Below, piece after piece: positions 1 through 64,000 of a stretch of DNA of 64,000 nucleotides (positions are counted from its first letter, which is position 1; each line of letters starts with the position of its first letter). Location of the stretch: positions 310,001 to 374,000 of the forward strand of contig NZ_FONZ01000001.1 of the NCBI RefSeq assembly GCF_900113055.1, given 5' to 3'. A model generated the notes under the pieces. The model had not been told where the DNA came from and did no database searches. It was given only the letters and a program-made list of their open reading frames with translations. This DNA is from Flavimobilis marinus (GTDB lineage Bacteria > Actinomycetota > Actinomycetes > Actinomycetales > Cellulomonadaceae). The position numbers and the translations under genes are program-made.

Positions 1-2
1 CG

Positions 3-455
3 CTGTTCCTCCTGTCGTTCGCGGGCATCCCGCTGACGGCCGGGTTCATCGGGAAGTTCACGGTGTTCAGCGCCGCGGTCGCCGCGGGGGACTGGCCGCT
101 CGCGCTGGTCGGCGTGCTCGCGTCGGCCGTCGCCGTGTTCTTCTACGTGCGGATCGTGGTGCTGATGTACTTCGTGGCACCCGCCGACGAGGCCGCGGCG
201 CGCACGACGACGGACACCCCTGCCGTCGACGCCACCGACGGCTCGGCCCCCGAGCACTGGGACACGCCGGAGGCCGGCGTCGGCCTGCGTCTGGCCACCG
301 CGCCCGCCCGCGCGGCAGCCGGCGTGCAGGTGCTGCGGGGCGGTGCGGGCATCCGCGTCGTGGTCGCGCTGTGCGCGCTCGGCACGATCGCTCTCGGCGT
401 CTTCCCGGGCCCGGTTCTCGATCTGGTGGCCGAGGCGACTAAGTTCATCCCGTGA
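3..455 (+). CDS. nuoN: NADH-quinone oxidoreductase subunit N, C-terminal part
   Basis: This is the last 150 residues of a membrane subunit of respiratory complex I; the 5' part lies outside the window. The frame is open from base 3 and begins in a proton-channel helix whose SFAGIPLTAGFIGKF stretch matches the conserved NuoN 'GIP-TAGF-GKF' signature with its lysine. Two more hydrophobic helices follow: WPLALVGVLASAVAVFFY (about residues 31-50) and IRVVVALCALGTIALGVF near the end. An Asp/Thr/Pro-rich loop (about residues 60-95) separates them and is longer than in many NuoN proteins. The TGA stop overlaps the GTG of the polyprenyl synthase, so the two are probably co-transcribed. NuoL and NuoM share the fold; the terminal gene position and the motif favour NuoN. 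Confidence 0.88.
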   Translation: MFLLSFAGIPLTAGFIGKFTVFSAAVAAGDWPLALVGVLASAVAVFFYVRIVVLMYFVAPADEAAARTTTDTPAVDATDGSAPEHWDTPEAGVGLRLATAPARAAAGVQVLRGGAGIRVVVALCALGTIALGVFPGPVLDLVAEATKFIP

Positions 456-1471
456 GCCCTTCCAACCTCCCCGGCGCGAACCTGCCGGTCCCCGACCCTG
501 CCCTGGCGGACCTCCTCACCGAGCGGCTGGCCATCGTCGAGGAGCGGCTGCGGGACGCGGTCACCCACACCGACGAGCTCGCGGACACGGCGTCCCGCCA
601 CCTGGTCAACGCCGGGGGCAAGCGTCTGCGCCCGCTGCTCACGCTGCTGTGCGCCCAGCTGGGCGACGGGGCGCGCCCGGAGGTCATCGACGCGGCCGTC
701 GTGGTCGAGCTCACGCACCTGGCGACGCTCTACCACGACGACGTGATGGACTCGGCTCCGATGCGCCGTGGTGCGCCCGCCGCGCACGAGGTCTGGGGCA
801 ACTCGGTGGCCATCCTTACGGGGGACCTGCTGTTCGCCCGCGCGTCGGTGACCGTGGCGGGCCTCGGTCCGGACGCGGTGCGCGTCCAGGCGCAGACCTT
901 CGAGCGGCTCTGCCTCGGCCAGCTGCACGAGACCGTGGGACCTGCCGCGGGGGAGGACGCCGTCGCGCACTACCTCCAGGTGCTCGCGGACAAGACGGCC
1001 TCGCTGCTCGCGACGTCCGCGCTCTTCGGCGCGCGGATGGCCGGCTGCCCCGAGCAGGTGGCCCGCGTCGTCGCGGCCTACGGGGAGAAGCTCGGGGTCG
1101 CGTTCCAGCTCGCCGACGACGTGATCGACCTGACGTCCGTCGGTGCCGTCACGGGCAAGACGCCGGGCACGGACCTGCGTGAGCAGGTGCCGACCATGCC
1201 GACGCTCCTGCTGCGGGCGCGCGTCGCCGAGGGCCGTGGCACGGCCGACGACGCCGCGCTGGTCGCGCTGCTCGACGCGGACCTCACCTCCGACGAGTCG
1301 TTGGCTCGTGCGGTCGCCGCGCTCGCTTCGCACGAGGTCGTCGACGAGACCCGCGCCCTGGCCGCCCGTCTGGCGACCGAGGCGGTCGACGAGATCGCGA
1401 GCCTCCCGCCGGGACCGGTCCGGGATGCCCTGACGTCCTTCGCGCAGTCGCTCGTGGAGCGCGCTGCCTGA
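452..1471 (+). CDS. Polyprenyl diphosphate synthase (menaquinone side chain)
   Basis: A trans-isoprenyl diphosphate synthase that condenses isopentenyl diphosphate onto an allylic primer to build the quinone tail. The 339-residue length is normal for the family. It shows the substrate loop GGKRLRP (about residues 55-61), the first Asp-rich motif DDVMD (96-100) and the second motif DDVID (222-226) preceded by FQLA. The GTG start overlaps the nuoN stop (GTGA), which fixes the start and couples quinone-tail synthesis to complex I genes, a common actinobacterial arrangement. Chain length (hepta-, octa- or nonaprenyl) cannot be read with confidence, so no symbol is given. Confidence 0.88.
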   Translation: MSPSNLPGANLPVPDPALADLLTERLAIVEERLRDAVTHTDELADTASRHLVNAGGKRLRPLLTLLCAQLGDGARPEVIDAAVVVELTHLATLYHDDVMDSAPMRRGAPAAHEVWGNSVAILTGDLLFARASVTVAGLGPDAVRVQAQTFERLCLGQLHETVGPAAGEDAVAHYLQVLADKTASLLATSALFGARMAGCPEQVARVVAAYGEKLGVAFQLADDVIDLTSVGAVTGKTPGTDLREQVPTMPTLLLRARVAEGRGTADDAALVALLDADLTSDESLARAVAALASHEVVDETRALAARLATEAVDEIASLPPGPVRDALTSFAQSLVERAA

Positions 1472-1502
1472 GCACACCTCCGACGTCGGGCCGCCGGGGC
1501 GG

Positions 1503-1508
1503 TATCCT
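1503..1508 (+). promoter_or_regulatory. -10-like element before the FHA/kinase cluster
   Basis: TATCCT fits the actinobacterial TANNNT -10 pattern. It would start transcription near 1514-1516 and leave a leader of about 75 nt before the ATG at 1591. No convincing -35 element is visible. Upstream is only the 3' end of the polyprenyl synthase gene, so this is the best candidate for the promoter of the ten-gene cluster. Single-motif evidence only. Confidence 0.3.
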
Positions 1509-1590
1509 GCCCGTGGCCGTCGTCACAGGGAGCTGCGGTCGTGCGCGTAGTGCTGAGATGCGGGGGTCCGGCTCGATGGAGGGGAACATC

Positions 1591-3072
1591 ATGATGGGCG
1601 TCGTCGCTCCCGGAGCGAATGGTCCGATCGCCGGCTACGGCAAGCGCGTCGCCGCGATGCTGGTGGACTGGCTGCTCGCGAGCCTGGTCTTCTCCGTGTT
1701 CGCCGTGCCCGCGGTCCTGGTGCAGGCGGGGGCGAGCGCGGACCTGCAGATATCGCCGGCCTACCTGGTGCTCATGGCCCTCGCCTCGCTGGCGTCGTTC
1801 GCGCTGGTCCTGACGCAGGTGTGGCTCGAGGGCTCGCGGGGCTCGACCATCGGCAAGCGCCTGCTGAAGATCCGCACGGTGGACGCCACGAGCGCGCGAC
1901 CCGTCGGGTTCGGGCGGGCGTTCCTGCGTCAGCTGATCAAGGGCATTCTGTCGGCCGTGCTGCCGCTGCTCGCGCTGTCGCCGCTGTGGGACAAGACCGG
2001 GCGGCTTCGTGCCTGGCACGACAGCATCGCGGACACGGTCGTCCTGGACGGTCTCGCGGCAGGCGGCCAGCAGCGCCCGACCACCGCCTCGTTCGCCCCG
2101 CCGGCCCAGGACCGTCAGCCGCCGTTCGCCGTGCCCGGCGCACCGTCCCAGCCCGCCGCTGCCGTCGGCTACGGGGTGCAGCCGCCCGCGCCGGCGCCCG
2201 TGTCCGCGCCAGCCCCGGCGCCTGCTCCGTACGCGGCGCCCCGCCCCACCGCGGCGCCCCAGCTGCCCGACTACCTGCGCGACTCCGCGCCGCAGGGCGG
2301 GCGGCCACCGCACGCGAGCGAGCTCGGGGCCTACCGGGCGGCTCCCGAGCTTCCCGCGCACGGGGTGCCCGCGCCTCCGGTGTCGGCGCCCACGCCGGCC
2401 GCGGCTCCTCCCGTGCCCCCCGCACCCGCCCCTGCGCGGGCTGCCGTGCCCGCGCCTCCCGCGGCCGCGCTGCACCCGCCTGCACCGCGCCCGGCCGAGG
2501 CCGCCGCACCGGCCGAGCGCGCGGCGTCGGGCGTCATCACGGCGGTGCCGGGCTTCGGCCCCGCTCGCGCCGAGCAGCCGCACCAGAAGGCCCCGGTCGC
2601 GCCGCGTGCCCCCGAGCGTGCGCACGCGCCGATGCCGGAGCTCGAGGACGACCTCGACATGACCCGCCTCAAGCCGGTGCAGACGCAGGAGCCGGCCGCG
2701 CCGCCCGCGCCTGAGGAGGTCGAGGCGGAGATCCCCCCGTCGGCGCTGCTGCGGCTGTCCGACGGTCAGGAGATGACGGTCACCGAGACGGTCCTCATCG
2801 GGCGGAACCCGTCCACGAGCGACGGCGAGACGGTCGGCGAGCTGTTCCGCGTCCCGGACCCGGGGCGTTCGGTGTCCAAGACGCACCTGCTCGTGGGCGT
2901 CGACGACGAGGGCGTGTGGGTCGTGGACCGGGCGTCGACCAACGGCACCATCGTCACGCTGTCCGACGGGCAGCAGATCATCTGCGCCCCGCACCAGGTG
3001 GTCCGGCTGCCCGACGGCGCGGCGGTCGGGTTCGGCGACTACAGCGTCACGTTCGAGTACCGGAACAGCTGA
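1591..3072 (+). CDS. RDD-family membrane protein with C-terminal FHA domain
   Basis: A 493-residue protein in three parts. An RDD membrane domain (about residues 12-150, starting YGKRVAAMLVDWLLA) has two or three helices. A Pro/Ala-rich linker (about 155-380) follows. The C-terminal FHA domain (387-493) shows GRNPSTS, SVSKTH and STNGT, the phosphothreonine-binding landmarks. The ATG at 1591 is preferred over upstream GTG/ATG codons because GGAGGGG sits 7 nt before it. Thr358 lies in an acidic context (LEDDLDMTRL) just before the FHA domain and resembles motifs in the next two genes. As first gene of the cluster it probably recruits phosphorylated partners to the membrane; that role is inference. 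The RDD domain's own function is not known to me. Confidence 0.82.
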   Translation: MMGVVAPGANGPIAGYGKRVAAMLVDWLLASLVFSVFAVPAVLVQAGASADLQISPAYLVLMALASLASFALVLTQVWLEGSRGSTIGKRLLKIRTVDATSARPVGFGRAFLRQLIKGILSAVLPLLALSPLWDKTGRLRAWHDSIADTVVLDGLAAGGQQRPTTASFAPPAQDRQPPFAVPGAPSQPAAAVGYGVQPPAPAPVSAPAPAPAPYAAPRPTAAPQLPDYLRDSAPQGGRPPHASELGAYRAAPELPAHGVPAPPVSAPTPAAAPPVPPAPAPARAAVPAPPAAALHPPAPRPAEAAAPAERAASGVITAVPGFGPARAEQPHQKAPVAPRAPERAHAPMPELEDDLDMTRLKPVQTQEPAAPPAPEEVEAEIPPSALLRLSDGQEMTVTETVLIGRNPSTSDGETVGELFRVPDPGRSVSKTHLLVGVDDEGVWVVDRASTNGTIVTLSDGQQIICAPHQVVRLPDGAAVGFGDYSVTFEYRNS

Positions 3073-3083
3073 GGGGCGCGGAC

Positions 3084-4001
3084 GTGCGGACACTGTGGGG
3101 ATCGGCGACGGATCGCGGCCGCGTGCGGTCGTTGAACGAGGACTCGCTGCTCGCCTACCCACCGGTGTTCCTCGTGGCCGACGGCATGGGCGGGCACGAC
3201 GCCGGCGACGTCGCGAGCCGCCTCGTGGTGGAGGAGTTCTCGTTCCTCGTCGGCCACGACGGCGCGACCAGCGACGACGTGCACGCCTGCTTCGAGCGTG
3301 CGTCCGCGCGCATGCGGGACATCCTGGGGGACCGCACGGCAGGGACCACCGTCGCAGGTGTCGCGGTGACCGCGACCGACAACGGCGAGTACTGGCTCGT
3401 GTTCAACATCGGCGACTCGCGGGTCTACCGCGTGAGCGAGGGCGTGCTCGAGCAGATCTCCGTGGACCACTCCGTCGTGCAGGAGCTCGTCGACTCGGGC
3501 GACCTCGCCCTGGCGGACGCGCGCATCCACCCCGAGCGGCACGTGATCACCCGCGCCGTGGGCACGGGTGGCGTGCCGGACCCGGACTACTGGCTCATCC
3601 CCGCCTCCGCCGAGGACCGGCTGCTCGTGTGCTCCGACGGGCTCACGACCGAGCTGGACGACGCGACGCTCCTGCACGGCCTCACGGCGTTCGCCGACCC
3701 CCAGCAGTCCGCGGACTGGCTGGTGGGCGCCGCCGTGGACGCGGGCGGGCGGGACAACGTCACGGTGATCGTCGTGGACGTCGCCGCCGCGTGGGGCGAG
3801 CTGTCGGCGGAGGAGACCATCACGCGGGGGACCGCCACGGCAGCGCGCATACCGCGCAAGGGCCCCGACGGCGCCCCCTGGGACGAGGAGCTGCACGGCG
3901 AGACCGTCCCGCGCGAGGACCGGGCGGCACCGACCGCGCCGACGCCCGCTGCCCGCAGAGCCATGCCCCCGGTGCCCCCGCCGCCCGCGGAGGTGTCGTG
4001 A
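3084..4001 (+). CDS. PP2C-family Ser/Thr protein phosphatase
   Basis: A 305-residue metal-dependent phosphatase that removes phosphate from Ser/Thr residues. It has the N-terminal RVRSLNEDS motif, VADGMGGH (metal-binding Asp33), a SDGLTTEL motif and GGRDNVTVIVVD (Asp224). The GTG at 3084 is chosen because GAGGGGCG lies just upstream and the catalytic domain begins at once; longer in-frame extensions would run into the preceding gene. The C-terminal tail is not catalytic and contains WDEELHGETVP (Thr274), almost the same word as one duplicated in the following FHA protein. It is the natural antagonist of the kinase two genes downstream. Its stop overlaps the next ATG by one base. No transmembrane segment is seen. 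Confidence 0.87.
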   Translation: MRTLWGSATDRGRVRSLNEDSLLAYPPVFLVADGMGGHDAGDVASRLVVEEFSFLVGHDGATSDDVHACFERASARMRDILGDRTAGTTVAGVAVTATDNGEYWLVFNIGDSRVYRVSEGVLEQISVDHSVVQELVDSGDLALADARIHPERHVITRAVGTGGVPDPDYWLIPASAEDRLLVCSDGLTTELDDATLLHGLTAFADPQQSADWLVGAAVDAGGRDNVTVIVVDVAAAWGELSAEETITRGTATAARIPRKGPDGAPWDEELHGETVPREDRAAPTAPTPAARRAMPPVPPPPAEVS

Positions 4002-5215
4002 TGATCGTCCCCCACTACAGCCCCGGGGCATGGTTCGCCGTCGTCACCGACGGCGTGATCGCCCTGCTGCCCCCGGACACCCTGCCCGCCGTCGTCGAGC
4101 TCGTCTGGGAGGCGGCTCGGGAGGACGCCGCCTTCGAGGACCAGCTGTCGCTGCTGACGTCGGGCCGCAGCACGGGCAAGGCCCCGTTCGCGCTCGTGTC
4201 GCTCGCGGGCGGCGACGTGCGCGCGGCGGTCCGCGGCGACCTGGAGGTTGTCCTCGAGGAGAGCATCGGTGCGCCCCCGCGCCGGGTCGTGGGCGACCAG
4301 ATCCCGTGGACCAGCGTGGCCGCCTCGGCGACGGCCGTGAGCGTCGGCGTGGTCGGCGCGAGCTCTCGGGGCCCCGCGCTGCCCGTGCTGTCCGGCGTCG
4401 TGACCGCGTGCGAGGTCATCGTCACCCTGCGTGAGGCGGACGACGACGTCGCAGACGTCGCCACGCGCTCAGGCGCGGAGGTCGTGGAGTTCGACGAGGA
4501 GCTCGACGGCGTCACGATCCTCTCGCCCCGGCGCGCGGCAGCCGCCGAGGTCGTGGAGTTCGACGAGGAGCTCCACGGCGCCACCATCCTCACGCCGCGG
4601 CGCGCGGCAGCACCCGGCGCCCGGACGCCGGCCTCGCCCGCGACGGGCTCGACCGTCCCCACCGCGGCGACGCCGCTCGCTCCGCCGCCCTTGCCGACGC
4701 CGCCACCTGCGCCGCCAGCCCGGCCCGCGCCCGTGCAGGCGAGCGCGTTCATGCCGGCGCTCGACGACCACGACGGGCTGACGGTGATGAGCTCGGACCT
4801 CGTCGAGATCCGCCGCCAGCTGCCCACGTGGTCCACCAACGAGGTCCCCGGCCCGTTCACCATGCCGACCCTGGTCGCGCCGCCCAAGCTCGTCATGTCG
4901 TCGGGGGTCACCGTCACGCTCGACCGCACGGTGCTGATCGGGCGCGCTCCCGTCGTCTCGCGCGTGTCCAACCGGGACCTGCCGCGCCTGGTGACGGTCG
5001 AGAGCCCCAACCACGACATCTCGCGCACCCACGCGCAGGTGCGCGCCGAGGGCGACCGCGTCCTGCTCACCGACCTCGACTCGACCAACGGCGTCACGCT
5101 CAGCCTGCGCGGGCGGCCCGCCGAGCGGATCCGTCCCGGTGTCGCGGTGGACGTGCCCCCGGACGCGACGGTGGACCTCGGCGACGGCGTCATGTTCCGG
5201 GTGGTGCGGAGCTGA
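4001..5215 (+). CDS. FHA-domain protein with duplicated acidic Thr motif
   Basis: A 404-residue protein that I take as cytoplasmic, since no signal peptide or membrane helix is evident. The N-terminal about 150 residues form an unrecognised globular region (starting MIVPHYSPGAWFAVVTDG). A 23-residue unit is then repeated twice (EVVEFDEELDGVTILSPRR and a near copy), giving Thr172 and Thr195, followed by a Pro-rich linker and a further acidic Thr site, Thr261 (LDDHDGLTVM). An FHA domain occupies about residues 298-404, with LIGR, SRTHA and STNGV landmarks. The ATG overlaps the phosphatase stop and the TGA overlaps the kinase ATG, so translation is coupled. It is probably a kinase substrate and phospho-dependent adaptor. 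The binding partner is not readable from sequence. Confidence 0.8.
   Translation: MIVPHYSPGAWFAVVTDGVIALLPPDTLPAVVELVWEAAREDAAFEDQLSLLTSGRSTGKAPFALVSLAGGDVRAAVRGDLEVVLEESIGAPPRRVVGDQIPWTSVAASATAVSVGVVGASSRGPALPVLSGVVTACEVIVTLREADDDVADVATRSGAEVVEFDEELDGVTILSPRRAAAAEVVEFDEELHGATILTPRRAAAPGARTPASPATGSTVPTAATPLAPPPLPTPPPAPPARPAPVQASAFMPALDDHDGLTVMSSDLVEIRRQLPTWSTNEVPGPFTMPTLVAPPKLVMSSGVTVTLDRTVLIGRAPVVSRVSNRDLPRLVTVESPNHDISRTHAQVRAEGDRVLLTDLDSTNGVTLSLRGRPAERIRPGVAVDVPPDATVDLGDGVMFRVVRS
4478..4615 (+). repeat. In-frame 69-bp tandem duplication encoding the acidic Thr motif
   Basis: Two adjacent 69-base units (4478-4546 and 4547-4615) encode 23 residues each. The protein copies differ at only a few positions (D/H, V/A, S/T and the last residue), while FDEEL, TIL and PRRAAA are kept. 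This indicates a duplication under selection for the motif rather than random drift. Confidence 0.85.
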
Positions 5216-6756
5216 TGCGCGCTCGTCGCGAGCCGTCCACGCCTCCCACGATCCCCGGCTTCCAGTACGTGCGTGTGCTCGGCCTGGGTGGGTTCGCCGA
5301 CGTCTTCGAGTACCGCCAGGAGCTGCCGCAGCGGTCGGTCGCGGTCAAGGTGCTGCTCGCGAGCTCGCTCGACCCGGAGACGCGGGACAGGTTCTTCGCC
5401 GAGGCCAACCTGATGGCCCAGCTCTCGCACCACCCGTCGATCGTCACGATCTACCACGCCGACATCGCCACGGACGGTCGCCCGTTCCTGGTGATGGAGT
5501 ACTGCTCCCGCCCTGGGCTCGGCGCGCGGTACCGCTCGGAGCGGATCACCGTCGCCGAGGCGCTGCGCACGGGCATCCGCCTGGCGTCGGCCGTCGAGGC
5601 CGCGCACCGCCTCGGGATCCTGCACCGCGACATCAAGCCGGCGAACATCCTCACCACGGACTACGGCTGGCCGGCCCTGACGGACTTCGGCATCGCGGCG
5701 ACGACGGGCGGCGACGGCGCTGCCGGGACCGGCATGTCGATCCCGTGGTCCCCGCCCGAGCTCCTCGCCGAGCACCCCACGGGCGACCGGCGCGGCGACG
5801 TGTACTCGCTCGGCGCGACCATCTACTCCATGCTCGCGGGGCGCTCGCCGTTCGAGATCGCGGGCCAGTCGAACGGCCCGGCCGACCTCATCTCCCGGAT
5901 CGAGCGGGTGCCGCTGCCGGCGATCGACCGCAGCGACGTCCCCGCCGGCCTGCAGGCGCTGCTCGCGCGCTGCATGACCAAGGAGCCGGCGCGCCGCTAC
6001 GACTCCGCCCTCGCCGTCGCGCGGGCGCTCCAGCAGGTCGAGCGCTCGCTCGGTCTCACGGAGACGGGCATCGACCTGTCCGAGGACCTGGTCGAGCGGG
6101 TGACGCCACGCACGCCGAGCCCGGCTCCGAGCGGCGAGGGGGAGTCGACGCGGCTCCGGCCGATCGTGAGCATCGAGGCGCAACCGACGACTGTTCCCGC
6201 GTCCGCGGGCGCCGGCGCGACCCGGGTGCCGGCGCCGACGCCCGTGCGTGCGCCGGGGTACGTCGTGCCACCGCCGATGCCGACCTCCGCGCCCTCGAGC
6301 GCGCCGAGCGCGGACCCTGCGCCGTCGGTGCCGCGGCGCCGCGGCGGTACCCTCGCTGCCGTGCTGGCCAGCGTCGTCGTGATCGGCGCCCTCGTCCTGG
6401 TCGCCGCGCTCACCCTCGGCCGCGGGCCGGAGGACAACCCGACGCCCACGCCGACGGCGACGGCACCCGTGACGAGCACCCCCCAGCGGTCCGTCCCGGC
6501 GCCCACCAACCTGCTCGGCTCGCCGCAGGTGGGAGAGCTGGTGCGGTTCCAGTGGACGAACCCGGAACCGATGGAGGGCGACACGTACCGTTGGCAGATC
6601 ATCGATGTGGGCGTCGAGACTGCACCGGAGTCGGTCGACGTACCCTATGTCGACGTCGCTGCCCCTCCTGAGGGCGAGAGGCTCTGCATCGAGGTATCGA
6701 TCGTGCGCAGCGACAGGAGGCTGTCGAACCAACCCGCGGAGGTGTGCTACCCGTGA
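5215..6756 (+). CDS. Transmembrane Ser/Thr protein kinase (PknB-like) with small ectodomain
   Basis: A 513-residue receptor-type kinase. The catalytic domain (about residues 14-290) has the Gly loop GLGGFADV, catalytic Lys45, HRDIKPAN (Asp139) and DFG (Asp157), and a SIPWSPPE activation segment. A Pro/Ala-rich linker precedes one membrane helix (about 377-402, GTLAAVLASVVVIGALVL). The exported C-terminal about 110 residues look Fn3-like, with two cysteines, rather than PASTA. It starts in a TGATG overlap with the FHA gene and its stop overlaps the giant protein's GTG. It probably phosphorylates the FHA and phosphatase proteins upstream. The last about 150 bases use more A/T-ending codons (for example GTA, TAT, CCT, AGG) than the kinase domain, suggesting a diversifying ectodomain. 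Confidence 0.88.
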   Translation: MRARREPSTPPTIPGFQYVRVLGLGGFADVFEYRQELPQRSVAVKVLLASSLDPETRDRFFAEANLMAQLSHHPSIVTIYHADIATDGRPFLVMEYCSRPGLGARYRSERITVAEALRTGIRLASAVEAAHRLGILHRDIKPANILTTDYGWPALTDFGIAATTGGDGAAGTGMSIPWSPPELLAEHPTGDRRGDVYSLGATIYSMLAGRSPFEIAGQSNGPADLISRIERVPLPAIDRSDVPAGLQALLARCMTKEPARRYDSALAVARALQQVERSLGLTETGIDLSEDLVERVTPRTPSPAPSGEGESTRLRPIVSIEAQPTTVPASAGAGATRVPAPTPVRAPGYVVPPPMPTSAPSSAPSADPAPSVPRRRGGTLAAVLASVVVIGALVLVAALTLGRGPEDNPTPTPTATAPVTSTPQRSVPAPTNLLGSPQVGELVRFQWTNPEPMEGDTYRWQIIDVGVETAPESVDVPYVDVAAPPEGERLCIEVSIVRSDRRLSNQPAEVCYP

Positions 6757-9700
6757 CGTCCCGCAGGATGGCGCGCGACGCCCGGCAGATCGACCGAGCT
6801 GCCGGGGCGAACCGTCGTCGTACCTGGACGACGGTCGGGGCCGCCACGCTGGTGCCGGTCCTCCTCGCGGTGCTCGCGATCATCAACCCGGGCGTCAAGG
6901 TCTCGCAGGTGGACCTCAACGACGGCTCCGTGTGGCTGACGAACAAGGCGCAGCAGAAGCTCGGCCGGTTCAACTCCCAGATCGGTGAGCTCGACGGTGG
7001 GCTCGCGTCCGAGCCGGCCCTCGACGTGCTGCAGGCCGGCTCTGACGTGCTGCTGCTCGAGAACGGCAAGGTCACCGTGGTGGACCCGGCCTCGGTCTCC
7101 GCGACGACGCAGCTGTCGTTGCCGGCCGGTGCCAAGGTCGCGATGGCGGCCGGGACCGTCGCGGTGACGAGCGCCGACGGCGAGGTGTGGGTCAGCGCCT
7201 TCGACCAGCTCGACTCCCTGGCCCTCGAGCCGGAGACGGCGACGCTCACGGTCGGTGCGGGCGCCGTCTCGGCGATCACCACCGACGGCGCGGTGCTCAC
7301 CTTCGATCCCACGACGGGGAAGGCGCACCGCACCGAGATCGCCACGGGGGCTCCGGTGACGACGGTCGGTGCGCAGGTTGCCCCGGCGGGCACGGCCGTC
7401 ACGCAGGCCACGGCGGTCGGCGACGACCTCGTGGTCCTCGGCGTCGGGATGCTCTACGGCGAGGGCTGGCAGACGCGCGTGGGCAACCCCGCCGACGTGG
7501 TCATGCTCCAGCACAGCGGGGCCGCGAACGACGAGGTCCTGGTGTCGACGCCCGCCGCGCTCCTGGGCGTCTCGCTCGACGGGGGCTCGGTCGAGACCGT
7601 GCAGGACGGCTTCAGCGGCGTGCCGGCGGCCCCGGTGCGGGTGGGCTCGTGCGAGTTCGGCGCGTGGGCGACGTCCGGCCAGAACTACGTGCGCCGGTGC
7701 GGGCAGGAAGCCCCACAGGTGGCGACCGACCCCGACATCTCCGCCTCCGACGAGCTGGTCTTCAGGGTCAACCGTTCCGTCGTCGTGCTCAACGACGTCA
7801 CCGACGGGCGCCTGTGGCTGCTGGCCGAGATCCCGCAGGTGTTCGAGCCCAACTGGACGGACATCAAGTCCCAGGAGGAGCTCGACGAGTCGGACGAGCC
7901 GTCGGACGAGGTCGAGACCACGCAGAACCTGCTCGAAGAGTGCTCGGAGGCCGCCTCCGCACCGACGGCGCAGGACGACGCGATCGGCGTGCGCCCGGGG
8001 CGGACCACCATCCTGTCGGTCCTCAACAACGACAACTCCGCCGAGTGCGGCATCATCGCGATCTCGCAGTTCGACGCGATCTCGCCCGACTTCGGCCGTG
8101 TGGAGTCGGTCTACGGCGGACGCGCGCTGCAGCTCACGACCGCGGCGGGTGCGAGCGGCGAGCAGTCCTTCACCTACACGATCACCGACGGCCGTGGCCT
8201 GGACGCGCCGTCGACCGCGACGGTGCGCCTGCGCGTGCGGGACGAGGCGCTCAACGACCCGCCCGAGCAGGTGCGCACGAGCGCCGTCGAGGTGGAGGTC
8301 GGTGCGTCGGTGACGTACAACGCTCTGGCCGACTTCGTGGACCCCGACGGCGACGACCTGATGCTCGTCGGAGCGCGCACGGACGGCGCGGGCACCGTCC
8401 GCACCCGCCCGGACGGCAAGCTGACCTTCCTCGCTGACGGCGAGCAGCTCGGTCGCCAGGCCGTGACGGTCCAGGTCTCGGACGGCCGGGAGACGGTCGA
8501 GGGCAGGCTCAACGTGGACGTGCGGCCGGCCGGGTCGCTCGCTCCCGTGATCGACCCGATCCACCAGGTCGCCTACGTGGGCCAGACGATCGACGTCAAC
8601 GTCCTCGCCGGGGTGCGCAGCGCCTCGCGGGAGCCGGTGCGGCTCGCCGGCGTGGAGGCGGTCGACGGCACGACGGTCGAGCCGGACCTCGCGGCGGGCA
8701 CCTTCAAGTTCACCGGGTCGCGGGTGGGCACCTACTACCTTCCGTTCCTCGTGACCGCGACGCCGCAGCAGGCGACCGGGCTCGCGCGGATCGACGTCGT
8801 CGAGCGCCCGTCGGAGGCGCTGCCGCCGGTCGCCGTGCGGGACATGGCCCTGCTGCCGCCCGGCGGCGAGGTCACGATCGACCCGCTGGCCAACGACACG
8901 GACCCCAACGGCGGGGTGCTGGTGCTCGTCTCGGCCCAGACCGAGGACGGCTCCCGGCTCCAGGTCGGTGTTCTGAACCACCGCCTGCTCCGCATCTCCT
9001 CGCAGCGCGCGCTCGAGGGCCCCGAGATCGTCACGTACGTGGTGTCGAACGGTGTGGCGGAGACCAGCGGCGAGGTCGTGGTGCAGCCGACGACGGTGAG
9101 CGAGACTCAGCGGCCGCCGGTCGTGCAGGACGTCGAGGTCTCGGTCCGGACCGGCGGTGTGGTGACGATCCCGGTGCTCGAGACCGCGTATGACCCCGAC
9201 GGCGATACGATCACGCTCGAGCGCGAGCTCGTCGAGCCGGCCTCGGCCGGGCTGATGTTCGTCTCGGGCGACGTGCTGCGGTTCCAGGCGCCCGCGGAGG
9301 CGGGCACCGCGCGGGCGACCTTCGCGGTCAGCGACGAGTTCGGCAACGTCTCGTCGGCGCAGGTCACGGTCTCGGTGCACGAGTCCGACCCCACCACGAA
9401 GGAGCCGGCGCGCCCGGTCGACCTCACCGCCCGTGTGTTCTCCGGAGAGACGGTGCGCATCACGGTGCCGCTGATCGGGATCGACGACGACGGCGACGGT
9501 GTCTCTCTGCTCGGCCAGGCGACCGCGCCCACGAAGGGCCGGATCGTCGCGGTGGGCGCCGACTACCTGGAGTACGAGTCGTTCCCCGGGGAGACGGGAA
9601 CCGACGAGTTCCAGTACGCGGTCGAGGACTGGGTGGGCCAGCGCTCGGTCGCGAACGTCCGCGTCGGGATCGCGGCGCGGCCCACGGAGCCGCAGCCGAT

Positions 9701-12700
9701 CATCGCGCGCAACGACGAGGTCACCGTCCCGCCCGGCCAGCGCGTCGAGGTGCGGGTCCTGGCCAACGACATCGAGGCCTCGGGGGACGAGCTGTCGATC
9801 GTCGAGCCGCTCCAGGTCCCGCCGGGCCTGCAGGCCTCGGTCGAGGGCAGGCGGATCGTCGTCACGACCCCGAGCTCCGAGGGCGTGCTCCAGATTCCAT
9901 ACTCCGCGCAGAACGCGCGTGGCGCGCGGGCGTCCGCGGTCCTCACGGTCAACGTGGTGTCCGGCGCAGTCATCCAGCCGCCGATCGCCCGCGACGTCGT
10001 CGTGCCGCCCCTGGAGACGCTCAACAAGACGTCCGTCGACGTCGACGTGCTGGCGGTCGCGGAGAACCCCTCCGGCCCGCTCAGCGACCTCGAGGTTCGG
10101 GTGCCGTCGTCGCACGCGGGCGTCGCCGTGGTCGGCGCGAACCGTCGCGTCACCGTGACGCTGGGCGAGACCGCGCGGACGGTGCCGTTCGAGATCGTGA
10201 ACACCCACCCCGACGCTGAGGGCGCCTCCGCGTTCGCGTTCATCACGGTCCCCGCGCTCGGAGACTTCCCGCCGGTGCTACGGCCGAACGCGCGCGAGCT
10301 GCGGGTCGCCTCCGGGGAAGAGCTGGTGATCTCGCTCGAGGAGTTCGTCCAGGTGGGTCCGGGCAAGACGGCGCGGGTGACGGACGCGGAGTACGTCTCG
10401 GCCACGCGGTCGGACGGCACCGAGCTCGTGGTCGACGAGACAACGCTGCGGTACGCGTCCGAGGCCCAGTACGCCGGGCCTGCCTCCATCACCTTCGAGG
10501 TGACCGACGGCATCTCTCGTGAGGACGCCAACGGTCGGCTCAAGACGCTCACGCTCCCGATCACGGTGTACGCGACCGAGGACTATCCGCCCACCTTCGC
10601 CCCGACCGTGGTCGAGGTGCCGCAGGGCGGCAGCCCCGTCGTCGTCGACCTGCTCGCGCTGACCCAGGGGCCCGAGGGCGCCGAGGCCGGCCCGGCGCAG
10701 TACGCCTACAGCCTCACCACGGCGGTGCCCAACGGGTTCTCGGTGGGGCTCGAGGGCACGCTGCTCTCGATCTCCGCAGCGGCGACGACGGCGCGCGGCA
10801 CGGTCGGCTCGATCGGTCTGGCCATCGGCTACGGGGTGTCGGGCTCGCTGCCGGCGACCTTGGACTTCCGCGCGACCGCGAGCGACCGGCAGGTCGCTCA
10901 GGTGCGCGACTTCACCATCGCCGACGGCGTGAGCGGTGAGTCGCGGCCCGTCGAGGTGCTCGCGGGCTCGTTCAACCCGTTCCCGGAGACGCCGCTGCGG
11001 GTCCTCGGCGCGACGGTCGAGACCCCGAACTCGGGCACGGCGTCCGTGGAGGGCGCGCGCGTCGTCGTGCGGCCCGTCGAGAACTACGTCGGCACGATGG
11101 TGGTGCGGTACCTCGTCGTGGACGCCACCGGTGAGCCCGGCCGCGAGGTCGAGGGCCGGATCACCCTGACGGTGCGCGGCCTGCCGGGCACGCCGTCGAC
11201 GCCCACGGAGCGAGGCATCCGGGACCGGACCGTCGTGCTCGCGTGGGACGCCCCTGCGGCGAACGGCGAGCCCATCGACTACTACGAGGTCGTCCGCTCC
11301 CCGGGCGGTGACGTCACCCGGTGCGCGAGCACCACCTGCACCATCGACGATCTCCAGAACGACGTCGAGTACTCCTTCACCGTGCGGGCGCACAACGCCG
11401 TCGGCTTCGGTGAGTCGAGCGCGCCGTCGCCCACCTACCGGCCCGACGCCGTGCCCGAGCGGCCGAGCGCGCCCACGCTGAAGTTCGGCGACCGCGAGAT
11501 CGACGCGACGTGGCCGGTGCCGCCGAGCCCTGGCTCGCCGGTCAGCGAGTACACCGTCGAGATCAGCCCGGCTCCGTCGGCCGGCGCCGCCTCCGTCACG
11601 ACGTCGTCCCCGCGGCACACCTTCCGCGGGCTGACCAACGGCACGGCGTACACGGTGCGCGTGCGGGCGCACAACCGCGCGCCGGACCCGAGCGAGTGGA
11701 GCCCGATGTCCGTGCCGGAGACCCCGGCGGCGGTGCCTGGAGCCCCCACGGTCGAGGCGAGCCGGGTCGACACCCCGTTGGGTGGCCAGATCCAGCTGAC
11801 GTGGACCGCCGGCCCCGACAACGGGGCTGAGGTGAAGAAGTACTGGATGGCCGTGAGCGGGGGCGGGACCTCGTTCGAGCGGGAGATCGGCGGCGAGCGG
11901 ACCTCGTGGTCGTTCACCGAGGCCAAGAACGGGGTGGACTACACGTTCTCGCTGCGTGCCGAGAACAAGGCCGGGCGGTCGCAGGCCGGGACGGCACGCT
12001 CGATGACCTGGGGGACGCCGGGGGAGATCCGGGACGCCAGCGCGAACGACGCGGCGGCGCCCGACACGGCGTTCGGCAAGGGCCGCGTGGAGTACACCTG
12101 GCGCGCGCCCGCTGACATGGGCGGCTTCCCCGTCGACAGGTACGAGATGGACGGCCAGGGCTCGATCGGGACCAGCCCCAGCTATACCCAGCGCGACCTG
12201 CCCGGGGGCGAGCCGGCACCGCGCCCCAAGGTCCGCGCGTGCAACGAGCACGTGTGCGGTCCGTGGACGACGCTCCCGTCGGCGACGCCGACGACGGTGC
12301 CGCAGGCGCCTGCGGTTACCGGCGGCCCGCTCTCGTGGCGCGAGTTCGAGTTCTCCTTCTCGGCTCGCAACACCGGAGGTTCGGCGATCAAGGGCTACCG
12401 CTACCGCGTTGATGCCGAGTATGGCGGTGGAACCGACGGTTGGGTCCCCGCCAAGGATCCGAAGTCGAACGAGAAGTACGAACTGCGGTTCGGCGGGCCG
12501 ACCACGATCTCGGTGCAGGCGGAGAACGAGCGTGGGTGGAGCGCCGTAGCAACGACGTCGTTCGTCGTGCGGAGCCCCACCGCTCCCGACGCACCGCGTG
12601 TGGTGGCCGAGTCGCCGGACTGGAACAAGCTCCGCTGGCGCTGGGACGCGGTCACTGGTGAAGCCACGGGTGGAGCGACGATCACCAAGTACGAATACCG

Positions 12701-13208
12701 CGTGCAGCGCAACCGAGAGACGATTCTCGACTGGCGTGAGGGGAACCCGGACACCTGGTACACCGGTGCTGACGCCGGTGTGGACGTGCAGGGCGATGCC
12801 GAGTACCGGGTGGAGGTGCGTGCGACCAACGACGCACCCAACAGAGATGGGTCTCGAGGCAAGACGAGCGACGCTGGCCAGGCCACGGCTTCCGTTTTCC
12901 GGCCACCACTTCCAGGCCGGCCTACGGTGGACATCGACGCGCTTGCCGCCGACTCGGTGACCTTCACGTGGGCCAACGGCGACGACCACGGGTTCGAGAC
13001 AACCTACGAGTATCGGATCAACGTCGGGCGCGACGAAGGCGACTGGACGAGCGTTACCGAACGCACGGTGACCCAGCGGATTGATGCCCGCGAGGACGAT
13101 TGGGTGGTTGTCCAAGTGCGCGCCTCCAACACGCGGCGTCCGGGAGAGCACTCAGAGACGGGTAGTGCGGAGCAGCGGGTGCCCCGCGACGACTCCGAGG
13201 ACCCCTGA
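6753..13208 (+). CDS. Giant membrane-anchored Ig/cadherin-like and Fn3 repeat protein
   Basis: A 2151-residue surface protein. A basic N-terminus and one membrane helix (about residues 26-45) are followed by an exported propeller-like segment (about 50-400) with four cysteines. A long series of Ig/cadherin-like repeats of about 95 residues comes next (about 400-1470, with recurring DPDGD and ANDTDPNGG calcium-type motifs). About seven Fn3-like repeats form the C-terminal part (about 1476-2140, with recurring YEV, YTVRVRAHN). There is no LPXTG or other sorting signal, so it is anchored by the N-terminal helix. The GTG at 6753 (GTGA overlap, GGAGGTG 8 nt upstream) is preferred. The last about 800 bases have clearly more A/T-ending codons than the rest. 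It may be an adhesin, a structural stalk or the substrate of the downstream machinery; I cannot decide. Confidence 0.85.
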   Translation: MTSRRMARDARQIDRAAGANRRRTWTTVGAATLVPVLLAVLAIINPGVKVSQVDLNDGSVWLTNKAQQKLGRFNSQIGELDGGLASEPALDVLQAGSDVLLLENGKVTVVDPASVSATTQLSLPAGAKVAMAAGTVAVTSADGEVWVSAFDQLDSLALEPETATLTVGAGAVSAITTDGAVLTFDPTTGKAHRTEIATGAPVTTVGAQVAPAGTAVTQATAVGDDLVVLGVGMLYGEGWQTRVGNPADVVMLQHSGAANDEVLVSTPAALLGVSLDGGSVETVQDGFSGVPAAPVRVGSCEFGAWATSGQNYVRRCGQEAPQVATDPDISASDELVFRVNRSVVVLNDVTDGRLWLLAEIPQVFEPNWTDIKSQEELDESDEPSDEVETTQNLLEECSEAASAPTAQDDAIGVRPGRTTILSVLNNDNSAECGIIAISQFDAISPDFGRVESVYGGRALQLTTAAGASGEQSFTYTITDGRGLDAPSTATVRLRVRDEALNDPPEQVRTSAVEVEVGASVTYNALADFVDPDGDDLMLVGARTDGAGTVRTRPDGKLTFLADGEQLGRQAVTVQVSDGRETVEGRLNVDVRPAGSLAPVIDPIHQVAYVGQTIDVNVLAGVRSASREPVRLAGVEAVDGTTVEPDLAAGTFKFTGSRVGTYYLPFLVTATPQQATGLARIDVVERPSEALPPVAVRDMALLPPGGEVTIDPLANDTDPNGGVLVLVSAQTEDGSRLQVGVLNHRLLRISSQRALEGPEIVTYVVSNGVAETSGEVVVQPTTVSETQRPPVVQDVEVSVRTGGVVTIPVLETAYDPDGDTITLERELVEPASAGLMFVSGDVLRFQAPAEAGTARATFAVSDEFGNVSSAQVTVSVHESDPTTKEPARPVDLTARVFSGETVRITVPLIGIDDDGDGVSLLGQATAPTKGRIVAVGADYLEYESFPGETGTDEFQYAVEDWVGQRSVANVRVGIAARPTEPQPIIARNDEVTVPPGQRVEVRVLANDIEASGDELSIVEPLQVPPGLQASVEGRRIVVTTPSSEGVLQIPYSAQNARGARASAVLTVNVVSGAVIQPPIARDVVVPPLETLNKTSVDVDVLAVAENPSGPLSDLEVRVPSSHAGVAVVGANRRVTVTLGETARTVPFEIVNTHPDAEGASAFAFITVPALGDFPPVLRPNARELRVASGEELVISLEEFVQVGPGKTARVTDAEYVSATRSDGTELVVDETTLRYASEAQYAGPASITFEVTDGISREDANGRLKTLTLPITVYATEDYPPTFAPTVVEVPQGGSPVVVDLLALTQGPEGAEAGPAQYAYSLTTAVPNGFSVGLEGTLLSISAAATTARGTVGSIGLAIGYGVSGSLPATLDFRATASDRQVAQVRDFTIADGVSGESRPVEVLAGSFNPFPETPLRVLGATVETPNSGTASVEGARVVVRPVENYVGTMVVRYLVVDATGEPGREVEGRITLTVRGLPGTPSTPTERGIRDRTVVLAWDAPAANGEPIDYYEVVRSPGGDVTRCASTTCTIDDLQNDVEYSFTVRAHNAVGFGESSAPSPTYRPDAVPERPSAPTLKFGDREIDATWPVPPSPGSPVSEYTVEISPAPSAGAASVTTSSPRHTFRGLTNGTAYTVRVRAHNRAPDPSEWSPMSVPETPAAVPGAPTVEASRVDTPLGGQIQLTWTAGPDNGAEVKKYWMAVSGGGTSFEREIGGERTSWSFTEAKNGVDYTFSLRAENKAGRSQAGTARSMTWGTPGEIRDASANDAAAPDTAFGKGRVEYTWRAPADMGGFPVDRYEMDGQGSIGTSPSYTQRDLPGGEPAPRPKVRACNEHVCGPWTTLPSATPTTVPQAPAVTGGPLSWREFEFSFSARNTGGSAIKGYRYRVDAEYGGGTDGWVPAKDPKSNEKYELRFGGPTTISVQAENERGWSAVATTSFVVRSPTAPDAPRVVAESPDWNKLRWRWDAVTGEATGGATITKYEYRVQRNRETILDWREGNPDTWYTGADAGVDVQGDAEYRVEVRATNDAPNRDGSRGKTSDAGQATASVFRPPLPGRPTVDIDALAADSVTFTWANGDDHGFETTYEYRINVGRDEGDWTSVTERTVTQRIDAREDDWVVVQVRASNTRRPGEHSETGSAEQRVPRDDSEDP

Positions 13209-13264
13209 CCGCGTACGATTCGCCCGTCCCTCTGCATCGCCCCTGACGAGAGAGCACGCACACC

Positions 13265-14227
13265 ATGACTCCTGAACAGACCGCGTGGTTCGCGGAGACC
13301 TTCGGCGCCCTCGTGGCCAACGTGGGCAAGGCGGTGCTCGGCAAGCCGCACACCATCCGCCTCGCGTTCACCGCGATGCTGGCCGAGGGGCACCTGCTGC
13401 TCGAGGACGCACCCGGGACCGGCAAGACGTCGCTCGCACGTGCGCTCGCCGCGACCGTCCAGGGCACGCACAACCGCATCCAGTTCACGCCGGACCTCCT
13501 GCCGTCGGACGTCACGGGCGTGACGATCTACGACCAGGGCAGCGGGCGCTTCGAGTTCCACAAGGGCCCGATCTTCGCGTCGATCGTCCTCGCGGACGAG
13601 ATCAACCGTGCGTCGCCCAAGACGCAGTCGGCTCTCCTCGAGGTCATGGAGGAGTCCCACGTGACCGTCGACGGCGTCACCCACTCGGCGGGACGACCGT
13701 TCATGGTCATCGCGACGCAGAACCCCATCGAGCAGGCCGGCACCTACAAGCTGCCCGAGGCGCAGCTCGACCGCTTCCTCATCAAGACGTCGATCGGCTA
13801 CCCCGACCACGCGTCGACCGTCGAGATCCTCGCCGGGTCGGCCGAGCGCGACCGCTCCTCGCACCTCACGCCGCTCATCACCACCGACGCGATCGGCGAC
13901 ATGGCGGACATGGCCGCCGGCGTGCACGTGGATGCCGCGGTGCTCGACTACGTCTCCCGGCTCGCCGAGGCCACGCGCTCCGACCCCCAGACCCGCCTCG
14001 GCGTCAGCGTCCGCGGCTGCATCGCGCTCGTGCGCTGCGCCAAGGTGTGGGCCGCCGCCCAGGGCCGCGCGTTCGTCATCCCCGACGACATCAAGGAGCT
14101 CGCCGAGCCCGTCCTCGCGCACCGCCTGATGCTCGACGTCGAGGCCGAGTTCGCCGGCGTCACCAACTCCGAGGTGCTCGAGAACGTCCTCAGCGTCACG
14201 GCCCCGCCGGTGGAGCGAGTCGCCTGA
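13265..14227 (+). CDS. MoxR-family AAA+ ATPase
   Basis: A 320-residue ATPase of the MoxR group, chaperone-like AAA+ proteins that usually pair with DUF58 (and often VWA) proteins. It shows Walker [10 protein letters not shown] (Lys54), Walker B LADEIN (Asp111-Glu112), a sensor-1 segment [12 protein letters not shown] and a C-terminal lid domain. Length is typical. The start is the ATG at 13265, 56 nt after the giant gene's stop; the ribosome site is weak (GAGAGAGC). Next is the DUF58 gene after a single base, the classic MoxR-DUF58-transglutaminase order. The substrate is unknown; assembly or remodelling of the surface or secretion complex is an inference. Confidence 0.88.
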
Positions 14228-14228
14228 C

Positions 14229-15479
14229 ATGAGCACGGGGGCGAAGGCCGCAGGCGCGGCCGCGGTGGCGAGCGCGCGCGGGTTCGCGGGTGGGCTGTGG
14301 CGTGCGCTGCTGCCCCTGCGGCGCGCTGCCGCCCACGTGTCCCCGCTCGGCTGGCTGACCGTCGCCACGATGGTCGGCGCCCTCCTGGCGGGGCGCCGCT
14401 ACGGCTGGGACGAGCTCGTGGTGCTGGGCTGCGCTCTCGCCGGCGTGCTCGTCTTCGCCGTGCTCCTGACGTTCGGCCGGTCCACCTACGCGGTCGACCT
14501 CGACCTCGCCGACCACCGCGTCGTCGTCGGCCAGCGGGCGCTCGGCCGGATCGCTGTGACCAACGTCGGGCGCGGCCGGCTCCTGCCGGCGCAGATCGAG
14601 CTGCCGGTCGGCGCCGGCTCCGCCAACTTCGACCTCCCGTCCATGGCCGCCGGGGCCGTGCACGAGGAAGTCTTCGCCGTGCCCACGGCCCGCCGCGCGA
14701 TCGTCACCGTCGGTCCCGTCCTGTCCGTGCGGGGCGACGCCCTCGGGCTGGTGCGCCGCCAGGTGCGCTGGACGAACCCCGAACAGCTCTACATCCACCC
14801 CCTCACGGTCTCCCTCGCGTCAGCGCGCACCGGCGTCATGCGGGACCTCGAGGGCGAGGCCACCCGCGTGCTGTCGGAGAACGACATGTCGTTCCACGCC
14901 CTGCGCGAGTACGTGCCCGGCGACGACCGCCGCAACATCCACTGGCGCACCTCGGCGCGCATCGGCCAGCTCATGGTCCGCCAGTTCGAGGACACCCGCC
15001 GCACGCACACCGCCCTCGCCCTCGCCGACCGCGCGGAGGACTACCGCGACGAGGACGAGTTCGAGTTCGCGGTCAGCATCTACGCCTCCCTCGGCGTCCA
15101 GGTGATCCGCGACGGCCTCGAGGTCACCGCCATGTGCGGCCCGCGCGTGCTGCGCTCCCAGACGCCTCCGCGCCTGCTCGACGACTGCGCGGGCCTCGAG
15201 ATCGCCGCGCCCGGCACCGGCGACGGCCAGACGCTTGCGCAGCACGTCGCTCGTCAGGTTCCGCACGCGTCGATGGCGCTCATCGTCACCGGGGGTGCCG
15301 CCGGACCCCAGGACCTGCGGGCGTCCGCGATCCACATCCCCGCGGGCGTGCGCACGATCTTCCTGGCCTGCTCGCCCGGAGCCGAGCTGGGCCTGCAGAC
15401 CTCGGGCATGCTCTCGACCGCGACGATCGGCCGCGGGCAGGACCTGCCGCGCCTCGTGAGCCGGCTGGTGACCGGATGA
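14229..15479 (+). CDS. DUF58 domain protein
   Basis: A 416-residue protein with two N-terminal membrane helices (about residues 36-80) followed by a beta-rich region and the DUF58 core, whose signature [12 protein letters not shown] and [13 protein letters not shown] lies near residues 225-255. DUF58 proteins almost always accompany MoxR ATPases and transglutaminase-like membrane proteins, as here. The ATG at 14229 follows the MoxR stop by one base, and the stop forms an ATGA overlap with the next gene, so these are translationally coupled. The biochemical function is unknown; related proteins bear VWA-like folds. Confidence 0.85.
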
Positions 15480-17881
15480 TCGACGAGCACACCTCAGGCG
15501 GCGGACGCCGCCGCATCCGCACCGTCACGTCCAACCAGCGCTCCGGCGGAGCGCTGCGCCGGCGGTTGTTCGACGTCGGCGTGCTCACCCTCGCCGTCGC
15601 GCTCGCCGTGGTCGCCGTCGTCCCCGCCTACGGGCCTGTCGCCGCCGTCCCGCTCGTCGCTGGAGCGCTCCTGGGCGCCGCCGTCGTGCTCGTCACGCGC
15701 GCGTGGTCGTGGTCGCCCCTGGTCGCCACCGCCCTGACGATCGCCGTCTACCTGCTCGTCGGGCCCGCCGTCGCGGTGCCCGACCTCGCCGCCGCACGCG
15801 TGCTGCCGAGCGTCGACGCGCTCGTCGCACTGCTGCAGGGCGTCGTCACCGCGTGGAAGGAGATGCTCACCCTCGAGCCTCCGCTCGGAGCGGTCGACAA
15901 CCTGCTGGTCGTCCCGTTCGTCATGGCCCTCGGCGGCACCGTCGCCGCCGGGATGCTCGGCACCGACCGCGAGGCCGCCGCCGGGGCGCGCGCCTGGCAC
16001 GCCCAGTCCGGCGCCGGCAACGGACCCGGGCGCCGGATCCAGCTGCGGACGTTCGCCGCCGCCGCCGTGCCGGCGGTCCTGCTCGTCGCGGCCATCCTCC
16101 TCGGCACGGTCGAGGCACCCCTCGCCACCGTCGTCGGCGTCGCCATGGCCGTGCTCCTGCTGCCGTGGCTGGCCTGGCGCTGGCGCACCTGGCACCCCCG
16201 CCGCGTCGTCACGCTCGCCCTCATGGCGGCGGTCGCGGCGTCCAGCGGGGTGTTCGCGGCGCCCGTGCTCGGCGGCGACGAGCCCCGCACGGTGCTGCGC
16301 CACGACATCGTGCCGCCGTTCGACCCGCGCGACCAGCCCAGCCCGCTGGCCGCCTTCCGCAAGTTCATCAAGGACGAGAAAGACACCGAGCTGTTCACGG
16401 TGCACGGGCTGCCGGAGAACACCCCGGTGCGGCTCGCCACGATGGACGCCTTCGACGGCGTGGTGTGGAACGTCGCGGACAGCGGCACGGCCGAAGGGTC
16501 GGGTGCGTTCCGCCGCGTCGGCGAGCGCATCCCCACGACCGTGAGCGGCACCCGTGCGGAGATCGAGATCGAGATCCAGGGCCTCGACGGCATCTGGCTG
16601 CCGACCGTCGGGCAGGCCACCGGGGTCGACTTCGCCGGCCGCGAGAGCCGGGCCCAGGAAGCGGCGTTCCGCTTCAACGACGCCACGGGCGCCGCCGTTC
16701 TGCCCGAGGGGCTGAGCGCGGGCGACCGGTACGTCCTCGACGCCGTGGTCCCCCCGGTCCCCGACGACGCCGCGCTCGGCAGCGCGCAGGTGGGGCGGAT
16801 CGACCTCCCCGACCCCCTGCGGGTCCCGGACGCGGTGGGCACCAAGGCCGCGGACATCGCGAGCAGCGCCACGACGCCCGCCCTCGTCGCCCGGGCCCTC
16901 GAGGCCACGCTCGCCCAGACCGGCTGGTTCAGCCACGGCATCGCCGAGTCCAACGACTACCCGTCCCTGTCCGGCCACGGTGCCTGGCGCATTAACGAGC
17001 TGCTCACCGCGACGCCGATGGTCGGGGACAGCGAGCAGTACGCCTCGGCGATGGCGCTCATGGCACGCCACCTGGGCCTGCCGTCCCGCGTGGTGCTCGG
17101 GTTCGTCGCCGGCGAGGACACGCCCACCACGGGCGACGGTGGGCGCGTCTTCCGGGGCGACGACATCCAGGCATGGGTGGAGGTCGCGTACGTCGGCTAC
17201 GGCTGGGTGCCGTACTTCCCGACGCCGCCCGAGACGAAGACGCCCAGCGAGGAGATGACCGAGGAGGAGTCCCAGCCGCAGCCGCAGGTCGTGCAGCCGC
17301 CGCCCGCGCCGGAGGACCCGGTCGAGCCGCCGGACGCCGACACCGAGGACCCGGACGTCGACGCAGACGAGGAGGACCCCGAGACCGGCGTCGACTACCT
17401 GCGCGTCGTGCTGCTCACCGCGGCGGTCGCGATCCCGATCCTGCTCCTCGTGCTCCCGCCGCTGCTGATCCTCGCGGCGAAGGCCCGGCGGCGTCGTCGT
17501 CGTCGCGCGGCACCGTCGCCGCTCGCCCGCGCGACGGGAGCGTGGGACGAGGTCGTCGACGTCGCACGCGACCACGAGCACGAGCTCTCGCCCCTGGCCA
17601 CGCGCCGGGAGAACGCCCGCGCGCTGGCCGCGGCGTATCCCGCGGCGCCCGCGCTGGCGATCGCCGACCGGGCGGACGCCGCGGTGTTCGCACCCGGCCT
17701 GCCAGACGAAGCCGACGTGGAGGCGCTCTGGACCGAGGTCGACGTGGCCGTCGGAGCGATCCGGCACGGAGGTTCCCGCTGGGCACGGCTGCGCGGGCGC
17801 CTGTCCGTCGCCTCGTTGCGCGAGCGACGCGCCGAGCGCAAGGGCGGACGCAAGGGCCGGCGCAGGGGCGGGCGCCGGTGA
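15476..17881 (+). CDS. Polytopic transglutaminase-like protein lacking the catalytic triad
   Basis: An 801-residue protein of the TgpA-like architecture. It has several N-terminal membrane helices (about residues 35-260), a large exported domain (about 270-590), one more helix (about 640-670) and a basic cytoplasmic tail. The transglutaminase core is clear ([19 protein letters not shown] and [13 protein letters not shown]). However, the positions of the usual Cys, His and Asp read Ser519 (VGDSEQYA), Gln565 (DDIQAWVEV) and Phe581 (VPYFPTP). It is therefore probably a non-enzymatic binding fold. The start is the ATG in the ATGA overlap with DUF58, and the stop overlaps the ATPase GTG. Between MoxR-DUF58 and the EssC-like motor it may be a structural or substrate-holding component. 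Confidence 0.83.
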
Positions 17882-20800
17882 AGGTTCGCGTCTCTCTCCA
17901 GCGGACGGACGGTCAGGTCGTGGACCTGACCGTCACCGCGGACGCGACCGGAACCGTGGCGGATCTCGTCGACACTCTCGCGCGGGCCGACCCCGCGCTG
18001 GTGCCAGCGAGCACGACGACGCCCACCCTGTGCGTGCTGACCTCGGACGGGCGCGCACCGCGCGTCCTCGACCGGGACGCGGGCCTGCACGACGCCGGCA
18101 TCCACTCGGGCGCGCAGGTCGCTCTCGTGGCGCCCGACACCCAGGTGCCGGCCACCGCGACGGTGCGGATCCACGGTGGACCGGACGCCGGCCGCACGTT
18201 CGCCGTCCCGTACGGCGCGACGACGATCGGCCGCTCCCCGGACAACGACCTCGTCCTCACGGACCCCCTCGTGTCGAAGCGGCACGCCCGCCTCCTCGTC
18301 TCGGACGTCGCCGAGATCGTCGACCGCGGCTCGGCCAACGGGACCCTGGTCGGCGACGGACACGTGCAGCGTGCCGTCGTGGGCCCCGCGGACGTCGTCC
18401 GGCTGGGAGACACCACCCTGCAGGTCGAGCTTGCCGCCGGCCACGGCCCCGTCGTGCCGCTCGAGTTCAACCGGTCGCCGCTCGTGGCCCCGGTGTGGGC
18501 CGGACGGGAGCGCGAGGCGCCGGCACCCCCGGACCCGGCCAGGCCGTCCCGGTTGCCCGTCCTGGCCATGATCGCGCCAGCCGTGCTCGGCGCGGCGCTG
18601 TTCGGGTTCACGCGCAACCCCATGTCCCTGCTCTTCGTCGCACTCAGCCCGCTCCTGCTGCTCGGCTCGTACGTGGACTCGCGCTCGGGCGAGAAGCGGC
18701 GTGTGGCCCGGGAGACGACCGAGTACCGCGCCGCCCTCGACCGGCTCCGCGAGCAGGTCGTCCAGGACGCCGCCGAGGAGCAGGCCGCGCGGCGGCGCGA
18801 GGTTCCCGACACCCAGACCCTGATGGCTGCCGGGCTGACCCTCGGCCCGTTGCTCTGGAGCTGCAGACCTGAGCACGACGCGTTCCTGCGCCTCAACCTC
18901 GGTCGCGGCACCGCGCGCTCACGCAGCACGATCCGCCTGCCGCACCGGGGCAAGGCGCTCGCCGCGCACTGGGACCAGCTCGTCGCGCTCGCGGACGAGG
19001 CTCGGGACGTCGCGGACGTCCCCGTCGTCGCCGACCTGCGCGTCTGTGGTGCGCTCGGCGTGGCCGGGCCCCGCGCCGACGAGACCGCCCGGGCGCTCGT
19101 CGTCCAGCTCATCACCCTGCACTCCCCGGCCGAGGTCGTGCTCGCGGCCGTCGCGTCGTCGACGAGCGCCGCGGGGTGGGCCTGGCTGCGCTGGCTGCCC
19201 CACGTCGGTTCGGCGCACTCGCCCCTTCCCGGACCGCACCTCGCGTCGAGCCCGGCTGCAGGATCGAGCCTGGCGGCGCGCGTCGAAGGGCTGCTCGAGC
19301 GGCGCGAAGCGGTTGGCGCACGCGGTGCGCACCTGCCTGTCGTCGTCCTCCTCGTCGAGGACGACGCGCCCGTGGAGCGCGGCCGGCTGGTCGGGATCGC
19401 AGAGCGAGGGCCGGCCGTGGGGGTGCACGTGGTCTGGTGCGCGTCAGCGCCCGAGCGGCTGCCCGCCGTCTGCCGGACGTTCGTGACCACGCACGCGGCC
19501 GGCGGGGCCTCGGCCGGCTTCGTGCCCAACGGCGTCGTCGTCTCCCCGCTCGCGTGCGAACGCCTCGACGCGGACGCCGCCCTGGCCCTCGCCCGTCGGC
19601 TCGCTCCCGTGACGGACGCGGGTGCGCCCGCCCTCGACGAGTCAGACCTGCCGCGCTCCGTGCCGTACCTGAGCCTCGTCGGACCGGAGATCGCCACCGA
19701 CCCGTCCGCGGTGCTCGAGCGCTGGCGCGAGAACGGCTCGCTGATCGACCGGACGCTTCCCCCCGTGCGGCGGTCCTCCGACGCGTCGCTCCGCGCCGTC
19801 GTCGGCCAGGGTGCCGAGCAGGAGCTCTCCCTCGACCTGCGCGCCCAGGGTCCGCACGCACTCGTGGGCGGCACCACCGGCGCGGGCAAGAGCGAGCTCC
19901 TGCAGACCTGGGTCCTCGGCATGGCAGCCGCGCACTCACCCGACCGTGTGACGTTCCTGCTCGTCGACTACAAGGGCGGCGCCGCGTTCGCCGACTGCGT
20001 CGAGCTCCCGCACACCGTGGGACTCGTCACCGACCTCTCGCCGCACCTCGTGCGCCGCGCGCTCACGTCGCTGCGCGCCGAGCTTCACCATCGCGAGCGC
20101 CTGCTCAACCGCAAGAAGGCCAAGGACCTCCTGGCGCTCGAGCGCCGGGGCGACCACGAGGCGCCGCCCGCGCTCGTGATCGTCGTGGACGAGTTCGCCG
20201 CCCTGGTGAACGAGGTCCCGGAGTTCGTCGACGGTGTCGTGGACGTCGCTCAGCGTGGTCGGTCGCTCGGGCTGCACCTGATCCTGGCGACCCAGCGCCC
20301 GGCGGGCGTCATTAAGGACAACCTGCGCGCGAACACGAACCTGCGCGTCGCGCTCCGCATGGCCGACGAGGCCGACTCGACGGACGTGCTCGGCGACCCG
20401 CTCGCGAGCGGCTTCGACCCGGGCGTCCCCGGGCGTGCGGCGCTGCGCACCGGTCCGGGACGGCTCGCGATGTTCCAGGCGGGCTATGCGGGCGGCCGGT
20501 CGAGCCAGGCGCTGGCGCGTCCTCGGGTCGAGATCGAGACCCTGATGTTCGGGCCGGGCCACGTCTGGGACGTCCCGGAGGCGATCGAGCCCGAGCCGCC
20601 CCAGGAGGGCCCCACCGACATCGCGCGGACCGTGCGGACGATCGCGGCAGCGGCTGAGGCTGCGGGCGTCCCCGTCCCGCGGCGGCCCTGGCTGCCGGAG
20701 CTCGCCCCGACCTACGACTTGCTCGCCCTCGCCGCCGTCGCACCGGGAGAGCTCGTCCTGGGCATGGTGGACGACCCCGCGAGGCAGGAGCAGCGGGCCG

Positions 20801-22242
20801 TCGCCTTCCGCCCGGACGTCGACGGCAACCTCGCGGTCGTCGGGGCGAGCGGCGCGGGCAAGTCGACGCTGCTGCGGGGCGTCGCGGTCGCCGCCGGCCT
20901 CGCACCGGAGCCGTCGCACGTCTACGGCGTCGACTTCGGGTCCGGTGGGCTGTCCATGCTGGCTGGTCTGCCCCACGTCGGCGCGGTGATCGACGGAGCG
21001 GACGACGAGCGCGTCGCACGCCTCGTGCGGCGGTTGGTGGCGCTGCTCGAGGACCGTGCCGGCCGCTACTCGGCGGCCCGGGCGGGGACTCTCGCGGAGT
21101 ACCGGGAGCTCACCGGCGACGTCGCCGAGCCACGGGTGTTCCTGCTGGTCGACGGGCTCGGGGCGCTGCGCGAGGCCTACGAGGCGGCGGCGGCGAAGAT
21201 GCCCGTGCTCGCGGGCCTGGCGCGGCTGCTCGCGGAGGGCCGCCCGCTGGGCCTGCACGTCGTCGTGGCCGCCGAGCGCCCGGGGGCGATCAGCACCGCC
21301 CTGGGGGCGTCGCTGCAGCGCAGGCTCGTGCTCCGTCAGGCCGACGATGTCGCGTACGCCACGCTCGACGTCCCCAAGGACGTCCTGGGGCCGGACGCGG
21401 TGCCCGGACGCGCGGTGCTCAGCGGACAGCGCGACGAGATCCAGGTCGCGGTGGTCGGCGGGCACACCAGGCCCAGCGACCAGGCGGACGCGCTCGTGGC
21501 GCTCGCGGAACGGCTGCGGGCCGGTGGCACGCCCGAGGCTCCTGGGGTCGCGCGCCTCCCGACCGTCGTGCCGTTCGCGTCGCTCCCGGACGAGGTGGAC
21601 GGCAAGCCGGTGCTCGGCGTCGCCGACGAGACGTTGGCACCGGTGGGGTTCGAGCCCCGCGGGGTGTTCCTCGTGGCCGGGATGCCGGGGTCGGGTCGCA
21701 CCAACGCGCTGGCCGCGATCGTGCTCGCGCTGCGGCGGTGGTCGCCTGAGGTGCGGATGTGCTTCGTCGGGCCAGCCCGGTCGACCGTGCGGGCCCTGGA
21801 CGTGTGGGACGACGTCGCCACGTCGGCCGAGGAGGCCGCGGCCCTGGCGCACGAGCTGGTGCCGGTGCTGTCCCAGGCCTCCGGGCCCACCGCCGAGGTC
21901 GTGCTGGTCGTCGAAGGGCTCGCCGAGTTCCTCGGCGGTGCGGCCGAGCAGCCGCTCACCGAGGCGGTGAAGGCGGCACGGCGCAACGACCACGTCGTGA
22001 TCGCCGAGGGCGAGACCACGAGCTGGGGCTCGTCGTGGCCCCTGGTCGCCGAGGTGCGCAACGCGCGCCGCGGCCTCGTGCTCCAGCCCGACCAGGTGGA
22101 CGGCGAGACGATCTTCCGGACCCCGTTCCCGCGCATGGCCCGCGCGGACTTCCCGGTGGGCCGGTGCGAGGTCGTCGAGTCGGGCCGGCTCCGGCGGGTC
22201 CAGCTGCCGCTCGTCGCCCCGGAGCGCTCCGGGCTCGTCTGA
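17878..22242 (+). CDS. EssC/EccC-type FtsK-SpoIIIE ATPase with ubiquitin-like and FHA domains
   Basis: A 1454-residue motor of the type VII secretion class. The order is a YukD-like ubiquitin-fold domain (about 1-80), an FHA domain (about 98-185, TIGRSPDNDL, SKRHA, SANGT), two membrane helices (about 226-265) and three tandem FtsK-type ATPase domains. Domain 1 is intact: GGTTGAGKS (Lys671) and VVDEF (Asp771-Glu772). Domain 2 keeps GASGAGKS (Lys995) but has LVDGL in place of a DE box. Domain 3 has GMPGSGRT, with Arg1274 for the P-loop Lys, and VVEGL. Family knowledge says the later domains of EccC bind substrate and regulate the first. The GTG start overlaps the preceding stop. Fusion of the YukD-like and FHA parts to the motor is notable; firmicute EssC proteins carry FHA domains but YukD is separate. 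Confidence 0.85.
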   Translation: MKVRVSLQRTDGQVVDLTVTADATGTVADLVDTLARADPALVPASTTTPTLCVLTSDGRAPRVLDRDAGLHDAGIHSGAQVALVAPDTQVPATATVRIHGGPDAGRTFAVPYGATTIGRSPDNDLVLTDPLVSKRHARLLVSDVAEIVDRGSANGTLVGDGHVQRAVVGPADVVRLGDTTLQVELAAGHGPVVPLEFNRSPLVAPVWAGREREAPAPPDPARPSRLPVLAMIAPAVLGAALFGFTRNPMSLLFVALSPLLLLGSYVDSRSGEKRRVARETTEYRAALDRLREQVVQDAAEEQAARRREVPDTQTLMAAGLTLGPLLWSCRPEHDAFLRLNLGRGTARSRSTIRLPHRGKALAAHWDQLVALADEARDVADVPVVADLRVCGALGVAGPRADETARALVVQLITLHSPAEVVLAAVASSTSAAGWAWLRWLPHVGSAHSPLPGPHLASSPAAGSSLAARVEGLLERREAVGARGAHLPVVVLLVEDDAPVERGRLVGIAERGPAVGVHVVWCASAPERLPAVCRTFVTTHAAGGASAGFVPNGVVVSPLACERLDADAALALARRLAPVTDAGAPALDESDLPRSVPYLSLVGPEIATDPSAVLERWRENGSLIDRTLPPVRRSSDASLRAVVGQGAEQELSLDLRAQGPHALVGGTTGAGKSELLQTWVLGMAAAHSPDRVTFLLVDYKGGAAFADCVELPHTVGLVTDLSPHLVRRALTSLRAELHHRERLLNRKKAKDLLALERRGDHEAPPALVIVVDEFAALVNEVPEFVDGVVDVAQRGRSLGLHLILATQRPAGVIKDNLRANTNLRVALRMADEADSTDVLGDPLASGFDPGVPGRAALRTGPGRLAMFQAGYAGGRSSQALARPRVEIETLMFGPGHVWDVPEAIEPEPPQEGPTDIARTVRTIAAAAEAAGVPVPRRPWLPELAPTYDLLALAAVAPGELVLGMVDDPARQEQRAVAFRPDVDGNLAVVGASGAGKSTLLRGVAVAAGLAPEPSHVYGVDFGSGGLSMLAGLPHVGAVIDGADDERVARLVRRLVALLEDRAGRYSAARAGTLAEYRELTGDVAEPRVFLLVDGLGALREAYEAAAAKMPVLAGLARLLAEGRPLGLHVVVAAERPGAISTALGASLQRRLVLRQADDVAYATLDVPKDVLGPDAVPGRAVLSGQRDEIQVAVVGGHTRPSDQADALVALAERLRAGGTPEAPGVARLPTVVPFASLPDEVDGKPVLGVADETLAPVGFEPRGVFLVAGMPGSGRTNALAAIVLALRRWSPEVRMCFVGPARSTVRALDVWDDVATSAEEAAALAHELVPVLSQASGPTAEVVLVVEGLAEFLGGAAEQPLTEAVKAARRNDHVVIAEGETTSWGSSWPLVAEVRNARRGLVLQPDQVDGETIFRTPFPRMARADFPVGRCEVVESGRLRRVQLPLVAPERSGLV

Positions 22243-22279
22243 TCCCTGTGGACAACGGCTCGTGGGCCGATCGTCTGGC

Positions 22280-22285
22280 TAGCGT
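22280..22285 (+). promoter_or_regulatory. -10-like element before the WXG100 gene
   Basis: TAGCGT in the 104-nt gap between the ATPase and the WXG100 gene fits TANNNT. It would allow separate, higher expression of the small secreted protein with a leader of about 55 nt. No clear -35 is seen at a normal distance. Read-through from the cluster is also possible. Confidence 0.25.
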
Positions 22286-22346
22286 GAAGCGTGACAAGCC
22301 CGCCGGCCGCTCCGGCCCGCGGGCCACCACGAGATGGGGGATCCAC

Positions 22347-22637
22347 ATGGCGAACGTGAACGTTTCTTACGACGAGATGCGCTCGGCCGCTGACCGGCTG
22401 GTGGCCGGGCAGGGCGACATCACCGCAAAGCTGACCGAGCTCAAGGGCTACATCGGCACGCTGATCGGCTCCGGGTTCGTCACCGACCAGGCGTCGGTGG
22501 CGTTCGGTGAGACGTACGGGGAGTTCACGACGAACTCCACCCAGCTGATCAGCAACCTCACCGACCTCGGGGGCTACCTGCGCAAGGCTGCCCAGACGCT
22601 GCAGGAGACCGACGCCGCGCTCGCGGGAGGCCTGTGA
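22347..22637 (+). CDS. WXG100-family (ESAT-6-like) protein
   Basis: A 96-residue helical protein, the usual size for WXG100 secreted substrates. Two amphipathic helices flank a central turn. The canonical Trp-x-Gly is replaced: the turn reads SGFVTDQAS (about residues 42-50), with Phe44 in the aromatic position. The C-terminal YLRKAAQTLQETDAAL helix is typical of the family. A YxxxD/E-like secretion signal (YLRKA) is not exact. The ATG at 22347 has a G-rich ribosome site (GATGGGGG). Position directly after the EssC-like motor supports the assignment as its substrate or partner. Only one WXG100 gene is present, so it probably acts as a homodimer. Confidence 0.82.
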   Translation: MANVNVSYDEMRSAADRLVAGQGDITAKLTELKGYIGTLIGSGFVTDQASVAFGETYGEFTTNSTQLISNLTDLGGYLRKAAQTLQETDAALAGGL

Positions 22638-22729
22638 CGGTCGGGTGCGCACCGGAGCCCGGAGCGGTCGGGCCCCGCCGGGGCGAAACTCCGCCTAGAA
22701 AGGGGCAGCGGTCGGCACCTCGGCACTGC

Positions 22730-22735
22730 TAGCGT
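22730..22735 (+). promoter_or_regulatory. Leaderless-type -10 element
   Basis: TAGCGT ends 7 nt before the ATG at 22743, the spacing expected when transcription starts at the start codon. No ribosome site is visible between them. Confidence 0.4.
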
Positions 22736-22742
22736 GCCGAGC

Positions 22743-23318
22743 ATGGGGAAGTGGAACAGGCCCTCCCTCCTGGGGGCAGGGCTCTTCTGCGTTGCGGCGG
22801 GGCTCGCTCTGTCGCGTCGGGGCACGACGGTGGGCACGATGCTCATGGCGGTCGCGGTGGTGATCGCGTTGGGCATGCTCATCGCCTTCGTGCTGCACCG
22901 GCGCCTGTGCCGGGCGGTCGACAACGCCCGCGCGCGGCGCCCGGACGCCGTCGTGATCCCCGCCTACACGACGGGGGAGATGGTCGAGCTCGGCCACAGC
23001 GTCGGAGCGTCCGTGCAGGGCTGGATGAGCCAGGGCGGCAACCCCATCGCGATCGCCGTGCGAGCGGACCGGATCGAGGTGTGGTCCGGCCGTGAGCCCG
23101 AACCACGGTGGTCGGTGGCTCGCGCGGACATCGAGGAGATCGACCTGTTCACGTCGGTCTACGGCGCCCGGGGCGTCGACGTCCTCGGGGTCCGCGCGGC
23201 CGCCGGCGGCCTGCTGTTCGTCCCCGCCTACCGACCGTTGCGGAACATGGGCGGCTCGGACGCGGCGGGGCTGCAGCGAGCGCTCCAGGACCTCGGGGGC
23301 CCCGTCCGGGTGGGGTGA
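22743..23318 (+). CDS. Small membrane protein of unknown function
   Basis: A 191-residue protein I do not recognise. Two adjacent N-terminal membrane helices (about residues 7-22 and 28-50) end in RRLCRAVDNARARR, followed by a cytoplasmic beta-rich domain of about 130 residues. That domain contains IAVRADRIEVWSG and WSVARADIEEI, reminiscent of PH-like folds, but I see no diagnostic motif. The ATG at 22743 is favoured by the leaderless-type promoter; a GTG three codons upstream is the alternative. It follows the WXG100 gene but has its own promoter and terminator, so it may be independent of the secretion cluster. Confidence 0.7.
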   Translation: MGKWNRPSLLGAGLFCVAAGLALSRRGTTVGTMLMAVAVVIALGMLIAFVLHRRLCRAVDNARARRPDAVVIPAYTTGEMVELGHSVGASVQGWMSQGGNPIAIAVRADRIEVWSGREPEPRWSVARADIEEIDLFTSVYGARGVDVLGVRAAAGGLLFVPAYRPLRNMGGSDAAGLQRALQDLGGPVRVG

Positions 23319-23319
23319 C

Positions 23320-23340
23320 CGGTCTCAGGGCCTGAGACCG
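23320..23340 (+). terminator. Perfect hairpin after the small membrane protein gene
   Basis: CGGTCTCAG, a three-base loop GGC, then CTGAGACCG form a perfect 9-bp stem immediately after the stop at 23318. There is no T-run. It is a likely intrinsic terminator of the GC-rich type. Confidence 0.55.
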
Positions 23341-23412
23341 CGCCGGGGCCTCGGTGTCTCACGCTGCGTACACTTACCGGCGAGAATCCTCGAGCTGGAA
23401 GGCACCATTGTC

Positions 23413-24783
23413 GTGAGCACGAACCGCCCCCTGCGGGTTGCGATCGTCGGAGCAGGGCCCGCTGGGATCTACGCGTCGGACATCCTGTCCAAGGCGGGGA
23501 TCGACGTCAGCATCGACCTCATCGAACGCCTCCCGGCTCCGTTCGGGCTCGTGCGCTACGGCGTCGCGCCGGACCACCCGCGCATCAAGATGATCATCCA
23601 GGCGCTGCACAAGGTGCTCGACCGCGGTGACATCCGCCTGCTCGCCAACGTGGAGTTCGGCACCGACGTCACCCTCGCCGAGATGCGCGAGCACTACGAC
23701 GCCGTGATCTTCTCGACCGGCTGCATCGAGGACGCACCGCTGCCCATCCCGGGCGCCGAGCTCGACGGCTCCTACGGCGCGGCCGACTTCGTCTCCTGGT
23801 ACGACGGGCACCCCGACGTCCCCCGCACGTGGCCGCTCGAGGCCGCGCAGGTCGCGGTGATCGGCGCGGGCAACGTCGCCCTCGACGTCGCCCGCATCCT
23901 GTCCAAGCACGCTGACGACCTGCTCCCTACGGAGATCCCGGACAACGTCTACAAGATCCTCAAGGAGTCGCCGGTCACGGACGTGCACGTGTTCGCGCGC
24001 CGTGGGCCCGCGCAGGCCAAGTTCTCGCCGCTCGAGCTCCGCGAGCTCGGGCACGTCCCCGACGTCGACGTCATCGTCTACCCCGAGGACTTCGAGTTCG
24101 ACGACGGCTCCATGGCCGCGATCGAGTCCTCCAACCAGACCAAGCAGGTCGTCAAGACCCTCACCGACTGGGCGCTGGTCGACCCCAGCACCTTCTCCGC
24201 CTCGCGCCGCCTGCACCTGCACTTCCTGCACGCGCCGTCGGAGATCCTCGGCGACGGCAAGGTCGAGGCGCTGCGCACCGAGCGCACCAAGCTCAACGGT
24301 GACGGCACGGTGTCCGGGACGGGCGAGTTCCACGACTGGCCGGTGCAGGCTGTCTACCGCGCCGTGGGGTACTTCGGCTCCGCGCTCCCCGAGATCCCGT
24401 TCGACGCGCTCAAGGGCGTGATCCCGAACCGCGAGGGTCGGGTGATCGACGAGGCTGGGGACCAGATCCCCGGCATCTACGCCACGGGCTGGATCAAGCG
24501 CGGGCCGGTCGGGCTGATCGGGCACACGAAGTCCGACGCCTCGGAGACGATCCGTCACCTGGTCGAGGACCTCGAGGCGCTGCCGCGCGCGGAGCACGGC
24601 TCGCCGGACGACATCACCGCGTTCCTCGAGTCCAAGGGCGTCGGCTACATCCCGTGGGCGGGCTGGCAGCTGCTCGACGCCTACGAGCGGGCGCTCGGCG
24701 AGCCGCACGGCCGCGAGCGCATCAAGGTCGTCCCCCGCGAGGAGATGATCTCGGTCGCCCGGGGCGTGCCTGCGCACGGCTGA
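23413..24783 (+). CDS. fprA: Ferredoxin/adrenodoxin-type NADPH reductase, FprA-like
   Basis: A 456-residue FAD flavoprotein that passes electrons from NADPH to ferredoxin, the same length as mycobacterial FprA. The FAD motif VGAGPAGIYAS is near residues 12-22, followed by the family stretch PAPFGLVRYGVAPDH. A second nucleotide motif VIGAGNVALDVARIL begins near residue 150. The C-terminal ATGWIKRGPVGLIGHTK is typical of the adrenodoxin reductase group. The GTG at 23413 gives this length and has GGAAGG about 10 nt upstream; a -10-like TACACT lies at 23369-23374. No ferredoxin gene is adjacent. It could serve the P450 at 54.9 kb, but that is only a guess. Confidence 0.88.
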   Translation: MSTNRPLRVAIVGAGPAGIYASDILSKAGIDVSIDLIERLPAPFGLVRYGVAPDHPRIKMIIQALHKVLDRGDIRLLANVEFGTDVTLAEMREHYDAVIFSTGCIEDAPLPIPGAELDGSYGAADFVSWYDGHPDVPRTWPLEAAQVAVIGAGNVALDVARILSKHADDLLPTEIPDNVYKILKESPVTDVHVFARRGPAQAKFSPLELRELGHVPDVDVIVYPEDFEFDDGSMAAIESSNQTKQVVKTLTDWALVDPSTFSASRRLHLHFLHAPSEILGDGKVEALRTERTKLNGDGTVSGTGEFHDWPVQAVYRAVGYFGSALPEIPFDALKGVIPNREGRVIDEAGDQIPGIYATGWIKRGPVGLIGHTKSDASETIRHLVEDLEALPRAEHGSPDDITAFLESKGVGYIPWAGWQLLDAYERALGEPHGRERIKVVPREEMISVARGVPAHG

Positions 24784-24868
24784 CGCTCCGACCTGCGCGC
24801 GGCCGCGGACGCTGATAACTTCCTCGGCGTGCGCCGGTTCGCGGCGCTGCGGCGCTCGTGGGGGAGCC

Positions 24869-24919
24869 ATGCCTGAACAGAAGTACGTCGCGCCAGACCG
24901 GCCGGGCCCGGGCGCGTGA
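24869..24919 (+). CDS. 16-residue leader-like ORF overlapping the next start
   Basis: An ATG with a good G-rich ribosome site (GGGGGAG, 24860-24866) opens a 16-codon frame, MPEQKYVAPDRPGPGA, that ends in a GTGA overlap with the next gene. A -10-like GATAACT lies upstream in the 24784-24868 gap. The layout suggests translational coupling: ribosomes ending here could re-initiate on the following GTG. Whether the peptide itself has a role is unknown; it lacks the amino-acid runs of an attenuator peptide. Confidence 0.4.
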   Translation: MPEQKYVAPDRPGPGA

Positions 24920-25446
24920 GGCGCCCGGTGCTCACCGGTCCGTCGGGCGCGGGGTGGCACCTGTGGTCGCCGGGTGACGAACGGACCGAGGTCCCGCCGG
25001 TGCTGCGCGACGCCGCCGAGGCCTGGGCGGCGTCGTGCCGGCTCGACGGTGATCCGCCGCTCGCCCTCGGCCTCTGGGCCCCGGGCGGGCTCGTTCCCCA
25101 GGGCACCGCGCGGCTGCTCTCCGGCGTTCTCGACCCGGGCGTCGAGGCCGCTGAGCTCCGCGACGCGTGGGCCGGGTGCCCCGAGCTGGAGGGAGCTCGC
25201 GTCCTGGCCCACGGCACCTACCTGCTGTCCGACGTAGGCCACGTCGGCCCCCTGGGTGAGGGGGTCGTCGAGTCGCTGACCTCGGCCGACGAGAACGGCG
25301 GGCCGGTGGTGGTCTCCTGTCGCGTCGTGATTCCGCAGGACCGCGACCGGGCGCTCGTGTGCGAGTTCGACACCTTCGCGGCGACAGCAGCCGAGGAATT
25401 CGAGATCGCGGTGCTGGGCCTCGTGGCGAACCTCGCATGGCCCTGA
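24916..25446 (+). CDS. Hypothetical cytoplasmic protein
   Basis: A 176-residue acidic protein I do not recognise. There is no signal peptide, membrane helix or catalytic motif. It alternates hydrophobic strands and acidic turns (HLWSPGDERTEVP, VVSCRVVIPQDRDRALVCEFDTF), and the C-terminal AAEEFEIAVLGLVANLAW looks helical. The GTG start is fixed by the overlap with the preceding 16-codon frame, and codon use is normal for the window. It is the only substantial frame between fprA and the protease gene. Confidence 0.6.
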   Translation: MRRPVLTGPSGAGWHLWSPGDERTEVPPVLRDAAEAWAASCRLDGDPPLALGLWAPGGLVPQGTARLLSGVLDPGVEAAELRDAWAGCPELEGARVLAHGTYLLSDVGHVGPLGEGVVESLTSADENGGPVVVSCRVVIPQDRDRALVCEFDTFAATAAEEFEIAVLGLVANLAWP

Positions 25447-25571
25447 GACTTTGCTGAGAGAACCCCGCGTGCGGGAACGGCCCCCTACGGTCGGACGTTG
25501 AAACGGGTACGGACGCCGGCCGAGCGGGCGCACCAGGCCCCACGGTCGTCCTGAAGGAGCAGCACCTCACC

Positions 25572-26435
25572 ATGGGTCGTCGTCACCACCACAACGGCAT
25601 CAAGACAGCGTTCCTGTTCGGTGCGCTGTGGGCCGTCCTGCTCGGGATCTGGGCCCTGTTCTTCCGCGGCAGCTCCGGCATGCTCGTGCTGTTCGCAGGG
25701 CTCGGCGTGGTCTCCACGTTCGTCAGCTACTGGAACTCGGACAAGATCGCGATCCGCTCGATGCGGGCCTACCCGGTCAGCGAGATCGAGCAGCCCGCGA
25801 TGTACCGGATCGTTCGCGAGCTGTCGACCACCGCCAAGCAGCCGATGCCCCGCCTGTACGTCTCGCCGACCGCGGCGCCCAACGCGTTCGCCACGGGCCG
25901 GAACCCGCGCAACGCGGCCGTGTGCTGCACCGAGGGGATCCTGACCCTGCTCGACGAGCGGGAGCTGCGCGGCGTGCTCGGGCATGAGCTCATGCACGTG
26001 TACAACCGGGACATCCTCACGTCGTCCGTCGCGGCGGCGATCGCCGGGCTCGTGACGTCGCTCGGCCAGTTCCTGCTGTTCTTCGGCGGGGGAGACCGGC
26101 GTAACGCCAACCCGCTGGCCGGCCTCGCGCTCGCGATCCTCGCGCCCGTCGCGGCGAGCCTGATCCAGCTGTCGATCTCGCGGACCCGCGAGTACGACGC
26201 CGACGAGGACGGCGCCCGGCTCACGGGTGACCCGTTGGCGCTGGCCTCCGCGCTCGCCAAGCTGGGCGCGGGCACCAAGGCGGCCCCGCTGCCCCAGACC
26301 CAGGAGCTCGAGAACGTCTCGCACCTCATGATCGCCGACCCGTTCAAGGGCGGGGGCATGGCCGCCATGTTCGCGACGCACCCGCCGATGCAGGACCGCA
26401 TCGAGCGGCTGCAGCGCATGGCCCTGCCGTACTGA
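25572..26435 (+). CDS. htpX: M48-family membrane zinc protease, HtpX-like
   Basis: A 287-residue integral membrane protease for quality control of membrane proteins. Two helices lie near residues 12-55. The zinc site HELMH (His138, Glu139, His142) is followed by a pair of helices and the third ligand Glu207 in SRTREYDAD. The C-terminal THPPMQDRI is characteristic of HtpX. The ATG at 25572 has AAGGAG about 11 nt upstream. A -10-like TACGGT lies about 75 nt upstream in the 25447-25571 gap. Family length and motifs all agree. Confidence 0.9.
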   Translation: MGRRHHHNGIKTAFLFGALWAVLLGIWALFFRGSSGMLVLFAGLGVVSTFVSYWNSDKIAIRSMRAYPVSEIEQPAMYRIVRELSTTAKQPMPRLYVSPTAAPNAFATGRNPRNAAVCCTEGILTLLDERELRGVLGHELMHVYNRDILTSSVAAAIAGLVTSLGQFLLFFGGGDRRNANPLAGLALAILAPVAASLIQLSISRTREYDADEDGARLTGDPLALASALAKLGAGTKAAPLPQTQELENVSHLMIADPFKGGGMAAMFATHPPMQDRIERLQRMALPY

Positions 26436-26457
26436 CGGCTGGGCCGGGGTGCGCACC

Positions 26458-26463
26458 TAGGAT
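26458..26463 (+). promoter_or_regulatory. Leaderless-type -10 element before map
   Basis: TAGGAT ends 6 nt before the ATG at 26470, so transcription would begin at the start codon. No ribosome-binding site lies between them. Confidence 0.45.
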
Positions 26464-26469
26464 GGACGC

Positions 26470-27237
26470 ATGATCGAGCTGCGCACCCCGGAAGAGATCG
26501 ACGCCATGCGAGAGTCGGGGCGCGTGGTCGCCCGAGCTCTGGCCGCCGTGAAGGAGGCGGCGCAGGTGGGCACGTCGCTGCGCGAGCTCGACCAGGTCGC
26601 CCGCGACGTCATCTTCGGCGCGGGCGCGACGTCGCCGTTCCTCGACTACCACCCCGACTGGGCGCCGGTGCCCTTCCCGGGCGTGATCTGCGCGAGCGTG
26701 AACGACGCCGTCGTGCACGGCATCCCCACCGACCAGACGATCGCCGACGGCGACCTCGTCTCGATCGACTGCGGCGCCGTCCTGGACGGCTGGGCCTCGG
26801 ACAGCGCGATCTCCTTCGTCGTCGGCACCCCCCGCCAGGAAGACCTCGACCTCATCGCGACGACGACGGCGGCCCTCGAGGCCGGGATCGCCGCCGCCCA
26901 GGTGGGTGGGCGCCTCGGGGACATCTCGAACGCGATCGGCCGGGTCGCCAACAAGGCGCGCCTGGGCAACCTCGAGGACCACGGCGGGCACGGCATCGGC
27001 CGCGTGATGCACGGCGAGCCGTTCGTGCCCAACGACGGGCGTCCACGTCGCGGCATGGAGCTCAAGGCGGGCCTCGTGCTCGCGCTCGAGCCCATGTTCA
27101 TCCTGGGCGGCTCCGGTCGCTACCGCCACGGCGACGACGGTTGGACGCTCTACACGCGCGACGGGTCGCGCTCCGCCCACGTCGAGCACACGGTCGCGAT
27201 CACGGCCGACGGCCCGCGGATCCTCTCGGCGGTCTGA
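26470..27237 (+). CDS. map: Methionine aminopeptidase type I
   Basis: A 255-residue metalloenzyme that removes the initiator Met from nascent proteins. The binuclear-metal ligands are present in the order DCGAVLDGWASD (two Asp), GGHGIGRVMH (His), LALEPM (Glu) and EHTVAIT (Glu). No N-terminal zinc-finger extension is present, so it is the short class. The ATG is placed at a leaderless promoter. It is a second-copy type seen away from the ribosomal operon in many actinobacteria; the other copy, if any, is outside the window. It converges with the minus-strand remnants that follow. Confidence 0.92.
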   Translation: MIELRTPEEIDAMRESGRVVARALAAVKEAAQVGTSLRELDQVARDVIFGAGATSPFLDYHPDWAPVPFPGVICASVNDAVVHGIPTDQTIADGDLVSIDCGAVLDGWASDSAISFVVGTPRQEDLDLIATTTAALEAGIAAAQVGGRLGDISNAIGRVANKARLGNLEDHGGHGIGRVMHGEPFVPNDGRPRRGMELKAGLVLALEPMFILGGSGRYRHGDDGWTLYTRDGSRSAHVEHTVAITADGPRILSAV

Positions 27238-27246
27238 GTCGACCCT

Positions 27247-27280
27247 CGCGGCTCAGCCGCGGTTCAGCCCCGCTCGGGGC
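27247..27280. terminator. Two small hairpins at a convergent junction
   Basis: CGCGGC-TCA-GCCGCG (27247-27261) and GCCCCG-CT-CGGGGC (27267-27280) are perfect 6-bp stems just after the map stop and overlapping the end of the minus-strand remnant. They could stop transcription from either side. Confidence 0.4.
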
Positions 27281-27387
27281 GTGCGCGGCGCGCGAGGACG
27301 AACCCCGGCACGTCCCAGTCCGGGCGGAGCCCGAGCAGGGAGCCGCGTGGCGATCTCGTCCAACCGGGCGAGGGCCTCGGTACTCAT
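27253..27387 (-). pseudogene. Short coupled ORF with apparent +1 frameshift
   Basis: An ATG that overlaps the upstream stop (ATGA) starts MSTEALARLDEIATRL, a convincing helix. The frame then becomes Arg/Pro/Ala-rich and ends after 44 codons. Shifting the frame by one base restores natural-looking protein, LLGLRPDWDVPGFVLARRAR, ending at 27264. The simplest reading is a small gene broken by a one-base indel, or the joined ends of a once larger gene. The family is unknown. Confidence 0.4.
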
Positions 27388-27912
27388 CGTGCCCGCCGCT
27401 CGAGCTCGGCGGCGGCCGCGACGGACTCGCGCGGCGAGCCCAGGAGGTAGGTGTCGACCAGGAGCCGAGCCACGCGTCCGTCGACCGGCCCCCCGCGCTG
27501 GAGGACGCCAAGGTTGCCGTCGGCGTCGAGCGTCACGTCGTGCTGGAGCTCGAAGGTGTCGAGCGAGCCCACCTGGACGTAGGTCATCCAGGACTCGCCG
27601 TCGACGAGACCGAGCGAGCGGGCCACCACCGCGGACGGGCCCACCCGCGGCAGGGCATCGTCCGCGTGCCCGCGGTAGCGCGCCCAGGTGCCGAGGCCGC
27701 CGGCGGCGTGGGCGATGTCGGCGGCCGTCATCCCCGCGAGGCGCGCGCGGAGACGAACGCGCGCGGTGCTGCCCAGGCGATCGGTTGACCCCGTGGACAG
27801 GAGGTCGAGGGCTGCGTCCCGAGTCGCGGCGCCCCAGGGCCGTCCGCGCGTCGACGCGCGGATCCAGGCGTTCGCCGCGAGGTCGTCGACCGTGCAATGG
27901 TGGGTTGCCTCA
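27384..27912 (-). pseudogene. Apparently 5'-truncated hypothetical gene
   Basis: The frame codes for plausible protein from about 27900 (CTVDDLAANAWIRAS) to a stop at 27384, with TYVQVGSLDTFELQHDVTL and a C-terminal GSPRESVAAAAELERR. There is no ATG, GTG or TTG in frame near the beginning. The next GTG upstream (28028) would add an Arg-rich shadow of the DUF1772 gene, and the first internal ATG (27731) leaves only 115 residues. I therefore call it truncated at the 5' end, probably by the event that joined it to the DUF1772 gene. It faintly recalls AbiEi-type antitoxin regulators (low confidence). Confidence 0.45.
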
Positions 27913-28338
27913 CCCGCGGGTCGCCACGCTCGCCACGGCGACGCTCGCCGTCGCCGCGAGCGCCCGGGCCGTGTTCCACCGCGTCCAGCGCCGCGCGTAC
28001 GTGGGCCAGAACCTCGCGCCGTCCACATCCAGCCGGCGGTTCATCGGCACGTTCACGGCGACCGTGATCGCCGTGCTGGCGAGCGAAGCGCCGGCGACGG
28101 CGAGGTCGCTCGTGACCGGGCGTCCGACGGCGGTCGCTCCGAGGGTCGCCGCGGCGATCGCCGTGCCCCCGAACAGCACCAGGAAGGGTCCCCGCTCTGC
28201 GGCCCGGTTGATCGCGATCATCGCGGCCGCAGCCTCGGCGTCGGGCAGTCGTCGCAGCGCGGGGATCACCATGATCGAGAACGCCGCGTAGACGCCGCCG
28301 ACCAGCCCGGTCCCGACGATCGTCGCGGCGACGATCAC
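27910..28338 (-). CDS. DUF1772 (anthrone-oxygenase-like) membrane protein
   Basis: A 142-residue integral membrane protein with four predicted helices. It opens with VVIVAATIVGTGLVGGVYAAFSIMV-type sequence and contains FLVLFGGTAIAAATLG; NVPMNRRLD in the third quarter is the hallmark of DUF1772 proteins. The GTG start sits in a GTGA overlap with the NmrA-like gene, so the two form an operon. Despite the 'anthrone oxygenase' family name the biochemical role in bacteria is unclear. Regulation is probably through the divergent AraC gene. Confidence 0.78.
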   Translation of the reverse strand: MIVAATIVGTGLVGGVYAAFSIMVIPALRRLPDAEAAAAMIAINRAAERGPFLVLFGGTAIAAATLGATAVGRPVTSDLAVAGASLASTAITVAVNVPMNRRLDVDGARFWPTYARRWTRWNTARALAATASVAVASVATRG

Positions 28339-29141
28339 GACCAGGCCCCCGCGCGCGCCGCACGGCTCGCGTACGTCGACAACGGCGAGGGTTCGCGTCC
28401 GAGCAGCTGCGCGACGCCGCCGGCCAGGGTTGCGTTGCGTCCGTCGAGGATCTCGGTGAACAGGTGGGCGAGCGGCTCGGCCTCCTCGGCGGGGACGCCG
28501 TCGAGCGCCACGTCCGCGATGAACGTCGGCACGTCGACCGGCTCGAACGCCACGGGTCGTCCGGTCGCGCCGGTCAGCACCGCGGCGGCCTGGGTGAAGG
28601 TCAGGAGCTCGGGGCCCGACAGCTCGTAGGTCACGTCCTCCGGCTCGGGCCGGGTGAGGGCGACGACGGCGGCGTCGGCGACGTCCTCGAGGTCGACGAA
28701 AGCCTCGGGGATGTCCGGCGCGGGGAGCCGGAGGCGGCCTCGCCGGACCGGCCCGGCGAGGAAGTGCTCGGAGAAGTTCTGCTGGAACCACGAGCAGCGC
28801 AGCACCGTCGTAGGGACGCCGCCCTCGCGCAGTGCCGCCTCGCTCGTCCGGGCGCCCTCCTCGCCGCGGCCGGACAGCAGGACGAGGCGACGCAAGCCCG
28901 CGTCGTGCGCGAGCCGACCGAGCGCGGCCATCTTCTCAGGCACCCCCGGGAAGGCGAGGTCCGGCGTGAAGCAGACGTAGGCGGCCTCAGCGCCCTCGAG
29001 GGCAGGGCGCCACGTGTCGGTGTCCTCCCAGTCGAAGCCGGTGCGGCGGGAGGCGAGCCGGGCGGTGTGCCCGCGGGCGGTCAGGCGGTCGTGGATGCGG
29101 GAGCCGGTGCGGCCTGCGCCGCCGATGATGACGATGTCCAT
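28335..29141 (-). CDS. NmrA-like NAD(P)-binding protein
   Basis: A 268-residue atypical short-chain dehydrogenase. The N-terminal Rossmann motif is IIGGAGRTGSRI (about residues 4-15), and there is no YxxxK catalytic pair. The internal FQQNFSEHFLAG and FVDLEDVADAAVVAL are typical of NmrA/HSCARG proteins, which often sense the NADP(H) state or act as quinone reductases. The ATG at 29141 is chosen because it begins directly at the Rossmann strand; an in-frame extension to 29177 has no ribosome site. It is divergent from an AraC regulator and overlaps the DUF1772 gene. Confidence 0.82.
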   Translation of the reverse strand: MDIVIIGGAGRTGSRIHDRLTARGHTARLASRRTGFDWEDTDTWRPALEGAEAAYVCFTPDLAFPGVPEKMAALGRLAHDAGLRRLVLLSGRGEEGARTSEAALREGGVPTTVLRCSWFQQNFSEHFLAGPVRRGRLRLPAPDIPEAFVDLEDVADAAVVALTRPEPEDVTYELSGPELLTFTQAAAVLTGATGRPVAFEPVDVPTFIADVALDGVPAEEAEPLAHLFTEILDGRNATLAGGVAQLLGREPSPLSTYASRAARAGAWS

Positions 29142-29148
29142 GCCTGTA

Positions 29149-29170
29149 GTCCAGCGCCGTTCGACTGGAC
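29149..29170. promoter_or_regulatory. Inverted repeat between divergent NmrA and AraC genes
   Basis: GTCCAG, a 10-base spacer, then CTGGAC form a perfect 6-bp inverted repeat in the 80-bp divergent gap. It is a plausible operator covering the NmrA start region. AraC proteins usually bind direct repeats, so a different regulator is possible. Confidence 0.3.
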
Positions 29171-29209
29171 GAAACATGGGTCAGGCGCGAGAGAACCTTC
29201 GTGATCGTC

Positions 29210-29215
29210 TACCGT
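29210..29215 (+). promoter_or_regulatory. Leaderless-type -10 element before the AraC gene
   Basis: TACCGT ends 6 nt before the ATG at 29222. GAGGGG directly abuts the ATG, too close to act as a normal ribosome site, which supports leaderless translation. Confidence 0.4.
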
Positions 29216-29221
29216 GAGGGG

Positions 29222-30154
29222 ATGGACCCGCTCGCGCACTTCCTCGGCGGCCCGCGTGCGACGCGCGCCTTCGCGATGATGATGGAGATGAGCGGCGCGT
29301 GGGCGGTCGACGTCCGCGACGGCGCCGCCCTCACCGTCGTCGCCGTGGTGACGGGCAGCGCCCGGATCGACGGTGAGTCCCTCGCCGCGGGCGACGTCGC
29401 CCTGGTGCGGGGCCCGGAGCCGTACGTCGTGTCCGACGCGTCCGGGAGCGCCCCGACGATCGAGGTCGCCCCCGGGCAGCGGTGCCGCACGCTCGACGGC
29501 CGCGACCTGCGCGAGGAGCTGGGCCGCGGGGTGCGCCGCTGGGGCAACGCCGCCCGGGGCGAGACCTCCGTGCTCGTCGGCACCTACGACCGGCCCGACG
29601 ACGTCGGCGGGCTCGTCGTCCAGGCCCTGCCGCGCGTCGCGGTCGTGCGCCGGGACCAGGCCGACACCGCGGTCGTCGACCTGCTCGCCCGGGAGATCTC
29701 GCAGGAGGGCGCCGCCGGCCAGGTGGTCGTGGACCGCCTGCTCGACGTCCTCGTGGTGAGCACCGCGCGGCAGTGGTCGACCGACCCCGTGCGTGACGGC
29801 GTGCAGACCTGGCTCGCGTGCAGCGACCCGATCGTCGTGCGCGCGCTCGAGCACCTGCACGCCGAACCGGCCGCGCCGTGGACCGTCGAGAGCCTCGCGC
29901 GCCGGGTCAACGCGTCCCGGGCGAGCCTCGCGGCCAGGTTCCGCGCCGGCGTCGGGCAGGCCCCGATGGCCTACCTCGCGCGCTGGCGCCTCACGCTCGC
30001 CGGCGACCTGCTGCTCGCCCCGGACGTGACCGTCGCTGCGGTGGCCCGGAGCGTGGGCTACGAGAACCCCTACGCGTTCTCGACGGCGTTCAAGCGCCAC
30101 GTGGGCACCACGCCGACCGAGTTCCGCCGGCGGCACCCGGTCCTGGCCGCCTGA
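29222..30154 (+). CDS. AraC-family transcriptional regulator
   Basis: A 310-residue regulator. The N-terminal cupin-like sensor domain belongs to the AraC-binding-like/cupin_6 type (VDVRDGAALTVVAVVTG, RGPEPYVV). The C-terminal double helix-turn-helix (about residues 205-305) contains VESLARRVNASRASLAARF and SVGYENPYAFSTAFKRHVG, the classic AraC signature. The ATG at 29222 is preferred over a GTG at 29201 because of the leaderless promoter spacing. It is divergent from the NmrA-DUF1772 operon, the usual arrangement for a local regulator. It ends 4 nt from the converging gene, with no room for a separate terminator. Confidence 0.88.
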   Translation: MDPLAHFLGGPRATRAFAMMMEMSGAWAVDVRDGAALTVVAVVTGSARIDGESLAAGDVALVRGPEPYVVSDASGSAPTIEVAPGQRCRTLDGRDLREELGRGVRRWGNAARGETSVLVGTYDRPDDVGGLVVQALPRVAVVRRDQADTAVVDLLAREISQEGAAGQVVVDRLLDVLVVSTARQWSTDPVRDGVQTWLACSDPIVVRALEHLHAEPAAPWTVESLARRVNASRASLAARFRAGVGQAPMAYLARWRLTLAGDLLLAPDVTVAAVARSVGYENPYAFSTAFKRHVGTTPTEFRRRHPVLAA

Positions 30155-30158
30155 GGGC

Positions 30159-32021
30159 TCAACGGAGCAGCGCGGCGACCAGCAGTGCCAGCCAGCCGAG
30201 GCCGAGCAGGGCGGGGAGCGACGGACGGCCCGGCAGCAGCGGTCCGTGCCCGGTCCGGCCGGCCACCCAGGCCTGCTCGATCGTGCGACGCGCGACCTCG
30301 TCGTCGGGCACGAAGCGGACGAGCGTCCAGGTCGCGACCGCGGGGCGGTCGAGGACCAGCGCCTCCTGCGCGCCCGTGCGCCGCAGGACGAGCGCGCCCT
30401 CGGCGCGCCCGATCCGCTCGATGTCGCGCCACGGGATCCAGCGGTCCCACACCCAGCCGCGCGACTCGAGGTACCGCGGGTGCACTCGCACCAGGGCGCG
30501 GGGGCGGTGAGACCTGGCGACCAGCCAGCCAATGGGAAAACTGAATCGCAGGATCTCGAACCAGCCCGCGGGCGGGTCGCTGATCAGCCACCACACCAGC
30601 GCGGCCGCGGCGAGGTGCACGGGCAGGAGCAGCAGGGCGTCGGACCGGCCGGTGAGGGCGTGCAGCCGCGCGCGCAGGCCCCGGGGCTCGGAGGGCTGCG
30701 TGGGCGCATCGTGGGCCCCGACGGACGCGCTCGCCCCGACGGGGAGGGCGTCGGGCCCGTCGCCGGTCGGTGCGCTGCCGGTCGGTGCGGTGCCGACGAG
30801 GGTCGCGGTGAGCCACACGTCGCCGACCCGGGCGAGCACGGGGCGGTCGATCGGTGCGTCGTCGAGCACCACCAGGGCTGCCGGCGCTGCGGCAGGCAGC
30901 ATCGCCCGGAGGTCCACCGTCTCGTCCTCGAGCACGTCGGCGATCGCGTCGATGATGGCTCGTTCGCGCGCGACCACCTCCGCGTCGGACAGCTCGGCGA
31001 CGTCGGCGTCCAGCAGCTCGTCGCCCAGCTCGGGCCCGTCGTGCGTCGCGTCCTCGGCGTCGTCGTCGTCGTCGGCGCCGGACGTGACGAGGAGGGCCAC
31101 GTGGACGAGCGAACCGAGCGGCTGCCCGTCCACGTCGGTGACGCCGATCCCGTCGACCCGCGGGTGCGCGACGAGGCTGAGAGCGTCGAGCGTCGGCGCG
31201 GCGCCGGCGTGCACCAGCACGCAGACGTGACGCCGACGCCGCCACGCGAGCACCAGGGCCACCACGCCGAGACCCGACCAGACCAGGGCGCCGACCGGGT
31301 CGAAGTCGTCGCCCATGATCTCCGCGCGGCCCGTGAAGGGGGACCAGCGCACGGCTATCGGCGCCCCGACGACCGGCTCGCCGATGTTCACGGGAGCGAC
31401 GACCGTCGCGCCGTCGACCTCGATGGTTGCGGAGAAGCCGTCGTCGTCGACGCTGACCACCCGGCCCACACCCTCGACGGCCTCGGCCCGGAACTCGGAG
31501 ACCTCCCGGACGTCGTGCGCCGTCCAGAGGAGCCCGAGGACGACGAGCGCCACGCCGCCCAGGCTCAGCGCGAGCATGCGGGCGTCGCGCCACGCCGAGG
31601 TCGGCAGCGCTGCCGCCACGTCCGCAGGCGGGCCGGTCACCGCCCGGCGAGGCCAGGTCGCGAGGGCCCGGCGTACGACGCTGGCCCGCAGCTGCAGGCA
31701 CAGCGCTCCCGCCGCGCCGATCACGACCCCCGGCAGGACCCACGACGGCAGGTCGTACGGCAGCAGGGCGAAGCCGGCGACGACAGCCAACCAGGCGGCG
31801 GCTACGGGCGCCTGGGGCGCAAGGAGGACCGCGCCGACCTGGACGGCCAGCAGGACCGCGAACAGGACCGAGGAGAAGGTCATGACGGCCGGCGCGGGCC
31901 CGGGGACCGGCGCGACGAGCGTGCTCATCATGCCGCCCATGACCACGGTGGCGCCGACGCCCACGGGGACCACCCACCCCACGGCGCGCGGCAGGTGGCG
32001 AGGGAGGGAGCGTGGGGGCAT
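30159..32021 (-). CDS. Large polytopic membrane protein of unknown function
   Basis: A 620-residue protein I do not recognise. Four to five helices occupy the first about 190 residues. A DUF3592-like exported loop (RVVSVDDDGFSATIEVDG, VRWSPFTG) follows and then another helix. A cytoplasmic region contains a run of five Asp and further acidic patches. The C-terminal third has two helix pairs around a PH-like segment (PWRDIERIGRAEGALVLRR). The ATG at 32021 is preferred because a leaderless-type -10 lies directly upstream; the longer open frame beyond it is a shadow of the HAD gene. Transport or envelope sensing are both possible. Confidence 0.65.
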   Translation of the reverse strand: MPPRSLPRHLPRAVGWVVPVGVGATVVMGGMMSTLVAPVPGPAPAVMTFSSVLFAVLLAVQVGAVLLAPQAPVAAAWLAVVAGFALLPYDLPSWVLPGVVIGAAGALCLQLRASVVRRALATWPRRAVTGPPADVAAALPTSAWRDARMLALSLGGVALVVLGLLWTAHDVREVSEFRAEAVEGVGRVVSVDDDGFSATIEVDGATVVAPVNIGEPVVGAPIAVRWSPFTGRAEIMGDDFDPVGALVWSGLGVVALVLAWRRRRHVCVLVHAGAAPTLDALSLVAHPRVDGIGVTDVDGQPLGSLVHVALLVTSGADDDDDAEDATHDGPELGDELLDADVAELSDAEVVARERAIIDAIADVLEDETVDLRAMLPAAAPAALVVLDDAPIDRPVLARVGDVWLTATLVGTAPTGSAPTGDGPDALPVGASASVGAHDAPTQPSEPRGLRARLHALTGRSDALLLLPVHLAAAALVWWLISDPPAGWFEILRFSFPIGWLVARSHRPRALVRVHPRYLESRGWVWDRWIPWRDIERIGRAEGALVLRRTGAQEALVLDRPAVATWTLVRFVPDDEVARRTIEQAWVAGRTGHGPLLPGRPSLPALLGLGWLALLVAALLR

Positions 32022-32028
32022 GGCGAGG

Positions 32029-32034
32029 AGCGTA
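32029..32034 (-). promoter_or_regulatory. Leaderless-type -10 element
   Basis: On the minus strand TACGCT ends 7 nt before the ATG at 32021. This supports the chosen start of the large membrane protein. Confidence 0.35.
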
Positions 32035-32074
32035 GCGTCCTGGAACGCCCGCCCGCCGGGACGCGCGGGACGCG

Positions 32075-32896
32075 TTAGAGCAGCTGCTCGAGGTGGCGCG
32101 CCACGCCGTCGTCGACGTTCGACGCCGTGCGGGCGTCCGCGGCCGCGAGCGCCTCGGGGTGGGCGTTCGCGACGGCGACGCCGTGCCCGGCCCACCGGAG
32201 CATGGGGACGTCGTTGGGCATGTCCCCGAACGCCCACACCTCGTGGGGTGCGACGCCGTGGGTCGCGCACCAGCGTTCGAGCCCGGCGGCCTTGGTCACG
32301 CCGGGCGCGGAGAGCTCGGCCAGGCCGTGGGCGCCGGAGAACGCGAGCAGCGCCCGCTCGCCCACAGCCTCGGCCACGCGGGCGTACAGGTCGTCGTGGC
32401 CTGCGCCGTCGAGCAGGGCCAGGAGCTTCCCGACGACGGCGCCCACGTCCCCGGGACGCTCGGGCGCGAGGGCGGTGGCGACGTCGACGCGACGCAGGTC
32501 GGCGGGGACGGGGTGCTCGCTCGCGAACGACGGGTCGTACACGGGGCCGTCGATGCGTTCCAGGGCCAGGGCGATGCCCGGCACCGCGGCGCGGAGGTCG
32601 GTGATGATCGCGGCGAGCTCGTCCGGGTCGAACCCGTGCACCTCGCTCAGCGCGCCGGTCGCGAACTCGTACACCGCCGCGCCGTTGAGCACCACGGCCG
32701 TCCCGTGCTGCCCGGCGAGGTCGGCGAGCATCGGCAGCCACCGCGGCGGACGCGCGGTGACGAACACGACGCGGACGCCGTCGTCGTCGAGCCGGCGCAG
32801 GACGTCCCGGGTGCGTGCCGAGACAGAACCGTCCGGGCGCAGCAGGGTGCCGTCGAGGTCGGTCGCGACGACGCGCGGGGCGCCCGGAGCCGGCAC
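32075..32896 (-). CDS. HAD-superfamily (Cof-type) phosphatase
   Basis: A 273-residue haloacid-dehalogenase-type hydrolase with a C2 cap, the class that dephosphorylates sugar phosphates and similar metabolites. Motif I is TDLDGTLL (nucleophile Asp near residue 13), motif II VFVTARP, the Lys motif GVTKAAGLE, and motif IV FGDMPNDVPML. The GTG start lies two bases beyond the stop of the YajQ gene, so the two are co-transcribed. The substrate is not predictable. Confidence 0.88.
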   Translation of the reverse strand: MPAPGAPRVVATDLDGTLLRPDGSVSARTRDVLRRLDDDGVRVVFVTARPPRWLPMLADLAGQHGTAVVLNGAAVYEFATGALSEVHGFDPDELAAIITDLRAAVPGIALALERIDGPVYDPSFASEHPVPADLRRVDVATALAPERPGDVGAVVGKLLALLDGAGHDDLYARVAEAVGERALLAFSGAHGLAELSAPGVTKAAGLERWCATHGVAPHEVWAFGDMPNDVPMLRWAGHGVAVANAHPEALAAADARTASNVDDGVARHLEQLL

Positions 32897-32897
32897 G

Positions 32898-33395
32898 TCA
32901 GCGGTAGTTGGTGAACTGCACCGCGAAGTCGAGGTCGGCGCCCTTGAGGAGCGCCTGGACCGCCTGGAGGTCGTCGCGGGACTTGCTGGTGGCGCGGACC
33001 TCGTCGCCGGTAATCTGCGTCTTGACGGCCTTGGGGCCCTCGTCGCGGATCAGCTTGGTGACCTTCTTGGCGTTCTCGCCCGCGAGGCCCTCCTTGAGGA
33101 CGCCCTCGAGCCGGTACTCCTTGCCGGACAGCTGCGGCTCCTTGTCCTCGGTGTCGAAGGACTTCAGCGAGACGCCGCGCTTGATCAGCTTGGTCTGGAA
33201 GACGTCGAGGATCGCCATCACGCGGTCCTCCGAGTTGGCGATCATGACGATCTTCTCGGTGCCGCTCCAGGCGATCGAGGCGCCGACGTTCTTGAAGTCG
33301 TAGCGCTGGTTGATCTCCTTGACGGCCTGGTTGAGGGCGTTGTCGACCTCCTGGCGGTCGACCTTGCTGACGATGTCCATCGAGGCGTCGGCCAT
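32898..33395 (-). CDS. YajQ-family nucleotide-binding protein
   Basis: A 165-residue cytoplasmic protein of the UPF0234/YajQ family, which bind nucleotides (c-di-GMP in a few studied members) or RNA. The N-terminal [19 protein letters not shown] and the block NQRYDFKN are diagnostic. The C-terminal RDDLQAVQ and FAVQFTNYR complete the family ends. The ATG at 33395 is preferred over a GTG three codons earlier because GGAG lies about 10 nt before it. It begins a two-gene unit with the HAD phosphatase. Confidence 0.9.
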
Positions 33396-33437
33396 GGTGC
33401 ACACTCCTGCGTCGTCGGGGGTGGGTCTCGTCCCAGC

Positions 33438-34397
33438 CTAGGCCGTGACCGGCGCCCGCAGCAGCGCGCGGCGCCGCAGGTTGCGCACGGCATCGACGCT
33501 CAGCACGCCGATCGCGATCCACACGAGGACGAACCCGGCCCAGCGGGCGGGCGCCATGTGCTCGCCGAACACCAGCACCCCGACGAGGAACTGCATGAGC
33601 GGGGTGATGTACTGCATCAGCCCGACGACGCTCAGCGGCAGGCTGCGGGCGGCCGCGGAGAACAGCAGGAGCGGCAGGGCGGTGACGACGCCCGTGGACA
33701 CCAGCAGCGCCGCGTAGCCCGGTCCCGAGCCGAGCATCGTGCCGTCCGGGCCCAGCCACACGAGGTAGGCGATGCCGACGGGCGTGAGCACCATGGTCTC
33801 GACGGCCAGGCCGGGCAGGGCGCCGACGGTCCGGCCGACGCGGTTCTTGACGAGGCCGTACAGCCCGAACGACCCGGCGAGCCCGAGTGCGAGCCACGGC
33901 ACGCCCCCGGCGGCGACGGTCAGGACCCCGACGGCGGCGCCGGCGATGGCGACGGCCATCCACTGCCCGCGGCTGAGGCGCTCGCGCAGGACGAGCACGG
34001 CGATGACGACGGTGACGATCGGGTTGATGAAGTACCCGAGCGACGCCTCGACGACGTGCCCGTTGGTCACGCCCCACACGAACAGCACCCAGTTCACCGC
34101 GACGAGCATCGCCGACAGCGCGAGGGCCCCGACGGCGCGGCGGTTGCGGAGCACGGTGAGCAGGCTCGGCAGCTGGCGCAGGGCGACCAGCAGCAGGAGG
34201 CAGAACAGCAGGCTCCACACGGCGCGGTGCGCGACGACCTCGATGGGGCTGCTGCGCTCGAGGAGCTTGAAGAACAGGGGGAGGGTGCCCCACATCAGGT
34301 AGCCGGAGAGCCCGAGGCCGAGGCCGCGAGGGTCGAGCGCCGCCGGCGCTGTCGTGACGGTCGTGGCCGACGGCGGAGCCTCGGACGTGATGATCAC
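33438..34397 (-). CDS. rarD: EamA/RarD-type transporter
   Basis: A 319-residue membrane protein with about ten helices arranged as two EamA halves. The N-terminal GLSGYLMWGTLPLFFKLL and the conserved HRAVWSL and FVWGVTNGHVVEASLGYFINP are RarD hallmarks. RarD was named for chloramphenicol sensitivity, but the physiological substrate is unknown. The GTG at 34397 is used because membrane sequence begins soon after; an upstream in-frame ATG at 34505 would add a low-complexity basic region overlapping the divergent tRNA promoter. Start confidence is moderate. Confidence 0.85.
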   Translation of the reverse strand: MIITSEAPPSATTVTTAPAALDPRGLGLGLSGYLMWGTLPLFFKLLERSSPIEVVAHRAVWSLLFCLLLLVALRQLPSLLTVLRNRRAVGALALSAMLVAVNWVLFVWGVTNGHVVEASLGYFINPIVTVVIAVLVLRERLSRGQWMAVAIAGAAVGVLTVAAGGVPWLALGLAGSFGLYGLVKNRVGRTVGALPGLAVETMVLTPVGIAYLVWLGPDGTMLGSGPGYAALLVSTGVVTALPLLLFSAAARSLPLSVVGLMQYITPLMQFLVGVLVFGEHMAPARWAGFVLVWIAIGVLSVDAVRNLRRRALLRAPVTA

Positions 34398-34480
34398 CCT
34401 CTTCAGGCGGTGGTGGCGATGGTCGCGGCGCGGTGGCGGCACCCGGGCGGGGCGGCCGATTTCCCCCCGCTGGTGGGAAC

Positions 34481-34486
34481 TAGTAT
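34481..34486 (+). promoter_or_regulatory. -10-like element before tRNA-Tyr
   Basis: TAGTAT, 67 nt before the mature tRNA 5' end, is the best TANNNT match in an unusually A/T-rich patch (GGGAACTAGTATTGTGGC). No clear -35 is seen. It would give a short 5' leader to be trimmed by RNase P. Confidence 0.4.
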
Positions 34487-34553
34487 TGTGGCACCGCTCC
34501 TCCACGAGCCCGTGCGTCTCATCCGAGGCTCGGGGTCTGGACGTGCGAAGCCT

Positions 34554-34638
34554 GGCAGCTTGCCCGAGTGGCCAAAGGGAGCTGACTGTAAATCAGCCGC
34601 GTCATGCTACGGGGGTTCGAATCCCTCAGCTGCCACCA
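34554..34638 (+). tRNA. tRNA-Tyr (anticodon GTA), CCA encoded
   Basis: An 85-nt gene folds as a class II tRNA. The acceptor stem is GGCAGCT/AGCTGCC with discriminator A and an encoded CCA. The D-arm is CCC/GGG, and the anticodon stem GCTGA/TCAGC closes the loop CTGTAAA with GTA at positions 34-36. A long variable arm is typical of bacterial tRNA-Tyr. The T-arm is GGGGG-TTCGAAT-CCCTC with one G-U pair. Confidence 0.97.
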
Positions 34639-34646
34639 GCGTCACC

Positions 34647-34685
34647 ACGAAGCGGCCCCACCCGATCCGGGTGGGGCCGCTTCGT
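34647..34685 (+). terminator. 18-bp perfect hairpin after tRNA-Tyr
   Basis: CGAAGCGGCCCCACCCG and its exact complement flank a three-base loop ATC, and an outer A-T pair makes 18 bp. It begins 9 nt after the tRNA CCA. There is only a short TTCGTCG tail. This is a very strong intrinsic terminator of the tRNA transcript. Confidence 0.85.
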
Positions 34686-34726
34686 CGTCGGGTGCGGGCG
34701 TCGTGCCTGGCCTCGGAAAACAGAAT

Positions 34727-34757
34727 GCGCCCCGTCCGCGGGGGCAGGACGGGGCGC
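34727..34757. terminator. Second hairpin downstream of tRNA-Tyr
   Basis: GCGCCCCGTCC and GGACGGGGCGC form a perfect 11-bp stem with a nine-base G-rich loop. An AAAACAGAAT stretch lies on its left, which reads as a T-rich tail on the minus strand. It could be a backup terminator or stop minus-strand transcription. Confidence 0.5.
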
Positions 34758-34792
34758 TTCGCAAGGGAGCGGAGCCTAGGGCACCGACAAGC

Positions 34793-34860
34793 CCCCACAG
34801 GCGGCACGGCAGAGGTGCACCCGGGGGGTGTCGCGCCATCTGCCATAGGTGCCGCTGGGG
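34793..34860 (+). ncRNA. Structured intergenic element of unknown class
   Basis: Four stacked helices fold in order. CCCCA (34793-34797) pairs with TGGGG (34856-34860), GCGGCAC (34801-34807) with GTGCCGC (34849-34855), and GGCAGA (34808-34813) with TCTGCC (34839-34844). An apical stem CACCC/GGGTG (34818-34830) has a GGG loop. Internal bulges are CAG on the left and ATAG on the right. It lies in the 408-nt gap between tRNA-Tyr and the CAP-domain gene, about 190 nt before that gene's start. I do not match it to a known riboswitch or to 6S, 4.5S or tmRNA. It may be a leader element or a small RNA. In the rest of the gap (34861-35046) I see only a possible TAGCGT -10 near 35010. Confidence 0.4.
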
Positions 34861-35046
34861 CATTCCTACCCGAAGTCGAATCGATACGCCAGCCCCCGAC
34901 CTGCGAGTTCCGCTCAGCGGGCGGTCATTCACCCGGGCGCGGGATGAGGGCCGCGTGGCACGGCCGTGAGACCTCTCTCACCCTCGCCCACCACGTGGCG
35001 GTGTGGTCCTAGCGTGTGGGGCGTCACCGATCTGAAGGAGATGACG

Positions 35047-36282
35047 ATGCACTCGAACGCGAAGAAGGCGGGATTCCTGCTGACCGGCGCGCTCGTGGCC
35101 GGCGGCCTCGCCGTGCCCGCGGTCCAGGCTGCGCCGACGACCGACCCCGATGCCTATGACCAGCAGATGCTCGATCTGCTCAACGCGGAGCGCGCCGCCG
35201 CGGGCGTCGCCCCGCTCACGTTCTCTGCCGGCCTCCAGGCTGGCGCCCGCACGTGGTCGCAGTCGATGCACGACGCCGGTGAGCTCGCACACGCGTCCGT
35301 CGGGACCGTGCAGGCCGACGCGAACGCGGCCGGCTGCTCGCCCACGGTCGCCGAGAACATCTTCACGAGCACCAGGAGCGAGGCGGACCCCGAGGCCGCT
35401 GTTGCCGCCTACATGGCCTCGGCCGGGCACCGCGCGAACATCCTCAACCCGGACTACACCTTCGCCGCGACGGGCACGGTGATCATCGACGACGTCGTGT
35501 ACAACACCCAGCGCTTCAACGCGGACTGCGAGGAGACGTCGGAGCCGGCGCCGGAGCCCACGCAGGAGCCGACGGCCGAGCCGACCGAGGGGCCGACGAT
35601 TGAGCCCACCGAGGAGCCCACGGCCGAGCCGGAGCCCTCGCAGGAGCCGACCGAGGAGCCCGCGCCCGAGCCCGAGGAGCCGACCCTCGCCGAGTCCGTG
35701 ATCCGCGGCTGGCGGACCGAGCAGAAGGTCAAGGTCGGCAAGGCGACCCAGGACGCCGTCGTCGTCGCGGGCGGCGGACGTGAGCTGACGCTGCAGCGCA
35801 ACGTCGACGGGACGTGGACCGACGTCGCGAGCTACACCTCGCGCGACCTGCCGGGCAAGCGCCTGGGGTGGAACAAGAAGGACCGCGGGGCGGCGGCTGC
35901 GGCGAAGTCCCTCGCGTCCGGCGCCACCTATGGCGCGGTCAAGATCGCGCTCCCGGCCCACGACGAGGCGGGCACGGTGCAGTACCGGGTGACGGTCGCC
36001 GCGACCGACACCCACGCGGCCGTGACGTCCGAGGTCAAGACGCTCGAGGTCGTCGAGCGCAAGGGGCGGACGTCGCACGAGCGCCCCGAGGCTCGCGGCA
36101 AGGCGCGCGGGCACCAGGACGGTCACGGCAAGGACCGCCGCGAGGCACGGGACCGCAAAGAGCCGGGCCACGAGGCCGCCCTCGAGCAGGCGCGCAAGGA
36201 CGTGTTGCTCGACCGCGGGCACAGGGACGAGCGCGGCTCCGAGCGCGGCCAGGACTCACGCGCCAAGCACGGCGGGCGCTGA
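35047..36282 (+). CDS. Secreted CAP/SCP-domain protein with Pro/Glu/Thr repeats
   Basis: A 411-residue exported protein. A signal peptide (KKAGFLLTGALVAGGLAVPAVQA, cleavage near residue 31) is followed by a CAP domain (about 37-162) with LLNAERAAAGV, HASVG and GHRANILN. A low-complexity stalk of repeated EPT/PTE units (about 164-215) leads to a beta-rich domain (about 220-340, ESVIRGWRTEQKVKVGKATQ). The tail is highly charged, rich in Arg, Lys, Asp, Glu and His (about 340-411). AAGGAG lies 6 nt before the ATG at 35047; the ATG at 35041 abuts it and is less likely. No sorting signal is seen, so it is released or held by charge. CAP proteins bind lipids or act on the cell wall; the exact role is unknown. 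Confidence 0.85.
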   Translation: MHSNAKKAGFLLTGALVAGGLAVPAVQAAPTTDPDAYDQQMLDLLNAERAAAGVAPLTFSAGLQAGARTWSQSMHDAGELAHASVGTVQADANAAGCSPTVAENIFTSTRSEADPEAAVAAYMASAGHRANILNPDYTFAATGTVIIDDVVYNTQRFNADCEETSEPAPEPTQEPTAEPTEGPTIEPTEEPTAEPEPSQEPTEEPAPEPEEPTLAESVIRGWRTEQKVKVGKATQDAVVVAGGGRELTLQRNVDGTWTDVASYTSRDLPGKRLGWNKKDRGAAAAAKSLASGATYGAVKIALPAHDEAGTVQYRVTVAATDTHAAVTSEVKTLEVVERKGRTSHERPEARGKARGHQDGHGKDRREARDRKEPGHEAALEQARKDVLLDRGHRDERGSERGQDSRAKHGGR

Positions 36283-36287
36283 CCCCC

Positions 36288-36330
36288 GCGCACGGCGCCG
36301 GCCCGGGCACACCGGGTCGGCGCCGTGCGC
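36288..36330 (+). terminator. Long GC-rich hairpin after the CAP-domain gene
   Basis: GCGCACGGCGCCG and CGGCGCCGTGCGC pair over 13 bp. The stem continues through one G-U pair into CCCGG/CCGGG around a five-base loop, giving about 19 bp in all. It starts 5 nt after the stop. It also overlaps an alternative upstream start of the next gene, which argues for the later start there. Confidence 0.75.
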
Positions 36331-36339
36331 ATGGACTGC

Positions 36340-36345
36340 TACAAC
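36340..36345 (+). promoter_or_regulatory. Leaderless-type -10 element before the PfkB gene
   Basis: TACAAC ends 6 nt before the ATG at 36352, just beyond the terminator hairpin of the previous gene. No ribosome site lies between. Confidence 0.4.
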
Positions 36346-36351
36346 AGTCCG

Positions 36352-37308
36352 ATGACTGACTCTCCGCGCGTCCTTGCCGTCGGCCTGGCGACCCTCGACG
36401 TCGTCCAGGTGGTCGAGCGGCTCCCCGGGCCGGACGAGAAGCTCGTCGCCCGGTCCGTCGACGTCGATGCGGGCGGTCCCGCGCTCAACGCCGCGCGCAC
36501 GGCCGCCCTGCTCGGCTGCGACGTCACACTGGTGACAGTGGTGGGCGCGGGCGCGATCGGCGAGGCCGTGCGCGCCGGGCTCGGCGCAGTCCGGCTGGAC
36601 GACCGCGCGACCGGGGCTGCGGGCGCCGCCGTGTCGACGGTCCTCGTCACCGCGGGCACGGGGGAGCGCGCCGTCGTGTCCACCAACGCCACCGGCGTCG
36701 TCGTCCAGGCGGAGGCGCCAGATCTCACCGGTGTGTGCGCCGTGCTCGTCGACGGGCATCACCTGGACCTCGCTCTCGCGACGGCGGCCGAGGCCCGGCG
36801 CCTCGGCATCCCGGTCCTGCTCGACGGCGGCTCGTGGAAACCGGGGCTCGAGGCACTGCTGGCGCACGTCGACGTCGCGCTGCTCTCCGCGGACTTCCGC
36901 CTGCCCGCCGACCTCGCGCTCCCGGCAGCAGGAGCGGCCCTCTCCAGCGGGTCCCTGCTGGCCGACGTCGCCCGGCTGGGCCCGACCGTCGTCGCGCAGT
37001 CCCATGGCGCTGGCGCCATCGAGGTGCTCGCGCACAGCCGCGCCGCGACGGTCCCGGTACCGCGCGCGGGGCGCGTCGTCGACACGCTCGGCGCCGGGGA
37101 CGTGCTGCACGGAGCGCTGCTCGCGTGCCTCGCGGCGGGACCGCGCGCCCTGGGTGCGGTCGTCGTCGACGCCCTCGCGGTGGCCGCCGAGGTGGCGAGC
37201 GCCTCGGTCGCGGCGCCGGGGGCACTGGGCTGGGCGCGCGACGGAGCGAATGCCGGGCAGCTGCGGTGTGACGCGGCCCGGTTCCGTTCAAAGTGCGAGG
37301 TCCCGTGA
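36352..37308 (+). CDS. PfkB-family carbohydrate kinase
   Basis: A 318-residue ribokinase-like sugar or nucleoside kinase. The N-terminal VGLATLDVVQVVERLPGPDEK and the Gly motif VDAGGPALNAARTAALLG match PfkB signature 1. The C-terminal VDTLGAGDVLHGALLA is signature 2, with the catalytic Asp in GAGD and the anion hole. It resembles eukaryotic ketohexokinase-like members in its DEK and GGP motifs, but substrate specificity is not readable. The ATG at 36352 is chosen on the leaderless promoter and because the terminator hairpin precludes the earlier GTG. Confidence 0.85.
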   Translation: MTDSPRVLAVGLATLDVVQVVERLPGPDEKLVARSVDVDAGGPALNAARTAALLGCDVTLVTVVGAGAIGEAVRAGLGAVRLDDRATGAAGAAVSTVLVTAGTGERAVVSTNATGVVVQAEAPDLTGVCAVLVDGHHLDLALATAAEARRLGIPVLLDGGSWKPGLEALLAHVDVALLSADFRLPADLALPAAGAALSSGSLLADVARLGPTVVAQSHGAGAIEVLAHSRAATVPVPRAGRVVDTLGAGDVLHGALLACLAAGPRALGAVVVDALAVAAEVASASVAAPGALGWARDGANAGQLRCDAARFRSKCEVP

Positions 37309-37372
37309 TCGCTGCCATCGTTCAGACGTAAGCAGACGTAGCCGCACACGTGGCGCAAGTCAAGGAGGAATC

Positions 37373-37642
37373 ATGGGCGAGCTCATCGGTCTCATCATCT
37401 TCGGCGCCGTGATCGGCGCCCTGGCCCGGCTGTTCATGAAGGGCGACCAGAACATCGGTGTCCTGTGGACGATCATCCTGGGCGCGCTGGGCGCCCTCGC
37501 GGGCTACTACGTGGCCGACCTCTTCGGTGTGAAGGACACGGACGGGATCGACTGGCTCCGCTGGATCATCTCGATCGTCATGGCCGTCATCTTCATTTCC
37601 ATCTACATGGCGGTCCGCGGCAAGAGCGCCACCAAGCGTTGA
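37373..37642 (+). CDS. GlsB/YeaQ/YmgE-family membrane protein
   Basis: An 89-residue protein with three hydrophobic helices rich in glycine (GLIIFGAVIGALARLF, ILGALGALAGYYVADLF, IISIVMAVIFISIYMAV). This is the transglycosylase-associated/GlsB family, general-stress membrane proteins of unknown mechanism. Its AAGGAGG ribosome site 5 nt before the ATG is one of the strongest in the window, suggesting high expression. A hairpin terminator follows closely, so it is monocistronic. Confidence 0.88.
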   Translation: MGELIGLIIFGAVIGALARLFMKGDQNIGVLWTIILGALGALAGYYVADLFGVKDTDGIDWLRWIISIVMAVIFISIYMAVRGKSATKR

Positions 37643-37687
37643 GCCGAGGCTGACCGCAGGGGCGATCCCGTGCATGCAGCAAGAACC

Positions 37688-37719
37688 CGAGGGCCCGTCG
37701 CGACCGCGGCGGGCCCTCG
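37688..37719 (+). terminator. Hairpin after the GlsB-type gene
   Basis: CGAGGGCCCG (37688-37697) pairs with CGGGCCCTCG (37710-37719) over 10 bp, and an inner CGC/GCG extends the stem past one mismatch. It lies 46 nt after the stop. It also argues that the next gene begins at 37724 rather than at the upstream GTG. Confidence 0.7.
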
Positions 37720-37723
37720 CGGC

Positions 37724-38404
37724 ATGCCCGGTCTGCTGGCGGTCCGCCTGGCGGCGCCCGCCAGCGTCGTCCTTGCCGCTGTCTTCGCCGACGCGGTCGG
37801 CGTCGCGATCATGGCGCTCGTGTGCCTCGGCACCGTGCTCGCGTGGCGTGCGCCCCTGGGTGCACGTGCGGAGGTCGCGACGAACGGGGTCTTGCTGCTC
37901 GCCGCGTGGAGCTCCGTCTGGCGGCTCTACGAGCGCTGGGGCGTGTGGGACCTCGTCGTGCACCTCCTGGCGACCGCCGTCCTCGCGCACCTCGCCGGCG
38001 TGCTGCTGACCCGCCGGCCGACCGTCCGGCTCGGACGCTGGCCCTACGTCGTCGTCGTCACCGCGCTCGGGACGAGCCTCGCCGTCGTCTGGGAGTACCT
38101 CGAGCTCGTGGGCAACGCGCTCGTCGACCCCACCGTGAACGTCGGGTACACCGACACCGTGAGCGACATCGCCGCGGGCAACGTGGGTGCGCTCCTGGCT
38201 GGGCTGCTGGGAGCCTCGGCAGCGGTGGCCGATCCCGCGCGCGCTCGTAGGGTGGACACGGACGACCCGACGAGAGGACTGCGCGATGAGCTTCGCCAAG
38301 AACCTGTTCACGACGAGCGCGCTGACGGGCGCGGCAGCGGCGGCGGGGTCCGCGGCGTCGTCCGGGGTGCGCAGCCGCTGGTACCGGAGCATCGAGAAGC
38401 CTGA
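37724..38404 (+). CDS. Polytopic membrane protein, DUF2238/YjdF-like
   Basis: A 226-residue protein with five or six helices. WDLVVHLLATAVLAHLAGVLL, VWEYLELVGN and DTVSDIAAGNVGALLAGLLG recall the metal-like His/Glu/Asp motifs of DUF2238 (YjdF) proteins. The last about 40 residues are hydrophilic and overlap the first 119 bases of the tspO-like gene in another frame; overlaps this long are unusual, so the tail may be nonessential. The ATG at 37724 is preferred because a terminator lies upstream of it. Function is unknown. Confidence 0.65.
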   Translation: MPGLLAVRLAAPASVVLAAVFADAVGVAIMALVCLGTVLAWRAPLGARAEVATNGVLLLAAWSSVWRLYERWGVWDLVVHLLATAVLAHLAGVLLTRRPTVRLGRWPYVVVVTALGTSLAVVWEYLELVGNALVDPTVNVGYTDTVSDIAAGNVGALLAGLLGASAAVADPARARRVDTDDPTRGLRDELRQEPVHDERADGRGSGGGVRGVVRGAQPLVPEHREA

Positions 38405-38909
38405 CATCCAGCCTCCCGCGCAGGTGTTCCCGATCGTGTGGACGGCGCTGTACGCGGCGATCGCCGGCGCCTCCGCGGGCGTGCTGACCCGCCAGGACGA
38501 GCAGGTCGAGGCCGCGTCGGTCCGCGCGTTCGCGCTCGGCCAGGGCGCTCTGCCGACCGCGTCGCGGCCGGTCGTGCTCACCCCGGACCACGTGGTCGTC
38601 CCGACGCCCGCGGCCGACCGCGAGGCCGCGGCCCGCCAGGAGAAGGCCGCCCGCCGCGAGCGCTCGGGCTACCGTCGCGCACTGCGCCTGAACCTGCTGC
38701 TCAACGCCGCGTGGACCTGGACGTTCTTCCAGGGCAAGAACCCACCTCTGGCGACCGCGAACGCCGCGGCCCTCGCGCTCAGCAGCGCGGGGCTGGCCCG
38801 CCGGGCCGGCAGGCAGCGTCGCCGGTACGGCTTCGCGCTGGCGCTCTACGCAGCCTGGTGCACGTTCGCGACCGTGCTGTCCTGGCGGATCTGGAAGCTC
38901 AACGACTGA
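38286..38909 (+). CDS. TspO/MBR-family protein with a loop insertion
   Basis: A 207-residue tryptophan-rich sensory protein of the TspO (translocator protein) family, five-helix membrane proteins that bind porphyrins. Helix 1 begins with the hallmark WYRSIEKPDIQPPAQVFPIVWTAL-type sequence. The C-terminal LNAAWTWTFFQGKNP and AAWCTFATVLSWRIWKLN match helices 3 and 5. An extra about 60 residues (about 61-125), charged at the end (AADREAAARQEKAARRERSG), replace the short first loop, so it is longer than the usual 150-180 residues. The ATG at 38286 lies inside the preceding gene. Helix 2 appears poorly conserved. Confidence 0.8.
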   Translation: MSFAKNLFTTSALTGAAAAAGSAASSGVRSRWYRSIEKPDIQPPAQVFPIVWTALYAAIAGASAGVLTRQDEQVEAASVRAFALGQGALPTASRPVVLTPDHVVVPTPAADREAAARQEKAARRERSGYRRALRLNLLLNAAWTWTFFQGKNPPLATANAAALALSSAGLARRAGRQRRRYGFALALYAAWCTFATVLSWRIWKLND

Positions 38910-38973
38910 CCCGCGGCGCACCGGGGTCACCCGGACCGTGAGACGCCAGCAGCCGCGCGGCACCGGAGGTGGC

Positions 38974-38979
38974 TAGGGT
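38974..38979 (+). promoter_or_regulatory. Leaderless-type -10 element before moaA
   Basis: TAGGGT ends 6 nt before the ATG at 38986, placing the transcript start at the start codon. It is the likely promoter of the moaA-mobA operon. Confidence 0.45.
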
Positions 38980-38985
38980 GAAGCG

Positions 38986-40101
38986 ATGCCCGTCGAGCTA
39001 GGAATGCCACGACCGCGTGCGGAACCCGCACCAGCGCCGGCCCCTGCCCCCGCGGCGGGCGCGGTCGCGGACCGGCCCGCGACGCCCGCGCTCGTGGATC
39101 GCTATGGCCGCGTGGCGCGAGACCTGCGGGTCTCCCTGACCGACCGGTGCAACCTGCGGTGCGAGTACTGCATGCCCCCCGAGGGCTTCGAGTGGCTGCC
39201 GGGCGCCGACGCGCTGAGCGACGACGAGGTCATCCGGCTCGTGCGGGTCGCGGTCGAGCGCCTCGGTATCCGCGAGATCCGCTTCACCGGCGGGGAGCCC
39301 CTGCTGCGCAAGGGCCTCGAGCGCATCATCGCCGCGACGTCGGCGTTGCGCACCGCCGACGGCGCAGCACCCGAGACCTCGCTGACGACGAACGGGCTGG
39401 GGCTCGAGCGGCGCGTCGACGGACTCGTCGCGGCAGGGCTCACCCGCATCAACGTGTCCCTGGACTCGCTCGACCGCGAGACCTACGCCGCCATGGCCCG
39501 GCGCGACCGGCTCGCCGACGTCCTCGTGGCCCTCGACGCCGCGCACGCGGCCGGGCTGCGCCCCGTGAAGATCAACGCCGTCCTGATGCGCGGCCGCAAC
39601 GAGCACGAGGCCCCCGACCTCCTGGACTTCGCGCTGCGCAAGGGCTTCGAGCTGCGCTTCATCGAGCAGATGCCGCTCGGCCCGCCGGACTCCTGGGCGC
39701 GGGGCGGCATGGTCACCGCCGCCGAGATCCTCGCGTCGCTCACCGCGCGCTTCACGCTCGCCGAGACCGACGCGCGCGAGCGCGGCTCGGCGCCGGCCCA
39801 GCGGTGGGACGTGGCCGCGGACGGCGACCGGCCCGGTGGCTCGGTCGGCGTGATCGCGTCCGTGACCCAGCCCTTCTGCGGCGCGTGCGACCGGACGCGC
39901 CTGACGGCCGACGGGCAGGTCCGCACCTGCCTGTTCTCCCGCACCGAGACGGACCTGCGCGGGATGCTCCGCTCCGGCGCCGACGACGCGGCGGTCGCCG
40001 AGGCGTGGCGCACGGCCATGTGGGGCAAGCTGCCCGGTCACGGCATCGACGACCCCGGCTTCCTGCAGCCCGAGCGCCCCATGAGCGCGATCGGAGGATG
40101 A
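38986..40101 (+). CDS. moaA: GTP 3',8-cyclase (molybdenum cofactor)
   Basis: A 371-residue radical-SAM enzyme that, with MoaC, makes cyclic pyranopterin monophosphate from GTP. The N-terminal [4Fe-4S] motif CNLRCEYCMP (near residue 52) and GGEPLLRKGL are diagnostic. A second cluster site is CGACDR with a following Cys (VRTCLF), and the C-terminus is the required Gly-Gly. The first about 40 residues are a Pro/Ala-rich extension, so a later start is possible, but the leaderless promoter supports 38986. It leads a six-gene cofactor operon. Confidence 0.95.
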   Translation: MPVELGMPRPRAEPAPAPAPAPAAGAVADRPATPALVDRYGRVARDLRVSLTDRCNLRCEYCMPPEGFEWLPGADALSDDEVIRLVRVAVERLGIREIRFTGGEPLLRKGLERIIAATSALRTADGAAPETSLTTNGLGLERRVDGLVAAGLTRINVSLDSLDRETYAAMARRDRLADVLVALDAAHAAGLRPVKINAVLMRGRNEHEAPDLLDFALRKGFELRFIEQMPLGPPDSWARGGMVTAAEILASLTARFTLAETDARERGSAPAQRWDVAADGDRPGGSVGVIASVTQPFCGACDRTRLTADGQVRTCLFSRTETDLRGMLRSGADDAAVAEAWRTAMWGKLPGHGIDDPGFLQPERPMSAIGG

Positions 40102-40102
40102 C

Positions 40103-40396
40103 ATGACATCGAGCTCGACGACGGCGCCGACCATCGGGGTGCAGGTCCGGTTCTTCGCGGCGGCGGCCGAGGCCGCCGGGACCTCGCACGAGCAGGTCGC
40201 CCTGCCCGACGGAGGCACGGGCGCCGACCTCGTCGCCGCGCTCGGCGCAGCCCACGGCGAGGCCCTGGCGCGGGTGCTCGCGATCTCGAGCCTGCTGGTC
40301 GAGGGCGTGGTCGCCGAGGACCTCGCGGCCCCGCTCGCCGCGCCGGGCACGGCGTCCCTGCGCGTCGACGTGCTGCCCCCGTTCGCCGGAGGCTGA
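40103..40396 (+). CDS. moaD: Molybdopterin synthase small subunit
   Basis: A 97-residue ubiquitin-like sulfur carrier. It begins with VQVRFFAAAAEAAG and ends in PPFAGG, whose terminal Gly-Gly is thiocarboxylated by the adenylyltransferase encoded next. The large subunit MoaE is encoded on the other strand at 53.5 kb. The start lies one base after the moaA stop. Confidence 0.92.
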   Translation: MTSSSTTAPTIGVQVRFFAAAAEAAGTSHEQVALPDGGTGADLVAALGAAHGEALARVLAISSLLVEGVVAEDLAAPLAAPGTASLRVDVLPPFAGG

Positions 40397-40397
40397 C

Positions 40398-41591
40398 GTG
40401 CCCCTGCCGCCGCGCGTCCAGCCCGGCCCCCCGCTCACCGCCGCGCAGAAGCAGCGCTACTCGCGCCACCTCCTGCTCGACGGGCTGGGGGAGGAGGGGC
40501 AGCGCCGTCTGCTCGCGTCCCGGGTGCTCGTCGTCGGTGCGGGCGGGCTCGGTTCGCCGGCCCTGCTGTACCTCGCCGCCGCGGGCGTCGGCACGATCGG
40601 GATCGTGGACGACGACGTCGTGGACGTCTCCAACCTGCAGCGCCAGGTGGTCCACGCGACGGCCGACGTCGGGCGTCCCAAGGTGGACTCCGCGGCCGAG
40701 CGCGTCCAGGCGCTCAACCCCGACGTCGTCGTCGAGCGGCACCGGGTGCGCCTGACGCAGGACAACGCCCGCGAGCTGCTGCGCGGCTATGACGTCGTGC
40801 TCGACGGCACGGACAACTTCCCCACGCGCTACCTGGTCGACGACACGTGCGCCGTGCTCGGCATGCCGTTGGTCTGGGGGTCGATCCTGCGGTTCGACGC
40901 CCAGGTGGCGGTCTTCTGGTCACGCCCGCCCGGGACGGTGCCCGGCGTGACGCTGCGCGACCTGTTCCCTGCGCCTCCGCCCCCGGGGACGACGCCGTCG
41001 TGCGGCGAGGCCGGCGTGCTGGGGGCGATGTGCGGACAGGTCGGGTCACTGATGGCCGCCGAGGCCGTCAAGCTCCTGACCGGGATGGGCGAGACGCTGC
41101 TCGGCCGCGTCGCGGTGCTCGACGTGCTCGGTGCCCGGTGGAGCGAGATCCCGCTCGCGCCGCGGCCGGCCGCGCGCGCCGCCGCCGCGGGGACCGGAGC
41201 CGCTGCGGTGCCCGCCCCGCAGCGGGACGTCAGCCCGGCCCCGGCGGCGCTGATCACCGCGGCCGGTCTCGCGCGGCGGCTCGCCGACCGGGAGGGGGGC
41301 CGGGACACGCTGGTCGTGCTCGACGTCCGGGAGGCTGCGGAACGGACGATCGTCACGATCCCCGGGACCGCGCACATCCCGCTCGGCGAGGTGCTGGCCG
41401 ATCCTGAGGCCGCGCTGCGACGCGTGCGCGCCGGGGACGAGGCGTGCGACGTCGTCGTGCACTGCCGCAGCGGCCAGCGCTCGGCGCAGGCGGCGCACGC
41501 CCTCGCCGCGACGGGGGCGTCCGTCCTCGACCTCGACGGCGGGGTGCTGGCGTGGGTGCGTGACGTCGACCCGTCCCTGCCGACGTACTGA
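40398..41591 (+). CDS. moeB: MoaD adenylyltransferase with C-terminal rhodanese domain
   Basis: A 397-residue ThiF/MoeB-type enzyme that adenylates MoaD and hands it sulfur. The E1-like domain (about 1-260) has VVGAGGLGSPALLYLAAAG and SNLQRQVVH, and an SCGEAGVLG segment carries the conserved Cys. I do not see the paired CxxC zinc ligands usual in MoeB. The rhodanese domain (about 285-397) contains VHCRSGQRSAQA with the active-site Cys. This fusion is the MoeZ/MOCS3 layout, so one protein can activate and sulfurate. It follows moaD by one base. Confidence 0.88.
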   Translation: MPLPPRVQPGPPLTAAQKQRYSRHLLLDGLGEEGQRRLLASRVLVVGAGGLGSPALLYLAAAGVGTIGIVDDDVVDVSNLQRQVVHATADVGRPKVDSAAERVQALNPDVVVERHRVRLTQDNARELLRGYDVVLDGTDNFPTRYLVDDTCAVLGMPLVWGSILRFDAQVAVFWSRPPGTVPGVTLRDLFPAPPPPGTTPSCGEAGVLGAMCGQVGSLMAAEAVKLLTGMGETLLGRVAVLDVLGARWSEIPLAPRPAARAAAAGTGAAAVPAPQRDVSPAPAALITAAGLARRLADREGGRDTLVVLDVREAAERTIVTIPGTAHIPLGEVLADPEAALRRVRAGDEACDVVVHCRSGQRSAQAAHALAATGASVLDLDGGVLAWVRDVDPSLPTY

Positions 41592-41628
41592 TCCTGCCTG
41601 ACCCCCCCCGACGAACGGAGCAGCCCTG

Positions 41629-42891
41629 GTGATCACCGTCGAGCAGCACCTCGCGCACGTGCTCGGTGCCCTCGCGCCGCTGCCCGCCCGGACCGTGCCG
41701 CTGGCGGACGCGTACGGCTGCGTGCTCGCGGAGGACGTCGTCGCGCGGCTCGCCGTGCCCCCCTTCGACAACTCGGCCATGGACGGGTACGCCGTGAGGT
41801 CCGACGACGTCGCTGCCGCCTCCGCCGAGCAACCGGTGCGGCTGCGCGTCGTCGGCGACGTGCCCGCCGGGTCGACCGCTCGACCGGTCGTCGAGCCGGG
41901 CGCCGCGGTGCGGATCATGACCGGCGCGCCGGTCCCGCCCGGGGCCGACGCCGTCGTCCCCGTCGAGGACACGGACCAGCCGCCCGGTCCGGGGGCCGGC
42001 AAGGCGCTGCCCGCCGTGGTGCTGATCGCGCGCGGCCCCGCTGCGGGGCGTCACGTCCGGCACGCCCAGGAGGACGTCGCCCCGGGTGACCTCGTGCTGG
42101 CCGGGGGCACGGTGCTCGGGGCGCGGCACCTGTCGGCGGCCGCGTCCGTGGGCTACGGCTCCCTGCGGGTACGCCCGCGCCCGCGCGTCGGCGTGCTCGC
42201 CACGGGCGCCGAGCTCGTGGCGCCGGGGGAGCCGCTGCGGCACGGGCAGATCCCCGACTCGAACTCGACGCTCATGCACGGCCTGGTGCAGGAGTCAGGG
42301 GTCGAGGCCGTGGACCTCGGCGCCGTGGACGACACCCCTGACGCGCTCCGCCGGGTCCTCGACCAGGCGCTCGGACGCGTGGACGCGATCGTGACGAGCG
42401 GCGGCGTGAGCGCGGGTGCCTACGACGTCATCAAGGAGGTGCTCGAGCCGCTCGGTGCCGTCCGGTTCGTCAAGGTCGCGATGCAGCCCGGCAAGCCGCA
42501 GGGCTTCGGGCTGCTCGAGGCGCCCGGTGCGGCGCCTGCCGTCCCGCTGTTCGCGCTGCCGGGCAACCCGGTGTCGGTGTTCGTCAGCTTCCACGTCCTC
42601 GTGCGCCCGGCGCTCGCGAAGATCCGTGGGGGCGGCTCGGCCGTCCCGCTGCGCGACGCCGTCGCCGCCGTCGGGTGGACCTCGCCCCCGGGCCGCCAGC
42701 AGTACGTGCCCGTGGTCCTCGACGCGGAGCCGGACGCGTCCGGGCGCGTTCGCGTCCGGCCCGCCACCTCCGGCGGCTCCGGCTCCCACCTGGTCGCTTC
42801 GCTCGCGCTCGCGGACGCGCTCGCGGTCGTGGAGCCGCAGACCGACCGGGTCGACGCGGGGGACGCCGTACGCGTCATGATGATCTCGTGA
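41629..42891 (+). CDS. moeA: Molybdopterin molybdenumtransferase
   Basis: A 420-residue enzyme that inserts molybdate into adenylated molybdopterin. The N-terminal PPFDNSAMDGYAVR, the internal PGADAVVPVEDT, and the MoCF-binding segment VTSGGVSAGAYDVIKEVLE (about residues 255-275) are all diagnostic, with LPGNPVSVFV further on. The GTG at 41629 has ACGGAG upstream. The stop forms a GTGA overlap with moaC. Confidence 0.94.
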   Translation: MITVEQHLAHVLGALAPLPARTVPLADAYGCVLAEDVVARLAVPPFDNSAMDGYAVRSDDVAAASAEQPVRLRVVGDVPAGSTARPVVEPGAAVRIMTGAPVPPGADAVVPVEDTDQPPGPGAGKALPAVVLIARGPAAGRHVRHAQEDVAPGDLVLAGGTVLGARHLSAAASVGYGSLRVRPRPRVGVLATGAELVAPGEPLRHGQIPDSNSTLMHGLVQESGVEAVDLGAVDDTPDALRRVLDQALGRVDAIVTSGGVSAGAYDVIKEVLEPLGAVRFVKVAMQPGKPQGFGLLEAPGAAPAVPLFALPGNPVSVFVSFHVLVRPALAKIRGGGSAVPLRDAVAAVGWTSPPGRQQYVPVVLDAEPDASGRVRVRPATSGGSGSHLVASLALADALAVVEPQTDRVDAGDAVRVMMIS

Positions 42892-43388
42892 GCAACTCTG
42901 AGCCGTCCTTCACCCACCTCGACGCCGCAGGCCACGCCCGCATGGTCGACGTCACCGCCAAGACGCCCACCGTGCGCGAGGCCGTCGCCACCGGCGAGGT
43001 GCGCTGCAGCGCCGAGGTCCTGACGGCGCTGCGCGACGGCACCGTCCCCAAGGGCGACGTCCTGGCCGTCGCGCGCATCGCCGGCATCGCCGCGGCCAAG
43101 AAGACCCCCGACCTGCTGCCGCTCGCGCACGTGATCGGTGTGCACGGCGTCGTGCTCGACCTCGAGCTGCGCGAGGATCACGTGGCTATCCGCGCCGCCG
43201 TGCGCACGGCCGACCGGACGGGCGTCGAGATGGAGGCGCTCACCGCGGTGTCGGTGGCCGCGCTCGCCGTCGTCGACATGGTCAAGGGCGTCGACCGCTC
43301 GGCGGAGATCACGGCGGTGCGGGTGGTGGCGAAGTCCGGCGGGCGCTCGGGCGACTGGCACCGACCGGAGGCGGCCGGACCGCGGTGA
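42888..43388 (+). CDS. moaC: Cyclic pyranopterin monophosphate synthase
   Basis: A 166-residue enzyme completing the first step of molybdenum cofactor synthesis. It shows MVDVTAKTPTVREAVA at the N-terminus, the conserved LLPLAHVIGVHGV, the EMEALTAVSVAALAVVDMVK core and the terminal KSGGRSGDW. The GTG start overlaps the moeA stop and its own stop overlaps mobA, so translation is coupled. Confidence 0.95.
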   Translation: MSNSEPSFTHLDAAGHARMVDVTAKTPTVREAVATGEVRCSAEVLTALRDGTVPKGDVLAVARIAGIAAAKKTPDLLPLAHVIGVHGVVLDLELREDHVAIRAAVRTADRTGVEMEALTAVSVAALAVVDMVKGVDRSAEITAVRVVAKSGGRSGDWHRPEAAGPR

Positions 43389-44002
43389 GCGCGCCGACCT
43401 TCGACGCCGTCGTCCTGGCGGGAGGCACGGGGCGCCGCCTCGGTGGTGCCTCCAAGCCGGACGTCCAGCTCGAGGGTCGACGCCTGCTCGACCACGCGCT
43501 CGACGCGACCCGCGGAGCTGCGGCGGTCGTCGTCGTCGCGCCCGAGACCGTGGCGGTGCCGCCGGAGGTCCGGCGCACGCTCGAGTCTCCGCCCCTCGGC
43601 GGGCCGGCTGCCGGGATCGCCGCCGGCCTCGCGGCGCTGGGGGTGGCCCGCGAGCCAGCGCCCCTCGTCCTCGTCCTGGCCTGCGACGTGCCGCGCGCGG
43701 CGTCGGCGGTCCCGGCGCTGGTGACCGCGACGGTCGGCAGCATGGCGGACGGCGCCTGCCTCGTGGACCCCGCGGGGCGGCGCCAGTGGCTCGTCGGTGT
43801 CTACCGCCGTGCGGCGCTCGAGCGACGGTTCGCCGCCGCCCCCGACGGCGCGGGCGGCCTCGGCGTCGGGCGTCTTCTCGAGGGCCTGACCCTGCTCGCC
43901 GTCCCGGCCGTCGGCACGCAGGCGCTCGACGTCGACACGTGGGGCGACCTCGCGCGCCTCGGGGGCGAGGGGGCCGGCTCCGGTATCGACCCGGTGTCCT
44001 GA
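43385..44002 (+). CDS. mobA: Molybdenum cofactor guanylyl/nucleotidyltransferase
   Basis: A 205-residue nucleotidyltransferase of the MobA fold. It has VVLAGGTGRRLGGASKPDV (nucleotide-binding loop), GGPAAGIAAGL and LACDVPRA. In the NarG family the cofactor is bis-MGD, so a MobA that adds GMP is needed and this gene fits. The GTG overlaps moaC. It is followed by 130 nt with an inverted repeat before narK. Confidence 0.85.
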   Translation: MSAPTFDAVVLAGGTGRRLGGASKPDVQLEGRRLLDHALDATRGAAAVVVVAPETVAVPPEVRRTLESPPLGGPAAGIAAGLAALGVAREPAPLVLVLACDVPRAASAVPALVTATVGSMADGACLVDPAGRRQWLVGVYRRAALERRFAAAPDGAGGLGVGRLLEGLTLLAVPAVGTQALDVDTWGDLARLGGEGAGSGIDPVS

Positions 44003-44010
44003 CCTGTGGA

Positions 44011-44038
44011 GATGACACCTCTTGGTTGATCTGTCATC
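44011..44038 (+). promoter_or_regulatory. 7-bp inverted repeat upstream of narK
   Basis: GATGACA, 14 bases, then TGTCATC form a perfect inverted repeat with 21 nt between centres, two helical turns. A -10-like TACGGT lies at 44077-44082, so the repeat would be centred near -64, a position typical of activator sites. It is a candidate operator for nitrate or oxygen control of narK-narGHJI. It does not match the FNR consensus. Confidence 0.45.
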
Positions 44039-44134
44039 GACCGCCGCATTCGCTGGCCTTGCCCGGCGGACCCCGTTACGGTGACGTGAGACACGTTCCT
44101 CGGGACGTGGGTTCCCGATGACGGAGGTCAGACC

Positions 44135-45373
44135 GTGACGGACGCAGCATCGACGCAGCGACCAACGACCGCCCCGCCCGAGCGAGCCCCCGACGCGCCC
44201 GCAGGGCCGGCCACCTTGATGCTCGTCCTCGCGACCCTCGGCTTTCTCGTGAACTTCTGGGCGTGGGCCCTGATCGGCCCCCTGGGCAGCACGTACCGCG
44301 ACGCCCTGGACCTCACCGCCTTCCAGGTCTCGCTCGCGGTCGCCGTGCCGGTCGTCGTCGGCTCGCTCGGACGCATCCCGGTCGGCGCGATGACCGACCG
44401 CTACGGAGCCCGGACCATGTTCCCGGCGGTGAGCATCCTGACCATCGTGCCGACGCTCTTCGTCGGGCTCCTGGCCGACAGCTTCGTGCTGCTGCTGATC
44501 GGCGGCTTCTTCCTCGGGCTCGGCGGCACGGCCTTCGCGATCGGTGTCCCGTTCGTCAACAGCTGGTACCCCCCCGAGCGGCGCGGTACCGCCCTCGGGC
44601 TCTTCGGCCTGGGCATGGGCGGCACGGCCATCGCGGCGTTCACGACCGTCGCGATCGCGGACCGGTTCGGCCGGCCCGCGCCGTTCATCCTCGTGAGCGT
44701 CGTCCTCGCCGTCTACGCCGTCGCGTCCCGGCTCCTGCTGCGCGACCCCGGCGCACGGCCGGTGCAGCAGGGCTCGGTGCTCGCCCGGACCTGGGCCACG
44801 TTCCAGCTGCGCGCCACGCGCCAGCTCTCGCTCATCTACGCCATCGGGTTCGGGGGGTTCGTGGCGTTCAGCGTCTACCTGCCGACGTACCTCGTGAACG
44901 CGTACGGCCTGACGACGTCCGACGCCGCGCTGCGCACCGCGGGCTTCGTGGTGCTCGCCGTGGTCGCCCGGCCCGTCGGCGGGATCCTCTCCGACCGCTG
45001 GCATGCCGTCCCCGTCCTGGTCGCCTGCTTCGTCGTGGCTGCCGCGATGGCGGCGCTCGCCGCCACGAAGGTCGAGCTCTTGCCTGCCGGCACCGTCGCC
45101 TTCCTCGGGCTCGCCGCCACGCTCGGGGCGGCATCGGGCGCATGCTTCGCGCTCGTGGCCGAGCTTGCCCCCGCAGGGACCGTCGGTGCGGTGACCGGCA
45201 TCGTCGGCGCGGCCGGAGGTCTCGGTGGGTTCTTCCCGCCCCTGGTGATGGGCGCCGTCTACGGAGCGACCGAGGAGTACACGTGGGGCCTGGTGCTCCT
45301 CGCGCTGGCCGCGATCGGCGTCGCCGCGTTCACGTGGGGCCCGGTCCGCCGCGCGTCGCGAGGTGGCGGCTGA
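44135..45373 (+). CDS. narK: Nitrate/nitrite transporter, NarK type
   Basis: A 412-residue major-facilitator protein with 12 helices. The nitrate signature appears twice in part: GGFFLGLGGTAFAIGVPFVNSWYPPERRGTALG and AAGGLGGFFPPLVMG carry the Gly-rich NNP-family motifs. The GTG at 44135 has ACGGAGG 9 nt upstream. It lies directly before narGHJI, so it imports nitrate or exports nitrite for the reductase. The single NarK has no fused second copy. Confidence 0.92.
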   Translation: MTDAASTQRPTTAPPERAPDAPAGPATLMLVLATLGFLVNFWAWALIGPLGSTYRDALDLTAFQVSLAVAVPVVVGSLGRIPVGAMTDRYGARTMFPAVSILTIVPTLFVGLLADSFVLLLIGGFFLGLGGTAFAIGVPFVNSWYPPERRGTALGLFGLGMGGTAIAAFTTVAIADRFGRPAPFILVSVVLAVYAVASRLLLRDPGARPVQQGSVLARTWATFQLRATRQLSLIYAIGFGGFVAFSVYLPTYLVNAYGLTTSDAALRTAGFVVLAVVARPVGGILSDRWHAVPVLVACFVVAAAMAALAATKVELLPAGTVAFLGLAATLGAASGACFALVAELAPAGTVGAVTGIVGAAGGLGGFFPPLVMGAVYGATEEYTWGLVLLALAAIGVAAFTWGPVRRASRGGG

Positions 45374-45426
45374 GGAGATCTCGTACGAGCGTCCGCACGA
45401 CCCGCGTCCAGCGAAGGGACACCCGC

Positions 45427-48400
45427 ATGACCGCCGACCCGGCCCAGAAGAAGCGACCGACCTCCGAGCGCCCGGAGGCGCCGTCGAGCACGGACGGGCC
45501 GGTGATCGACGCGCTCCTGCGCACCCGGCGCTTCCTCAAGCCGACTGAGGTCTCCGCAGACCTGCGCACGCTCTACCAGATCGGCAAGCGCGACGCGGAC
45601 ACCTTCTACCGTGACCGCTGGAGCCACGACAAGGTGGTGCGGTCGACGCACGGCGTCAACTGCACCGGCTCCTGCTCGTGGAAGGTGTACGTCAAGGACG
45701 GCATCATCACCTGGGAGTCCCAGCAGACCGACTACCCGAGCGTGGGCCCCGACCGCCCGGAGTACGAGCCGCGCGGCTGCCCGCGCGGGGCTGCCTTCTC
45801 CTGGTACACCTACTCGCCGACGCGCGTGCGCTACCCGTACGTCCGCGGCGTCCTGCTCGAGATGTACCGCGAGGCCAAGGCGCGCCTCGGTGACCCGGTG
45901 CTGGCGTGGGCGGACATCGTCTCCGACCCCGAGCGCTCCCGCCGTTACAAGGCGAACCGCGGCAAGGGCGGCCTGGTGCGCGCGACGTGGGACGAGGCGA
46001 CCGAGATGGTCGCGGCGGCGCACGTGCACACGATCAAGGCGTACGGCCCCGACCGCGTCGCGGGGTTCTCGCCGATCCCGGCGATGTCGATGGTCTCCCA
46101 CGCCGCCGGCTCGCGGTTCTACTCGCTGATCGGCGCCCCGATGCTGTCGTTCTACGACTGGTACGCGGACCTCCCGGTCGCCTCGCCCCAGGTGTTCGGC
46201 GACCAGACGGACGTCCCCGAGTCCGGCGACTGGTGGGACGCGGGCTACCTGATCATGTGGGGCTCCAACGTCCCGGTGACCCGCACCCCGGACGCGCACT
46301 GGATGGTCGAGGCCCGGTATCGCGGCCAGAAGGTCGTGGCGGTCTCGCCCGACTACGCGGACAACGTGAAGTTCGCGGACGAGTGGCTGGCCGCCCACCC
46401 CGGCACGGACGGCGCGCTGGCGATGGCCATGGGGCACGTGACGCTCAAGGAGTTCTTCGTCGACCGCCAGGTCCCGTACTTCGACGACTACGTCAAGAAG
46501 TTCACGGACCTGCCGTTCCTCATCCGCCTCGAGGAGTCCGGCGACGGCTACGTGCCCGGCAAGTTCCTCACCGCCGCGGACCTCGGTGAGGACAGCGAGC
46601 ACGCCGAGTTCAAGACCGTCCTGGTGGACGCCGCGACGCAGGAGGCCGTCGTGCCGCCCGGCTCGCTGGGCTTCCGGTTCGGCAAGGAGGGCGAGGGCCG
46701 CTGGAACCTCGACCTCGGCGACACCGACCCCCAGCTCAGCCTCTACGGGACGCCGGGCGCGGAGCCCGTCGCGCTCGAGCTGCCCCGCTTCGACGCCCCC
46801 GACGGGCATGCCGAGGCCGCGCCGCGTGGCGTCCCCGCCCGGCGCGTCGGCGGGTACCTCGTCACCACGGTGTTCGACCTCCTCCTCGCGCAGTACAGCG
46901 TCGGACGCCCGGGCCTGCCCGGCCAGTGGCCCACGGGGTACGACGACGCGAGCCAGCCCGGCACGCCGGCGTGGCAGGAGACCATCACCGGCGTGCCCGC
47001 AGCCAAGGCCGAGCGGATCGGGCGCGAGTTCGCCGCGAACGCCGAGGAGTCCCGCGGGCGGTCGATGATCCTCATGGGCGCGGGCACCAACCACTGGTTC
47101 CACTCCGACACGATCTACCGGACGTTCCTCACGCTCACCACGCTCACGGGCTGCCAGGGCGTCAACGGCGGTGGGTGGGCGCACTACGTCGGGCAGGAGA
47201 AGGTCCGCCCGATCACCGGCTACAACCAGGTCGCGAACGCGCTCGACTGGTCCCGCCCGCCGCGCCACATGACGCAGACCGCGTACTGGTACCTGCACAC
47301 CAACCAGTTCCGCTACGACGCGTTCGGGGCCGACGCGCTGTCCTCGGCCCAGAGCGCGGGCCGGTTCGCCGGGATGAGCACCGCCGACGTCCTGGCCCAG
47401 GCCTCCCGGATGGGCTGGACGCCGTCGTACCCGACCTTCGACCGCAACCCGCTCGACCTCGCGGACGAGGCGGAAGCCTCGGGGCAGAGCATCGGCGAGT
47501 ACATCCCGGCACAGCTGAAGGCCGGGACGCTCGGGTTCGCCGGTGAGGACCCGGACGCCCCGGAGAACTTCCCGCGCGTGCTGACCGTCTGGCGTGCCAA
47601 CCTCCTGGGCAGCTCCGGCAAGGGCAACGAGTACTTCCTCAAGCACCTGCTCGGCACCGACGCCTCGGTGCGGGCCACCGAGGCGCCCCCGGAAGCCCGA
47701 CCGAAGGACGTCGTCTGGCGCGACGAGGCCCCGACGGGCAAGCTCGACCTGCTCCTCTCGCTGGACTTCCGCATGACGAGCACGACGATCTTCTCCGACG
47801 TCGTCCTCCCCGCAGCCACCTGGTACGAGAAGCACGACCTCAACACCACGGACATGCACCCGTTCGTGAACTCGTTCTCCCCGGCCATCTCCCCGCCGTG
47901 GCAGACGCGCACGGACTTCGACGCGTTCGCGACGATCGCGAAGAAGTTCAGCCAGCTCGCGGAGCAGCACCTCGGCACGCGACGCGACGTCGTGGCCTCG
48001 CCGCTCGCGCACGACACGCCCGACGAGATGGCGAACCCGAGCGGCCGGGTGCTGGACTGGAAGCGCGGGGAGTGCGAGCCGATCCCCGGCAAGACCATGC
48101 CCAAGCTGACCGTCGTCGAACGCGACTACGGCGCCGTCGCCGCGAAGATGGGCGCGCTCGGCCCGCTCGTCGACACCCTCGGCCTGACCACCAAGGGCGT
48201 GACCTTCGAGGTCGCGCGGGAGGTCAAGTACCTGGGTGACAAGAACGGCCGGGTGCGCGGCGGCGTCGGCGACGGACGCCCGTCGCTCGCGCGGGACGTC
48301 GACGTGTGCGAGACGATCCTCGCGCTGTCCGGCACGACCAACGGGCACCTGGCCACCCAGGGTTTCCGGACGCTCGAGAAGCGCACGGGAGTCAAGCTCG

Positions 48401-49155
48401 CGGACATGGCGGCCGAGCACGAGGGCAAGCAGGTCACCTTCAAGGACACCCAGGCGGCGCCGACGACGGTGATCACCTCGCCCGAGTGGTCCGGCTCGGA
48501 GTCCGGCGGGCGGCGCTACTCCCCGTTCACCATCAACGTCGAGCGGCTCAAGCCGTGGCACACGCTGACCGGCCGGCAGAGCTTCTACCTCGACCACGAC
48601 TGGATGGTCGAGATCGGGGAGTCGCTGCCCGTGTTCCGGCCGCCGTTGAACATGCCCGCGCTGTTCAACGAGCCGGAGATCGGCAGCACGGGCGAGCTTG
48701 GGATCACGGTGCGCTACCTGACGCCGCACAACAAGTGGTCGATCCACTCCGAGTACCAGGACAACCTCCTGATGCTCAGCCTGTCCCGCGGTGGTCCGAC
48801 GATCTGGATGAGCCAGGAGGACGCCGCGAAGGTCGGCATCAAGGACAACGAGTGGATCGAGGCGGTGAACCGCAACGGCGTCGTCGTCGCGCGTGCGATC
48901 GTCTCGCACCGCATGCCCGAGGGGACGGCGTACATGTACCACGCCCAAGATCGATTGATCGACGTGCCGCGGTCCGAGACCTCGGGGAAGCGCGGCGGCA
49001 TCCACAACTCGCTTACCCGGCTCCTGATGAAACCGAGCCACCTGATCGGCGGGTACGCACAGCTGTCGTACGCGTTCAACTACATCGGCCCGACCGGTAA
49101 CCAGCGCGACGAGGTCACCATGATCCGTCGCCGCTCGCAGGAGGTGCAGTACTGA
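45427..49155 (+). CDS. narG: Respiratory nitrate reductase alpha subunit
   Basis: A 1242-residue molybdenum bis-MGD enzyme that reduces nitrate to nitrite at the cytoplasmic face. The FS0 iron-sulfur ligands are His75, Cys79, Cys83 and Cys118, the His-first pattern of membrane NarG. The Mo-ligand region FYDWYADLPVASP and TDVPESGDWW is intact. The length is normal. The ATG at 45427 has GAAGGGAC upstream. An upstream extension in this frame overlaps narK and is a shadow. Its stop overlaps narH by one base. Confidence 0.97.
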   Translation: MTADPAQKKRPTSERPEAPSSTDGPVIDALLRTRRFLKPTEVSADLRTLYQIGKRDADTFYRDRWSHDKVVRSTHGVNCTGSCSWKVYVKDGIITWESQQTDYPSVGPDRPEYEPRGCPRGAAFSWYTYSPTRVRYPYVRGVLLEMYREAKARLGDPVLAWADIVSDPERSRRYKANRGKGGLVRATWDEATEMVAAAHVHTIKAYGPDRVAGFSPIPAMSMVSHAAGSRFYSLIGAPMLSFYDWYADLPVASPQVFGDQTDVPESGDWWDAGYLIMWGSNVPVTRTPDAHWMVEARYRGQKVVAVSPDYADNVKFADEWLAAHPGTDGALAMAMGHVTLKEFFVDRQVPYFDDYVKKFTDLPFLIRLEESGDGYVPGKFLTAADLGEDSEHAEFKTVLVDAATQEAVVPPGSLGFRFGKEGEGRWNLDLGDTDPQLSLYGTPGAEPVALELPRFDAPDGHAEAAPRGVPARRVGGYLVTTVFDLLLAQYSVGRPGLPGQWPTGYDDASQPGTPAWQETITGVPAAKAERIGREFAANAEESRGRSMILMGAGTNHWFHSDTIYRTFLTLTTLTGCQGVNGGGWAHYVGQEKVRPITGYNQVANALDWSRPPRHMTQTAYWYLHTNQFRYDAFGADALSSAQSAGRFAGMSTADVLAQASRMGWTPSYPTFDRNPLDLADEAEASGQSIGEYIPAQLKAGTLGFAGEDPDAPENFPRVLTVWRANLLGSSGKGNEYFLKHLLGTDASVRATEAPPEARPKDVVWRDEAPTGKLDLLLSLDFRMTSTTIFSDVVLPAATWYEKHDLNTTDMHPFVNSFSPAISPPWQTRTDFDAFATIAKKFSQLAEQHLGTRRDVVASPLAHDTPDEMANPSGRVLDWKRGECEPIPGKTMPKLTVVERDYGAVAAKMGALGPLVDTLGLTTKGVTFEVAREVKYLGDKNGRVRGGVGDGRPSLARDVDVCETILALSGTTNGHLATQGFRTLEKRTGVKLADMAAEHEGKQVTFKDTQAAPTTVITSPEWSGSESGGRRYSPFTINVERLKPWHTLTGRQSFYLDHDWMVEIGESLPVFRPPLNMPALFNEPEIGSTGELGITVRYLTPHNKWSIHSEYQDNLLMLSLSRGGPTIWMSQEDAAKVGIKDNEWIEAVNRNGVVVARAIVSHRMPEGTAYMYHAQDRLIDVPRSETSGKRGGIHNSLTRLLMKPSHLIGGYAQLSYAFNYIGPTGNQRDEVTMIRRRSQEVQY

Positions 49156-50816
49156 TGAGAGTCATGGCTCAGATGTCCATGGTGATGAACCTGGACAAGT
49201 GCATCGGCTGCCACACCTGCTCGGTCACGTGCAAGCAGGCCTGGACGAACCGCACCGGCGTCGAGTACGTCTGGTTCAACAACGTCGAGACCCGTCCCGG
49301 GCAGGGGTACCCCCGCACGTACGAGGACCAGGACAAGTGGCAGGGCGGCTGGGTCGTCAACAAGCGGGGCAAGCTCAAGCTCAAGCAGGGCGGGCGCCTG
49401 AAGAACCTCGCGACGATCTTCTCGAGCCCCAAGCTGCCGGCGCTCGACGAGTACTACGAGCCCTGGACGTACGACTACGAGAACCTGACGAACGCTCCCG
49501 TGCAGGAGCACACGCCGGTCGCCCGGCCGCGCTCGCTCATCACGGGTGAGGACACGAAGATCCGGTGGAGCGCGAACTGGGACGACGACCTCGCCGGGAG
49601 CCCGGAGCTCGTGCCCGAGGACCCGATCGTCAAGAAGATCTCCGACAAGGTCAAGCTGCAGCTCGAAGAGACCTTCATGTTCTACCTGCCGCGGATCTGC
49701 GAGCACTGCCTCAACCCCTCGTGCGCGGCGTCGTGCCCCTCGGGCGCGATCTACAAGCGCGAGGAGGACGGGATCGTCCTCGTGGACCAGGACGCGTGCC
49801 GGGGCTGGCGCAAGTGCGTGACGGGGTGCCCGTACAAGAAGATCTACTTCAACCACCGGACCGGCAAGGCCGAGAAGTGCACGTTCTGCTTCCCGCGCAT
49901 CGAGGTCGGGCTGCCGACGATCTGCTCGGAGACCTGCGTCGGGCGGCTGCGCTACATCGGGCTCGTCCTCTACGACGCGGACCGGGTGCTGGAGGCCGCG
50001 AGCATCACCGACGAGCACGAGCTGCTCGCCGCCCAGCGCAGCGTGTTCCTCGACCCGCACGACCCGGTCGTGATGGCCGAGGCCGAGCGTGCGGGCATCC
50101 CGCGCGACTGGGTGGACGCTGCGCAGCGCTCACCGATCTGGCGGCTCATCAACGACTACGAGGTCGCGCTGCCGCTGCACCCGGAATACCGCACGATGCC
50201 GATGGTCTGGTACATCCCGCCGCTGTCGCCCGTGGTCGACGTCGTCGCGGAGACGGGGGAGGACGCGGAGGACAAGCACAACCTGTTCGCCGCGATCGAC
50301 ACCCTGCGCATCCCCGTGGAGTACCTGGCCGAGCTCTTCACGGCGGGGGACACCAAGCCCGTGACCGCGGTCCTGAAGCGTCTCGCGGCCATGCGCTCGT
50401 ACATGCGGGACATCAATATGGGGCGCGACGGCGATCCGGCGATCGCGGAGGCCGTCGGCATGGACGGCGACTCCATGTACGAGATGTACCGGCTGCTCGC
50501 GATCGCCAAGTACGAGGAGCGGTACGTCATCCCGCCCGCGCACGCCGAGCAGGCGCACGGGCTGGAGGAGCTCGCGACCGAGTGCAGCCTCAACTACGAG
50601 GGCGGCCCCGGCATGGGCGGTTCCGGGCCGTTCGGCGAGGGCTCGGGAAGCAACTCTCCCCTGGCGGTGGAGAACTTCCAGATGCTCCGGGAACGCCAGA
50701 CGACGGAGTTCCCCACGGACCCCGCGGACAAGGCCAGCCGCGTGAACCTGCTGAGCTGGGACGGCAAGGGGTCTCCGGTGCCGCCCAAGGCCTCAGAACC
50801 GGAGCCGAAGCCGTGA
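49155..50816 (+). CDS. narH: Respiratory nitrate reductase beta subunit
   Basis: A 553-residue iron-sulfur protein that carries electrons from NarI to NarG. Four Cys groups are visible: CIGCHTCSVTCK, CEHCLNPSCAASCP, CRGWRKCVTGCP (the Trp marks the [3Fe-4S] site) and CTFCFPRIEVGLPTICSETC. The ATG overlaps the narG stop (TGATG). The C-terminal tail (about 475-553) is Gly/Ser/Pro-rich and variable. Its stop overlaps narJ. Confidence 0.97.
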   Translation: MRVMAQMSMVMNLDKCIGCHTCSVTCKQAWTNRTGVEYVWFNNVETRPGQGYPRTYEDQDKWQGGWVVNKRGKLKLKQGGRLKNLATIFSSPKLPALDEYYEPWTYDYENLTNAPVQEHTPVARPRSLITGEDTKIRWSANWDDDLAGSPELVPEDPIVKKISDKVKLQLEETFMFYLPRICEHCLNPSCAASCPSGAIYKREEDGIVLVDQDACRGWRKCVTGCPYKKIYFNHRTGKAEKCTFCFPRIEVGLPTICSETCVGRLRYIGLVLYDADRVLEAASITDEHELLAAQRSVFLDPHDPVVMAEAERAGIPRDWVDAAQRSPIWRLINDYEVALPLHPEYRTMPMVWYIPPLSPVVDVVAETGEDAEDKHNLFAAIDTLRIPVEYLAELFTAGDTKPVTAVLKRLAAMRSYMRDINMGRDGDPAIAEAVGMDGDSMYEMYRLLAIAKYEERYVIPPAHAEQAHGLEELATECSLNYEGGPGMGGSGPFGEGSGSNSPLAVENFQMLRERQTTEFPTDPADKASRVNLLSWDGKGSPVPPKASEPEPKP

Positions 50817-51466
50817 ACCGCGTCGAGCGGGGGAGGGCGGCCAAGCGCCTCGCCACGGACGAGCACGCCGCGGTGCACCGAGTCGCGGCCCTGCTGCTCG
50901 ACTACCCGGACGAGGAGCTCGTCGCGCAGCTCCCCGCGATCCACGAGGTCGTGAGCGGGATGTCGGCGCGGTTCCGAGACCCGCTGACGCGCCTCGTCAG
51001 CCACCTCGCGCGCGTCGACGTGCGCGAGGCCGCTGCGCACTACGTCGCGACGTTCGACCACCGCAAGCGCTGCTGCCTGTTCCTCACGTACTACGCGCAC
51101 GGGGACACCCGGAACCGCGGCGTCGCGCTCGTGACGTTCAAGCAGGCGTACCGGGCTGCCGGCGTCGAGCTCGCGCAGGACGAGCTCCCCGACCACCTCT
51201 GCGTGGTGCTCGAGTTCGCCGCCACCACCGATCGCGTCGAGGGCATCCGCCTGCTGCTCGCGCACCGGGCCGGGCTCGAGCTCCTGCGCATCGCGCTGCT
51301 CGAGGCGAGATCGCCCTACGCCGACGCGCTCGTCGCGGTCTGCGGGACGCTGCCGCCCCTCGAGGGCGACGAGCTCGAGGCCGTGGCGCGCCTCGCTGCC
51401 GACGGCCCCCCGGAGGAAGAGGTTGGCCTCGACCCGTACTCGATCCCGCAGCACCAAGGAGCCTGA
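50813..51466 (+). CDS. narJ: Nitrate reductase assembly chaperone
   Basis: A 217-residue cytoplasmic chaperone needed to insert the molybdenum cofactor into NarG before membrane attachment. It is an all-helical TorD/DmsD-type protein with LLLDYPDEELVAQLP, YVATFDHRKRCCLFLTYY and DELPDHLCVVLEFAA blocks. The GTG start is fixed by the GTGA overlap with narH; longer frames upstream are shadows. narI follows after two bases. Confidence 0.93.
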   Translation: MNRVERGRAAKRLATDEHAAVHRVAALLLDYPDEELVAQLPAIHEVVSGMSARFRDPLTRLVSHLARVDVREAAAHYVATFDHRKRCCLFLTYYAHGDTRNRGVALVTFKQAYRAAGVELAQDELPDHLCVVLEFAATTDRVEGIRLLLAHRAGLELLRIALLEARSPYADALVAVCGTLPPLEGDELEAVARLAADGPPEEEVGLDPYSIPQHQGA

Positions 51467-51468
51467 CC

Positions 51469-52215
51469 GTGACGACGTCCGACTACATCCTCTGGCTGGT
51501 CATCCCGTACGTGACGCTCGCCTTCTTCATCCTGGGGCACATCTGGCGGTACCGGTACGACAAGTTCGGCTGGACCACGCGGTCGTCCCAGCTGTACGAG
51601 AGCCGGCTGCTGCGCTGGGCGAGCCCGCTGTTCCACTTCGGGATCCTCGCCGTCTTCCTCGGGCACGTCATGGGTCTCGTGATCCCCAAGAGCTGGACCG
51701 ACGCCGTCGGGCTCTCGGAGGAGGCCTACCACGTGCTGGCCGTCGGCATCGGCGGGATCGCCGGCTTTGGCACGCTCGTGGGGGCGGCGCTGCTGATCTA
51801 CCGCCGGCGGACCGTGGGTCCGGTGTTCCGAGCGACCACCAAGATGGACAAGGCCATGTGGTTCATGCTCGGCCTCGTGATCCTGCTGGGCCTGTGGAAC
51901 ACCGTGGCCGGCTCCGTGCTGAACCTCGGTGGGCACTACAACTACCGGACCGGCGTGTCCGAGTGGTGGCGCAGCGTCTTCTACTTCAACCCGAAGCCCG
52001 AGCTCATGGCCGAGGCGCCGCTGGGCTTCCAGCTGCACGCGCTCGCGGCCATGGCCCTGTTCGCTATGTGGCCGTTCACCCGACTCGTGCACGTCTTCAG
52101 CGCGCCGCTGTGGTACCTGTGGCGCCCGTACGTCGTCTACCGGCGCCGTACGGATCGGCTCGGTGCGCGCGCCACCCGCCCTGGCTGGGAGCGCAGCGGA
52201 GCGGGCCGCCGCTAG
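51469..52215 (+). CDS. narI: Respiratory nitrate reductase gamma subunit (cytochrome b)
   Basis: A 248-residue membrane cytochrome b with five helices that oxidises menaquinol and passes electrons to NarH. The haem-ligand His residues sit in SPLFHFGILAVFLGHVMG and near the C-terminus in LHALAAMALFAMWPFTRLVHVF. The GTG has AAGGAG upstream. It ends the nar operon; a nested inverted-repeat element follows at the convergent junction with the MOT1-type gene. Confidence 0.95.
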   Translation: MTTSDYILWLVIPYVTLAFFILGHIWRYRYDKFGWTTRSSQLYESRLLRWASPLFHFGILAVFLGHVMGLVIPKSWTDAVGLSEEAYHVLAVGIGGIAGFGTLVGAALLIYRRRTVGPVFRATTKMDKAMWFMLGLVILLGLWNTVAGSVLNLGGHYNYRTGVSEWWRSVFYFNPKPELMAEAPLGFQLHALAAMALFAMWPFTRLVHVFSAPLWYLWRPYVVYRRRTDRLGARATRPGWERSGAGRR

Positions 52216-52243
52216 CCGCTGGACCGCGCGACCGCGGGACCGT

Positions 52244-52312
52244 GACTTCGTGACTCTGGCGCGACTTCGTGAGTTCTAGGTCGCGAAGTGGCGGTCGAAG
52301 TCACGAAGTCGC
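52244..52312. repeat. Nested four-copy inverted repeat at the narI/MOT1 junction
   Basis: ACTTCGTGA occurs at 52245 and 52264. Its inverse occurs at 52281 (TCGCGAAGT, one change) and 52301 (TCACGAAGT). The outer arms pair over 12 bp (GACTTCGTGACT with AGTCACGAAGTC) and the inner arms over 8 of 9. The second and last copies could instead pair over 12 bp (GCGACTTCGTGA with TCACGAAGTCGC). It probably works as a bidirectional terminator, but the 19-20 nt spacing of like copies is striking. It overlaps the stop codon of the minus-strand gene. Confidence 0.7.
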
Positions 52313-53467
52313 GAGGGTTGGCGGCGCGGGCCGCGTCGGACGCAGGAGGCGGGCGAGCAGCAGGCCGAGGACGACGGCGGCGGCGAGGTTCCACACCGCT
52401 CCCACCACCCCGACCCCGAGTGCGACCGCCCACGCGCGCCACCCGCGCAGGTCGCGCAGCAGCAGCACGTGCATCACCCCGGCGACCGCCAGCAGCGCGG
52501 CGGCGACGGCCACCGGGAACGCGGGCAGGACGCCGGCGAGCCCAGCCCCGGCGCCGACGGCCAGCACCAGCAGCGTCAGTCCCATGAGGAACGGCGCCCG
52601 CCACGTCCGCGCGCCGAACGCGTGGTGGGCGCTCATGCCCCCTGCGCCGTGGCACACCGGCATCCCGGAGACGGCGCCCGCCACGAGGTTGGCCGCGCCC
52701 AGGGACCGTGCCAGCCGCGCTGGCGTCACCCGACGCCCAGCGTCGCCGAAGTAGGTCCGCGCGGCGTCGGCCGGAGCCAGGCAGGAGTTCGCGAAGGTCA
52801 GCGGCAGTTGCGGCAGGACGAGGGCGACGGCGGCGGTGGTGAACGAGCTCCACGTCAGCGCAGGGAACGTCATTGGTGACGGGCCGAGCGTCAGCGCGTC
52901 CCCGCCCAGCACGACGGCCGTCGCGATCGCGCCGACGACGACGAGGAGGATGGCGCGCCCGCGCAAGACCAGCAGCACCAGGAGCAGGACAGCCGCCGCG
53001 ACCTGGGTCGCGCCCCGGTCCGCCTGGTGCGTGAAGGTGGGCGGTGGAGCGGTGACCAGGCCCCAGGCGATCTTGGCGAACAGGAGACCGACCGAGAGCT
53101 GGATCCCGCGGATCACCGGGACGGGGAACACGCGTGCGACGCGGTTCAGCAGGTCGCCGCGCCCGAGCACCAGGAACGTCGCGCCCATGAGCAGGGCGCC
53201 GGCGGCGATCACGTCGGGGCCGAGGCCGGCGGCGATCGCGATGGCCCCGAACGCCTTGAGCGGCTGCACGGCGACCGGGAGCCGGTAGAGCGGCGCCACC
53301 GCCAGGTACAGCAGCGCGGCGGGCAGGAGGACGGCCGTCGGGCTGAGGCCGTTGGCCACGATCAGCGCCACCGCGATGGGGACGAGGACGCCCAGGTCAG
53401 CGACAGCGCCGGACGCCTCGCGCCACCACAGTCGCCCGGGAGCGAGAACGCTCTGCCCGGAGGTCAT
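52301..53467 (-). CDS. MOT1-type molybdate/sulfate transporter
   Basis: A 388-residue protein of the SulP-related MOT1 group with about ten helices. The two MOT1 motifs are present: PVAVQPLKAFGAIAIAAG and GMPVCHGAGGMSAHHAFGART. There is no STAS domain. Context makes molybdate the likely substrate: it is the last gene of an operon with mogA, DUF6457 and moaE and converges on the nar operon. The ATG follows the moaE stop by three bases. Confidence 0.85.
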   Translation of the reverse strand: MTSGQSVLAPGRLWWREASGAVADLGVLVPIAVALIVANGLSPTAVLLPAALLYLAVAPLYRLPVAVQPLKAFGAIAIAAGLGPDVIAAGALLMGATFLVLGRGDLLNRVARVFPVPVIRGIQLSVGLLFAKIAWGLVTAPPPTFTHQADRGATQVAAAVLLLVLLVLRGRAILLVVVGAIATAVVLGGDALTLGPSPMTFPALTWSSFTTAAVALVLPQLPLTFANSCLAPADAARTYFGDAGRRVTPARLARSLGAANLVAGAVSGMPVCHGAGGMSAHHAFGARTWRAPFLMGLTLLVLAVGAGAGLAGVLPAFPVAVAAALLAVAGVMHVLLLRDLRGWRAWAVALGVGVVGAVWNLAAAVVLGLLLARLLRPTRPAPPTLATS

Positions 53468-53470
53468 GGG

Positions 53471-53893
53471 CTACGCCGAGCCCGTCCACTCGTGGGTGCC
53501 GTCGGGGAAGACCTGCCGCTTCCACACGGGCAGCCGCCGCTTGACCTCCTCGACGAGCTCGCTCAGCGCCGCGAACGCTTCCGCGCGGTGGGACGCGGAG
53601 ACTGCGGCGACGAGCGCCGCGTCGCCGACGACGAGGTCCCCGACCCGGTGCACCACCGCCACCGCATGGACGGCGTGCCGGGCCGCGACGTCGGCGGCCA
53701 CCTCGGCGACGACGTCGGACGCGCTGGGGTGAGCGACGTACTCGATACCGGTCACCGCGCGGCCACCGTCGTGGTTGCGCACGACGCCCGCGAACGTCAC
53801 GACCGCGCCAGCGGCCGCGTCGTCGACAGCGTCCTGCACGAGCGCGACGTCGAGCGGAGCATTGCTCACGCCCGCGAGCGGGACCCGCGTCAT
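53471..53893 (-). CDS. moaE: Molybdopterin synthase large subunit
   Basis: A 140-residue subunit that, with MoaD, inserts two sulfurs into cyclic pyranopterin. It shows GAVVTFAGVVRNHDGGR, VHRVGDLVVGDAALVAAVSASHR and the C-terminal VKRRLPVWKRQVFPDG with catalytic Lys residues. The ATG start lies in an ATGA overlap with the DUF6457 gene. The longer upstream frame is a shadow. Confidence 0.94.
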   Translation of the reverse strand: MTRVPLAGVSNAPLDVALVQDAVDDAAAGAVVTFAGVVRNHDGGRAVTGIEYVAHPSASDVVAEVAADVAARHAVHAVAVVHRVGDLVVGDAALVAAVSASHRAEAFAALSELVEEVKRRLPVWKRQVFPDGTHEWTGSA

Positions 53894-54189
53894 GCCGGGG
53901 CGCTCGACGCCGGCCACTCGCGCGCGAGGCGGGAGAGCGTCTCGATGCGGGCGCCGACGGCGGCGGCCTGGTCCTCGACGGATCGGGCTCCGTCGCGCGC
54001 GCTGGCGAGCCCGAGCAGGAACGCGGTGAGCGGCGCGGCGGGGCGGCTCGGACCGTGTGCGACGTCGCGGATGAGGGCGAGCAGCGGCCCGGTGGTCTGC
54101 GTCATGAGCTCGCGGTCGACGCCCAGCTCGGCGCAGACCTCGTCGAGCCACGCGTTCATCGCGGCCATCTTCTCGCGCTCGCCAGTCAT
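53890..54189 (-). CDS. DUF6457 protein in the molybdenum cofactor operon
   Basis: A 99-residue helical protein. MNAWLDEVCAELGVDRELM and the LIRDVAHGPSRPAAPLTAFLLGLASA block match DUF6457, a family of unknown function found beside or fused to MobA in actinobacteria (recalled, not searched). Its place between mogA and moaE supports a cofactor-related role. The ATG at 54189 follows a leaderless-type TAGGGT; a GTG at 54213 directly after the mogA stop is the alternative. No catalytic motif is seen. Confidence 0.72.
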   Translation of the reverse strand: MTGEREKMAAMNAWLDEVCAELGVDRELMTQTTGPLLALIRDVAHGPSRPAAPLTAFLLGLASARDGARSVEDQAAAVGARIETLSRLAREWPASSAPA

Positions 54190-54213
54190 GCGACCGACCC
54201 TAGCCGCCGACAC

Positions 54214-54735
54214 TCATGCGTGCCGATGGTCGCCACCGTCGAGCTGGTCGAGGACGTGCCCGGCGAGCGGGAGCAGGACGTCGAGGCCTTCGTCGACCGC
54301 CCGCACCGACCCGGGCAGGTTGACGACGAGCGTGGACGCGCCCGCGATGCCGCAGACGCCCCGGCTGAGCACCGCCGTCGGAAGATTCCGGGCGCCGTGG
54401 GCGCGCAGCGCCTCGGCGATGCCCGGCAGCTCCTTGGCCAGCAGCGGGCGGGTGCCCTCGGGGGTCACGTCGCGCGGTCCGACGCCGGTCCCGCCCGTCG
54501 TGACCACCAGTCTGGCCCGCGCGTCGATCGCCTCAGTGAGGGCACTGCGGACGTGCTCCGCGCCGTCGGGCACGACGACGGGGGCGCCGACGCGGTAGCC
54601 GGCCGCGCGCAGGCGTTCGACCGCGCGCGGCCCCGACGCGTCCGCGCGCGTGCCGGCGGCGCTGCGGTCGGACACGGTGACGACGACGGCGAGCACAGCC
54701 TCGTCGTCGGCTGCCGGTGGTGGGGCTAGGTTCAC
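54214..54735 (-). CDS. mogA: Molybdopterin adenylyltransferase (MogA/MoaB type)
   Basis: A 173-residue MoCF-fold protein that adenylates molybdopterin before MoeA adds molybdate. It has VTVSDRSAAGTRADASGP, the binding loop LVVTTGGTGVGPRDVTPE, and PGSVRAVDEGLDVLLP. The GTG start begins the minus-strand cofactor operon, opposite the P450 gene. It completes the pathway with the plus-strand moaA-mobA operon. Confidence 0.92.
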   Translation of the reverse strand: MNLAPPPAADDEAVLAVVVTVSDRSAAGTRADASGPRAVERLRAAGYRVGAPVVVPDGAEHVRSALTEAIDARARLVVTTGGTGVGPRDVTPEGTRPLLAKELPGIAEALRAHGARNLPTAVLSRGVCGIAGASTLVVNLPGSVRAVDEGLDVLLPLAGHVLDQLDGGDHRHA

Positions 54736-54878
54736 GGCGTGCTCCCGTCGTCGTCGAGCCCTCCGTGCCGAAGGGCTGCGCCCATCATGCGCGACGGTGC
54801 GCCGGGTGCGCGAGGACGCGGGTTACGTTGGTGGTCTGAGACGCGCGCTCTCGTGTGCGCCACGAGCCGGAGGATTGC

Positions 54879-56099
54879 GTGACCGACCACATCCCGACCG
54901 ACGTGCAGACCGACGCCCCCGCCGCGCGTCACGGCGCAGCGACGTCCGTCGACGCTGGCGCAGCGGACTGGAACGCGCGCGGCCGCACCGTGCGCCGCGA
55001 CCCGTTGGCCGCGTATGACGAGATGCGTGGGCGCTGCCCGGTCGCGCGCGGCACGGACGGTTCCTGGACCGTGTTCACCCACGCCGACGTCATGGCCGTC
55101 GCGCTCGACCACCACACGTTCGCGAACGGCGTCTCCGCGCACCTCCAGGTGCCCAACGGGCTGGACGGCGCCGAGCACTCCGCCTTCCGGGCCGTGATCG
55201 ACCGCTACTTCACGCGCGAGCGCGTGCGGGCGCTCGAGCCGCAGGTCCGCCAGGTGGCGGAGGACCTCGTCGCGAGCCTCGACGTGCCCGGTGCGGTGGA
55301 CGCCGTGGCGCTCGGCTCCCGGTTCGCCGTCCGCGCGCAGAGTGCCTGGCTCGGCTGGCCGGCTGAGATCGAGGACGAGCTGCTGCAGTGGGTCCGGGAC
55401 AACCACGACGCCACGCGCTCGGGTGACCGCGCGCGGACGGCCGAGGTGGCCGAGCGGTTCGACGCGATCATCCGCGCGCTCACCGCGGTGCGGCGCGAGC
55501 CGGACGCGCCCGACGACGTCACCACCGCGCTCGTGCGCGACCAGGTGGACGGGCGTCCGCTCACGGACGACGAGATCGTCTCGATCCTGCGCAACTGGAC
55601 GGGCGGGGACCTGGGCTCGATGGCCTTGTGCGCCGGCGTCGTGCTGACGTACCTGGCCGACCACCCTGACTTGCAGGCCCGGCTCCGCGCGGGCGTCAGC
55701 GACCGCGAGCTCGACGCCATCTGCGACGAGATCCTGCGGATCGACGACCCGTTCGTCAGCAACCGGCGCGTGGCCACCGAGCCGGTGACGCTGGGCGGCC
55801 GGGAGATCGCCGCGGGGGACCGCGTGGTGCTGAGCTGGACCGCGGCGAACCGCGACCCGCGGATGTTCGGGGACGACCCCGAGGCTTTCGACCCCGCCGG
55901 CAACGCCCCGTACAACCTGGTGTGGGGAATCGGGAAGCACGTGTGCCCGGGGCGCCCGCTCGCGACGCTCGAGCTACGTGTCCTGGTCCGGGCGGTCGTC
56001 GCGGCGACGGAAGCGATCGACCCGGATCCAGACGGTGCCCGACGTCGGAGCCTCCCCCCGCTCGGCGGCTACGCCGAGGCACCGGTAATCCTCCGGTAG
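54879..56099 (+). CDS. Cytochrome P450
   Basis: A 406-residue soluble bacterial P450 monooxygenase. The haem thiolate motif is WGIGKHVCPG (Cys356). The K-helix ExxR is EILR, and PEAFDP-type residues appear before the haem loop. The I-helix reads WTGGDLGSMALC, so the usual acid-Thr pair that activates oxygen is altered (Gly-Ser in place of Thr-Thr). The GTG at 54879 has GGAGG 5 nt upstream. No ferredoxin or reductase gene is adjacent. It is divergent from mogA, and the substrate is unknown. Confidence 0.88.
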   Translation: MTDHIPTDVQTDAPAARHGAATSVDAGAADWNARGRTVRRDPLAAYDEMRGRCPVARGTDGSWTVFTHADVMAVALDHHTFANGVSAHLQVPNGLDGAEHSAFRAVIDRYFTRERVRALEPQVRQVAEDLVASLDVPGAVDAVALGSRFAVRAQSAWLGWPAEIEDELLQWVRDNHDATRSGDRARTAEVAERFDAIIRALTAVRREPDAPDDVTTALVRDQVDGRPLTDDEIVSILRNWTGGDLGSMALCAGVVLTYLADHPDLQARLRAGVSDRELDAICDEILRIDDPFVSNRRVATEPVTLGGREIAAGDRVVLSWTAANRDPRMFGDDPEAFDPAGNAPYNLVWGIGKHVCPGRPLATLELRVLVRAVVAATEAIDPDPDGARRRSLPPLGGYAEAPVILR

Positions 56100-56143
56100 C
56101 TGGCCCCGGCGAACGCACGGGCGGGCCCCAGCCCTCCGCGAAC

Positions 56144-56203
56144 CCGATAGTTCGGCCCCCGCTCCGATAGGAGGTGCTATCGGTCTCGGGACCGAACTAT
56201 CGG
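56144..56203. repeat. Nested four-copy inverted repeat at the P450/SulP junction
   Basis: CCGATAG occurs at 56144 and 56164, and its inverse CTATCGG at 56177 and 56197; like copies are exactly 20 nt apart. The outer arms extend to 11 bp (CGATAGTTCGG with CCGAACTATCG), and the inner arms close a six-base loop GAGGTG. Eight-base internal loops separate the stems. It lies in the 150-nt gap between two convergent genes and is probably a two-way terminator. The architecture is the same as at 52244-52312, with a different word. Confidence 0.7.
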
Positions 56204-56249
56204 ACTCGGCGGAGTTGAGCGGTCTGAGCCGTTTGAGGGGGCGGGGGGG

Positions 56250-57806
56250 CTAGGGGGTTGCGCCTAGGTTGCCGGCCAGACGCTCGTGGCGGGCGGCGCT
56301 GTCGGGGTTCATGCCGACGATCCGCACGGTCTTGCCGCGCGCGCGGTACTTGGTCTCGATGGCGTCGAGCGTCGCCACGGTGGACGCGTCCCAGATGTGC
56401 GCCCGAGACATGTCGATGACGATGCTGCGCGGGTCGCCGGAGTAGTCGAACTGGTACACGAGGTCGTTCGAGGACGCGAAGAACAGCTCGCCCTCGACCG
56501 CGTACACGCGCTCGTCGTCGTCGTCCGAGGCATCGAGCCGGGTGACCGTGGTCAGGTGCGCGACGCGGCGGACGAACATCAGGGCCGCGACCACCACGCC
56601 GGTGAGCACCCCGTACGCCAGGTTGTGCGTGAACACGGTGACGAGCACGGTCGCGAGCATGACGGTGGTCTCCGACCACGGCATCCGACGCAGCGTCGCC
56701 GGGTGGATCGAGTGCCAGTCGAACGTGCCGACGGACACCATGATCATCACGGCCACCAGCGCGGCCATCGGGATGGCGCCGACGACGTCTCCCAGCCCGA
56801 CGACGAGGATCAGCAGGAACACTCCGGCGAGGAACGTCGAGATGCGGGTGCGGGCGCCGGACGCCTTCACGTTGATCATCGTCTGGCCGATCATGGCGCA
56901 CCCGCCCATGCCACCGAAGAACCCGGTGACGATGTTCGCGACGCCCTGCCCCCAGGCCTCGCGGGTCTTGTTCGAGTGCGTGTTGGTGACGTCGTCGACG
57001 AGCTTGGCGGTGAGCAGCGACTCGAGCAGGCCGACGAGCGCCATGGTGATCGCGTACGGCGCGACGATCTGCAGCGTCTCGAGGCTGAGCGGCACGCTCG
57101 GGATCAGCAGCTCCGGGAGCGACTCGGGCAGCTGGCCCTCGTCCTTGACGGTCGGCAGGGTCAGCGAGGCGGTGACGGTCACGAGGGTCAGCAGCACGAT
57201 CGCGACCAGCGGCGCGGGCACCACCGTCATGACGCGCGGCAGGAACACCATGATCGCGATGCCGACGGCGACCATCGGGTAGACGAGCCACGGCACGTCC
57301 TGCAGGTGGGGCAGCTGGGCCATGAAGATGAGGATCGCGAGGGCGTTGACGAACCCGACCATCACCGACCGGGGGATGAACCGCATCATCTTCGCGACGC
57401 CGAGGAGGCCGAACGCGATCTGCACGAGCCCCCCGAGGATCACGGCGGCGATGAGGTAGTCGAGGCCGTGGTCGCGCACGAGCGGCGCGATCACGAGCGC
57501 GATCGCGCCCGTCGCGGCGGAGATCATGGCCGGGCGGCCGCCCACGAACGCGATGGTCACGGCCATGGTGAACGACGCGAAGAGCCCGACGCGCGGGTCG
57601 ACGCCCGCGATGATCGAGAAGCTGATCGCCTCGGGGATCAGTGCGAGCGCGACGACCAGGCCCGCGAGGACCTCGGTGCGTAGGCGCCGCGGGGAGCGCA
57701 GCGCGGCACGCACCGAGTGCGCCTCGTCCGCCTCGGGCGCGGCGACGACCGGGACCGGGGCGGGCGCGGGGTCGGTCATCGCGAGGGCGTCGTCGTGCGC
57801 AGGCAT
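56250..57806 (-). CDS. SulP-family anion transporter with STAS domain
   Basis: A 518-residue SulP protein. The membrane domain (about 30-400) starts with [30 protein letters not shown]-type sequence and contains [16 protein letters not shown]. The C-terminal STAS domain (about 420-518) has [22 protein letters not shown]. Bacterial members carry sulfate, bicarbonate or dicarboxylates; the substrate here is open. The ATG at 57806 has GGAG about 8 nt upstream; the longer frame is a shadow of the SDR gene. It is separate from the MOT1-type gene and not in the molybdenum operon. Confidence 0.88.
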
Positions 57807-57887
57807 AGGTGTCTCCGAGAAAGGTGGGGGGTGCCACGATGCTACGTGCCGGCTCTCCCGGAGCCGGGCGGGGCCGAGGCGCGGGCA

Positions 57888-57893
57888 TAGTGT
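57888..57893 (+). promoter_or_regulatory. Leaderless-type -10 element before the SDR gene
   Basis: TAGTGT ends 6 nt before the ATG at 57900, in the 93-bp divergent gap with the SulP gene. No ribosome site is present. Confidence 0.45.
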
Positions 57894-57899
57894 GGCGCC

Positions 57900-58619
57900 A
57901 TGACTGAATCTCTGACCGGCAAGGTCGCCATCATCACCGGAGCGAGCAAGGGCATCGGTGCCAGCCTCGCTCGCCAGCTCCACGCGCAGGGCGTCAAGCT
58001 CGCGCTCGCGTCCCGCAGCGGGGACGACCTCGGGCTCGACGGCGTCGTCGCCCGGGCCGTGGACGTGCAGGACGCCGCGGCCGTCGCCGCGCTCGCGGAC
58101 GAGGCCCGCGCGGAGCTCGGCCCGATCGACATCGCGGTCGCCAACGCGGGCGTGGGCCACTATGCGGACTTCCTCGACACCCCCGTGGACCGCATCGAGG
58201 AGATGCTCTCCACGAACGTCACCGGCACCATCAACCTCTACCGCGCGGTGCTCGGCCCGATGATCGAGGCGGGCCAGGGCGGCGACCTCATCACGGTCGC
58301 GAGCGAGGCGGGCCGCCGCGGCTTCCCCGGCGAGGCCGTGTACTGCGCGACCAAGTTCGCCCAGGTGGGCCTGACGCGCGCGCTCGACGGCGAGCTGCGT
58401 GAGCACGGGATCCGCGCGACGAACATCTGCCCCGGCGGCGTGCACACGGAGTTCGCGATCGACGGCGACCGCGGCCGCACCCACGAGGACCCGAACGTGC
58501 AGGCCATGATGGACCCCGAGGACGTCGCGGACCTGATTGTCTACACGCTCACGCGCCCGCGGAACATGCGCCTGCTCGAGGTCGCGCTGCGCCCGATGTC
58601 CGAGGCCTCCTGGGGCTGA
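57900..58619 (+). CDS. Short-chain dehydrogenase/reductase
   Basis: A 239-residue classical SDR. The cofactor motif [12 protein letters not shown] lies near residues 14-25, with the NAG motif (VANAGVGHY) and the catalytic YCATK with its upstream Ser. The C-terminal [14 protein letters not shown] is usual. An acidic residue after the second strand is not clear, so NAD or NADP preference is uncertain. It ends 6 nt from a converging gene. The substrate is unknown. Confidence 0.88.
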
Positions 58620-58625
58620 GCCGCC

Positions 58626-60278
58626 CTAGAACGCCATCGAGGTGAGGTGGTCGGCGAACGAGCGCACGACGACGTCGCCGACCACCTGCACCTCGGCGGC
58701 CGTGAAGTTGGCCGACTGGGCTGTCGCCTCGAGCTCGTCGTTCCACAGCCACTCCCCGGTGACGGCGTCCTGGGCCGCGACGTTGCCGGTGCCGATGTTC
58801 ATCTGGTCGACCCACAGGAGCACTCCGTCCACGGCCAGCGTGGGCGCGAGGGCGGAGCTCGCCAGGTCGACCCGCCACAGCTCGTCACCGGACTCCGGGC
58901 CGACGCCCACGGCCGAGATGTCGTACAGCCACGTGTCCAGACTGGTGGTGAAGGTCAGGCGGACGGCGACCTCCGGGCTCAGGTAGGTCTCGACGAGAGC
59001 GTCTGCTCCGGCTGTCGGGTCCCAGGTCCAGAGCTCACGCCCGGTGGCGTCGAAGGCCGTGTCGCCTACCCCGACCACCGGTGAGCGTTCCGTGCCGTCC
59101 AGCTGGGTCCACGGGCTTCCCTCCAGCTCGGTGCCGCCCGGCAGGGTCGTGACGGTGTTGTTGAACCCCACGCGGGTGGCGTGCGGCGCCAGCGGCGAGG
59201 TCGTGACCGGGCCGTCCGACGGGTGGAGATAGCCGCTCGCGTTCGGTGCGACGCCGCTGAAGCCGGTGAGCGCCGTGGTGGTCGACAGCACGACCGGTGG
59301 GGCCCAGAAGAGGACCGTGTCCTCGCGCACCGTGAGCTCGTGCTCGTAGACGCGGTAGCTGTCGAGCGGGTCCTTGCCGTCCTCGGGGGAGTAGGTGAGG
59401 CCCACCTCGGGGCCGGCAGCCCCGATGCCGCCGCGCGCCAAGCACGGGCTGTCGTCCGCGGTCCGTCCGGCGACGACCAGCTCCGCCGGGGTCCCCGACG
59501 CTCGTAGCGGGAGGCAGTCCAGCCCGGCCCAGCGGCCGAGCTCCTCGCCTGCGGTGACCGTGAGCACCACGGCGGTGTCGGGAGCCGGCGTCCCCAGGCC
59601 GCAGAACACGGCATGGCCACCGGAGATGTACTGGCACGCGCGGGCACCGGGCTCGGGCAGCCGCCACCGGACGTCACCCGTGCGGGCGTCGACGCCGACG
59701 ACCATGGCGCGGTCGGTCGCGGCGCCGACGAGTGCGACGACGGTCGCCCCCGCGCTGGACGTGCCGTCGGCGGGCTGGAGGGCGAGGTCGACGCTGCCGG
59801 CGTACGGCTGGCCCTGCGCCGCGCTGGGCGCCCGGCCCACCTGGTCGGTGAGGTCGGCCGCGTCGAGGCTCCATCCCGGGCTCGGTTCGGTGCGGAGTGC
59901 GTCCGGCGGCAGAACCACCTCGTCGACGTCGAGCTCTGCGGGCGGCTGCTCGGTCTCGCCGGGTGCATCGTCGTCGGGTGGGTCCTCGGCGGGTGTCGTC
60001 GGCGCGGCCGGAGCGCTCGGTGCTGCGGGAGACGCGGTGGGCGTGGCAAGGGCGGTCGGTGGTGCCGGCGCGTCGTCGTCGTCCCCGAGCGCGTTGGCGA
60101 CGATGCCACCCACGAGGAGCAGCCCGACCGCTCCGCCGGCGAACCACCAGCGGCGCGACGGGTGCCTCCCGGCGGCGCGATCCTCGCCCCCGTCAGCCCG
60201 GGGCGGTCCCTGGCCAGCGCCCAGGTCGATCTCGTAGGTCTGTGCGTCGTCGTCGGCGGTTCCCCCGTGTCCCGTCAT
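58626..60278 (-). CDS. Membrane-anchored PQQ-like propeller protein
   Basis: A 550-residue protein. A short cytoplasmic N-terminus with several Asp/Arg runs precedes one membrane helix (about residues 46-64, [21 protein letters not shown]). An Ala/Pro/Thr-rich stalk follows (about 70-120). The exported propeller-like domain has repeated GxxRW/LW units ([51 protein letters not shown]), typical of PQQ-like folds. Several cysteines may form disulfides. The ATG at 60278 is used; the very long open frame beyond it is a shadow of recQ and the phytochrome. It resembles assembly or sensor propellers such as BamB, but the partner is unknown. Confidence 0.75.
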
Positions 60279-60368
60279 GCTCAGGCATCCTGCCACGGCC
60301 AGCCGACACTGCCCAGGTCCCGCCTGTGGACAGCTCCGCGCTGCACGCCGCCTCTCGGGAGCGCCGCC

Positions 60369-60374
60369 TACAGT
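60369..60374 (+). promoter_or_regulatory. Leaderless-type -10 element before recQ
   Basis: TACAGT ends 6 nt before the GTG at 60381, in the 102-bp divergent gap. No ribosome site is present. Confidence 0.45.
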
Positions 60375-60380
60375 GGACGC

Positions 60381-62396
60381 GTGCCGACCGACCCCGCCGA
60401 CCCGTACGCCGGGCTGCTCCCGCTCGCCGCCGACGACGAGCCCCCGTACGACCCGTACGACGAGCCGCCGCCGGGCGATGACGCGTGGGCACCCGCCCCA
60501 GGACCCGCGGCCGCACCGGCGCCGACCACCCGTGCGCTGCCCGACGACGCCCCGCGGCCTGAGCCGCTCGACGTGCTGCGCACGGTGTTCGGGTACGAGT
60601 CGTTCCGCGGCGAGCAGGCCGAGGTCATCCAGACCCTCGTCGACGGCGACGACGCCCTCGTCCTGATGCCCACCGGCGCGGGAAAGTCCCTGTGCTACCA
60701 GGTGCCTGCCCTCGTGCGGCCCGGGACCGGCGTCGTCGTGTCCCCGTTGATCGCCCTGATGCAGGACCAGGTCGACGCGCTGTCCGCCGCCGGGGTGCGC
60801 GCCGGCTTCCTCAACTCCACCCAGGCGCCGCACGAGCGTCGCGAGGTCGAGCGCGCGCTGCTCGCCGGCGAGCTGGACCTGCTCTACCTCGCGCCCGAGC
60901 GGCTGCGCGTCCCCGACACCCTCGCCCTGCTGGGCCGCGCGCGCCTCGCGCTGTTCGCGATCGACGAGGCCCACTGCGTGTCCCAGTGGGGGCACGACTT
61001 CAGGCCCGACTACCTCCAGCTCACGGTGCTGCACGAGCGCTGGCCGGACGTCCCGCGCATCGCGCTGACCGCGACGGCGACCGCCGCGACGCGCGAGGAG
61101 ATCGCCGAACGCCTCGAGCTGACCGACGCGCGGCACTTCGTCGCGAGCTTCGACCGGCCCAACATCCAGTACCGCATCACGGACAAGGCGAGCCCGCGCC
61201 AGCAGCTCGTCGACTTCCTTCGGGCCGAGCACGACGGCGACGCCGGGATCGTCTACTGCCTCTCGCGCGCGTCGGTCGAGCAGACCGCCGAGCACCTGAG
61301 CGCCCACGGGATCCCCGCGCTGCCGTACCACGCGGGTCTCGACGCCCAGGTGCGGGCGCGGAACCAGGCGCGGTTCCTGCGCGAGGAGGGCCTCGTGATG
61401 GTCGCGACCATCGCGTTCGGCATGGGCATCGACAAGCCCGACGTGCGGTTCGTCGCCCACCTCGACCTGCCGAAGTCCGTCGAGGGCTACTACCAGGAGA
61501 CCGGCCGCGCCGGCCGCGACGGACTGCCCGCGACGGCGTGGCTCACGTACGGGCTCCAGGACGTCGTGCAGCAGCGCCGCATGATCGAGAGCTCGGAGGG
61601 CGACGCCGCGCACCGGCGCCGGCTCGGCACGCACCTCGACGCGATGCTCGCCCTGTGCGAGACGGCGTCGTGCCGCCGCGTGCAGCTGCTCGCGTACTTC
61701 GGCCAGGCCAGCCAGCCGTGCGGCAACTGCGACACCTGCCTGGCGCCGCCCGAGACCTGGGACGGGACCGTCGCGGCGCAGAAGCTCCTGTCGACCATCG
61801 TGCGGGTCGAGCGGCACGGCCAGGACGCCGGACGCGGCCCGCGCCGGTTCGGCGCCGGGCACCTGGTCGACATCCTCCGGGGCAAGGCGACCCCGCGGGT
61901 GTCCGACCTCGGCCACGACGCGCTGACGACCTTCGGCGTCGGGGAGGACCTCAGCGAGGCGCAGTGGCGCGGGGTCGTGCGCCAGCTGCTCGCCCAGGGC
62001 CTCCTCGGCGTCGACGGTGACGGCTACGGAACGCTCGTGCTCACTCCGGCGAGCGCCGAGGTCCTCACGGGTGGGCGGAAGGTGCCGCTGCGGCGCGAGC
62101 GCGAGCGGCCCGTCCGCACGAGCGCCCGCGGGAGCCGCTCGCGGGCCGCGGCCCCGGAGGCGACGCTCGGGCCGGACGCCACGCGGCGGTTCGAGGCGCT
62201 CCGCGCCTGGCGCGCAGCTACGGCCAAGGAGGCCGGCGTGCCCGCGTACGTCGTCTTCCACGACGCGACGCTCCGGGAGATCGCCGAGCGCGTGCCCTCC
62301 TCGCTCGCCGAGCTCGGCACGGTCGGCGGCGTGGGCGCCACCAAGCTGGAGAGGTTCGGCGCGGGCGTGCTCGAGGCGCTCGCGGACGCAGGCTGA
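60381..62396 (+). CDS. recQ: RecQ-family DNA helicase
   Basis: A 671-residue 3'-5' superfamily-2 helicase for recombination and repair. An N-terminal acidic, Pro-rich extension (about 1-60) precedes the helicase. It has [10 protein letters not shown], Walker A PTGAGKS (Lys102), DEAH (195-198), the aromatic loop [13 protein letters not shown] and the ETGRAGRDG motif VI. The zinc Cys set ([21 protein letters not shown]), a winged-helix region and a C-terminal HRDC domain (about 590-671) follow. The GTG at 60381 fits the leaderless promoter. RecQ-typical in length and domain order. Confidence 0.92.
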
Positions 62397-62447
62397 GGGG
62401 CGCCGGGTAGAGTCGCGACAACTCTGCCGGAAGGGCACCCCTGAGAC

Positions 62448-64000
62448 ATGAGCATGCTGAACGACCAGCCGGACGCCGCCGTCGCGGACGTGATCCCCTG
62501 CGAGGACGAGCCCATCCGCATCCCGGGCTCGGTGCAGCCCCACGGCGTCCTGCTGGCCGTCCGCGGCCACGACCTCACGATCCAGGCCGCGTCGGCGAGC
62601 GCGGCGCCGCACCTGGGCTGGACCCCGGAGGAGCTCCTCGGGCGACGTCTCGGTGACGTCCTCGGCGCGGCGGCCGTCGGTGACCTGCGCTGCAGCGACG
62701 AGGCCACGGACCCGCGGCGCATCGAGCCGACGCTCGCGGACAGCACGGCCGGGGCGTTCGACCTCCTCAGCCACCGCGTCGGCGACGTGACGATCGTCGA
62801 GCTCGAGGCCGCGCTGCCAGCGCCGGGGGAGGCGCCGTCCCGCATGCGAACCTCCCTGCGCGCGCTCCAGGCCGCCGGCACCATCGAGACCCTCACGGCG
62901 GTGCTCGCCACCGAGGTGCGCCGGGTCACCGGGTTCGACCGCGTCATGGTCTACCGCTTCGACGCGGACTGGAACGGCGAGGTCGTCGCGGAGGACGCGC
63001 GCGCCGACCTGGACCCGTTCCTCGGCCTGCACTACCCGGCGTCCGACATCCCCGCGCAGGCGCGGGCGCTGTACATGAGCCAGTGGATGCGGTCGATCCC
63101 CGACGCCCGGTACACGCCGAGCCCGCTCGTCCCGCCGGTGCTCGACGGCCAGCCGCTGGACCTGTCGGGCTCCGCGCTGCGCAGCGTCTCGCCGGTGCAC
63201 CTGCAGTACCTGGACAACATGGGCGTCCGCGCCTCGATGTCGGTGTCGATCGTGGTCAACGGCCAGCTCTGGGGCCTCATCGCCTGCCACCACTACGCCG
63301 GTCCGCACTTCCCGAGCGCCACGGCGCGTGGCGTGGCCGAGTTCCTCGGTCGCACCGCGTCCGTCCTGGTCCAGGGCAAGCTCGAGGAGGCCCGGCACCT
63401 GGAGACGCTCGCGATCACCGCCGCGTCCGCGCAGATCACCCGCGCGCTCGCGGCCCAGACCCGTCAGCCCCTCGAGACCCTCACGCACGACGACGCGATG
63501 CTCGAGCTCTTCGGGGGCGTGACCGGTGGAGCCGTGCGCATCCACGGCGAGCTGCGGCTGCTGGGCGCGACGCCGACCATGGCGGACGTCACCGAGCTCT
63601 ACCGCGTGGTCAGCGAACCGGGGCTCGGACCGTTCTCGTCGTCGTCCCTCGTCCGGGATCTCGCGGGCGCAGGCGACGACGTGATCGCGCTCGCCAAGCG
63701 GATCACGCCCACCGCGAGCGGCGTGCTGCTGGTGCCGCTCGGTCGGGGCGAGGACTTCCTCGCGTGGTTCCGCCCCGAGGTCCTGCGCGAGGTGCACTGG
63801 GCCGGAGACCCGGAGGCCAAGGGCCTCGAGGAGACCGACGCCGGCCTGCGGCTGACGCCGCGCGCGTCGTTCAGCGACTGGGTGGAGCGGGTGCGCGGAA
63901 CCGCGCAGGCCTGGCAGCCGGCGGAGGTCGCCGCGGGACAGCGGCTCGCGCAGGACCTCGCGGGCGTGATCTCCCGTCGTGCGGCGGAGGGCAGCCGCAT
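62448..64000 (+). CDS. Bacteriophytochrome photosensory module, 3' truncated by window
   Basis: The first 517 codons of a biliverdin-binding red/far-red photoreceptor. Cys18 lies in PCEDEPIRIPGSVQPHGVLL, the chromophore-attachment site of bacteriophytochromes, followed by a PAS domain (about 20-125). The GAF domain (about 140-315) has VYRFDADWNGEVVAED, the LHYPASDIPAQAR (DIP) motif and the CHHYAGPHFP pocket His. The PHY domain (about 320-500) ends with the tongue motif PRASFSDW. The output domain lies past the window. The ATG at 62448 and that at 62454 are both possible; GGAAGG is about 14 nt upstream of the first and a -10-like TAGAGT lies at 62408-62413. No haem oxygenase gene is visible nearby. 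Confidence 0.93.
   Translation, partial: MSMLNDQPDAAVADVIPCEDEPIRIPGSVQPHGVLLAVRGHDLTIQAASASAAPHLGWTPEELLGRRLGDVLGAAAVGDLRCSDEATDPRRIEPTLADSTAGAFDLLSHRVGDVTIVELEAALPAPGEAPSRMRTSLRALQAAGTIETLTAVLATEVRRVTGFDRVMVYRFDADWNGEVVAEDARADLDPFLGLHYPASDIPAQARALYMSQWMRSIPDARYTPSPLVPPVLDGQPLDLSGSALRSVSPVHLQYLDNMGVRASMSVSIVVNGQLWGLIACHHYAGPHFPSATARGVAEFLGRTASVLVQGKLEEARHLETLAITAASAQITRALAAQTRQPLETLTHDDAMLELFGGVTGGAVRIHGELRLLGATPTMADVTELYRVVSEPGLGPFSSSSLVRDLAGAGDDVIALAKRITPTASGVLLVPLGRGEDFLAWFRPEVLREVHWAGDPEAKGLEETDAGLRLTPRASFSDWVERVRGTAQAWQPAEVAAGQRLAQDLAGVISRRAAEGSR

Follow-up and report, generated by a model that had tools for sequence, protein, structure and literature searches.

The five acidic Thr-containing peptides encoded in the window, a 64,000-nucleotide stretch of Flavimobilis marinus DNA, are likely short linear motifs that carry phosphothreonine and belong to a self-contained module of kinase, phosphatase, and FHA proteins (Table 1). 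Judged from sequence, the motif is linear, Thr-specific, conserved, and common to the kinase/phosphatase/FHA set, and the signatures of the kinase, the PP2C, and the FHA pocket seem to be intact. The peptides of the original prediction are all present, with Thr exactly at position 274 of the PP2C phosphatase, 172, 195, and 261 of the FHA protein, and 358 of the RDD-FHA protein. Instead of the single motif proposed at the time, they represent at least two classes, DGxT[VI]/TxPR and acidic..TR[LMV]. LEDDLDMTRL had been grouped with the others and has to be moved to the second class, where its best partner is EGESTRLRP (T312) in the kinase tail.

Table 1. Features of the gene cluster and its putative phosphosites (window coordinates)
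Feature	Position	Strand	Remarks
RDD-FHA membrane protein P0001	1591..3072	+	RDD residues 14-147, Pfam E 2.2e-18; FHA 403-482, Pfam 8e-6
Thr358 site LEDDLDMTRL, RDD-FHA linker	2641..2670	+	TR[LMV] class
PP2C-type phosphatase P0002	3084..4001	+	Pfam PP2C_2 3.3e-8; NF033484 5.8e-54, under its cut-off
Possible second PP2C tail site AEETITR (T245/T247)	3807..3827	+	
Thr274 site WDEELHGETVPR, PP2C tail	3879..3914	+	DGxT[VI]/TxPR class
FHA protein P0003	4001..5215	+	Pfam FHA 312-391; AF2 model
N-terminal domain of FHA protein, PP2C-like fold, probably a pseudophosphatase	4001..4435	+	AF2 pLDDT 89
69-bp tandem duplication with T172 and T195	4470..4607	+	copies 90% identical
Thr172 site FDEELDGVTIL	4490..4522	+	
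Thr195 site FDEELHGATIL	4559..4591	+	
Thr261 site DDHDGLTVMSSDLVEIR	4763..4813	+	most conserved element of linker
FHA domain of FHA protein	4877..5212	+	AF2 pLDDT 82-95, blocks of ten
PknB-like Ser/Thr kinase P0004	5215..6756	+	Pfam Pkinase 2.7e-38; DFG+1 Ile; one hydrophobic segment, by eye
Thr312 site EGESTRLRP, kinase tail ahead of hydrophobic segment	6136..6162	+	absent from the original list of peptides
Large Fn3/tandem-95 repeat protein	6768..13208	+	NF012211 1.4e-34
MoxR-type AAA ATPase	13265..14227	+	AAA_3 6.1e-62
DUF58 protein	14229..15479	+	3.8e-11
Transglutaminase-like membrane protein (TgpA_N)	15476..17881	+	2.3e-16 and 8.2e-13
FHA-FtsK/SpoIIIE ATPase (EssC-like)	17878..22242	+	TIGR03928 484.7 bits vs. 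cut-off 778.4
Third FHA domain, in FHA-FtsK/SpoIIIE ATPase	18220-18408	+	FHA 3.2e-12
WXG100-like small protein	22347..22637	+	TIGR03930 43.5 bits vs. cut-off 44.85

The orthologues, rather than the single-protein statistics of the window, carry the confirmation of the motif. Across loci that come mostly from the Cellulomonadaceae and are not independent of each other, TxPR with at least two acidic residues among the preceding eight is found in 89 of 100 PP2C tails (Ser version, 0), DHDGxT[VI] in 86 of 105 FHA proteins (regex), and acidic..TR[LVIMF]R or a close variant in 96 of 106 kinase ORFs. A more general rule (at least two D/E at −6 to −2, V/I/L/R at +1, and P/L/M/I/V at +2), drawn up post hoc from the window sites, is matched by 67/98 PP2C, 92/103 FHA, and 51/63 kinase sequences, compared to shuffled means of 4.5, 16.7, and 7.3. 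Its Ser version yields 0, 12, and 1 matches, under the respective shuffled means of 2.7, 17.2, and 4.7, and the mirrored rule matches 3/98 PP2C, 15/103 FHA, and 34/63 kinase tails, the high last count being largely due to a separate LP[VIL]TPLDLxD segment. At strictly anchored positions the residue is Thr in 84/84 and 66/66 cases, the former in the T261 column, where the anchor is absent at 21 loci; a looser FHA regex gives Thr in 86, Ser in 1, and other residues in 12 cases, with no match in 6. The original prediction would have failed had the orthologues lacked the motif, but they retain it while the linkers vary, from 11 to 46 residues following the PP2C fold and from 50 to 142 residues ahead of the FHA core of the FHA protein. 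Each site consists of a brief conserved core within a linker that is disordered and varies in length, and this retention indicates that the Thr sites are under selection. Near-constant tags amid drifting sequence are what phosphate switches holding a complex together would be expected to show.

The phosphatase itself has invariant D20, D33, D185, and D224 and nearly invariant P276 and R277 (24 aligned PP2Cs). Its possible second tail site is represented in orthologues by AEDATITRG, VDDATVTRG, and EDVHITVPR, and the TxPR tail is absent from a second PP2C of the same genome. The PP2C site is retained in seven families besides family f1. TxPR occurs in PP2C tails outside the family at loci L201, L202, L203, L206, L207, and L208, and DHDGxT at L201, L202, L203, and L206. 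In the phylum-wide sample, the PP2C tail of L205 has TTPP, L209 lacks the PP2C site, and L205 and L207 lack the kinase site. At locus L043 the PP2C motif is absent and the FHA-linker site present, and some loci show the reverse. The motif also occurs in T7SS-type clusters and other families, so its proposed restriction to this cluster has to be abandoned.

The FHA protein combines two folds. The C-terminal FHA domain is matched by Pfam and by structure (VIA Z 14.9 with 3gqs, rmsd 1.3, 92 aligned; Z 13.6 with 3po8, rmsd 1.7, 92 aligned), R315, S341, R342, H344, and N363 are invariant in 22 aligned orthologues, and the pocket SRxH..NG is found in 108/111. The N-terminal domain has, according to its model, a PP2C-like fold and is probably inactive as a phosphatase. 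Among the structure matches listed, nearly all are PP2C, SpoIIE, or RssB by title, including RsbX (Z 10.9), PstP (10.5), and PppA (10.2), with the best Z of 10.9 at rmsd 3.1 over 134 aligned residues. Foldseek gave a weaker signal (best E 1.8e-3, none ≤0.001), with other folds intermixed from rank 15. Metal-binding Asp residues are absent from the invariant and near-invariant columns of 17 orthologues, and the domain may therefore be a pseudophosphatase at most. The earlier description of the motif-bearing proteins as unrelated is thus doubtful at the fold level, although a profile comparison with the PP2C gave no match.

In the second class, 20 of 26 RDD-FHA ORFs have a TR[LMVFI] site, counted by eye among ORFs of at least 300 bits including the window and L033, with one regex match dropped as part of the FHA domain and two of the 20 sites weak. 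The RDD-FHA pocket S[KR]xH is present at 35/36 loci after removal of duplicates. The exception has SLTH, and its sister genomes have STTH and SSTH; in the same three genomes, PP2C TxPR and DHDGxT are both absent. The coincidence of site loss with loss of the RDD-FHA pocket is the only discriminating evidence on readers, and hints at the RDD-FHA domain as a candidate reader of the DGxT[VI] class. The joint loss is a single event in three sister genomes. Their RDD-FHA counterparts lack the RDD domain as well as the pocket Lys/Arg, so general decay is possible, and their FHA linkers retain another acidic site, DE[LM]TIERP. Genome G450 (locus L137) has, in other clusters, two more RDD proteins that are accompanied by FHA. 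Reading of the motif by all three FHA domains, as first proposed, is not supported in that form; the one joint-loss clade points to RDD-FHA for DGxT[VI].

For the module as a whole, we infer phosphorylation, FHA binding, reader-class pairing, membrane recruitment, and output as follows. The membrane-anchored kinase would phosphorylate T312 in its own tail (TRLR class), T274 of the PP2C, T261, T172, and T195 of the FHA protein, and T358 of RDD-FHA, and the phosphorylated sites would be bound by FHA domains. RDD-FHA, with its RDD domain as the membrane anchor, would bind the DGxT[VI] class and thereby draw the phosphatase and the putative pseudophosphatase-FHA protein to the membrane, and the FHA domain of the latter would be free for the TRLR tail of the kinase. 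The PP2C would strip the phosphates, including its own, to reset the complex, and the output might be the adjacent Fn3/MoxR/DUF58/transglutaminase set and, in related loci, a T7SS-type ATPase. More tentatively, and with considerable doubt, these elements may form a closed phosphothreonine assembly code, in which kinase, phosphatase, and the pseudophosphatase-FHA and membrane RDD-FHA adaptors are tagged by the same writer and two classes are read by two different FHA domains, with DGxT[VI] assigned to RDD-FHA and TRLR to the FHA protein. Such a module would stay assembled when phosphorylated, be dissolved by its own phosphatase, and act as a single cassette exchangeable between PFNA-type and T7SS-type machines of the Actinomycetota.

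The site context fits a kinase preference, as in the original prediction, and matches the pattern described for PknA-dependent sites (acidic at −3 to −6, Pro at +2; PMC7164672), which is that of the PP2C tail. The tags are nearer to a kinase preference (acidic −3, Pro +2) than to the FHA-ligand preference in the published tails of DgcB, GarA, and OdhI, which have a hydrophobic +3 (PMC6733907), and they are located on the enzymes themselves. Both points would suit regulatory phosphosites or kinase-docking tags in phosphatase/kinase feedback, with the FHA domains reading other phosphothreonines, a reading that we regard as unlikely in view of the joint loss with the RDD-FHA pocket. The strict use of Thr over Ser, a demand of FHA readers, also argues against it, but could be explained by the kinase alone: DFG+1 is Ile in 104/104 parsed kinases, and a beta-branched DFG+1 residue is linked to Thr preference (PMC3898841), so we read the kinase as Thr-preferring. 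The S, R, or K at +3 of the sites counts against FHA ligands.

Around T261, D258 and T261 are nearly invariant (22 aligned orthologues), information content is 2.5–5.3 bits at −5 to +3 vs. 0.1–1.0 at −25 to −7, and conservation continues past the Thr, taking in S, D, L, R, and a W at +16. DHDGxT continues into a helix predicted by AF2 at 265–272, directly after T261, which counts against the phosphothreonine model in that the helix may be the conserved thing. DHDGxT..SSDLVEIR could accordingly be a phosphorylation-independent docking element that folds onto a partner (the pseudo-PP2C domain or the phosphatase), with a structural Thr, e.g. as a helix cap. We consider this improbable, as the PP2C and kinase sites have the acidic-Thr core without that downstream segment and Ser is absent at strictly anchored positions.

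Within the window, the four cassette proteins contain seven rule matches, one of which (PP2C T195) lies inside a folded domain; shuffles averaged 1.30 and reached seven in 1/5000 (P 0.0002). Single-protein values are modest, being unusual for the FHA protein (0.0098) and the PP2C (0.041) and not unusual for RDD-FHA (0.13) and the kinase (0.31). T172 and T195, as copies of one tandem duplication, are not independent sites, and the PP2C and FHA-protein site DNA is 79–86% alike across 28 nt. The DEEL[HDNY]G codon pattern occurs three times in the 2.9-Mb genome, always within the PP2C and FHA protein genes, with no match on the reverse strand and none for the backwards control. The rule alone is unspecific, with matches in 6/12 of the further ORFs for FHA, PP2C, or kinase proteins in this genome, and Fn3, DUF58, and EssC control proteins also exceed shuffles. 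Chance likeness among acidic/Ala/Pro linkers of low complexity, or a recent copying event from one gene to its neighbor, is nevertheless very improbable and, as a general explanation, is refuted by the orthologue counts far over shuffles, the Thr specificity with low Ser and mirrored controls for PP2C and FHA, the positional conservation, and the retention of the PP2C site in further families.

Kinases, phosphatases, and FHA domains are already known from PFNA and newer T7SS subtypes, for which phospho-control has been suggested (PMC11217815). The motifs point to specific candidate residues (T274, T261, T312, T358, and their orthologues) and give predictions of FHA domain–tag pairing, so that a few peptides would suffice to test how two surface/secretion systems are controlled. 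The bifidobacterial PFNA operon is described as pkb2-fn3-aaa-atp-duf58-tgm, to which some species add prpC and fha (PMC8430577). Like it, the cluster has kinase, Fn3 protein, MoxR ATPase, DUF58, and transglutaminase in the same order with linked phosphatase and FHA genes, a likeness of gene order and content. Unlike in that operon, the kinase gene is preceded by those for RDD-FHA, PP2C, and the FHA protein, and the transglutaminase gene is followed instead by those for an FHA-FtsK ATPase and a WXG100-like protein. A Thr motif is not named in the available part of the PFNA description.

The FHA-bearing, EssC-like FtsK ATPase, the WXG100-like protein, and the kinase recall T7SSd and other new T7SS subtypes, whose authors suggest control through Thr phosphorylation (PMC11217815). 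The ATPase carries an FHA domain, as TsdC does at its N terminus, and both this candidate TsdC and the candidate TsdA, the WXG100-like protein, score below the respective cut-offs (Table 1). The main text of that study contains no occurrence of Cellulomonas or Micrococcales, and the accessible part of its account of the subtypes names no phosphosite motif or substrate site. The T6SS PpkA-PppA-Fha pathway, a precedent in which experiments indicate that an FHA domain reads phosphothreonine to activate the machine (PMC3953482), likewise clusters the genes of a kinase, a PP2C phosphatase, and an FHA protein. Its substrate is TssL T14 of another secretion system, whereas the candidate tags of our cluster are on the kinase, phosphatase, and FHA adaptors themselves. 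Finally, the self-binding FHA proteins GarA/OdhI and DgcB also have a conserved Thr in a disordered tail beside the FHA domain (PMC6733907). They differ in their hydrophobic +2 and +3 residues, compared to L/M/P and S/R/K here, and the sites of the present module are spread across several proteins.

The four cassette genes of the window lie in a 2.9 Mb genome and are followed, 3' of the kinase and in this order, by genes for an Fn3/tandem-95 protein, MoxR, DUF58, a transglutaminase (TG), an FHA-FtsK/EssC-like ATPase, and a WXG100-like protein. Of the named relatives found, an uncultured Cellulomonadaceae bacterium (L072) is the closest. All five threonine (Thr) peptides of the original prediction occur at the positions it gave: T274 in the PP2C, T172, T195, and T261 in the FHA protein, and T358 in RDD-FHA. 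Two of them are copies within a 69-bp tandem duplication, and the kinase tail contains a further site, EGESTRLRP (T312). A rule written after seeing these sites (at least two D/E at -6 to -2; V, I, L, or R at +1; P, L, M, I, or V at +2) finds seven sites in the four cassette proteins vs. 1.30 in shuffled sequences, with seven reached in 1 of 5000 shuffles; in this window-only test, no protein is very striking taken singly. Genome-wide, the codons for DEEL[HDNY]G match at three places, all of them within the PP2C tail or the linker of the FHA protein. The PP2C tail also has a second recurring Thr cluster, which reads ETITRG in the window, EDVHITVPR in Cellulomonas loci, and STTPRD in loci of the type VII secretion system (T7SS) type.

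Features of the cassette and its surroundings, in window coordinates
Feature	Position	Remark
RDD-FHA	1591-3072	first cassette gene
PP2C	3084-4001	second cassette gene
Second Thr cluster	3807-3827	in PP2C tail
FHA protein	4001-5215	third cassette gene
N-domain	4001-4435	part of FHA protein, modelled alone
PknB-like kinase	5215-6756	fourth cassette gene
PFNA-like set joined directly to T7SS-like set	13208-22637	FHA-FtsK ATPase and WXG100-like gene

The FHA-protein search matched 42 of 59 genomes, including the window's own, and the regions compared were 39 from the genome search plus the best 80 of 361 candidate named loci, mostly Cellulomonadaceae. Related loci are non-independent samples. Eight loci duplicating others found by genome (L072, L073, L079, L092, L106, L136, L139, and L143) were left out of the counts, and the rule-site statistics also exclude the window and its nearest relative, L033. 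Regions not delimited by the regular expressions are omitted from n, giving 63 kinase regions for the rule count and 106 open reading frames (ORFs) for the kinase site.

The sites are kept although the linkers vary strongly in length and content, the outcome of the alignment check proposed with the prediction; in PP2Cs, 11 to 46 residues separate the fold from the Thr, and in FHA proteins 50 to 142 lie between the DHDGxT site and the FHA core. The FHA-protein linker site reads DHDGxT[VI][LM]SSDLVxIR, with D258 and T261 nearly invariant amid many gaps. PP2C tails carry WDEELHGETVPR, WDEMLDGATVPR, DEDTLPR, DDDTRPR, and other variants, P276 and R277 being nearly invariant in 24 aligned sequences, and kinase tails follow the pattern acidic..TR[LVIM]R. 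In anchored profiles, the FHA core (-5 to +3) reaches 2.5-5.3 bits vs. 0.1-1.0 at -25 to -7, with conservation running on downstream to a W at +16; the PP2C core reaches up to 4.0 bits vs. 0.3-0.7 downstream, and the kinase TRLR 2.9-4.0 bits vs. 0.2-0.6 at -25 to -6. Rule-sites are present in 67/98 PP2C tails (shuffled mean 4.5, maximum 13), 92/103 FHA linkers (16.7, 24), and 51/63 kinase tails (7.3, 13). Under strict anchoring, Thr occupies the site in 84/84 FHA proteins (anchor absent in 21 loci) and 66/66 PP2Cs (absent in 34); a looser FHA expression returned Thr in 86 loci, Ser in 1, and another residue in 12, with 6 loci unmatched. TxPR preceded by at least two acidic residues occurs in 89 of 100 PP2C tails, a strict count used in place of a looser one of 94/100, and a Ser version in none of the 100. 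The kinase-tail site was found in 96 of 106 ORFs. Chance similarity as a general explanation is rejected on the rule counts against shuffles, the Thr at anchored positions, the anchored profiles, and the strict TxPR count. The original observation is right, and understated.

As controls, a Ser-centred rule hits 0, 12, and 1 of the same PP2C, FHA, and kinase regions and a mirrored rule 3, 15, and 34; the last figure is due in large part to LP[VIL]TPLDLxD, a distinct second segment that recurs in orthologue kinase tails. Among other proteins of the loci, rule hits are at or below shuffled values for TG (13 vs. 16.9) and MoxR (6 vs. 6.2) and above them for Fn3 (187 vs. 133.2), DUF58 (13 vs. 5.2), and EssC (27 vs. 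16.9). At least one hit also occurs in 6 of 12 same-genome FHA, PP2C, or kinase ORFs outside the cassette, the ORF taken for L166 being in a wrong frame; the housekeeping PP2C of the same genome has one hit without TxPR, and three hits fall in the PASTA kinase L162, which also matches the TR and TxPR expressions once each.

The prediction of a single, cluster-specific motif did not hold. There are at least two classes, DGxT[VI]/TxPR and TR[LMV] (TRLR), and they are present in T7SS-type clusters, other families, and a phylum sample. The cassette is common to two cluster types, one with Fn3-MoxR-DUF58-TG as in the window and one with an EssC-type ATPase; T7SS-type loci alone have rule-sites in 15/16 PP2C tails, 13/15 FHA linkers, and 4/6 kinase tails. 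Besides family f1, the PP2C site is kept in f5, f6, f8, f11, f12, f13, and f19 in 32 of 36 cases by eye; the 33 obtained by regular expression include a spurious string (DDTDVTGPS) in L044, through which loose co-occurrence expressions also score this PP2C as positive. Phylum-wide, 24 of 396 genomes matched and 13 regions were compared, with PP2C found in 8 (only L205, L207, and L209 outside the order) and 5 FHA linkers compared. PP2C tails have TxPR in 6/8 (L201, L202, L203, L206, L207, and L208), L205 has TTPP, and L209 lacks the site. DHDGxT occurs in 4/5 FHA linkers (L201, L202, L203, and L206, one family), the L208 linker having EEATVDR. The kinase site is TRVR in L201, L202, and L208 and TRAR in L203, and is absent in L205 and L207. 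In most T7SS-type loci (e.g. L049, L051, L058, L064, and L065), the FHA protein carries YxHLWGxTVMRxVEDAAVR as its second conserved element, along with a zinc-ribbon-like CxxGHxNPP..CxxCG immediately N-terminal to its FHA domain.

The reading of these sites as phospho-motifs is well supported, as far as sequences can indicate. The kinase has its catalytic motifs, and DFG+1 is Ile in 104/104 parsed sequences; a beta-branched residue there confers Thr preference (PMC3898841, accessible text). PknA-dependent sites of Mycobacterium tuberculosis, in the accessible part of PMC7164672, combine acidic positions -3 to -6 with a Pro at +2, the very pattern of the PP2C tail, in line with the fit to actinobacterial Ser/Thr kinases noted originally. 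In window and orthologues alike, the kinase activation segment closes with G[MLV]S[IVL]PW[SAT][PA]PE, an unusual conserved sequence that no fixed Thr pattern precedes. The SRxH..NG pocket is present in 108/111 FHA proteins and S[KR]xH in 35/36 RDD-FHA loci (40/41 with duplicates included). Reading of the sites by FHA domains is likely, on indirect evidence; which domain reads which class can be assigned only tentatively.

The proteins had been called unrelated, a view that stands insofar as hhalign found nothing between the linked PP2C and the N-domain of the FHA protein (probability 0.1), whereby sequence homology was rejected, and that is weakened by structure. With the whole FHA protein as query, the listed VIA matches cover just its FHA part, and a separate model was therefore made of the N-domain (AF2 pLDDT 89). 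This domain matched the PP2C folds of RsbX (Z 10.9), PstP (10.5), the T6SS phosphatase PppA (10.2), and RssB (9.0), whose domain is an inactive PP2C; the best Foldseek E was 1.8e-3, and from rank 15 on the Foldseek hits include other folds. The N-domain has no Pfam family, and since no Asp is conserved in its orthologue columns, phosphatase activity is unlikely. On this model, the FHA protein is possibly a pseudophosphatase-FHA fusion with a small PP2C-like fold, and both proteins may consist of such a fold followed by an acidic-Thr tail.

A clue to the readers comes from three related genomes (L044, L137, and L140), in which both PP2C TxPR and DHDGxT sites are gone by eye. All three have an RDD-FHA counterpart without RDD domain at its place, its pocket Lys/Arg replaced (SLTH, STTH, and SSTH); in DgcB, the residue following the pocket Ser belongs to the phosphopeptide pocket (S75, R76; PMC6733907, accessible text). 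Because sites and pocket were lost jointly while this clade retains TRVRP in its kinases and SRTH as the pocket of the FHA protein itself, RDD-FHA would read the DGxT[VI] class; the kinase tail would have another reader, perhaps the FHA protein. However, the joint loss is a single event and could reflect general decay of the RDD-FHA counterpart gene, the FHA linkers of this clade keep an acidic DE[LM]TIERP site, and further RDD proteins with FHA domains are present in the L137 genome (G450). The variant T[IV]ERP also occurs in PP2C tails of L046 and L130. G450 has 17 FHA matches, several in apparent further clusters of like kind (contigs C90, C101, and C147).

We regard the sites as probable phosphothreonine short linear motifs of a self-contained kinase-phosphatase-FHA module. 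A closed phosphothreonine assembly code, in which two tag classes and two FHA readers form a self-dissolving, interchangeable PFNA/T7SS-type cassette, seems rather unlikely. Both estimates are tempered by the TIERP site kept in the joint-loss clade and by rule hits in other proteins. The accessible text of open-licence PMC papers yielded none that names these motifs. Gene order here matches the PFNA operon of bifidobacteria, in which the kinase phosphorylates MoxR (PMC8430577, accessible text). Phospho-regulation was proposed for T7SS subtypes that have kinases, phosphatases, and FHA proteins (PMC11217815, in part), and in a T6SS pathway experiments showed that an FHA domain can read phosphothreonine written by a cluster-encoded kinase (PMC3953482, in part). 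In contrast to these systems as described there, the candidate tags of the window's cassette are on the writer, eraser, and adaptors themselves.
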